DNA of 33,718 nt, taken from contig SYLG01000154.1 in assembly GCA_005808665.1 (NCBI GenBank), forward strand, positions 1 to 33,718. The letters are read 5' to 3'. The notes under the pieces were generated by a model. That model did not search any database. It worked only from the letters and a program-made list of their open reading frames with translations, and was not told the DNA's origin. Below are positions 1-33,718 of this stretch, piece after piece. Position 1 is the first letter of the stretch; every line of letters starts with the position of its first letter. This DNA comes from Planctomycetia bacterium. Lineage in GTDB: Bacteria; Planctomycetota; Planctomycetia; Gemmatales; Gemmataceae. The translations under genes and the position numbers were made by a program.

Positions 1-1
1 G

Positions 2-457
2 GGTCATGTCCAAATCGGTGACCAACTTTTTTTGGTGAATGGAAATGAGGTTTCGGTTGAAGAAGTGGGAACCGTCCCCTATACGGAAAAAGTCTTCAAT
101 CTGGAAATCGCCGAGGTTCACACCTACGCCGTTGGAAAAACGGGGGTGTTGGTACACAATAGTAACCCTTGTGGTGCGGGTGTTGGTATTGGGAGGGTTG
201 CTCCACCTATCGTGAAACCACTTACTAGAACAGAACAAACTGCGATACGCCGGATCGGTAATATAGAAAAGGACCACTTGAAACCGGGCGGGGGGTATTG
301 GAACCATGCTCAAGAAATGAATAACTCACTTCGTGGCCTGCGAAACGCCGTTGAAAATCTCAAAAGTGCAACTGGACCGCTTGGTGTTGCCGCTCGTGAA
401 CATGCTTTGAGGTTGATTAAACAAATTGAAGACCATGCTGCGGGGGCAGGTTTATGA
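2..457 (+). CDS. Polymorphic toxin, C-terminal part: Hint domain plus toxin tip (5' end outside window)
   Basis: The frame is open from base 2, so this is the 3' end of a longer gene; the TTG at 32 is internal. Residues 1-53 of the visible part form the end of a pretoxin Hint domain: VFNLEIAEVHTYAVGKTGV followed by the VHN junction (residues 51-53). Such domains are thought to release the toxin tip by autoproteolysis. The last ~98 residues are the variable toxin. Its GGGYWNHAQEM segment and the following helical part resemble, from memory, the polymorphic toxin type 28 (Ntox28) family, whose activity I cannot state. The segment I recall between the NHL-like motif and KPGGGYW seems to be missing, because DHLK runs straight into PGGGYW. 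The stop overlaps the next gene's ATG by four bases (ATGA), typical of toxin-immunity pairs. The Hint call is strong; the toxin type is tentative. Confidence 0.82.
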   Translation, partial: GHVQIGDQLFLVNGNEVSVEEVGTVPYTEKVFNLEIAEVHTYAVGKTGVLVHNSNPCGAGVGIGRVAPPIVKPLTRTEQTAIRRIGNIEKDHLKPGGGYWNHAQEMNNSLRGLRNAVENLKSATGPLGVAAREHALRLIKQIEDHAAGAGL

Positions 458-867
458 CTATTTCCCGAACCTTTCGGCAGCTAGAAACTCCCCATAATGG
501 AGGTAGCGATCCTAATCCGAATAATTCGCCCCTTGATGATTGGTATTGTCGGATTCGCGATACTCCAATCACCGAGTTTAACGACGAAGATTTGTGTCGT
601 GCGTGCCGTCAGGCAATTCATATGGATCATGTCGTCCCGATTGCTGCGGCACATCTGGAAGAAGAACCGCTAGCAGGAGACATGTACGATGGTGAATTAA
701 TAGTTGCAATGAGATCAATACCGGCCAATTATTGGATGAGCGACCTTCCGAATTTGGAGCGCATATTGTGGGTCGCTGGACGAGTTAAACAACTTTCCAA
801 CGACAAAGACATCCTTCACGATGTCGATGAACGCATTTGTAAATTTGAAAATATACGGCAGATCTAA
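454..867 (+). CDS. Immunity protein, CdiI_2-like (contact-dependent inhibition immunity family)
   Basis: This 137-residue protein most likely binds and neutralises the toxin encoded just upstream. Its core has the layout I associate with the CdiI_2 immunity family: a central FNDEDLCRACRQAI stretch (about residues 42-55), then HVVPIAAAHLEEEPLAG, then YDGELIVAMRSIP and YW near residue 90. These match the family pattern of an 'FxxEDLRxxIxQ' segment, a 'hLVPhAxxxLxxxPL' segment and a 'YxGDLL' segment. There is no signal peptide or membrane segment, as expected for a cytoplasmic immunity protein. The start is fixed by the ATGA overlap with the toxin gene. It is noticeably lower in GC than the large operon downstream, as mobile toxin-immunity cassettes often are. 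The family call rests on motif recall, not a search. Confidence 0.78.
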   Translation: MTISRTFRQLETPHNGGSDPNPNNSPLDDWYCRIRDTPITEFNDEDLCRACRQAIHMDHVVPIAAAHLEEEPLAGDMYDGELIVAMRSIPANYWMSDLPNLERILWVAGRVKQLSNDKDILHDVDERICKFENIRQI

Positions 868-1477
868 TTCCACATGAAATCCTGTAGTATTCCCAGGGCG
901 ATTGCATCCTAGTACTTAGTCACTCAATAAATTTCGGATAAACGGACTTAAGTTTAATTCTTGCATCTCCAATGGTCATAGGCCAATCGCCTGGGCCCTT
1001 CCGGCAAGTCGGCAAAAAGTTGAACCGGGAAGGTTGGCAAGGTGAAGTTGGGCCTTGTTTGGACCGTGGGGTAAATCGTTTTAGTTATGATTACGGTATT
1101 GTCTGGGTGTTGGAGGGAGGACATTTCCAATGAAGGCAACCGGGAATCCGATTCGTTCATCCGATTCGTTCAATAATGGTAGGTCTAACCTGGGGCCATT
1201 CCCAATCAGGGATGCCCAATCCTGTTTCCAGCTGACAACCGATCGTTTGGGTTCTGACCGGATCCTCTTTGAAAAACCTTGGCAAGACCCGTTCAAAGAC
1301 CTGATTTCCTGCTTCAAAACCCTTTCTTCCGCCCTAGGTTCCGATTGAATCACCCTTGCGGATGGCAACCCGGACGGATGGTTGGGAGTTCGGTGGAAGC
1401 GGACGACCTGATTCCCTAAATTAACAGGACGAATCCTTGGCGTCGGTCGCCCGGGCCGCATCGCTTGCTTGGACATC
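868..1477. other. Intergenic stretch between the toxin cassette and the lipid synthase operon
   Basis: About 610 bases without a convincing gene. A 72-codon frame at 1130-1348 follows a purine-rich GGAGGGAGG (about 1113-1121) but has no recognisable domain and contains a frame-breaking 13-base tandem duplication. Any promoter for the downstream operon should lie here, but I see no clear -35/-10 pair and no obvious hairpin terminator after the immunity gene. Confidence 0.4.
1146..1171. repeat. Perfect tandem duplication of a 13-base unit
   Basis: The unit ATCCGATTCGTTC occurs twice back to back at 1146-1158 and 1159-1171. Thirteen is not a multiple of three, so the duplication would shift any coding frame. 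This argues that the small frame across it is not under coding constraint. Confidence 0.85.
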
Positions 1478-3094
1478 ATGAACCCTGCGATTTCCAACCC
1501 CGAAACGGCGATGGACTTGGCGCTTTTGGCGTTGGGTAAGCCGGTCTTTGTCCAATGGGAGGCGGGGGCATCGGCCCGGAGTGTTTCAAAGCCTTTTCTT
1601 TTCCCCACCCCCGATCACGCCTTTGCCCCGGCTTATTTGCCTCAACAACTGGGCGATCCTCATTTCCGGGCCGACCATGGGGTCCAGCTAGCCCTTGTCA
1701 GCGGGGCCATGGCCAACGGTATTGCTTCTGTCGATTTGGTCCTTGCCATGGCCAGGTCGGGAATGTCAGGGTACTTCGGTGCGGCGGGTTGTTCCATGGA
1801 CCGGGTGGTCCAGGCCATCGACCGCTTTTCTCGTGAAATACCTGAACATCCCTGGGGAGTGAACCTGATTCACAGTCCGGCCGAAACGGACCGGGAAGAG
1901 GCCATGGTAGACCTTTTTCTCAAAAGGCGGGTCAGGCGGGTGGAGGCATCGGCATTTTTGGATCTGACTCCTGCCATCGTCCATTATCGTGCCTGCGGCC
2001 TATTGCGCAATTCAGAGGGAGCCATCATTGCCCACAACCGGGTGATGGCCAAGGTTTCCCGGGGCGAGGTGGCCACAAAGTTTTTCCACCCTGCCCCCAA
2101 GGCCATTCTGGATCGACTTGTTGCCCAAGGAAAGATAAGTGCCGAGCAGGCAAACCTGGCGACCCAGGTACCAATGGCGGATGACCTGACTGCCGAGGCG
2201 GACTCGGGAGGGCACACGGACAACCGCCCACTCGTAGGACTATTTCCCTCGCTTTTGTCTCTTCGCGATCGTGTCCAGGCCCATCTGGCCCCTCGGGAGC
2301 GGACCCGCATCGGAGCGGCTGGTGGGATTGCCACGCCCCATTCTGTTGCCGCGGCCTTTGCCATGGGCGCAGCGTATGTTGTCAGCGGCAGCATCAACCA
2401 GGCGTGTGTCGAGTCGGGCAGTTCAGACCTTGCCCGCCGCATGCTTTGTCAGGCGGATCCGGCAGATGTCATTATGGCCCCAGCTGCTGATATGTTTGAA
2501 ATGGGTATCAAGCTTCAGGTGCTTAAACGGGGAACCCTGTTCGCCCCCCGTGCGCAAAAACTGTACGATCTTTATCGCCACTATCCTGATCTGGAGTCGA
2601 TTCCCTCCGTCGAGCGCGAGGCGATCGAGGCCAAGATTTTTCGGGCACCGCTTACCCAAATCTGGGAAGAAACCTTGGCGTTTTTCACCAAAAGAGACCC
2701 GGCTCAGGTGGAAAGGGCCGAGCGCGACCCCAAGCACAAGATGGCACTTGTCTTTCGTTGGTATTTGGGACTAGCCTCCCGGTGGGCCAACGCCGGACTG
2801 GCCGAGCGACAAGCCGATTTCCAGATTTGGGCCGGCCCCGCCATGGGTGCATTCAATGCTTGGGTAAAAGGAAGCCACCTCGAGGCTCCCGAAAGCCGGC
2901 ATGTTGGGGAGATCAATCAACAGCTGATGGCGGGAGCTTGTGTGCTTGCCCGATGGCGGATGCTCACCATCCAGGGAGCCCCGCTTGATATGCCCCTGGT
3001 TTTGCCCTTTGATCCTGAAATTTTACGAGGTTGGATTCAAACCGCTGCCCCGGGAGGCCCATCGGCGGCCTTTGCGATTGGAAGAACCGTATGA
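1478..3094 (+). CDS. pfaD: PfaD-like enoyl reductase of the secondary lipid (PUFA-type) synthase
   Basis: A 538-residue FMN-dependent TIM-barrel protein related to 2-nitropropane dioxygenase, the trans-acting enoyl reductase of Pfa-type synthases. Motifs of the PfaD family are visible: DPHFRADHGVQ (residues 60-70), SGYFGAAG (97-104), GVNLIHSP, a VRRVEASAFLDLTPAIVHYR segment, and GGIATP (282-287), the likely phosphate-binding loop. AAYVVSGSINQACVE and MAPAADMFEMGIKLQVLKRG follow, as in known PfaD proteins. Length agrees with the family (about 500-540). I chose ATG 1478; an in-frame TTG at 1469 is possible and there is no other start before the stop at 1409. No good ribosome binding site is seen. 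Its TGA overlaps the ATG of the next gene (ATGA), so the synthase genes are translationally coupled. It should reduce the enoyl-ACP intermediates made by the two megasynthases downstream. Confidence 0.93.
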   Translation: MNPAISNPETAMDLALLALGKPVFVQWEAGASARSVSKPFLFPTPDHAFAPAYLPQQLGDPHFRADHGVQLALVSGAMANGIASVDLVLAMARSGMSGYFGAAGCSMDRVVQAIDRFSREIPEHPWGVNLIHSPAETDREEAMVDLFLKRRVRRVEASAFLDLTPAIVHYRACGLLRNSEGAIIAHNRVMAKVSRGEVATKFFHPAPKAILDRLVAQGKISAEQANLATQVPMADDLTAEADSGGHTDNRPLVGLFPSLLSLRDRVQAHLAPRERTRIGAAGGIATPHSVAAAFAMGAAYVVSGSINQACVESGSSDLARRMLCQADPADVIMAPAADMFEMGIKLQVLKRGTLFAPRAQKLYDLYRHYPDLESIPSVEREAIEAKIFRAPLTQIWEETLAFFTKRDPAQVERAERDPKHKMALVFRWYLGLASRWANAGLAERQADFQIWAGPAMGAFNAWVKGSHLEAPESRHVGEINQQLMAGACVLARWRMLTIQGAPLDMPLVLPFDPEILRGWIQTAAPGGPSAAFAIGRTV

Positions 3095-6000
3095 GCCCCA
3101 TTTCTCCAAGGAACCCCCAGATAACATTTGAACCGATCGCCATTATCGGTGCCGGTGCCCTGTTTCCTGGTAGCCTGGATCGGGAATCGTATTGGGCCTC
3201 CATCTGTCACGCCGAGGACCAGATCGGGCCGATTCCCGCCGGGCGTTGGGACCCAAAAGACCACTATGATCAGGACCCAACCACTCCGGATCGGGTGTAT
3301 GCGAACCGTGGTGGTTTCCTTGAGGAAGTGCCGTTAACGCCTGCAGAATTTGGCCTGAGTCCTACCGGCCTTCAGGCTACGGATACCTCGCAGCTATTAT
3401 CGCTTTGGGCGACAAGGCGATTGTTTCTGGAAGCGGGTTTTTCCCTGGGAGAGGGGATTTCCGGGCGAATTTTTGATCGGTCGAGGACCTCGGTGATCAT
3501 GGGTGTCACCGGTGCCCAACAACTCATGCTACCGCTTGGAACACGACTTGATGGGGGGCGTTGGACGCGGATCCTGTTGGACGAGGGGGTGGAGGCGACG
3601 GTTGCGTCCAGGGTAGTTTCCTCCATGCTTGATCTATATCCTCCGTGGCTGGAAAACTCCTTTCCCGGCCTTTTGGGGAATGTCGTTGCCGGACGAATCG
3701 CTCATCGTTTCAACCTGGGAGGCAGCAATTGTGTGGTGGATGCCGCCTGTGCCAGCTCCCTTGCGGCGATTCATATGGGTGTGATGGAACTTCAGGCGGG
3801 CAAGGCCGACATGATTGTCAGCGGTGGGGTCGACACCTTCAACGATCCCTTCATGTATGCCTGTTTCAGCAAGACACCCGCACTTTCGAAGTCCGGGTCT
3901 GCCAGGCCTTTTGACAAGGATGCCGACGGCACGATTCTGGGTGAAGGGGTTGGGCTTGTGTTGCTCAAACGCCTGGCCGACGCAAAGCGTGATGGAGATA
4001 CCGTCCTTGGTGTGATTCGGGGTCTGGGTGCTTCCAGCGATGGTTTGGGTAGTGCGGTTCACGCTCCCCGCAAAGAGGGACAGATTGCCTGTTTGCAAGC
4101 GGCGCACAAAAGTGGGGGAATTGACCCAACCACCATTGGCCTTGTGGAGGCTCATGGGACGGGAACCAAGGTAGGCGATGCTACGGAACTGGCCGGGTTG
4201 GTGGAGGTGTTTTCAGCAGCCCAAGGCAAGCCTCTGGCCCCTTGGTGTGCCCTTGGGTCGGTCAAGTCACAAATTGGCCACACCAAGGCGGCGGCGGGTG
4301 CGGCGGGGCTTATCAAGGCCCTGTTGGCAGTGCGGTTGGGGGTGATTCCGCCAACGGTCAAGGTCGGGGATCCTCAACCTTCCTTAAGGGATCCACTTTG
4401 TCCGTTTTATATTGCCGATCGACCGAGGCCTTGGCTCAATTTGCCTGACCCAAGTCGCCAGGGTGGAGTTTTGCCAAGGCGGGCGGGAGTTAGCGCCTTT
4501 GGATTTGGTGGCAGTAATTATCATGTCATTCTCGAACAGGCACCAGAACCAGAACAAGCCGCAGGAGTGCAAGGCCTCCTGAAGCAAACGGAAGGTCCCA
4601 TCGCCTGGGATCCGGATGTCTGGTTTGCTGCCGTTAGTGCCGGGAACGAGGCGGGTGTAACGGAAAAGTTGGCGGGGTTGCACAAGCGTCTCCTGGACAG
4701 ACATCCCAGCCACTTGGATCATGAGTGGGCCCAAATCGTTGCAAAAGAGTCCCGGAAAGCGTTTCGCTCCACCGATCCCTTGCGGGTAGTGTTGGTTGGA
4801 TCGGTACACAACCGCGGTCGGGCAAGAGTCCTTTCCCCTTTTGAGCTTTTGGCCAAGGCACTTGATAATGAACCGGATCCCGGAATTCATCGTGGTCGTG
4901 GGCCGATTCAAGGTGGAGTGGGTCTTCTTTTTCCAGGCCAGGGGTCCCAAGAACCCGATATGCTCCTTCGATTGTCGATTCGTTTTCCCGGCATGCGGAC
5001 CCTACTTGAGCGGGCCGAGTCACACTTTTCCCAGCAATTTCCAGGCAACGAACCGCTTTCAAGGGTGGTGTATCCGATCCGGGGTTTTGTCGAAAACGAA
5101 GCCGAGCTTTGGCGGGACAGGATCCGGGACACCCGCTATGCCCAGATGGCCCTTGCCGGCTTGTCGCTTGGAGCGTTCAAGGTGTTGGAACGGTTTGGGG
5201 TCAAACCCCAGGCGGCGGCAGGACACAGCCTTGGCGAGTGGACGGCATTGGCCGCCGCCGGGCGAATTACTCCGGACACCATGCTGGTTTTGGTTGCCAA
5301 ACGGGCCGCACTCATGAATCATTCCGGGGCTGACCGGACTGGTGTCACCCGCGAAAAGGGTGCCATGCTAGCGGTGTTGGCTCCCGAAGAACAGGCTCGT
5401 CAGGTTTTGAATACGATTCAATCCCCCCTCATTCTTGCCAATCGCAATTCACCCACGCAGGTGGTTTTTGCCGGGTCGAGAGCCATGGTAGACCGTGCCC
5501 ATGTGTTGCTTAGCCAGCAAGGCATTCGAAGCGTAATTCTGGATGTGGCGGATGCGTTTCATACCCCGGCCATGTTTCCCGCGGTGGAACCCATGCAAAA
5601 GGCATTGGCTCAGGAGCCCTTTGGCCCGGGGGCATTTCCCGTGTTTGCCAATGTCACCGCCCGGGAATATCCCACCGATCCGCCAAGTGCCCGATCCCTG
5701 TTGGCCGGGCAACTTTCCCAACCGGTTCAGTGGTCCGATACCCTTTTGCAAATGGCCTCGCAGGGTATTGACACCTTTATCGAATGCGGTCCCGGGCGCA
5801 AACTATCCGGCCTTGTCACGGCTACCCTTGGCCAGGCGGGTCAGGCCTTGGCCCTGGATCCTGTCCCTGGTATTGGCTTGGCTCCCTTGGCCAATATCCT
5901 TGCCCATCTTGCCTCGCGGGGGCACCCGGTCCACCTGGATGCGTGGGATGCTGGGGAATGGGAACAAAGGGTGGCCACCAAGTCGGCATTTGTTGTTCCG

Positions 6001-9000
6001 GTTGGGGGTGGCCTTGTTCGTCCGAAAGCTAATGGGTCGAAATCGGTCAACACCAAAGCGGCAAAACCCGTGCCGACGATTACGGCTCCGGGGGCCGCAC
6101 CCCGGCAAATGTCCATTGAAGCAATTCCTTTAACCGCTTCAGGGTCCGAAGTTGGCAGGAGCCAAGCCAACGCCCCCAAAACCACCATCACGGATCCCTC
6201 ATTGGGAAATTCCCGTGATGCCAAACCCCTTCCCGCAAGAAAGGTATTCTCAACGGTTCCACCTATGGATTCCCTACACCTTCCCGTTTCAAACAGCATG
6301 GTAAACCAGGGGGCACTGGCCTTTGGACGCGAAACCCTTGCTGCGCTGCAACAACTTCAGGAACAAACGGCCAAACTGCACAAGCAATTCCTGGAGGGAC
6401 AAGAACTGGCCCAACGCACCCTTCAGGCACTCATCGAATCCCGGTTCCGCCCTGGATCCTTGGCAATGGCTTCCCCAGCAATTGTCCAGCCACCTTTGGT
6501 GGAACCTGTCGAAACGCCAGCTCCCGCCCTGGTTCCTGCCTTGCTTCCTGGTTTGGTGGTTCCAGAACCTGTGAATCCCGTGCCGGTGGTGACGGTTACG
6601 GCCCCCATAGTGGCAAAAGTGGCAGCCCCTGCTCCTTTGACTCCTGTCCCTTCGATGCCCGTGGTCGTTCCGGGCAACTCGTCGGCTCTTCGGGTTTTAA
6701 CCCAAATTGTCGCCGAGAAAACAGGGTATCCCGAGGACACACTTGAGCCGGACATGGCCCTTGATACGGACCTTGGAATCGACTCGATCAAACGGGTGGA
6801 AATCCTCTCGGCGGTGCAGGAGGCCATGCCGGGAGCCCCGGCCATCGGGGCCGAGCATATGAGTACTCTCAGGACCCTAAGGCAATTGGCGGACCATTTG
6901 TCTGGAGGGGAAAAGGCAGCCCTTGCAGCCATGGTGGTAACGGCTCCCAAAATCGAACCGGTCAAGGCAGAGACGATCAAAGCCCCCGCTTCCGTAGCGG
7001 TCCTTGCCAACAATTCCCATGCTTTGGCTGTCCTCACAAAAATTGTCGCTGAGAAAACAGGGTATCCCGAGGACACCCTGGAACCAGATATGGCCCTTGA
7101 TACCGACCTTGGGATCGACTCGATCAAGCGGGTGGAAATCCTCTCGGCGGTGCAGGAGGTCATGCCCGGGGCCCCAGCCATTGGTGCCGAGCATATGAGT
7201 ACCCTCAGGACGCTAAGTCAACTTGCGGACCACCTTTCAGGAGGGCCCCCCGCTTTTTTTCCCGATCGGTCACCTCGGGAGCTAGCCTCGAATAGGCCTG
7301 CTCCAGAGGTGACCGGGGCCAAGGCCAAAACAGTTCCCTTGGTGCTTGAGCCTTCTGTTCTTTCCCGTTTTTGCCTCCTCCCAAGGGATGTCCCGGTTGA
7401 TCCGCCCCCCTCGTGGATCGTCCCGGGAACGCGGATTGTGGTTTTGGCCGAAGACGCCGCAACCGGGGCCCCTGTTCTCGAGGGCCTTAGAAATCTTGGT
7501 GCCCGTGCCGACCTTGCCCTTCTTGGGGACCCCGCCTCGTTGCCGGAACGACTTGAAGCCTTGGTGATTGTAGCTGGTTTTTCGGTTAACCCGCTTGCCC
7601 CAAGGCATCTGGAACATCGGGTCCTGGTGTGGGTGCAAGCCGCCCTTGGTCCCCTTTCGGAATCAGCCGACCGGGGCCCGGTCCAGGTTTGCCTTATTGC
7701 CGCCGTACCCTCAGGAAACACCTTGCCTACACACAATTCCCTGATCGCCTGTGGTTTGGCCGGTTTGGTAAAGTCGATCCGTTGGGAGGCCCAAGGTGTC
7801 TGTTCTCAGGTGATCCGACTGGAAGGCAAGGTAGATGCCTCGGTAGCCTCCTGGATCGGTCGTCCGGGCCTGGAGGAGCTGCTGATCCAACATGGGCAAA
7901 CCAGGATCCTTTACCTTGCCGAGGGGAACATCTCGTCCCCCCAAAAACCACCTGTGGAGCCCGGGGACCTCGTTTTGGTAACAGGGGGAGCTCGCGGGGT
8001 GACGGCGGCTTGCGCTTTGGAGTTGGCCCGGACCCTTCAACCCAACCTGGTGCTTTGCGGACGGACGCCTTTACCCAAAGCGGAGCCTCATTGGCTCCAA
8101 GGGGCTTGTGACGAGGCCCAGGTGCGTAAGGCAATCGCCACCCACAGCCCAACCAAATTGTCTCCAAAGCAAATCCTCGAATCGGCCAAGGGTTACCTTG
8201 CGGCCCGTGAGGTTCGTGAAAACCTCGAAGCCTTGCGTTCGGCGGGGACCAAAGTGGAATATGTTTCATTGGATGTGGCCGATCCGGAAAGGGTGCGCCA
8301 GACCCTTGCGGACCTTGTTCGCCGCCACGGTCCTTTGCGAGGCATAGTTCATGGGGCAGGGGTACTTGCGGATGCCAGGCTTCTGGACAAGACGCCTTTG
8401 CAAATGGATACGGTAATTGGGGCCAAATTGGACGGTCTCCTCAATATCCTTTCCGAAACGGAGTTTGCCAAACTTGGTTTTTTAAGCCTATTCGGATCGT
8501 CTACGGGGCGATTTGGCCGTCTTGGCCAGGCGGATTATGCGGTTGCCAACGAGGCGATTGCCGCTTGCGCCCGCTGGGTCGCTTCAAGTCACCCGTCCTG
8601 TGCGGTAAGGATAATCGATTGGGGCCCTTGGGAGGGCGGCATGGTTAAGGGAGGCCTCAAAGCACTTTTTGCCTCCGAAGGGGTGGGACTTATTCCCCTG
8701 GCCGAGGGTGCAAAGTTTCTTGTCAACGAAATCTGTGCCGGACCAGAACCTATGGCGGAGGTTGTTGCTTTGGCTCCCAACTCCCGCTTGCCGGAACTCC
8801 CATCGAACACAATTTTCCCCCCTGTTGGGATCAACAATGCCAATCCCCAATCGGTAAAGGTTCCATCGTTACCCGATACCTTGGAAAAATCGTTTCATCA
8901 GAGAATTGATCTGGTTTCCCATCCGGTCCTGGGTGACCATGTCCTCAATGGGCATCCCGTGGTTCCTTTGGCCTTGTTGGCCGAATGGCTAGGCCATGCC

Positions 9001-9762
9001 GCTTGCCACGCCAACCCTGGTTATCAGGTAATGGGATTTGATAATCTCCGTGTCCTCCATGGTGTCAAACTCGACACCTCCAAACCGATTGACCTTTCCG
9101 TGTTTGCGGGACGAATCGATTTTTCCCAGGCTCTCCTGACCTCAGTTCAATCAGAGATTCGTGGGGTTCGTGGCACTCAACAGTCGGCACCTCTTGTCCG
9201 CACGGACATTCTCCTTGGGGCGATTGGGAACCATCGGCCGAACCCTAACGCCCAAGGCTTACCCCATGGAATCAAAGGCAATTATCCCTATCCCAAGTCG
9301 CAATGGTACGAAAGCCTCCTTTTCCATGGGTCCGCATGGCAAGGTATCACCGACATCGAGGCCTATGCTCCGGAAGGATCCCCGGAGCCCGGGATCGTTT
9401 GTCGCATCCAGGCGGCACCTGCCCCGGCGGCGTGGATACGCTTGCCTCATCGTTCCCGCTGGATCTTCGACCCTCTCGTGCTTGATTGTGCCTTCCAGTT
9501 GATGATTCTCTACTGCCAGGCCCAGCTTGGGATGCCCTGCCTCCCTTCGCTGGTGACAAGCTTTCGCCAGTTCCAGGGTTTTCCTGGCGAGGGATGTCGG
9601 GCGGTCCTTCGCATCCGTAAATGCACCAAAGGCCAGGTGATGGGTGATGTGGATTTCCTGACACTTGCGGGCATTCCCATCGGCCGTATGGAAGGCGTTG
9701 AATCGGTTGCGGACCCTGCCCTTGCGGGAGCTTTTGTTCGCAACCAAACCGCCCATTCCTAG
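3091..9762 (+). CDS. pfaA: PfaA-like multidomain lipid synthase, KS-AT-ACP-ACP-KR-DH
   Basis: A 2223-residue iterative synthase subunit. Domains: ketosynthase (about 14-485) with the Cys220/His355/His397 triad in DAACASS, EAHGTGT and IGHTKAA; acyltransferase (about 608-910) with GHSLGEW (Ser713) and AFHTP (His824); a proline-rich linker; a helical segment (about 1070-1118); two acyl carrier domains with LGIDSIKR (Ser1232 and Ser1344, the phosphopantetheine sites); ketoreductase (about 1620-1860) with TGGARGV (1631-1637), Ser1803, Tyr1816 and Asn1820; and a C-terminal dehydratase (about 1930-2215) with His1950 in HxxxGxxxxP and Asp2132 in DCAFQ. All catalytic residues look intact. This is the PfaA order, but with two carrier domains where I recall marine enzymes having five or more. 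The start at 3091 is fixed by the ATGA overlap with pfaD and precedes the ketosynthase directly; an upstream in-frame TTG (3031) would lie inside pfaD. Confidence 0.95.
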   Translation: MSPISPRNPQITFEPIAIIGAGALFPGSLDRESYWASICHAEDQIGPIPAGRWDPKDHYDQDPTTPDRVYANRGGFLEEVPLTPAEFGLSPTGLQATDTSQLLSLWATRRLFLEAGFSLGEGISGRIFDRSRTSVIMGVTGAQQLMLPLGTRLDGGRWTRILLDEGVEATVASRVVSSMLDLYPPWLENSFPGLLGNVVAGRIAHRFNLGGSNCVVDAACASSLAAIHMGVMELQAGKADMIVSGGVDTFNDPFMYACFSKTPALSKSGSARPFDKDADGTILGEGVGLVLLKRLADAKRDGDTVLGVIRGLGASSDGLGSAVHAPRKEGQIACLQAAHKSGGIDPTTIGLVEAHGTGTKVGDATELAGLVEVFSAAQGKPLAPWCALGSVKSQIGHTKAAAGAAGLIKALLAVRLGVIPPTVKVGDPQPSLRDPLCPFYIADRPRPWLNLPDPSRQGGVLPRRAGVSAFGFGGSNYHVILEQAPEPEQAAGVQGLLKQTEGPIAWDPDVWFAAVSAGNEAGVTEKLAGLHKRLLDRHPSHLDHEWAQIVAKESRKAFRSTDPLRVVLVGSVHNRGRARVLSPFELLAKALDNEPDPGIHRGRGPIQGGVGLLFPGQGSQEPDMLLRLSIRFPGMRTLLERAESHFSQQFPGNEPLSRVVYPIRGFVENEAELWRDRIRDTRYAQMALAGLSLGAFKVLERFGVKPQAAAGHSLGEWTALAAAGRITPDTMLVLVAKRAALMNHSGADRTGVTREKGAMLAVLAPEEQARQVLNTIQSPLILANRNSPTQVVFAGSRAMVDRAHVLLSQQGIRSVILDVADAFHTPAMFPAVEPMQKALAQEPFGPGAFPVFANVTAREYPTDPPSARSLLAGQLSQPVQWSDTLLQMASQGIDTFIECGPGRKLSGLVTATLGQAGQALALDPVPGIGLAPLANILAHLASRGHPVHLDAWDAGEWEQRVATKSAFVVPVGGGLVRPKANGSKSVNTKAAKPVPTITAPGAAPRQMSIEAIPLTASGSEVGRSQANAPKTTITDPSLGNSRDAKPLPARKVFSTVPPMDSLHLPVSNSMVNQGALAFGRETLAALQQLQEQTAKLHKQFLEGQELAQRTLQALIESRFRPGSLAMASPAIVQPPLVEPVETPAPALVPALLPGLVVPEPVNPVPVVTVTAPIVAKVAAPAPLTPVPSMPVVVPGNSSALRVLTQIVAEKTGYPEDTLEPDMALDTDLGIDSIKRVEILSAVQEAMPGAPAIGAEHMSTLRTLRQLADHLSGGEKAALAAMVVTAPKIEPVKAETIKAPASVAVLANNSHALAVLTKIVAEKTGYPEDTLEPDMALDTDLGIDSIKRVEILSAVQEVMPGAPAIGAEHMSTLRTLSQLADHLSGGPPAFFPDRSPRELASNRPAPEVTGAKAKTVPLVLEPSVLSRFCLLPRDVPVDPPPSWIVPGTRIVVLAEDAATGAPVLEGLRNLGARADLALLGDPASLPERLEALVIVAGFSVNPLAPRHLEHRVLVWVQAALGPLSESADRGPVQVCLIAAVPSGNTLPTHNSLIACGLAGLVKSIRWEAQGVCSQVIRLEGKVDASVASWIGRPGLEELLIQHGQTRILYLAEGNISSPQKPPVEPGDLVLVTGGARGVTAACALELARTLQPNLVLCGRTPLPKAEPHWLQGACDEAQVRKAIATHSPTKLSPKQILESAKGYLAAREVRENLEALRSAGTKVEYVSLDVADPERVRQTLADLVRRHGPLRGIVHGAGVLADARLLDKTPLQMDTVIGAKLDGLLNILSETEFAKLGFLSLFGSSTGRFGRLGQADYAVANEAIAACARWVASSHPSCAVRIIDWGPWEGGMVKGGLKALFASEGVGLIPLAEGAKFLVNEICAGPEPMAEVVALAPNSRLPELPSNTIFPPVGINNANPQSVKVPSLPDTLEKSFHQRIDLVSHPVLGDHVLNGHPVVPLALLAEWLGHAACHANPGYQVMGFDNLRVLHGVKLDTSKPIDLSVFAGRIDFSQALLTSVQSEIRGVRGTQQSAPLVRTDILLGAIGNHRPNPNAQGLPHGIKGNYPYPKSQWYESLLFHGSAWQGITDIEAYAPEGSPEPGIVCRIQAAPAPAAWIRLPHRSRWIFDPLVLDCAFQLMILYCQAQLGMPCLPSLVTSFRQFQGFPGEGCRAVLRIRKCTKGQVMGDVDFLTLAGIPIGRMEGVESVADPALAGAFVRNQTAHS
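6700..6909 (+). repeat. First copy of the duplicated acyl-carrier-protein module
   Basis: This encodes the first carrier domain (phosphopantetheine Ser1232). It recurs 336 bases (112 codons) downstream at 7036-7245 with only scattered, mostly silent differences. Over the ~70-residue core I count two amino-acid changes (EAMPG to EVMPG, TLRQL to TLSQL). Confidence 0.9.
7036..7245 (+). repeat. Second copy of the duplicated acyl-carrier-protein module
   Basis: This encodes the second carrier domain (phosphopantetheine Ser1344). The in-frame offset of 336 bases includes an alanine/proline/lysine-rich linker that is not conserved between the copies, so only the folded domain is kept similar. Confidence 0.9.
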
Positions 9763-9780
9763 CCGGAGGCCATTCGTCCG

Positions 9781-12700
9781 ATGCCAGGAAGAGCTGCCCC
9801 ATACCGGGATTGCCCGATAGCCATTGTGGGCCTTGGCGGGATTTTCCCCGAAGGCTTGGATCCTGCCGGGTTGTGGCGGGCGGTCCTCGAACAACGGTGG
9901 TTGGGAAGCGAACCCACCCCGGGCAGATGGGTCCTTCCTCCGGATGCCATCTGCGACTCTTCGGCAATCCTTCCCGACCGGGTTCGAAGCAAAAACCTTT
10001 GTGCCGTACCCGGCTCTTTTTTTTCACTCGAGCTTGATCCACCCGAATCGCTTGCCCTCCATGCCGCCAGGGCGGCCTTGGCATCAACACGGCTTGAAAA
10101 GGTCGACAGGAACCGGATCGGAGTGATCCTTGGGAACATCTTTTTGCCAACCAGACAATTGGCAAAGCGGGCCGAGGCTGTTTTTGCAGGGTCAAATCCA
10201 CCCCTGGCAAGGCCATGTGACGGGCTGGGTCCGGCCAATGTATCGCTTTCGGTAGTCCGGGAATTCGGATTGGGGGGGGGCCACCAGACTATCGATGCGG
10301 CATGTGCATCATCCTTATATGCGATCCACTTTGGGGCCATAGAGCTGATGCTTGGCCGCCTCGATGCTGTCCTGGTGGGGGGCGTGTCCGCTCCCGACAG
10401 CCTTTATACACAGATGGGGTTCAGTCAGCTTCGGGCCTTGAGCCCAAGCGGCCGGTGCCGACCCTTCAACCACCAGGCGGATGGCCTAATCGTTGGTCAG
10501 GGGGCGGGAATGGTGGTCCTGAAAAGGCTGGCGGACGCCATAGCCCATGGGGACAACATTTTGGCACTGATCGCCGGCGCAGGCCTTGCCAACGACATCG
10601 ACGGCGGTTTGCTTGCCCCCTCTTCCGAGGGCCAACTACGGGCTATGCGGGCAGCATATGATGCGGGGGCAATGGTCCCGGGAGATGTGGATTGGTTTGA
10701 GTGCCACGCCACCGGAGCCCCGGTGGGTGATCAGGTGGAGGTGAAAAGCCTTACCGATTTACTTCGTTCCAACAGACGGTTTACCCATGCTAACCTCCAT
10801 CATGACCACCGCATCCCGGTGGGTTCTGTAAAGTCCAACATCGGTCACCTCCTTACCGCCGCGGGTGGGGCTGCCTTGACCAAGGCATTGATGGCCCTTT
10901 CCGCGGAGCGTATTCCGGGAATGGCCGGATCGGACGAACCATTAGGAGAATTGTCCCATCCCGATTGTCCGGTTATCCTCTCTCCTGAAGACAAACATTG
11001 GACCCAAAGATCCGATCGGCCCCGAAGGGTCGCCTTGAGTGCCTTTGGGTTTGGAGGAATCAATGCCCATATCATTCTCGAAGGGTTTCAACCGGTAAAA
11101 GAATCCGTGGTCAATCCCAGGGCCCTGTCCCCTTTGGTCCCCCCGGTGGCCATTACGGCCGTTTCGATGGTACCCGCAGAGGATGATTTCACGGGTGAAA
11201 TCCGGGTGGCCGCCGGTGGCTTTCGGATTCCACCTGTTGAGATGTTGTCGATGTTGCCCCAGCAACTACGGGTTTTGGCAGCAGCCAAATCCCTGGTGGT
11301 TGATGTTTCTGGCTCAAAAACCGCCCTGGTCCTGCAGGCAACGACCGACCCGGCAACCACCAATTATCACCTTCGTTGGTTGGGTCTTTCAGGCGGCCTA
11401 TCCCAGGAGGATCCCTTGCTTGTGCCCCCCCTTGATGCCAATCGGGTCATGGGGGCCTTGGCAAGTATTGCCGCGAGCCGTATTGCCAGGCAACTTCGGC
11501 TTGGCGGCCCCTGTTTTACTTTTGCTTCCGGGCCAGGTGGAGGGGTTGCCCAAGCCCTGCGGACTGCAGAAGGATTGCTCTTTTCAGGTGAGGCAGAGCA
11601 AGTCATTGTTGGGGCTGTGGGTTCGCCCCCCGATCCAAGAACACATGGTGGCCCCCAATCAGAAACCCCCTTAAAGGCTGATCCTGATGCCGATGCCACA
11701 GTCTTGCTCCTCCTGGAGAAAGTATCCGGGACCCATTCCCGGGGGCGCCCCATCCTTGCCCACTTGCTGGGAACCGGGCTTGATTCCCTTCCCACAAGCC
11801 ACCGCATTGGTCCGGGAGTCGATGATGCGATGGAGGAAGCTCTTGAGGAAGCTTTTTCCGGCGAAGGGGCTCATCCCGGTGGTGTAACCCTTTTTACCAG
11901 CCACCATGATCCTGCCCAAAAGCCATCAACTGCCGGGCTCGAAGATTTTTTTGGTCCCCGTTGTCCCCATTCACCACGATGGTGGCGGGGTGCCTACACC
12001 ACCCCGGCCCCTGCCATCACCCGCCCATGGGTATCCCTTGCCCAAACAACCCGGGCCCTTGCCTCCCGCAGGATTCCCGCTTCCCCCATTGGGGAGGGAA
12101 TGCCTGATATCCCGGGTATTCTTCCCTGTCCGTTGGATATACCTTGGGTGGCAAATGCCGCCGACCAACCCCGAAGTGCCCTGGTTGTGGCAACCGGAGC
12201 GGATGGCAACACCTCTGCTGTTCTCCTTGGGGGTCCCCAGGCCCCGCTTTTTGCTGCCCCTGTTTCCCAGGCCGATTGGCCCGAAGCACTGATTTTGATC
12301 GAAGGGAATTCCCCTGCCGAAATAGAGAGCCTATTGGGTCGGCTGGAGGTCCTGAACAAACGGAATCCGGGTACCACACCACGCCGCCTTGCCCACCTTT
12401 GGGCAAGCTCTGTCCCTCCCTGCCCCATGGCCCGGTTGGGTATGGCCCTTGTTTTTCGACAAGGGAGATCCTTTTCAGAGCTTTTGAATCAGGCAAGGCA
12501 GGTCCTGGTTCAATCCGCCCCAGAGGTATCACCCACCACCCAGGGCCTTAATTTTCCGGAGGTTCTCTTCCGGCGAAATCCCCTGGGTAACCAGGCCCCT
12601 GTGTGCCTTGTCTATCCAGGTTCCGGGCAGGCCACCTTTGATATGGGAAGAACGCTAGCCCTGGCCTTTCCAGACATTCTTGAAGCACGGGAAGCGTCCA

Positions 12701-15700
12701 CCAAACAGGGAGCATCCGCATTTGTCCCGGGAAAATTCTGGACAGGAAATGCTGCGGATGCAGCCTCTGCCAACCCTCGACAACAAATTATGGGCCAGAT
12801 CAACCATGGTTGTCTGGTCACAGGCATTCTTGCCACTCTTGGAGTCTCCCCGGCGTTTGCCCTTGGCCAAAGCCTGGGTGAATCGACAATGATGTTCGCT
12901 TTGGGGGCATGGCCCCAAAAGGACAGGATGCTGCGTGAATTGATGCGTTCCAGTCTCTTTCAGACCGAGGTTGTGGAACCGTGGAATGCGGTGCGCCAAT
13001 ATTGGAATCGGCCGAAAGGAACAAAAGTGGATTGGGTTCAAGCCCTTTTTCCGGTTTCGTTCAAGCACCTTTCCGTGGCTCTGGTGGGCTTGGAACGCAC
13101 CTATCCTTTGATCGAATTGGCGCCCGCTTTGGTCCTTGTTGGAGGGGAGGGCGGGGCACTTTCCGAATTGGCCAAGCGGCTTGCCATTGAACCCATCCGG
13201 ATCCCGGGAGGGACTTCTGTCCATGGACCCATGGCGGGTTCCATCGCAAACGCCTGGCGAAGCCTCCATCATGGCCCCGTGAGTCTACCGCCAGGCCTAA
13301 GGCTCTTCCTTGCGGGCTGTCCCGCCGCCATTCCACCCGTAAGCGACATCGTTGCCGAAGCCTTTGTCGAGGCTGCCCTATCCCCGATTTCGATGGTGGA
13401 CCTTGTGAGGCGGGCTCATGCGGCGGGTGCCCGGTTTTTCCTTGAGGTGGGACCAGGGGCTTCCTGCACTCCCCTTGTTCGTTCCATATTGGGCCCTCTC
13501 CCCCACGCCGCGGTTGCCCTTTCGCCGCGGCAAGGAGATGAACGAGCGGGGTTGCTTTTGGCCATTGGAACCCTGATTGCCGAACGCATTCCTCTCGATC
13601 GCGAAGGACTTGGCAGACTCCTTTGCTGCGAGGAACAGGTGGCCACTAACCGTTTGGCGAACGATTTGATCATTCCCCGTGAAATACCCAGGTGCTTGCC
13701 CCACTTTGCCATAACAGAAACCCCCACCAACCCGGAGCCGGTTGTTCATTTGTCCAATCCTCCAGCCATGGAAGTCATGCAAGATCCCAATCATCCTCTG
13801 TCCCGTGCCATTCACCAGGCCGGCCTTTTACATGATGCACAATCTGCCTATTTGCGTTTTGCCCATGCCGGGACGGCCTTGGTGGAACGAATCCATTCCG
13901 GGGCGATTGCGTATTCCGAAACAGGAACCCAAATCCCGCCAGAGAGCATGCCTTTTTTCGGCCTTCCCATGGAGGAGGTACTCCCCGCGGTTCGCCGGAG
14001 TTTGACTCGCAACCATTGTATGCACCTTGCCATTGGCAGTGTCGCCCAGGCTTTGGGAAGCCGCTTCGCCCCCGCGGATGCTTTTCCCACCAGGGTACGC
14101 CTTCCCGATCAGCCATTGATGCTGGTGGATAGGGTCCTTTTGATCGAAGGGGAACCTCTTTCGATGCTGTCCGGTCGTGTTATCACTCAGCATGATGTAT
14201 TGCCTGGTGGTTGGTATCTTGATAACGATCGTATGCCCATTTCGCTTACAGTCGAGGCGGGTCAGGCCGATATGTTGTTGGCTGGATGGCTGGGAATTGA
14301 TTTCCAAACACGCGGCCTTTCTGTCTATAGGCTGCTGGACGCAACCATTACCTTTGAGAACTATCTGCCCCGCCCGGGGGAGGTAATGACCTATGACATT
14401 CGGGTTCTGCGGTTTTTCCGCCATGGGGACTCCTGGTTGTTTCGTTTCGAATTCGATGGATCGTGCCAAGGCAACCCTGTCCTCAGGATGCGTGAGGGTT
14501 GTGCCGGGTTCTTTACCCATGCCACACTTGCCCAGGGACAGGGGTTATTGCCCCAGGATTTTCCCCCACGAAAACCACCCGAGGCGGGTAGGGTGTTTGA
14601 AACCCTTGACAATCTGCAAATGGAAGCACTTCGCCGGGGTGACCTTGTTGCCGCTTTTGGTCCGGACTTTGCCGGTCACCCGGTGCAATACCCTGCCACC
14701 TTGCCCTCGGGAAGGATGGCGCTGATTCACCGGGCGACGGAAATAGACCTCTGTGGCGGGGCCATGGGTTTGGGTCGTATCGTCACCGAATGCGACATAT
14801 TTCCGGACGATTGGTTCCTCACCTGTCATTTCATCGACGATCAGGTCATGCCCGGCACGCTGATGTATGAAGCCTGTTTGCAATCGCTCCGGGTGTTGCT
14901 CATGCGCAAGGGTTGGATCGCCCCCGCCGGATCGGTGACGATCGAGGGGCGGCCTGGTTTGGCAAGTGCCCTCAAATGCCGGGGCCAGGTCACCCCATCC
15001 ACCCGCAAAACAGCCTACGAATTGGAAATCGTTGAAATCCATGAAGGCAGCAATCCATCGGTTGTTGCCCACGCTGTCATGTTTGCTGATGGTAAACCTG
15101 TGGTTTCCGTCCGGTCGATGAGCCTGCTCCTTGGGGGTACGGATTCCACTTCCTTTCACCCCATCGCTGGTACCAAGGTCCCCACCCTAGTTCCCGACAA
15201 CCCGGTCCTTGTGATGGACCACAATAGACTCCTGGAATTTTGCACAGGATCCCCCTCCAAAGCGTTTGGTTCAAGGTTTCTTCCCTTTGACAATGATCGC
15301 ATTATGGCCCGCCTACCCCGTCCACCGTACCTGTTCATGGATGAGGTGGTGTGGGCCGAAGGGGAGCCCCAAACCCAGAGTGCCCCTAAAAAATGCCTGA
15401 CCCGTTTTCGAGTCGATCCGAAGGCCTGGTGGGTCGGGGCTTCGGGCCACGGCCGTATTCCCTTTGCCGTACTTCTGGAGATTGCCCTGCAACCTTGTGG
15501 GTGGATTTCCGCCTGGTCGGGGGCAGCCCTAACTCTTGAGGAAGACCTTGCCTATCGAAACCTGGGTGGGACCGCTACGCTGCTTGGTGACCCCATTGCT
15601 GGACCAGGACTCATCGAGGTCCATGCCACCCTCGTCCGCATCTCCCGCTCGGGCGGTATGATCCTTCATTTTTTCACCTTTGATGTCCACTTCAATGGAA

Positions 15701-16251
15701 AATCCATTTATCAGGGAACCACATACTTTGGATTTTTCACCAAAAAGGCCCTGGCCAATCAGGTAGGCATTACCGACGGAAAGCCTTGGACCTCACCTAT
15801 GCCAACCCAGGTGTGTCCAGGGGTGGACGATTCCAGATTGCCCTCACCTCCGCTTTTGATGCTTGACGCCATTGAAAATTTCGACCAAGGCGGTGGTCCC
15901 AAGGGACTTGGTTTTGCCAGGGCGACCAAATCCGTCAATCCGGCCGAGTGGTTCTTTGAAGCGCACTTTTATCAGGATGCGGTCATGCCAGGATCCCTGG
16001 GATTGGAAGCGTTTGTGCAACTTGCAGGATTACTTGCAGATCCCACCGGGAAGAAAAAAGCCCTCATACTTCAAGGTTCTCCGGCCCATTCCTGGATCTA
16101 CCGGGGACAGGTCATTCCCAAACATCACACCATCACTACCAAGGTAGAGGTCACCGCCCGTCATGACGATCGTATCATCGCCGACGGCTGGGTCGAAGTG
16201 GATGGACGCATCATCTATCAGATGAAAGATTTTACATTTGGGCTTTTGTAG
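9781..16251 (+). CDS. PfaC/Pfa3-like lipid synthase, KS-CLF-AT with four hotdog dehydratase modules
   Basis: A 2156-residue partner of the KS-AT-ACP protein. Domains: ketosynthase (about 10-430) with Cys175, His309 (CHATGAPVGD) and His356 (SNIGHLLTAAG); a chain-length-factor-like domain (about 455-820), where alignment by eye puts Pro585 (ASGPGGG) at the usual cysteine position; an acyltransferase-like domain (about 940-1290) with GQSLGES (Ser1031), His1148 and EVGPG; and a C-terminal region (about 1430-2156) of four FabA-type hotdog modules. Modules two and four keep the catalytic pair (His1683/Glu1697 and His2062/Glu2076, each 14 apart, in HFxxDxVMPG contexts). Modules one and three lack the histidine (Trp1478; ASGHG near 1887-1891), as in double-hotdog folds with one live half. 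ATG 9781 lies 18 bases after the previous stop with CCGGAGG about 11 bases upstream. It fuses an acyltransferase into PfaC and has no acylglycerol-phosphate acyltransferase tail. Confident on family, open on product. Confidence 0.93.
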   Translation: MPGRAAPYRDCPIAIVGLGGIFPEGLDPAGLWRAVLEQRWLGSEPTPGRWVLPPDAICDSSAILPDRVRSKNLCAVPGSFFSLELDPPESLALHAARAALASTRLEKVDRNRIGVILGNIFLPTRQLAKRAEAVFAGSNPPLARPCDGLGPANVSLSVVREFGLGGGHQTIDAACASSLYAIHFGAIELMLGRLDAVLVGGVSAPDSLYTQMGFSQLRALSPSGRCRPFNHQADGLIVGQGAGMVVLKRLADAIAHGDNILALIAGAGLANDIDGGLLAPSSEGQLRAMRAAYDAGAMVPGDVDWFECHATGAPVGDQVEVKSLTDLLRSNRRFTHANLHHDHRIPVGSVKSNIGHLLTAAGGAALTKALMALSAERIPGMAGSDEPLGELSHPDCPVILSPEDKHWTQRSDRPRRVALSAFGFGGINAHIILEGFQPVKESVVNPRALSPLVPPVAITAVSMVPAEDDFTGEIRVAAGGFRIPPVEMLSMLPQQLRVLAAAKSLVVDVSGSKTALVLQATTDPATTNYHLRWLGLSGGLSQEDPLLVPPLDANRVMGALASIAASRIARQLRLGGPCFTFASGPGGGVAQALRTAEGLLFSGEAEQVIVGAVGSPPDPRTHGGPQSETPLKADPDADATVLLLLEKVSGTHSRGRPILAHLLGTGLDSLPTSHRIGPGVDDAMEEALEEAFSGEGAHPGGVTLFTSHHDPAQKPSTAGLEDFFGPRCPHSPRWWRGAYTTPAPAITRPWVSLAQTTRALASRRIPASPIGEGMPDIPGILPCPLDIPWVANAADQPRSALVVATGADGNTSAVLLGGPQAPLFAAPVSQADWPEALILIEGNSPAEIESLLGRLEVLNKRNPGTTPRRLAHLWASSVPPCPMARLGMALVFRQGRSFSELLNQARQVLVQSAPEVSPTTQGLNFPEVLFRRNPLGNQAPVCLVYPGSGQATFDMGRTLALAFPDILEAREASTKQGASAFVPGKFWTGNAADAASANPRQQIMGQINHGCLVTGILATLGVSPAFALGQSLGESTMMFALGAWPQKDRMLRELMRSSLFQTEVVEPWNAVRQYWNRPKGTKVDWVQALFPVSFKHLSVALVGLERTYPLIELAPALVLVGGEGGALSELAKRLAIEPIRIPGGTSVHGPMAGSIANAWRSLHHGPVSLPPGLRLFLAGCPAAIPPVSDIVAEAFVEAALSPISMVDLVRRAHAAGARFFLEVGPGASCTPLVRSILGPLPHAAVALSPRQGDERAGLLLAIGTLIAERIPLDREGLGRLLCCEEQVATNRLANDLIIPREIPRCLPHFAITETPTNPEPVVHLSNPPAMEVMQDPNHPLSRAIHQAGLLHDAQSAYLRFAHAGTALVERIHSGAIAYSETGTQIPPESMPFFGLPMEEVLPAVRRSLTRNHCMHLAIGSVAQALGSRFAPADAFPTRVRLPDQPLMLVDRVLLIEGEPLSMLSGRVITQHDVLPGGWYLDNDRMPISLTVEAGQADMLLAGWLGIDFQTRGLSVYRLLDATITFENYLPRPGEVMTYDIRVLRFFRHGDSWLFRFEFDGSCQGNPVLRMREGCAGFFTHATLAQGQGLLPQDFPPRKPPEAGRVFETLDNLQMEALRRGDLVAAFGPDFAGHPVQYPATLPSGRMALIHRATEIDLCGGAMGLGRIVTECDIFPDDWFLTCHFIDDQVMPGTLMYEACLQSLRVLLMRKGWIAPAGSVTIEGRPGLASALKCRGQVTPSTRKTAYELEIVEIHEGSNPSVVAHAVMFADGKPVVSVRSMSLLLGGTDSTSFHPIAGTKVPTLVPDNPVLVMDHNRLLEFCTGSPSKAFGSRFLPFDNDRIMARLPRPPYLFMDEVVWAEGEPQTQSAPKKCLTRFRVDPKAWWVGASGHGRIPFAVLLEIALQPCGWISAWSGAALTLEEDLAYRNLGGTATLLGDPIAGPGLIEVHATLVRISRSGGMILHFFTFDVHFNGKSIYQGTTYFGFFTKKALANQVGITDGKPWTSPMPTQVCPGVDDSRLPSPPLLMLDAIENFDQGGGPKGLGFARATKSVNPAEWFFEAHFYQDAVMPGSLGLEAFVQLAGLLADPTGKKKALILQGSPAHSWIYRGQVIPKHHTITTKVEVTARHDDRIIADGWVEVDGRIIYQMKDFTFGLL

Positions 16252-16276
16252 AACGGGATAAAGTCAGGGAGGACCG

Positions 16277-17197
16277 ATGAAAAAAGTTGTCGGCCGCCTG
16301 CTACGCCTTATCGGGTTAAACCCTCTATTGGAAAAATGCCACAACGAGTCGTGGCGGTGGCAAACAGGAAGCCTCTGGGTGCCCCCCGGACACTATTATT
16401 CCCCCCTTTTTCATCGCAAAAATCTTGCTGAAGAGGCGGCCCAACTCGCAAAAGAGGTTCCAAGACACCTTCCCCATATTTCCCTGGACGAAAACCGGTT
16501 ACTGGCCAACCTGTGTTCCATGGATCTTGCCGGAAGGCCCGTCGGGTTTCCCCGCCAACCCGATCCTTTATGGCGTTACCATGCGGAAAATGGTTCCTAC
16601 CCGGATAACGATGCTGCCTGTCTTGCGGGGATGGCCCGCATTTTCCGACCCAAACGGATCCTCGAAGTGGGATGCGGGTTTTCTTCCGCCCTTGCCTTTG
16701 ACCTTAACGATTTCGAGTGGAACCACTCCATTGACCTTTGCTTTGTCGATCCGGATCCCGGTCGGATGTTATCATTATTGAGAGAAGGAGATAAAAAGGA
16801 TCTGAAACTGCACCGTAAAAGGCTCCAGGATACGGACCCAAATCTCTTTCAAACGCTCGAGGCGGGAGATTTCCTCATCATCGATTCCACCCATGTTGCC
16901 AAGACAGGATCCGATGTGAATTACCTTTTCTTCGAGATCTTTCCCCGGCTTGCTCCGGGGGTTTTGGTTCACATCCATGACATCTTTTGGCCCTTTGAAT
17001 ATCCCGTTTCCTGGCTGGAGGAAGGGCGGTCCTGGAACGAGACCTATTTCCTGCGGGCCTTCCTCATGCACAACAAGGAATGGTCGATTGAAATGTGTAA
17101 CACCTGGCTCATGCGCTTCTACCCGGAAGCCCTCAAGGAGTCGATGCCCGGGATCAGCCTGGAAGGGGCGAGCCTTTGGCTTTGCAAAACCCAATAG
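16277..17197 (+). CDS. Class I SAM-dependent methyltransferase-like protein, last gene of the synthase operon
   Basis: A 306-residue protein with a Rossmann methyltransferase core. SAM motif I is ILEVGCGFS (residues 128-136), followed by an acidic strand end CFVDPDP (155-161), the DFLIIDSTHV strand (198-207) and HIHDIF (232-237). The layout resembles the Methyltransf_24 group, which acts on sugars and small molecules; the substrate cannot be read from sequence. About 110 residues precede the core, and there is no signal peptide or membrane segment. ATG 16277 has a strong ribosome binding site (GGGAGGA, 16267-16273) and lies 25 bases after the synthase stop on the same strand, so it is probably co-transcribed. 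This suggests, but does not prove, that it methylates the lipid product or a head group. Confidence 0.8.
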   Translation: MKKVVGRLLRLIGLNPLLEKCHNESWRWQTGSLWVPPGHYYSPLFHRKNLAEEAAQLAKEVPRHLPHISLDENRLLANLCSMDLAGRPVGFPRQPDPLWRYHAENGSYPDNDAACLAGMARIFRPKRILEVGCGFSSALAFDLNDFEWNHSIDLCFVDPDPGRMLSLLREGDKKDLKLHRKRLQDTDPNLFQTLEAGDFLIIDSTHVAKTGSDVNYLFFEIFPRLAPGVLVHIHDIFWPFEYPVSWLEEGRSWNETYFLRAFLMHNKEWSIEMCNTWLMRFYPEALKESMPGISLEGASLWLCKTQ

Positions 17198-17301
17198 CCT
17201 CTCATTCCTTCCATTCCCCCCTGTTTTCTAGGCAGACGCCCAAATTCCCGTCACCACCCTTGATTTCCCGGAACAAGGGCTCAAAATAAAAGGATACTCC
17301 T

Positions 17302-17384
17302 GCCGGAGTGGCGGAATGGCAGACGCGCCAGCTTGAGGGGCTGGTTTCTGTATAGAAGTGCAGGTTCAAGTCCTGTCTCCGGCA
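17302..17384 (+). tRNA. tRNA-Leu, anticodon GAG
   Basis: The acceptor stem GCCGGAG (17302-17308) pairs with CTCCGGC (17377-17383). The anticodon arm CCAGC/GCTGG (17328-17332 and 17340-17344) encloses the loop TTGAGGG, with anticodon GAG at 17335-17337. The long variable arm (class II) and the T-loop TTCAAGT (17365-17371, stem closed with one G-U pair) fit tRNA-Leu. It reads CUC and CUU. The 3' CCA is not encoded; the genomic bases after the discriminator A are CTT. Confidence 0.96.
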
Positions 17385-17399
17385 CTTGAAAACCCATGG

Positions 17400-17425
17400 C
17401 GCGGACCCAAGTTGGTCCGCGTTTT
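17400..17425 (+). terminator. Rho-independent terminator after tRNA-Leu
   Basis: An 8-bp perfect stem CGCGGACC / GGTCCGCG (17400-17407 and 17414-17421) with a six-base loop is followed by TTTT. It sits 15 bases after the tRNA and before the ATG at 17443, so it ends the tRNA transcript. It also argues against the TTG at 17386 as the start of the next gene. Confidence 0.8.
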
Positions 17426-17442
17426 GCGTTTGGGGAAATCCT

Positions 17443-18429
17443 ATGGCTTCCTACTCTTCAACCGGCAAGCGAATCCTTCCCCTGCCGGAAACCCTGATTC
17501 GGCCCAAACGCTCCATCCATGCCATTGTTGCCGCCCTTTTGCCTTGGACCCCCTCGGGAATCCAATGGGATTCTTATCTAACCCGTCTCGAAAATATCGT
17601 GGGTTTGGGAATGGTCCCCGCCATCAACATGGACACCGGCCATGCAAACCTTTTAACAAAGGAACAGCGAACCGAAATCCTTGCCAGGGTTAGCAACCAC
17701 CTCAGGGGCGTTTCCTTTGTTGCGGGTGCCTACCTCGGTGATGCTCCCGGCCAACCATTTGACCCGGGTGCTTATGGCCGGGAGATGGAGGAGATTCAAA
17801 ACCATGGTGGCCTGCCCATTCTGTTTCCAAGCCACGGCATGGGATCACTTTTGGGTGAGAACCTCATTTGGGCCCATGAAACCTTGGCCCAATATGCGGA
17901 TGCGTTTTACGGATTTGAGCTATCCTCCGCATTCGTTCCGTTTGGCCGAATCTTTACACTCTCCGAATTCGGGGGACTCCTTGCCATCAAGGCCTTAAAA
18001 GGCATCAAACATTCCTCCCTTTCCCGCATTCCTGAATGGGAAAGGCTGGTTCTTTGCAATGAAATGCGTCCCGATTTCAAACTGTTCACAGGCAATGACC
18101 TTGCCATAGACATGGTCATCTACGGCAGTGACTATCTCCTCGGTTTGGCTGCGTTTGCGCCCGATTTGTTCGCCCTTAGGGATCGGTGGTGGCTGGTGGG
18201 GGATCCCCGTTTTTATGAATTGAACGATGCCCTCCAGGCCTTGGGAGCCTTCGCTTTTCGCGATCCCATCCCCGCCTACAAACACTCGGCCATCCAGTTT
18301 TGGCGTGTTAGGGGCTGGCTTCATGATGATCGCCCGGCACCCGGAGCCCTGGCTCGGCCCGAATCCGACCTGTTGATCCTGGCCAGGTTTTGGGATCGCC
18401 TTGCCCCCTTCACCGGGTTTTGTTCATGA
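17443..18429 (+). CDS. DapA-like (dihydrodipicolinate synthase family) TIM-barrel protein
   Basis: A 328-residue protein resembling the class I lyase superfamily of dihydrodipicolinate synthase and N-acetylneuraminate lyase. The N-terminal WDSYLTRLENIVGLGMVPAI segment matches the first barrel strand, GVSFVAGAYLGDAPG (around residues 84-98) sits where the GxxGE loop falls, and GIKHSSL (Lys189) fits the Schiff-base lysine. The usual active-site tyrosine of the YYxxP motif is not evident; the equivalent stretch reads LSSAFVPFGRIF. Substrate is therefore unknown, and lysine biosynthesis is unlikely. I chose ATG 17443: the upstream in-frame TTG (17386) would place the tRNA terminator inside the gene. 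Its TGA overlaps the ATG of the flavoprotein gene, so the two are coupled. Confidence 0.72.
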   Translation: MASYSSTGKRILPLPETLIRPKRSIHAIVAALLPWTPSGIQWDSYLTRLENIVGLGMVPAINMDTGHANLLTKEQRTEILARVSNHLRGVSFVAGAYLGDAPGQPFDPGAYGREMEEIQNHGGLPILFPSHGMGSLLGENLIWAHETLAQYADAFYGFELSSAFVPFGRIFTLSEFGGLLAIKALKGIKHSSLSRIPEWERLVLCNEMRPDFKLFTGNDLAIDMVIYGSDYLLGLAAFAPDLFALRDRWWLVGDPRFYELNDALQALGAFAFRDPIPAYKHSAIQFWRVRGWLHDDRPAPGALARPESDLLILARFWDRLAPFTGFCS

Positions 18430-19880
18430 GCGAATACCGCAGCATGGCAACGATCAAGTTGGCCGCAGACCTGCAGAAACGCCTTGTTTGCCCCGAGTTT
18501 GTCCACCACCAGGGATGGGTTCAGATCCCTACCGTACCCGACCAGGCGGATCCAAAGGGTATTCTCGGCAAGGCGTTTACTCATGATGGCAATCCGATAG
18601 GTAACCGCTTTGCCGTACTCCCCATGGAGGGTTGGGATGCAACCACCGAGGGCAAGCCCACGGACTTGACCAAAAGGCGTTGGCACCGGTTTGGTTCCTC
18701 CGGGGCGAAGCTCATTTGGGGCACCGAGGCGGTTGCGGTCAGGCACGATGGGCGTGCCAACCCCAACCAATTGCTCCTGAACGAAACCAACTTGTCCCCT
18801 ATTGCAGATCTTAAAAAGGATATGGTGGAGGGGCATAGGACCGCATTTGGCACATCATCTGACCTGGTGGTGGGATTGCAGCTCACCCATTCGGGCCGTT
18901 TTTCCCGACCCAATCGGAAAGACCACTTTGAACCCCTCTGTGTTGTGGAAAATCCCCTTCTCGACGGGCGGTACAACATCCAAAGTTCCGAATTCATGGC
19001 CACGGACGATGAACTCGATCGGCTCATTGAGGATTTCATCCGGGCCTCTGTCCGGGCCCAAAAAGCGGGCTTTGATTTCGTTGATGTCAAGCACTGCCAC
19101 GGTTATCTGGGCCACGAAATGCTCTCGGCAAGGCATCGTCCGGGAAGGTTTGGTGGGTCGCTTGAAAACCGGATGCGCTTTCTCCGGGAAATCGTGGCAG
19201 GGATTAAAGCCAAGGCACCTGGCTTGGGCATCGGGGTAAGGCTAAGCATTTTTGATTCAATTCCCTTTAAGCCAGGCGCCAATCAAATTGGCATTCCCGA
19301 GGGGCAACCTCGGGATTATGATTTGGCATTTGGGCCAATTGATCCCGATTATGGCATCGACCTTACCGAAACGGTCGCATTCCTCCAGGCATGTCTAGAC
19401 ATGGGGATCCGGTTGATTTGTACCACAGCAGGAAATCCCTATTCCACCCCTCATCTTCAACGCCCGGCCCAATTTCCCCCCACGGACGGCTACCTGCCAC
19501 CGGAAGATCCCTGCATCGGGGTGACCAGGCAAATATTGGCTACGGCAAGTCTCAAACAGCACTTTCCGGAAATGCTGTTTGTCGGATCGGGATACTCCTT
19601 TCTTCAGGACTGGCTACCCCAGGTGGCTCAAACAATCGTCGAGGCAAACATGGTGGATATGGTTGGGTTGGGCCGGATGATTCTTGCCTACCCTGACCTT
19701 CCTGCGGATTTTCTTGGGGGTAAAGGCCTTGATAAAAAGCGCATTTGCCGCACTTTTTCGGACTGCACCACAGGCCCTCGGAAGGGAATGATTTCGGGCT
19801 GTTTTCCGCTCGATCCGTTTTACAAGGTCATGCCGGAGGCGGAAATCGTCCGCTCCTATCGGTCACAAGTGGGACACTAG
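18426..19880 (+). CDS. NADH:flavin oxidoreductase, Old Yellow Enzyme family
   Basis: A 484-residue FMN-binding TIM-barrel protein. OYE-type motifs are clear: NRFAVLPMEGWDA near residue 60, LTHSGRFSRP near 155, DFVDVKHCHGYLGHEMLS around 217-234 followed by FGGSLENRMRFLREIV, and GLGRMILAYPD near the end. The family reduces activated C=C bonds or oxidises amines with NAD(P)H. The protein is longer than classic OYEs (about 350-400) and ends with a cysteine-bearing stretch (CRTFSDCTTGPRKG, then SGC) reminiscent of, but not identical to, the Fe-S cluster region of 2,4-dienoyl-CoA reductase types. No Rossmann NAD domain follows, so it is not a full dienoyl-CoA reductase. The start is set by the ATGA overlap with the DapA-like gene, which suggests both enzymes act in one catabolic route; the substrate is unknown. 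Confidence 0.82.
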   Translation: MSEYRSMATIKLAADLQKRLVCPEFVHHQGWVQIPTVPDQADPKGILGKAFTHDGNPIGNRFAVLPMEGWDATTEGKPTDLTKRRWHRFGSSGAKLIWGTEAVAVRHDGRANPNQLLLNETNLSPIADLKKDMVEGHRTAFGTSSDLVVGLQLTHSGRFSRPNRKDHFEPLCVVENPLLDGRYNIQSSEFMATDDELDRLIEDFIRASVRAQKAGFDFVDVKHCHGYLGHEMLSARHRPGRFGGSLENRMRFLREIVAGIKAKAPGLGIGVRLSIFDSIPFKPGANQIGIPEGQPRDYDLAFGPIDPDYGIDLTETVAFLQACLDMGIRLICTTAGNPYSTPHLQRPAQFPPTDGYLPPEDPCIGVTRQILATASLKQHFPEMLFVGSGYSFLQDWLPQVAQTIVEANMVDMVGLGRMILAYPDLPADFLGGKGLDKKRICRTFSDCTTGPRKGMISGCFPLDPFYKVMPEAEIVRSYRSQVGH

Positions 19881-20243
19881 TCCAGGTCTCAAATAAATTG
19901 ATTTTCAACAATTTTTTGGCCTGGATTGAACCAGGGTTGTGGATTTTTCCCGTTAATTGGGAGTATGGCGAGTTCAAAACGGCATTGAATACCGACTCTG
20001 TTTCCTGATATTGGCACTACTTGTCCGAATTAATACATGGGAGTATCCAATTGCTCGCTGGACCCATGGTGGGTTTTAAACGATCTGCGCCGGTTTGAAC
20101 GGTTGAAAACCATTGGGAAATCAGCGGCAAGGGTGTTCACCTTCACCAGAAAAAGGGGATTTGTAGTCCCGATTTTTGAAGCCTGTTTTGACTTTTTCCC
20201 TGCAAAAAACACGGTTTTCATGGTCCCAACTGCGTAACTTGGG
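19881..20243. other. Convergent intergenic region
   Basis: About 360 bases between two genes that converge. Two weak hairpins could serve as terminators: CCTGG/CCAGG (19920-19935, loop ATTGAA) for the plus strand and CCCAA/TTGGG (20224-20242) close to the end of the minus-strand operon. Neither has a good T-tract. A 66-codon plus-strand frame at 20037-20237 has no recognisable domain and I do not call it. Confidence 0.4.
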
Positions 20244-21545
20244 CTAGAGGGCACCCATGCCAAAGAATACATTCTTTTTGAGGAAGTGATACATGGGGCT
20301 GGCTTCGGGAATCTCGCGACCCGGCAGATGTTGGCTTGACCTTGGTTGGATGGACGCCAATTCCGCAAACATGTCCCGGCTGGAATAGTCAACGGCCCCA
20401 TGATCCCTGATATAGTCATGGAGCTCCTGGGGCTGTTCGAGGATGACGCATCCTTTGGTTCGACATTTGACGAATTCGCCAAATTCCCCCAGATATTTCG
20501 ACTCTCCAATGGTCTTTACCAGATCGCCTCCATTGTCGGAAACCTTGTCGGTGGCAAACGAAAGGGGTGGGCAGATCTCGATGCTCCCTTGGGGGCCGAT
20601 GTGAAATCCCATCCCCATTGCGGCAGGACAGAAGGCCTCGCCCGTGGCGGTCCAATAACTGTCAATGATCAGGATAGGTTGGCGTTGGCGGAGGGCTACC
20701 AACCGCCCCCTGGCCTCGACCAGTTGATCGGGGCTAAGGCAATACTCGGGATGGGGATCTTCGCCCACCGGCCGATAAAAGTAGTACCAAATGTACATGA
20801 CCCCCTTTTTGATAAGCTCCTTCAGATATTCCTCGGTTAGGACCTCATGGATGTTTTTGCTGGTAATGGTGCAGGCGATGCCAAAGAGGATGCCGCGTTT
20901 TTTGAGCCGTTCCATTCCCTGAAAGGCCGAATCATGAACGCCCTCGCCACGGCGTTGATCATTGCTTTCCTTGAGACCGTCGATCGAAATGAGCGGAGTT
21001 ACATTCCCCAGTTTTAGCAGGCGGTCCGCATTCCTTTCGGTAAAGAGCATGCCGTTTGTTATGGTTTGGAAATAACAATCCGGGTGCCTTTCCATGGCCT
21101 CCCAGATTCCCTTGTACATATAAGGTTCACCCCCCAAAAGGGTGTAGTAATGGGCCCTCATTCGCTTGCCCGATTCGATGATGGCATCGAGTTCACCGGG
21201 GGGCATATGGTGTGCCGTGCCTTCCTTCTCCACCCAGCATCCGTGACACCTTAGGTTGCAGGTGTTGGTCAGGGCGATGAACATGAATGGGGGATACAGT
21301 TTTTTGCGCTTGAGCCTTTGGCGATAGGCCTCTACCGCAAGGAACCCTTTGCCTGCATAAAGCCATGCTGCTTTGGCAAGAATGCGGGGGTTGAGTTCCC
21401 TGACCGCACGAAGGGCCAGACCCGATGCGACCTTGGTGTCGGCCAAATAGGCTAAAAGACCCTGGTAGGACGAAATCGGCTCGGGCACAATGACCGGTTC
21501 CGTGACTGCGGGGCGTGGCTTGGGTAAAGTAATGGTGGTGGACAT
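20244..21545 (-). CDS. Radical SAM enzyme of unknown function, last gene of the minus-strand operon
   Basis: A 433-residue radical SAM protein. The 4Fe-4S motif is CNLRCHGC (Cys96, Cys100, Cys103), preceded by the strand FMFIALTNT. The GGEP glycine motif (YYTLLGGEPYMYKG), the TNGML strand and the ISIDGL strand follow in the expected order. A C-terminal part with several cysteines (FCPAAMG, IEICPPL, KCRTKGCVI) could bind an auxiliary cluster, as in SPASM-type enzymes, though spacing does not match exactly. It resembles hopanoid- and peptide-modifying radical SAM enzymes only generally. ATG 21545 has AGGAA upstream and lies 21 bases after the ferredoxin gene stop. Context with a lipoyl carrier, a ferredoxin and a second radical SAM protein suggests one pathway; the reaction is unknown. 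Confidence 0.85.
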   Translation of the reverse strand: MSTTITLPKPRPAVTEPVIVPEPISSYQGLLAYLADTKVASGLALRAVRELNPRILAKAAWLYAGKGFLAVEAYRQRLKRKKLYPPFMFIALTNTCNLRCHGCWVEKEGTAHHMPPGELDAIIESGKRMRAHYYTLLGGEPYMYKGIWEAMERHPDCYFQTITNGMLFTERNADRLLKLGNVTPLISIDGLKESNDQRRGEGVHDSAFQGMERLKKRGILFGIACTITSKNIHEVLTEEYLKELIKKGVMYIWYYFYRPVGEDPHPEYCLSPDQLVEARGRLVALRQRQPILIIDSYWTATGEAFCPAAMGMGFHIGPQGSIEICPPLSFATDKVSDNGGDLVKTIGESKYLGEFGEFVKCRTKGCVILEQPQELHDYIRDHGAVDYSSRDMFAELASIQPRSSQHLPGREIPEASPMYHFLKKNVFFGMGAL

Positions 21546-21566
21546 GGTGGCAATGGTTCCTGTGAA

Positions 21567-22595
21567 TTAAATGTCCAAACTGTCGAGGGTATCGAGTAAA
21601 CCATCAAGGTCGTCTTTGGGCCCGGCAGGTTTTTCGGCATGCCGCCGTTTCACCGCAACGGTTTGGCCAACGGCCTCGCGCCCATCCCGGACCAGTTCCC
21701 TGTCCCGTTCCTTGGCGGCAACAACCATGGCATCCTCTCCGCCAAAGAGCTTTGACAAGTCGATCTTGAGACCACTAATGTTTCCCACCGGAGCGCCTGC
21801 GATTGCGGGACTTTTGTAATCGGGAAAGATGATTGCCTGTTCCGGGCAGACCCGGCTACAGGCAGGGCACCCCTTCTTGCAACTGTCCTGGTTCTCGACA
21901 AGAATGCGATCAAGGCCATCCACCCCGTAGACCCCGAACAGGCAAAAATCGAGGCACTCGAGGCAATTGGTACAGCGGGAATAATCGATGACTGGGTACC
22001 ACCTGCGCCCGGGAGTTTCCAAAAGACTTTCCGGGGTATACGAGGGTGCCGGTTTTTGGGTAGGCAGGCCCAAAGAGATTACCGCCACAGGCTGGTTTGT
22101 CTGTTTTTGGGCAAGGCGAGCCTTTCGCAAAAGGGCCGCCTCGGCGGAAATCCGCCGGATTTCCTCCAAATAAACCTGATGCCCCGCATGATCCCTAAGG
22201 TCCAGGCACCAAATGGTTCGTTTGGGGCCTTCCAAGGCCGATCCAATTCCGGGAGCCTTTACGGCCTGATCTTCCTTTTCGTCCTCGTCCTCGTCCTTCG
22301 GAACAACGGGATGGAGCGGGCTTTGCCCCTCGGTTCCGGCAATACCATCCCGATCCAGCAACCAATAGGCAGCCCGTGGAAAGAGCCACGCCAAAACAAC
22401 CATATCGCCCGGAACGGATTCGAGGAAAAGCCGCCCGGTATGATCGGGGCCAAGGTCATAAAGGTGGGGAACGATGGAAAGCTCAATGCCAGGTTCCAAA
22501 AGGAGGCTTGCCGCCAGATTTTCTTCGAGGGCGCGTTTGGCAGGATTTTTCCCGGGGGCTTGGGAAATGACAACTGTGATTTTTCCGCTGCTCAT
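21567..22595 (-). CDS. Ferredoxin-like protein with two Fe-S motifs and an N-terminal domain of unknown function
   Basis: A 342-residue protein. Two cysteine clusters lie at residues 208-218 (C-x2-C-x2-C-x3-C; Cys208, 211, 214, 218) and 239-250 (C-x3-C-x2-C-x3-C; Cys239, 243, 246, 250), giving a 2[4Fe-4S] ferredoxin-type module. About 200 residues precede it: a start like a Rossmann or flavodoxin strand (KITVVISQAPGKNPAKRALEEN), then a very acidic linker (residues 100-109). A charged tail ends in DDLDGLLDTLDSLDI. The electron carrier role is likely; I do not recognise the N-terminal domain. It starts in an ATGA overlap with the upstream lipoyl-carrier gene, so the two products are made together. 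It is the natural electron donor for the two radical SAM enzymes in the operon (inference). Confidence 0.85.
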   Translation of the reverse strand: MSSGKITVVISQAPGKNPAKRALEENLAASLLLEPGIELSIVPHLYDLGPDHTGRLFLESVPGDMVVLAWLFPRAAYWLLDRDGIAGTEGQSPLHPVVPKDEDEDEKEDQAVKAPGIGSALEGPKRTIWCLDLRDHAGHQVYLEEIRRISAEAALLRKARLAQKQTNQPVAVISLGLPTQKPAPSYTPESLLETPGRRWYPVIDYSRCTNCLECLDFCLFGVYGVDGLDRILVENQDSCKKGCPACSRVCPEQAIIFPDYKSPAIAGAPVGNISGLKIDLSKLFGGEDAMVVAAKERDRELVRDGREAVGQTVAVKRRHAEKPAGPKDDLDGLLDTLDSLDI

Positions 22596-23065
22596 GAGTC
22601 ATCATCCTCTATCTGATTCATCTTCCCCTTGAGCATGGCTTGGGTTTTATCCCAATTGGCCGTGAGGAATTGAAGGTAATCCCCGGCATTCATGAATTCC
22701 AGGGCAGGAGTCTCCAAGTCGAACAGCCACCCATTACCATAGCCGTCGGTGTTGATTGCAGAAGGGTCATTCAGAAGGAGCGGGTTGAATCGTGTCAATG
22801 TTCCCGCCGAAGGAGTGTATAGGGCAGACTCGGCTTTGGAGGTTTCAATATGCCCGATCTCTTGCGAGGCATCCACAATGTCACCCTCGGAGATGTGCCA
22901 TTCCAGAAAATAGACATCCTTCATGAGGAGAATGGCATAGTGGGTAAAACCCAGCCGCCATTGGCCTCCCTCGGCTCGTGCCCACATATGATTGCGGGCG
23001 TAAAAGAGATCACCTGGCAATCGAGCCGGGATCTTACCCATGGTAAACCACAAATCTTCGGACAT
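22592..23065 (-). CDS. GcvH-like lipoyl carrier protein
   Basis: A 157-residue protein with the glycine cleavage H-protein fold. WRLGFTHYAILLMKDVYFLE matches the H-protein core. EGDIV and the lipoylation loop GHIETSKAESALYTP follow, with Lys77 in the position of the lipoyl-lysine. The C-terminus (GNGWLFDLE, then a helix) also fits. It is longer than a typical H-protein (about 125-130), with ~20 extra residues at each end. I chose ATG 23065 (MSEDLWFTMG): an earlier in-frame start at 23134 would overlap the HemW-like gene, whereas this one begins seven bases after that gene's stop. No glycine cleavage P- or T-protein gene is nearby, so it probably has a separate job as a lipoyl carrier for the neighbouring radical SAM and ferredoxin proteins, comparable in concept to the LbpA carriers of sulfur oxidation. 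Confidence 0.85.
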   Translation of the reverse strand: MSEDLWFTMGKIPARLPGDLFYARNHMWARAEGGQWRLGFTHYAILLMKDVYFLEWHISEGDIVDASQEIGHIETSKAESALYTPSAGTLTRFNPLLLNDPSAINTDGYGNGWLFDLETPALEFMNAGDYLQFLTANWDKTQAMLKGKMNQIEDDDS

Positions 23066-23072
23066 GAGAGGT

Positions 23073-24410
23073 TTAGGTGTACCTTGTATAGTTTTTGTGT
23101 TCGGGAAGGAACAGTTCCGGTAACCAACGATCAATCTGGATCAGCCCCTCCCGTGACAGGATGAAATCATTCCCCAGGAGGTTGCCAAGGCCGCGTCTTT
23201 CCCATTCCTGAAAAGTGGAGCCAAACTCCCGGGCGGGAATTTTGCCATGCCTTTCCTGAAACTCTTTACCCGATAACCGTCCCTTTTTGAGCAACAGAAT
23301 CGATTCGCGGACAAATTGTTCCTGGCCCGACAGGGAATAAGCCCTTGCCCAGGGTGCCTGGTTTTGGCTTATCGATTGGGTATAGGTCTCCCAAGCGTCC
23401 AGGTTTTGAACATGAATGCCACCCAGGTGGCCAAAACTGGCGACCCCTGTCCCCATCATGTCCGCCCCCTGCCAAAGGGCATCGCGATAAACGAATTGGG
23501 TCGATTTGGGATCTTTGACCACCGTTGTTGCACTTGTTACCGTGTATCCTGCTTTTTCAAACCGGTCAAAACACTCCGCCATCCAGCGGCGCTTGGTTGG
23601 CCAGTCTGCAACCCCCACCGTGTCAGGCTGGTCCTGCCCTACCAGACGCAACTCTTTGGAATAGACCGTGTTGAAGGGCAATTCCATCTGGTATACGGTG
23701 AGGCTATCGGGAGCCAAAGCAAGGGCTTTGTCGATGCAGTGGCTCCAATTGACATCCGTTTCGCCCACCATTCCCGCAATCAAGTCGATGTTGATCTGGG
23801 GAAACCCCAAATCCCGGGCCCAACCATAGGCCCTGACAATCTCTTCGCTTAAATGAGCCCGACCGTTGGACAAAAGGATCTCATCGGAAAAGTTTTCGAT
23901 ACCCAGGCTCAGCCTGGTAATCCCCATATCCCGAAGGGCCTCGAGTTTGTGTTGCTGAAGGGTGCCTGGTTCACACTCAAAGGTGATTTCCTCGGCTTTA
24001 TCCCATGAGAAAAGGGGTTTGATTCGGTCCACAAGACTACGAATCTGATTTACCGAAAGAAACGAGGGAGTTCCGCCCCCAAAGTAGACAAACTTGAGGG
24101 GACGATGGGCGAGATAGGGGTAAGAGGAGAGGATTTGAATTTCGCGGACCAGGGAGTCGAGATAGAATTCGATATCACGGGCATTTTTGTCGGTGTAGAC
24201 CCGGAAATAGCAAAACTTGCATCGTTTCCGGCAAAAAGGAATGTGAAGGTAGAGCCCCAAGGGACGATCGATGGGGGCCGATTGAAGGCAAAGGTTTTCG
24301 ACCTGTCCTATGGTCGTTTTGTTCCAAAAGGAAAAAGGGGGGTAATTGGCGACGAAATAATTCCCAAGCCCCGTCTTTTCCTGATGGTTTGAATCTGCGG
24401 CGGGGATCAT
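23073..24410 (-). CDS. HemW/HemN-like radical SAM protein, first gene of the minus-strand operon
   Basis: A 445-residue protein of the coproporphyrinogen dehydrogenase-like radical SAM group. LYLHIPFCRKRCKFCYF carries the cluster cysteines (Cys60, Cys64, Cys67), and FGGGTPSFL (residues 110-118) is the GGGTP motif for SAM. FECEPGTL, RLSLGIENFSDEIL and NIDLIAGMVGET follow in the family order, and the C-terminus (VRESILLLKKGRLSGKEFQERHG) matches the HemN_C region. HemW proteins are haem chaperones and HemN oxidises coproporphyrinogen III. Clustering with a lipoyl carrier and a second radical SAM enzyme points to a specialised paralogue rather than haem synthesis. ATG 24410 is the first start in the frame; about 40 residues precede the core. 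Confidence 0.85.
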   Translation of the reverse strand: MIPAADSNHQEKTGLGNYFVANYPPFSFWNKTTIGQVENLCLQSAPIDRPLGLYLHIPFCRKRCKFCYFRVYTDKNARDIEFYLDSLVREIQILSSYPYLAHRPLKFVYFGGGTPSFLSVNQIRSLVDRIKPLFSWDKAEEITFECEPGTLQQHKLEALRDMGITRLSLGIENFSDEILLSNGRAHLSEEIVRAYGWARDLGFPQINIDLIAGMVGETDVNWSHCIDKALALAPDSLTVYQMELPFNTVYSKELRLVGQDQPDTVGVADWPTKRRWMAECFDRFEKAGYTVTSATTVVKDPKSTQFVYRDALWQGADMMGTGVASFGHLGGIHVQNLDAWETYTQSISQNQAPWARAYSLSGQEQFVRESILLLKKGRLSGKEFQERHGKIPAREFGSTFQEWERRGLGNLLGNDFILSREGLIQIDRWLPELFLPEHKNYTRYT

Positions 24411-24744
24411 TTTGGCATAGCTTTGACGGTTGGAGTCATCTAAGGTCGGCCGTATGGCCCTGTTCCCAAAGATTATTGAGGGGGAGAAGGATAAATGGCA
24501 CCAAACTTATTCTAATTTGGATTGGGCTTCAAACAAGGCGTGAAACCAATGAGAAAGGGGGAAAACCAATCTCTCCGCCTCATTATCCGCCCCAACCGGG
24601 CCGGTAAGGCCCCGAAGTTGCCCCAAATGGCACCAATCTGCCGATTTTGGGCAAGTCTTTGCCCCTTTTCCAAATGGACCTAGCCGAAATGGCCTAAATG
24701 AGGTATCCTTTTTAGTTCCAAAGCATTTTCAGGAGTTTGTTGCG
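24411..24744. promoter_or_regulatory. Divergent intergenic region between the radical SAM operon and rplU
   Basis: About 330 bases that must hold promoters in both directions. I see no strong -35/-10 pair; TATCCT at 24704-24709 is a possible -10 for rplU without a convincing partner. A perfect 12-base direct repeat, AAATGGCACCAA, occurs at 24493-24504 and 24625-24636. It could be a regulator site, but nothing shows binding. The ribosomal-protein ribosome binding site is AGGAG at 24731-24735. Confidence 0.4.
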
Positions 24745-25074
24745 ATGTATGCGGTGATTGAGGACGGATCGCGTCAGTATCGTATTTCAGCTGGTGATAT
24801 TGTCAGGCTCGACCACCGCGAAGCGGAAGTAGGCGCCAAGCTTGAATTGGATCAGGTACTCATGGTCAAGACCGACAAGGAACTCATCGTGGGTAAGCCC
24901 CGCGTCGAGGGAGCCAAGGTTTTGGTTGAGGTAGTGGGCCACCCTTCCATCAAGCACTACATCCAGAAGTACCGCAGGCGCAAGAACTATCGTCGATTGA
25001 CGGGCCATCGCCAACACTACATTTCGGTAAAGATCCAGGAAGTGTTGCTGGCTGGCCAAACGCCCTCCAACTGA
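24745..25074 (+). CDS. rplU: 50S ribosomal protein bL21
   Basis: A 109-residue ribosomal protein of the large subunit that binds 23S rRNA. MYAVIEDGSRQYRISAGDIV at the N-terminus is the conserved L21 start, and KHYIQKYRRRKNYRRLTGHRQ (about residues 75-95) is the basic RNA-binding loop with the 'YRRRKNYRR' signature. Length is normal (about 103). AGGAG lies nine bases upstream of ATG 24745. In many bacteria rpmA (bL27) follows immediately; here the next gene on the strand is an unrelated secreted protein. Confidence 0.97.
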   Translation: MYAVIEDGSRQYRISAGDIVRLDHREAEVGAKLELDQVLMVKTDKELIVGKPRVEGAKVLVEVVGHPSIKHYIQKYRRRKNYRRLTGHRQHYISVKIQEVLLAGQTPSN

Positions 25075-25171
25075 CGCACCTTGCCCCGAAAACCCGTTGC
25101 AGGATACGATTGGCTTCGTGTCCTGCCATTTTTTTGCCCATGCAAAAAAGCGTTTTTCGGGGAACTTGGCC

Positions 25172-26428
25172 ATGCTCTTGAATGTCTTAACCTGTCGTTT
25201 GACCCAAGGGGCCCTTTCTTTTTTTTGCCTTTGGGTTCTCCTGTTCGGATCAAAGCAGCTGTTTTCCCAAACACCAACGGACTCGGAATCCATTTTTGCC
25301 CAGGGTGCCAAGCCTACTCCCATTCCGACCCATCCGATTCAATTTCAGGTATTCCAAGCTGCCAAACGAGGTGAGGATTGGCTCTTTCGAATCCATGGTG
25401 CCAAGGGGCGTTTTTCTCCCGGTCTATTGGTGGATGTTCAAAAAGAAATCGAGCAGGACAGCTTGATCAAACAAGCCGTGGGAGCCATGGCATTGGCCCG
25501 GGTCGGCAAGATATTCAACGATCCTCGCCACGAGGCCAGGTCTCTTCAAACGATACTAACCCTGATGGAAGAAACGGCCCCGGATGCCAGCGAACCAGGG
25601 ACGCGTGTGACCCGGGCCCCATCCCTTGTTCTGAACAAATTGGCGGGTGCCGCTACCTTGGCGATGGCCATTTATGAACTGCCCAATCCGCCCAAAGATC
25701 AGCTCGATCACGCCGAACAACTTATCGATGGCCTTAGGAAATGGATCAAGGCGGATGGGCTTTTCCAAAACGATGGCTGGATACTCTCCCCGGAGGACAT
25801 GGATGGCCCAACCAGTTATCCGTTCATGGTGATTTGTGCCCTGGTGCGATCCCATCGCCAGCAACCCGAAGCGTGGAAACTGGAGACCGCCCAGAGGGCA
25901 TTTTCCGTATATAGCCACAAATGGTTGGAACAAAAACAATTGGGTTCATCAGGTTGGCTGGTTCAGGCGGGAGTGGATCTGCACACCCTCAACAAAGACA
26001 AGGCGACGGCGGAGTTTGTATTGGGAGTTTGCACGGGTTTATCGACCCTTCAATATGACAAAATAGACCCGCGAAGGGGGGGGTATTATGGAGGATTTCG
26101 CAACTGGAGTGCGGGCCAAGTTCAGGACCAGGCCCCAACCAGCACAACCGCAGCAGCGGTAGAGGCTTTGGGTCTTGGGTGGCGCCTGGCCCAAAGGGTA
26201 GGGGATGTCACCCGTCACGAAAGCATTCAGGAAAGCCTTGAAAGGGGCCTTCAGTTTTTGGCAACCCTGCAATATGTCGAGACCAATACCAAGCACTTTG
26301 CCGAGTGGTATGTTCCCGGTCTTTTGGGAGGCGTTCGCCAAGGTCCAAAAGAGGGGAAATTGCGGCTTGAGGCTACTTCCCACGCCTTATTGGCATGGTC
26401 CAATTACCTGGAACAACCCCTCAAGTGA
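25172..26428 (+). CDS. Secreted protein of unknown function, possible alpha/alpha-toroid fold
   Basis: A 418-residue protein. The N-terminus has a basic, hydrophobic signal-like stretch (ALSFFCLWVLLFG, about residues 14-26) followed by a polar region (SQTPTDSES). The mature part is helix-rich with recurrent elements of the kind seen in alpha/alpha toroids: QAVGAMALARVGKIF, LNKLAGAATLAMAIYEL, TSYPFMVICALVRSH, RGGYYGGFRNW and TTAAAVEALGLGWRLA. GGYYGGF and STTAAAVEAL recall prenyltransferase/squalene-cyclase-type repeats, but the aspartate motifs of those enzymes are absent, so no activity is assigned. I chose ATG 25172 because it begins the signal peptide; the frame is open upstream to a TTG at 25097. 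No known partner; it lies between rplU and fabH. Confidence 0.68.
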   Translation: MLLNVLTCRLTQGALSFFCLWVLLFGSKQLFSQTPTDSESIFAQGAKPTPIPTHPIQFQVFQAAKRGEDWLFRIHGAKGRFSPGLLVDVQKEIEQDSLIKQAVGAMALARVGKIFNDPRHEARSLQTILTLMEETAPDASEPGTRVTRAPSLVLNKLAGAATLAMAIYELPNPPKDQLDHAEQLIDGLRKWIKADGLFQNDGWILSPEDMDGPTSYPFMVICALVRSHRQQPEAWKLETAQRAFSVYSHKWLEQKQLGSSGWLVQAGVDLHTLNKDKATAEFVLGVCTGLSTLQYDKIDPRRGGYYGGFRNWSAGQVQDQAPTSTTAAAVEALGLGWRLAQRVGDVTRHESIQESLERGLQFLATLQYVETNTKHFAEWYVPGLLGGVRQGPKEGKLRLEATSHALLAWSNYLEQPLK

Positions 26429-26571
26429 ATGCATTTTGGCGGACCAAACAAGGGTGGTCAATGGGGTAGGGATTCCTAGACTCTACTTTTAATAAGAGAC
26501 CGGTCCAAACAGGCTGAACCGAATGGTATTGTTGGGTTATTTGGCCGACCGGCAGGGATGGTTAACCGTAC

Positions 26572-27594
26572 ATGAGTGAAGAGCGTGCAACTCCGCCCCG
26601 GCCCCGTTGCCGCCGTCTTACTGGTTTCAGAATCCTTGGAACGGGCAGTTATGTTCCCGACAAGGTGATCGACAACGAACAGCTGCACAAGCAACTGGGA
26701 TTCGACTCGGATTGGATTGTCAAACGCACTGGCATCCTGGAGCGCCGTCACGCCGCACCCCACCAGGCAACCAGCGATTTGTGTGTCGAAGCTGCCCGTA
26801 AGGCCTTGACGGCGGCCAATGTATCGGCGTCCGAAGTGGACCTCCTTGTCCTGGGAACATTTACCCCGGACATGACTTTTCCAAGTACAGCGTGTCAGGT
26901 ACAGGATCGGTTAAGGCTCAGCTGTGCCGCGATCGAGATCCAGGCCGCCTGTGCCGGTTTCATCTATGCCCTTGCCACGGCAGCGGCTTATGTCAAGGCA
27001 GGCTTGAGTGATTGTGCCTTGGTCATTGGCGGGGATACCGCCTCCCGGATCATTAACCCCATGGATATTAAAACTTATCCCCTGTTTGGAGACGGCGCCG
27101 GGGCCTTTGTCATCACCCGGGGAACGGAAGAGGAAGGGTTTATCTCCCTTAGCCTTGGGGCGGATGGGGGGGGAGGAGACCTTCTCAATCGCCCTGCCTG
27201 TGGAAGTCGTCTGCCTCCCACCCCGGAACTCCTTGCCCAAGGTATGCACTATATGCACATGGACGGAAGGGCGGTGTTCCGTTGGGCCGTGGGAATCCTT
27301 TGCGATACGATTACCGATGTGTTAAACTTTGCCACCCTCAAATCCGAGGATGTGGACCTTTATATTCCCCACCAGGCAAACATTCGCATTATCAATACGG
27401 CCATTGATGTCCTCCACATACCAAGAACAAAAGTCTTCCACAATTTGGAGATGTACGGCAACACTTCGGCCGCTTCCATCCCCCTTGCCTTCGATGAGGC
27501 CTTGGCCCAAAATCGCATAAACCGGGGCGATTTGGTTTGTGTCAGCGGGTTTGGTGCCGGCCTTGCCTGGGGTACAGCACTTTTGCGGTTTTAG
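26572..27594 (+). CDS. fabH: 3-oxoacyl-[acyl-carrier-protein] synthase III
   Basis: A 340-residue thiolase-fold enzyme that starts fatty acid synthesis by condensing acetyl-CoA with malonyl-ACP. The triad is visible: Cys127 in QAACAGFIYAL, His267 in YIPHQANIRII and Asn297 in EMYGNTSAASIP. LGTGSYVPDKVIDNEQL near the N-terminus, WIVKRTGILERRH and LFGDGAGAFVI are also typical of FabH. Length is slightly above the usual 310-330 because of an N-terminal extension of ~20 basic and proline-rich residues. The start is ATG 26572, with AGGGATGG about 11 bases upstream. No other fab genes are adjacent; the polyketide-like synthase operon is about 9 kb upstream on the same strand. Confidence 0.96.
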   Translation: MSEERATPPRPRCRRLTGFRILGTGSYVPDKVIDNEQLHKQLGFDSDWIVKRTGILERRHAAPHQATSDLCVEAARKALTAANVSASEVDLLVLGTFTPDMTFPSTACQVQDRLRLSCAAIEIQAACAGFIYALATAAAYVKAGLSDCALVIGGDTASRIINPMDIKTYPLFGDGAGAFVITRGTEEEGFISLSLGADGGGGDLLNRPACGSRLPPTPELLAQGMHYMHMDGRAVFRWAVGILCDTITDVLNFATLKSEDVDLYIPHQANIRIINTAIDVLHIPRTKVFHNLEMYGNTSAASIPLAFDEALAQNRINRGDLVCVSGFGAGLAWGTALLRF

Positions 27595-27771
27595 ACTTGT
27601 TTCGGTTGGGAAATCGTGATCCCTCCTTTCCACCGGGTCCATAATGTCCAGATTAAATCACCCGATTCGGGAAGAAAGTGATCCCGATTGATGGGATAAG
27701 GTTTCCAAGGGAGAGGGTATGCCTAAAATAACCTTGAACCATTCTTCCTTTCGAAACCTGGGACGGAAACT

Positions 27772-29160
27772 ATGCGCGGATCCAATTGGCTTGGTTGGCT
27801 AGGCGCGGTTAGTGTACTGATGCTATCGGTTTTTTTGATTACCTATTTCACCAACTTCAGCCCGGTAAAAGCCCCCGCAGTGGGCGAAAATTTGCCGAAA
27901 ACGGGTGCCTCCAGCGTAGCCGACCTCTCCTTTGTGGAGCGTCAATTTCCTAACGACCCGGCCCTGCCCGCCACCATCCATGAAATAAGTGTGCCTGGCT
28001 CCCACGATTTTTGGTTTACCAACGAAAACCCGGTTGAAGTCGTTTTTGGCCTGGAGTTCAAGAATTGCACCTGTGCCTCGGTGGAGGTGTTTGTGGTTCC
28101 CCCAGCATGGCTTTTGAAACCCGACGCTTTGGCCCTGGGCAAGGGGAATTCCCCGACGGCACGGGATCTTGCCGCAGCCTTGGAATCGCCCGCACTCAAA
28201 GCCCTGGAAGCGACACTTACGCCTACTTCCCTGGAAAACAAGGACGGAGTTACCCTGAAAATTCCCGCGGGAGCCTTGGGCTGGATTCGGCTCAGGTATA
28301 ACAACGAAAAAATTGGCCCCATTACCCTTTCCAGCAAGTTTTGGCTGGGGAGTCCCGACACGGGCGTCTCCACCCGGCTTGAAGTCCGAAACGATGTTGT
28401 TCCTGTGTTTCTTGCCAATCCTGGCGAGGTCAGGCTCGGGTTGCTTTCCCCTTTGAGGCCTGTGGTAACTGGTGAATTGATTGCCCTCTCCGCCACCAGA
28501 AAGAAACTCAACCTTCACACCGAATCCAAAATGAAATTTCCCAAGGGAGACATCCTCGAGACCTTGGCCCCCGTCCTTTTGAACGAAAAGGAAACCAGCG
28601 AATTATCGAAAAAACTCAACCTCAAGGTTTCCGTGGCGTATCGTATTGGAGTGCGGGGGCACCTTCCCAAAGAAGACAAAAATGAAGCCCAGTCCGAGTT
28701 TGGCCCCTATGCCCGGGCCTTCCGTATTGTCTGTCTCGACCTCCCCGAATCCGATTCCCATAGGGCTGCCAATTTCACCATCAATGGTTCTGTCGAGAGC
28801 GATGTGCGTGTTCTGGGTGCTGACCCCGAAGGCAGCGTTCCGATGAATAATTTCCCCTGGACGGTCGGCAAAAAATTTCAGGTCCGGGTCGAATCCCTGA
28901 TTCCCGATGCGAAACTGGAAATCGACCAAGTCCGGACTTCTTCGTTTTTAAAGATCCGTCAAATGGGTGAACCGGAGAAACTGAGGCGGGGAACCGCCTA
29001 TGACTATGAGGTCCAGATCAGTGGCGGAAAAGTGCGCGGAGCCTTTCCCCGGGAAGAAGGCGATCCCGGCCTTCGAGATAGTGCTTTTTATATCCGTTCC
29101 GTCGGTCCCAAAACCAGGCTGATTCGGGTTCCGGTTTCGGGACGCGGCGATGACGATTGA
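27772..29160 (+). CDS. Membrane-anchored protein with an NCTC motif (DUF1573-like segment)
   Basis: A 462-residue protein. It starts with one transmembrane or signal-anchor segment (WLGAVSVLMLSVFLITYF, about residues 9-26); the rest should lie outside the cytoplasmic membrane. At residues 79-101 the pattern DFWFTNENPVEVVFGLEFKN leads into CTC (Cys99, Cys101), which resembles the DUF1573 motif in which a Cys-x-Cys/Thr follows an immunoglobulin-like strand. Several further beta-rich stretches follow and no enzyme motif is visible. The next gene begins at or just after its stop, so the two are probably one operon. DUF1573-type proteins are common in Planctomycetes; no function is established that I can cite. 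Confidence 0.68.
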   Translation: MRGSNWLGWLGAVSVLMLSVFLITYFTNFSPVKAPAVGENLPKTGASSVADLSFVERQFPNDPALPATIHEISVPGSHDFWFTNENPVEVVFGLEFKNCTCASVEVFVVPPAWLLKPDALALGKGNSPTARDLAAALESPALKALEATLTPTSLENKDGVTLKIPAGALGWIRLRYNNEKIGPITLSSKFWLGSPDTGVSTRLEVRNDVVPVFLANPGEVRLGLLSPLRPVVTGELIALSATRKKLNLHTESKMKFPKGDILETLAPVLLNEKETSELSKKLNLKVSVAYRIGVRGHLPKEDKNEAQSEFGPYARAFRIVCLDLPESDSHRAANFTINGSVESDVRVLGADPEGSVPMNNFPWTVGKKFQVRVESLIPDAKLEIDQVRTSSFLKIRQMGEPEKLRRGTAYDYEVQISGGKVRGAFPREEGDPGLRDSAFYIRSVGPKTRLIRVPVSGRGDDD

Positions 29161-29203
29161 CAATCCAGGCGTCCCTTTGAAATCGGATTGGAAGGAAATG
29201 GAT

Positions 29204-30826
29204 ATGCCCTCCCCAAAAACCACCGGGCGGTTGTTCCCCATCATTGGGGCCGTTTTTCTCCTCCTTGTTAGCGGGCTTGGAGGGACCTGTTTGGCCAAGT
29301 GGTTGAGACCTCCCGTCGCCGGTGAAGTGGCCCATACCGTCGGCCTTTCCCTTCCCCCCGCCCTGGCCCGGTGGAAAAAACCAGACCTCACCCTCATTCT
29401 CACCGGCCAACAGTATGGCTATTTGCTTCCCTGTGGTTGCTCCCGGCCCCAGGTGGGAGGTCTTGAGAGGCGTTATAACTATTTGTCGGCCCTGCGCGAG
29501 GCCGGGTGGCCGGTAACGGCGGTTGACCTTGGTGATATTGCCCAAAAACAGGGACTTGGCCCCCTTACCAACCAACAAGGACTCATCAAATACCGCTATT
29601 CGATGCAGGCCCTGAAAAAAATGGGGTATGCTGCGGTTTCCCTTGGCCTGAGTGAGGCCAAGCTTGGGCTATTCAAAATCCTGGGGGAATATGCACTCAA
29701 TGATCCCGATCCCAGGGTTCTGGTTGCCAACCTTTCCAACAAGGAGACCGATTTCCCGGAACAAGTTTTTGAGACCGCCTTGGTCCAACCCTCCGGTTCC
29801 CCGATCAGGGTCGGAATTACCGCCGTTGTGGGACCTACCATCTCAAGGAAAATGAAAGATCCCATTGCCCAATTTGGCTCTTCCAGGGATGCCCTTGCCA
29901 AGGCCCTCAAATCGTTTGAAAAGAAAACGGATTTGCGTGTGCTACTCTATCAGGGAGCCATGGGAACGGTGGCTAACGACGACTCCGAACCGATTGCAGC
30001 GGCCAAGGCGTTTCCCGATTTCGATATCATTCTCTGCGTTTGTGATGAGGATGAACCTCCGGGGGAACCGCTAGAGGTCAAACAAGCCGATGGTCGCTTG
30101 ACGCGTATCATCCGCATAGGGCACAAGGGGAAATATGTAGGGACCATGGGTGTGTGGAAAACGCCCGTGGGTTTGGAGTTCAAATACCACCTTCAAGACC
30201 TTGGGGAACAGTGGCTCACGCCGACGGGCGGGGTTCCGGACCATCCGGTGATCGATTTGATGGAGCGGTATGCGAAAGAGGTGGAAAGGGGAGATTTGTT
30301 GGGCAAAACAGCCCAATCCACCCATCCCTTTTCCGCATCGGTTCCCGATGCCCAACCCACCTATGTGGGCTCGGACAAGTGCAAAAAGTGCCACGAGGAA
30401 GCCTACAAGGTTTGGGAATCCTCAGGTCATGGCCATGCCTGGCAAACTTTGGCGGATGCAAAAAAACCCGGTTTGAGGCACAAGGACCCTGAATGTGTTC
30501 TTTGCCACACCGTCGGTTTTGGCTATAAATCCGGTTTTGTGGACGAGGTTCGCACCCCAAAACTGAAAGATGTTGGCTGCGAGAGTTGTCACGGGCCCGG
30601 AAGTGAACACCTGAAATCCACCTCCGATGAGACTTGGCACAAGCTGATGAATCCCTGGAAGGCCAAGGAGAAGGAAACCGCCACGGAAAACAAAACCAGG
30701 CTAAAGCGCATCGACCAGTTTTGCCAAACCTGCCATGACATGGAAAACGATGTAAACTGGGTGGACCAGGGTTTTGCCAAGAAATGGCCCAAGATCGCCC
30801 ACCCCACCCCTTTGGAAAAGAAGTAA
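29204..30826 (+). CDS. Tetrahaem c-type cytochrome fused to a degenerate metallophosphatase-like domain
   Basis: A 540-residue exported protein with an N-terminal anchor (RLFPIIGAVFLLLVSGLGG, about residues 9-27). Residues ~55-340 resemble the 5'-nucleotidase/metallophosphatase fold: LTGQQYGYLLPCGCSRPQ (Cys77, Cys79) and GGLERR are followed by AVDLGDIA. The usual Asp-x-His and GNHE metal ligands are not seen (GQQYG and SLGLSEAKLG instead), so it is probably inactive as a phosphatase. The C-terminal ~150 residues carry four CxxCH haem sites at Cys393, Cys431, Cys459 and Cys507 (each the first cysteine), resembling cytochrome c554-like electron carriers. I chose ATG 29204 for its ribosome binding site (GGAAGGA) and short signal; in-frame ATGs at 29150 and 29198 are alternatives, and 29150 would overlap the upstream gene by 11 bases. 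Confidence 0.78.
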   Translation: MPSPKTTGRLFPIIGAVFLLLVSGLGGTCLAKWLRPPVAGEVAHTVGLSLPPALARWKKPDLTLILTGQQYGYLLPCGCSRPQVGGLERRYNYLSALREAGWPVTAVDLGDIAQKQGLGPLTNQQGLIKYRYSMQALKKMGYAAVSLGLSEAKLGLFKILGEYALNDPDPRVLVANLSNKETDFPEQVFETALVQPSGSPIRVGITAVVGPTISRKMKDPIAQFGSSRDALAKALKSFEKKTDLRVLLYQGAMGTVANDDSEPIAAAKAFPDFDIILCVCDEDEPPGEPLEVKQADGRLTRIIRIGHKGKYVGTMGVWKTPVGLEFKYHLQDLGEQWLTPTGGVPDHPVIDLMERYAKEVERGDLLGKTAQSTHPFSASVPDAQPTYVGSDKCKKCHEEAYKVWESSGHGHAWQTLADAKKPGLRHKDPECVLCHTVGFGYKSGFVDEVRTPKLKDVGCESCHGPGSEHLKSTSDETWHKLMNPWKAKEKETATENKTRLKRIDQFCQTCHDMENDVNWVDQGFAKKWPKIAHPTPLEKK

Positions 30827-31068
30827 GCTGTTTGCCCTTGGTGGGACTAAATGGCCCTCCTATTTTGCCACTCCTGCCAAGTTGAGAAAAATTGACCTCT
30901 TTTCAGCCCGTTTCCCCGTTACAACCGGCAACCCTCTCGCCGTCCTAATAGCCGTTTCAGTCGTCATGACCTTGTTGAAATCCTGCTACAATCCTTTTGG
31001 ACCTACCGCCTTGGCCATCCGATAGAACCATTGGTTTGAACATTTTTGGTCCTGGTTTGGATGGAACC

Positions 31069-32337
31069 ATGATCCCTCGTTTGATGAAAAGGGGCTGCGT
31101 TGCAGCCTTCGCTTTATTGGTTTGGTTAGGGCAAGATGCCCGTTCAGCCAACCCTGTGCGTCCGGTGTACCGGGATGTCACCGCAAGGATGACCGCTCTC
31201 GAATTCACTTCGGATCATAACCTCATGTGCCGGGATGGGTCGGATCTGCTTCATTGCGGTTCCCGCTACCCGGATGTCGAGTGGTCCTCCGCCGATCCCA
31301 GGTTCACCGCCCCCATGAGCCACACCCAGGGCCAACATGTCGAGGCGAGGGTATTGGTGAAATTAAGTCGATTGCCCCTTGGAACCACGGTTCGTGTTCG
31401 CGGCATTTCGGAACAGGAAGCCTTTACCTTTGAGGGAGAGGGTCGGGTTGAGGAAAGTGGTGGGGACCCGTGCATGGCGGTTGTTTATGTCCGCTCAAAA
31501 AGTAGGCTGCCCGCCCAACTCAGGCGGATGCAGGCGACCATCGATTGGACTGTTTCGGTCATGATCCGTGGGGAAAATATCCGGGAATTGGATCTTCCGG
31601 ACACTGGGCCTCATGTTTGTTATCTGACCCGGGGTATCCCCAAACGAACCAACGAGGTTGTTTCTGCTTTGACGCCAAGGCGCATTCAAACCAGCTATGA
31701 GCGCCTGGCCATCGCCTTGGAAGGGGTGGAAGAAATTCCTTCCTCGGTTGCCATTGTTCATGCCTTAACCCGCCATGTGGGTCAGTGGTACAACCCAAAG
31801 AAACACTTTGAACGGGAGGATGCCTGGTTTGTTCCCTCTACCTGGAGGCTGAAACCCCCAGGTGCCAGTTGTATCTCCATTTGCAACTATTGTTCGCTGA
31901 TCCTTGACCAACTCGGCATGGAGGGCAATTATCGCCTTATCGCCCTCTACGCCAAACCCAACAATCCGGATAAAGCCCTGGAGGGTGGGGTGGAGGCTGA
32001 AAACTACACGCGCGATGTCGGCAAACAACAATGGGAACTGTTTTTGGTCGATGACCGTAACAGTCGTTTGGGCAAGGTCGGCGGCTGGGGCGGCATGAAC
32101 TACTATGAAGCCTGCATTGCTTACGACTTCCAGGGAAAAACTTACTATTTCCCAGGGGGAACGGATCGGGTCTACGATAACAAGGACCAGGTGCTTCGGA
32201 TCTTTCGAACCCTTGCTTGGGCCAGGTGGGACAGTTGGCGCAAAGATTGGCAAGTGATGCAAATCGTCCGGACCTACACCCCTCCGGGCTCCGGTGCCCC
32301 CGCCAATTGCGAACTTCCCGAGGGGGAAAAACGATAG
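31069..32337 (+). CDS. Secreted protein of unknown function, possible transglutaminase-like core
   Basis: A 422-residue protein with a clear signal peptide (RLMKRGCVAAFALLVWLG, cleavage probably after ARSA near residue 26). Beta-rich segments come first. Around residues 265-290 the pattern PPGASCISICNYCSLILDQL, followed by NYRLIALYA, resembles the Cys-bearing helix and following strand of transglutaminase/protease-like proteins (candidate Cys268). Later, LFLVDDRN and MNYYEACIAYDFQGKTYYFP could supply the histidine/aspartate part, but a histidine is not obvious. Function is therefore unassigned. I chose ATG 31069 because it begins the signal peptide; the frame extends upstream to a TTG at 30997. 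It is separated from the upstream cytochrome gene by 242 bases. Confidence 0.6.
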   Translation: MIPRLMKRGCVAAFALLVWLGQDARSANPVRPVYRDVTARMTALEFTSDHNLMCRDGSDLLHCGSRYPDVEWSSADPRFTAPMSHTQGQHVEARVLVKLSRLPLGTTVRVRGISEQEAFTFEGEGRVEESGGDPCMAVVYVRSKSRLPAQLRRMQATIDWTVSVMIRGENIRELDLPDTGPHVCYLTRGIPKRTNEVVSALTPRRIQTSYERLAIALEGVEEIPSSVAIVHALTRHVGQWYNPKKHFEREDAWFVPSTWRLKPPGASCISICNYCSLILDQLGMEGNYRLIALYAKPNNPDKALEGGVEAENYTRDVGKQQWELFLVDDRNSRLGKVGGWGGMNYYEACIAYDFQGKTYYFPGGTDRVYDNKDQVLRIFRTLAWARWDSWRKDWQVMQIVRTYTPPGSGAPANCELPEGEKR

Positions 32338-33045
32338 GGGATTAAGGGATGGGGATCGGGAAGCGGGGCATTTCCGATCGAAGGCCTTGCCAATTCCCCC
32401 CTTGCATCGGGGGTTCCCAGGACCTTGTCAGGCCCCCATGAAGAAGGATTCAACCCCGGCCCAATACCGGGCAATCCCAATGGGTGCATGTTTTCCAAAA
32501 GGGCACCAGTATTTCAAATCTTAAGACATAATGGACCAGCTTGGGAACCAAGTCCATCGTGTCAGGAAATAGGCAGGTGTCAAAAGCTTCCGTTTCCTTT
32601 CCCAAGAAAACCGGGGACGGTTGAGATAGTCTGCTGGCTATCTTTAAACAGCTGTGAGTTTCCAAATTCGACCATACCAATCTTTCAAGATTGAAATCCA
32701 AAAGAAATCGGTCCTCTTCCTTTGGGCTTTTGGCGAAGCGGGCCGGTCGGATCAATCCTTGCCATTTAATTGTATCTAAACTATTTGGTAGCAATCATTT
32801 AGATACAAAACAAGAAAAGGTTTTTCCCGGGCCTTTGTTCCTCAGGGCTAGGTCACCTGGATTAAGTGAAAAAGGATCGGCTGGGTTAATTAAGGCCGTC
32901 TTAACCGGGCTTTGAGGGCAATATTGCGAAAAAATTTTTGAAATTGGAGAAATATGGGGCAAATGGGGCGTATGATCGGACCGTTTCTGTTATAGATACC
33001 ATAGTCTCCTCTTGGTGAAGTATACCTCCTCAATTAGGTGTTTTC
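32338..33045. other. Long non-coding stretch before the multicopper oxidase fragment
   Basis: About 700 bases without a convincing gene. Frames here (for example minus-strand 32450-32794) have no recognisable domain. It contains a hairpin at 32354-32379 (nine pairs, one G-U, no T-tract) just after the preceding gene, a perfect inverted repeat at 32770-32808, and a more AT-rich segment from about 32760 to 33045 that could hold the promoter of the next gene. Confidence 0.4.
32770..32808. repeat. Perfect 11-bp inverted repeat with a 17-base spacer
   Basis: TTGTATCTAAA (32770-32780) and TTTAGATACAA (32798-32808) are exact reverse complements in a locally AT-rich context. This could be an operator, a structured RNA or a scar of a mobile element. 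No T-tract directly follows (ACAAGAAAAGG), so a classic terminator is unlikely. Confidence 0.85.
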
Positions 33046-33585
33046 ATGAAAAACAAACCTCGCTCCTTCCGGCCAACGCTAACCATTCTCGAAGAACGAT
33101 GTGTCCCGACGGCCTTTTCGGAACCTGTGGTCCTTTCGAGCGTGGATGGGTTTTTGGATGTCACCCTGTTCGCCCATCAATCTGTCCAATCGCTGGAAAC
33201 ATTGGTAGCTGGCGTTCCCACCCCCACCCAGGTCAGCCAATTATTAACTTATCAATGGACCCTGAACGCAGGGTTGGCATCCGATGGAAAGACTACCGGG
33301 GAAGCGTATCCCGGCCCCACCTTCAAGGTAAACCGTGGCGATACCATGCGGATTCGATTGGAAAATGGGTTGGAAAACCTTGCGATCAACCCGCCGGTGA
33401 CAACCCCGCCCACTCCCCCGGTCACCGAGATGCCCATCAACAACCACACCCATGGGCTGCATATTTCTCCCGCAGCGGCGTCTGATAATGTTTTGGTCAC
33501 CCTTCCGGCCGGGGAATCGTTTGTCTATGAATATGTCATTTCCGGTGATCAACCCAATGGTTTGATGTGGATGCATCCCCAGTAA
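33046..33585 (+). pseudogene. Truncated multicopper oxidase (N-terminal cupredoxin domain only)
   Basis: A 179-residue frame. After a basic start, LTILEERCVPT (residues 12-22) resembles an N-terminal motif common in planctomycete exported proteins. A cupredoxin domain follows with YPGPTFKVNRGDTMRIRLEN (88-107), the first copper motif HTHGLH (His134, 136, 139), a proline-rich insert before it (PPVTTPPTPPVTEMP), and GLMWMHPQ at the end. Multicopper oxidases normally read WxHPHxH here; this one reads HPQ then TAA, so the second HxH and the later domains with the HCH copper site are missing. No continuation is seen in the other frames of the following 130 bases, which points to an insertion, rearrangement or deletion rather than a point frameshift. 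AGGTG lies five bases upstream of ATG 33046. It cannot work as a normal multicopper oxidase; the rest may lie beyond the window. Confidence 0.75.
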
Positions 33586-33718
33586 TTCCCGGCTTCAAAA
33601 AAAAGATGCGCCCTGATTTACCCATTGTGAAAGGTCTCCTGTTGAGACACTGTTTTTGGTTGAGCGACAGGCGGTAATATGCGATCAAAGAGTGGTTCAG
33701 AGGTGGTCCTGAACCGAC

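Follow-up and report, generated by a model that had tools for sequence, protein, structure and literature searches.

Fusions of pfaB and pfaC into one gene, pfaBC [KS-CLF-AT-DH2], were catalogued in several types of Pfa synthases by Shulse and Allen in 2011 (PMC3098273). Type I of their classification includes Geobacter, Pelobacter, Desulfuromonas and the planctomycete Gemmata obscuriglobus, and it was suggested that the planctomycete Type I synthases may feed olefin synthesis (PMC3098273). In Geobacter bemidjiensis, the pfa and ole genes are located in tandem and 31:9 is made (PMC4882568, PMC3098273). In Shewanella, OleA condenses in vivo a 16:4 intermediate from the PfaA ACPs, and OleBCD finish the 31:9 hydrocarbon (PMC6463001).

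Here, we describe a Pfa locus of a Planctomycetia bacterium. The window, i.e., the whole stretch of DNA analysed, is one complete contig of 33,718 bases from a genome of 4.48 Mb. It was compared with relatives in a set of 59 genomes that includes the window's own; 31 of the 59 contain a pfaD gene scoring over the model cut-off.

Genes and domains of the locus

Three coupled genes located between positions 1478 and 16251 (Table 1) make up, judged by sequence, a complete iterative Pfa-type synthase. An earlier note on this DNA had described a PfaD-like reductase tightly coupled to a KS-AT-ACP2-KR-DH protein and a KS-CLF-AT-DH4 protein; open reading frames were found at these positions, and the curated models TIGR02814 and TIGR02813 match above their cut-offs. 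Pfam retrieved KS, AT, two ACPs, KR and PS-DH, followed, in PfaBC, by KS and two FabA stretches. The tail of PfaBC consists of four FabA-like hotdog folds, with the last FabA domain ending 8 residues from the end of the protein. The AT region of PfaBC (residues 936-1273) matched the PfaB model TIGR02816 at 43.6 bits, below the cut-off of the model. PDB searches with PfaBC and with its DH region returned mostly PKS KS and FabA chains, which leave the type of the protein undecided. The G+C content of the pfa operon (positions 2001-16000) is 0.56-0.59 versus 0.51-0.55 around it.

Table 1. Features of the window and their positions.
Feature	Position	Strand	Assignment and evidence	Start and spacing
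Toxin-like protein, followed by immunity protein	2-864		C-terminal piece of polymorphic toxin-like protein with pretoxin HINT domain; then CdiI_3-type immunity protein	
pfaD	1478-3094	+	FMN enoyl reductase, PfaD family; TIGR02814 634.5 bits (cut-off 449); PDB PfaD 4yx6, E 3e-167	ATG 1478, stop 3094; longer TTG frame starts at 1469
pfaA	3091-9762	+	KS-MAT-ACP-ACP-KR-DH (PKS type); TIGR02813 1115.6 bits (cut-off 1010); Pfam domains; active sites conserved	ATG 3091, 4-base overlap with pfaD stop; longer TTG frame starts at 3031; stop 9762
pfaBC fusion	9781-16251	+	KS-CLF-AT and two FabA-type double-hotdog dehydratases; Pfam ketoacyl-synt and two FabA stretches	18 bases downstream of pfaA
Methyltransferase (Methyltransf_24)	16277-17197	+	Pfam PF13578	25 bases past pfaBC
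tRNA-Leu(GAG)	17302-17385	+	ARAGORN	Downstream bound of the gene group
ORF	17386-18429		No Pfam or NCBIfam match	
FMN oxidoreductase	18390-19880		Old-yellow-enzyme type	After the 17386-18429 ORF
Radical SAM cluster	20244-24410	-	NirJ/heme-type radical SAM, 4Fe-4S protein, GcvH-like lipoyl protein, HutW/HemN-like radical SAM	
FabH	26572		Ordinary FabH	
Multiheme protein	29150-30826		Cytochrome c554 type	
Multicopper-oxidase-like fragment	33046-33585			

Catalytic residues and KS phylogeny

Catalytic residues were checked by alignment with 14-16 relatives (PfaA residues are numbered along the longer TTG frame). In PfaA, the residues of KS (C240/H375/H417), MAT (S733/H844), KR (S1823/Y1836) and the PKS-type DH (H1970/D2152) are all present. 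Serines S1252 and S1364 of the ACPs are present as well, so there are two carrier serines; together with the two ACPs detected by Pfam, this bears out the earlier count of only two carrier domains. In PfaBC, the residues of KS (C175/H309/H356), AT (S1031/H1148) and the FabA-type DH (H1683 and H2062) are also present, and the CLF, as is usual for this domain, has no Cys. Thus, every catalytic residue checked is conserved with the relatives, and the synthase appears catalytically intact, as the earlier note had proposed. Residue 2069 of PfaBC (window positions 15985-15987), located in the last hotdog, is Met (VMPG), while Trp is found in 10 of 13 relatives; this may be a change of the pocket.

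An ordinary type I polyketide synthase would share its domain types with the locus, and the type I PKS model NF045894 gives 595 bits, far under its cut-off of 1740. The TIGR02813 and TIGR02814 scores, in contrast, are above the cut-offs. In a quick KS tree, ordinary PKS, PfaC-type KS and PfaA-type KS form separate groups, and the two KS domains of the window fall into their respective Pfa groups; the KS_C rows have long branches, and branching inside KS_C was not used. A second, careful tree, built from PfaA-type KS, separates PfaA KS from PKS with a support of 100/100. The KS trees thus place both KS domains with Pfa KS and outside the PKS clade. At the sampling used, the KS trees, together with the curated models, refute the ordinary PKS reading and leave it virtually no probability. 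The same models and trees bear out the Pfa-type synthase proposed in the earlier note, a kind of enzyme that makes long-chain lipids.

Within the tree of PfaA-type KS, the clade that holds the window (95/94) also contains sequences from planctomycetes, Verrucomicrobia and Geomonas, while Azospirillum, Myxococcaceae/Archangiaceae and a clade rich in Acidobacteria fall elsewhere; in this sampling, the Geobacter strains of the 2011 paper are represented by Geomonas, and Azospirillum is a sequence proxy for Aetherobacter/Minicystis. The genus of the window is located on a long KS branch of 1.1 changes per site.

Comparison with described Pfa systems

The layout of the operon is ordinary for its group and, judged by sequence, matches Type I of the 2011 classification. 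Most pfaD-containing genomes with sufficiently long contigs show the PfaD-PfaA-PfaBC order, and the PfaD-first order with a fused KS-CLF-AT-DH protein is also present in Geomonas, Elusimicrobia, Verrucomicrobia and Myxococcota. The "unusual domain split" of the earlier note, i.e., pfaD in first position and AT fused into the PfaC-like protein, is therefore the norm in the planctomycete relatives, occurs in other phyla and belongs to the fusions already catalogued (PMC3098273). Neither are the four DH folds an oddity, since the standard PfaC tail has four hotdogs, two pseudo-DH and two DH (PMC4882568). In one relative (G034, L136 4212-5587), pfaD is split between two frames by a frameshift or a sequencing error.

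Type I synthases (PMC3098273) share with the window the pfaBC fusion KS-CLF-AT-DH, the PfaA layout and a planctomycete host; the KS of the window is in a supported clade with that of Geomonas, and ole genes are present in the genome. The differences are that the window has two ACPs, whereas Geomonas has five, that the ole operon is located on another contig, and that the PPTase is unlinked, while Geomonas has one after oleD. One to three ACPs are found in most planctomycetes seen, and one distant relative has five, as Geomonas does.

The marine PfaA-E systems (Shewanella, Moritella and Photobacterium) have the same domains and the four-hotdog DH tail (PMC4882568), but differ from the window in gene order, in the fusion of AT in the window and in the number of ACPs, which is 4-6 in the marine systems versus two here (PMC3098273). 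The resemblance to myxobacterial Pfa1-3 that the earlier note had proposed appears, in this sampling, to hold for architecture only: in Aetherobacter and Minicystis, too, the reductase comes first, Pfa3 is KS-CLF-AT-DH-DH', and the PPTase is located at a separate locus (PMC6731297, PMC8436480), but the KS of the window clusters neither with Myxococcaceae/Archangiaceae nor with the Azospirillum proxy, and PfaBC has no AGPAT. Pfam detected no acyltransferase domain after the last FabA domain of PfaBC; since AGPAT has been described as found only in the Pfa3 of myxobacteria (PMC8436480), its lack is expected in other groups.

The earlier note had seen no PPTase, which is true of the window; the genome search, however, revealed a single Sfp/HetI-like PPTase on another contig (G000:C103, L137 961-1884). 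PUFA-type PPTases carry the motifs P0 hRxhLS, P1a x(G/D)xP and P1b (F/S)NxSH (PMC3098273). By inspection, AGKP and FNVSH of the PPTase fit P1a and P1b, and LRGLLA fits P0 at 5/6. As the search retrieved no second PPTase, the same enzyme would be needed for fatty acid synthesis as well as for the Pfa synthase. In myxobacteria, too, an unlinked PPTase gene has been reported (PMC8436480).

oleABCD genes and the probable product

Where the contigs of relatives are long enough, the gene directly 3' of pfaBC codes for OleA (NF006720 467.7 bits, cut-off 285) and is followed by oleB, oleC and oleD; the best PDB match of the encoded protein is 3row, the OleA of Xanthomonas. The pfaBC-oleABCD order was also found in Geomonas oryzae and paludis, in a Myxococcus MAG, in an Elusimicrobiales MAG and on a verrucomicrobial contig. 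In 16 relatives, oleA is on the pfaD contig at a distance of 13-17 kb, which matches the position expected for a gene following pfaBC. In three relatives (G035, contig C20; G032, C111; G009, C14), pfaBC adjoins ole though pfaD-pfaA is located on a different contig, a hint that the tie to ole lies with pfaBC. An oleA gene over the cut-off is present in 29 of 31 genomes with pfaD versus 11 of 28 without it (Fisher p = 1e-5, n=59, kinship ignored); within the family, the counts are 23 of 24 versus 4 of 13 (p = 5e-5, kinship likewise ignored).

The window's own genome has a complete, compact oleABCD operon with overlapping genes on another contig (G000:C41, L147 9910-14600). Its OleA scores 476 bits with NF006720, over the cut-off; the best named matches of OleC and OleD are olefin beta-lactone synthetase and 2-alkyl-3-oxoalkanoate reductase, both below the model cut-offs. 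The FabH encoded in the window itself was considered as an OleA candidate and ruled out. Both same-genus genomes have oleABCD on contigs of their own.

The OleA of the window's genome nests in the group of pfa-linked OleAs (99/97, 18 rows), apart from the OleAs of six pfa-less genomes; its nearest outside relative (G029) is likewise unlinked, and there is weak support (88/64) for the branch that joins the OleAs of the family to the linked ones from other phyla. The ole and pfa genes have thus probably become separated secondarily in the window's lineage, and this separation within the genus is the sole local novelty.

In the reading that we favour, with a probability of about 0.65, the synthase would supply OleABCD with a polyunsaturated acyl-ACP, and head-to-head condensation by these enzymes would give a long polyene, e.g., 31:9. 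The transfer of the Shewanella/Geobacter route to the window is based on homology, on the gene order of relatives and on the descent of OleA. The PPTase encoded on the other contig would activate the PfaA ACPs; in each cycle, malonyl condensation would be followed either by full reduction or by a stop after dehydration/isomerisation, so that cis double bonds are kept, and such cycles would yield the polyunsaturated acyl-ACP. OleA would then take two chains off the ACPs and join them head to head, after which OleD, OleC and OleB would reduce, lactonise and decarboxylate the product, giving a long hydrocarbon with many double bonds, of the hentriacontanonaene (31:9) type. Part of the acyl product may also go into membrane lipids. 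The Shewanella Pfa and OleABCD system has the same enzyme activities, and there OleA links both in vivo, giving 31:9 (PMC6463001); in Shewanella, however, PfaB is separate, the gene order is different and PfaC has no AT, while the coupling proposed here is a prediction. Chain length and the number of double bonds are not readable from the sequence.

Several observations speak against coupling to ole. In the window's genome, ole is not adjacent to pfa; one same-genus genome (G002, 79% complete) has oleABCD, and no pfa was found in it; two other genomes (G007 and G055) have pfaD but no oleA. OleA is also present in related pfa-less families (f4 and f6), and therefore ole does not need Pfa. In a second reading, which we hold to be rather unlikely, the product would be a membrane PUFA (C20-C24, of the Shewanella/Aetherobacter type) released by the AT of PfaBC, and OleABCD would be fed mainly by type II fatty acid synthesis. 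The AT of PfaBC is intact, PfaB is described as the terminal acyltransferase, which determines the PUFA that is made (PMC12895367), the occurrence of OleA in pfa-less families makes other feeding routes possible, and the ole operon of the window's genome is unlinked. However, the adjacency of pfaBC and ole is kept across phyla, and the genome's own OleA groups with the pfa-linked OleAs rather than with those of pfa-less families. A membrane PUFA and an ole-derived hydrocarbon are not mutually exclusive.

Methyltransferase and flanking genes

A methyltransferase gene directly follows pfaBC, as the earlier note had stated; it may be co-transcribed with the pfa operon, but it lies outside the conserved system. 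A methyltransferase of this kind is present in 4 of the 58 other genomes, never beside pfaD, and is absent from both same-genus assemblies (90% and 79% complete); this distribution over the 58 genomes rules it out as a component of the system.

The co-directional gene would nevertheless suit a synthase that makes another long-chain lipid (saturated, hydroxylated or methylated), e.g., one tailored by the methyltransferase, by analogy with the synthases for heterocyst glycolipids or phenolic lipids. Related synthases do yield hydroxylated or phenolic lipids (PMC3098273), and specificity may have shifted along the long KS branch of the genus. Against this stand the absence of the methyltransferase from the two same-genus genomes and most relatives, its location away from pfa elsewhere, and the intact residues of the FabA-type dehydratase/isomerase, domains that heterocyst synthases lack (PMC3098273). 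We consider such a product improbable. A genus-specific uncoupling from hydrocarbon synthesis, in which ole has moved, the KS branch has become very long and the methyltransferase has been gained, and which would yield another very long-chain lipid that is undescribed in planctomycetes and possibly methylated, appears very improbable. In the literature on Gemmataceae hydroxy fatty acids or trimethylornithine lipids, nothing was found that links them to Pfa.

Other genes of the window are listed in Table 1; the cluster at 20244-24410 is a possible cofactor or lipoyl-linked pathway. The genome contains 53 DUF1559 stretches, while none were found in 14 control genomes; this family marks the host as a member of Planctomycetota.

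Discussion

In the catalogue of 2011, the Type I Pfa synthases are entered with an uncharacterised product (PMC3098273). An ole-coupled product, as favoured here, is support for the existing idea of 2011 and not a new one. The conserved pfaD-pfaA-pfaBC-oleABCD order, together with the persistence of the pfaBC-ole link, makes the 2011 proposal of a polyunsaturated hydrocarbon precursor directly testable in cultured planctomycetes. Should the proposal hold, polyunsaturated hydrocarbons would have a source in a family of bacteria that are common in fresh water and soil.
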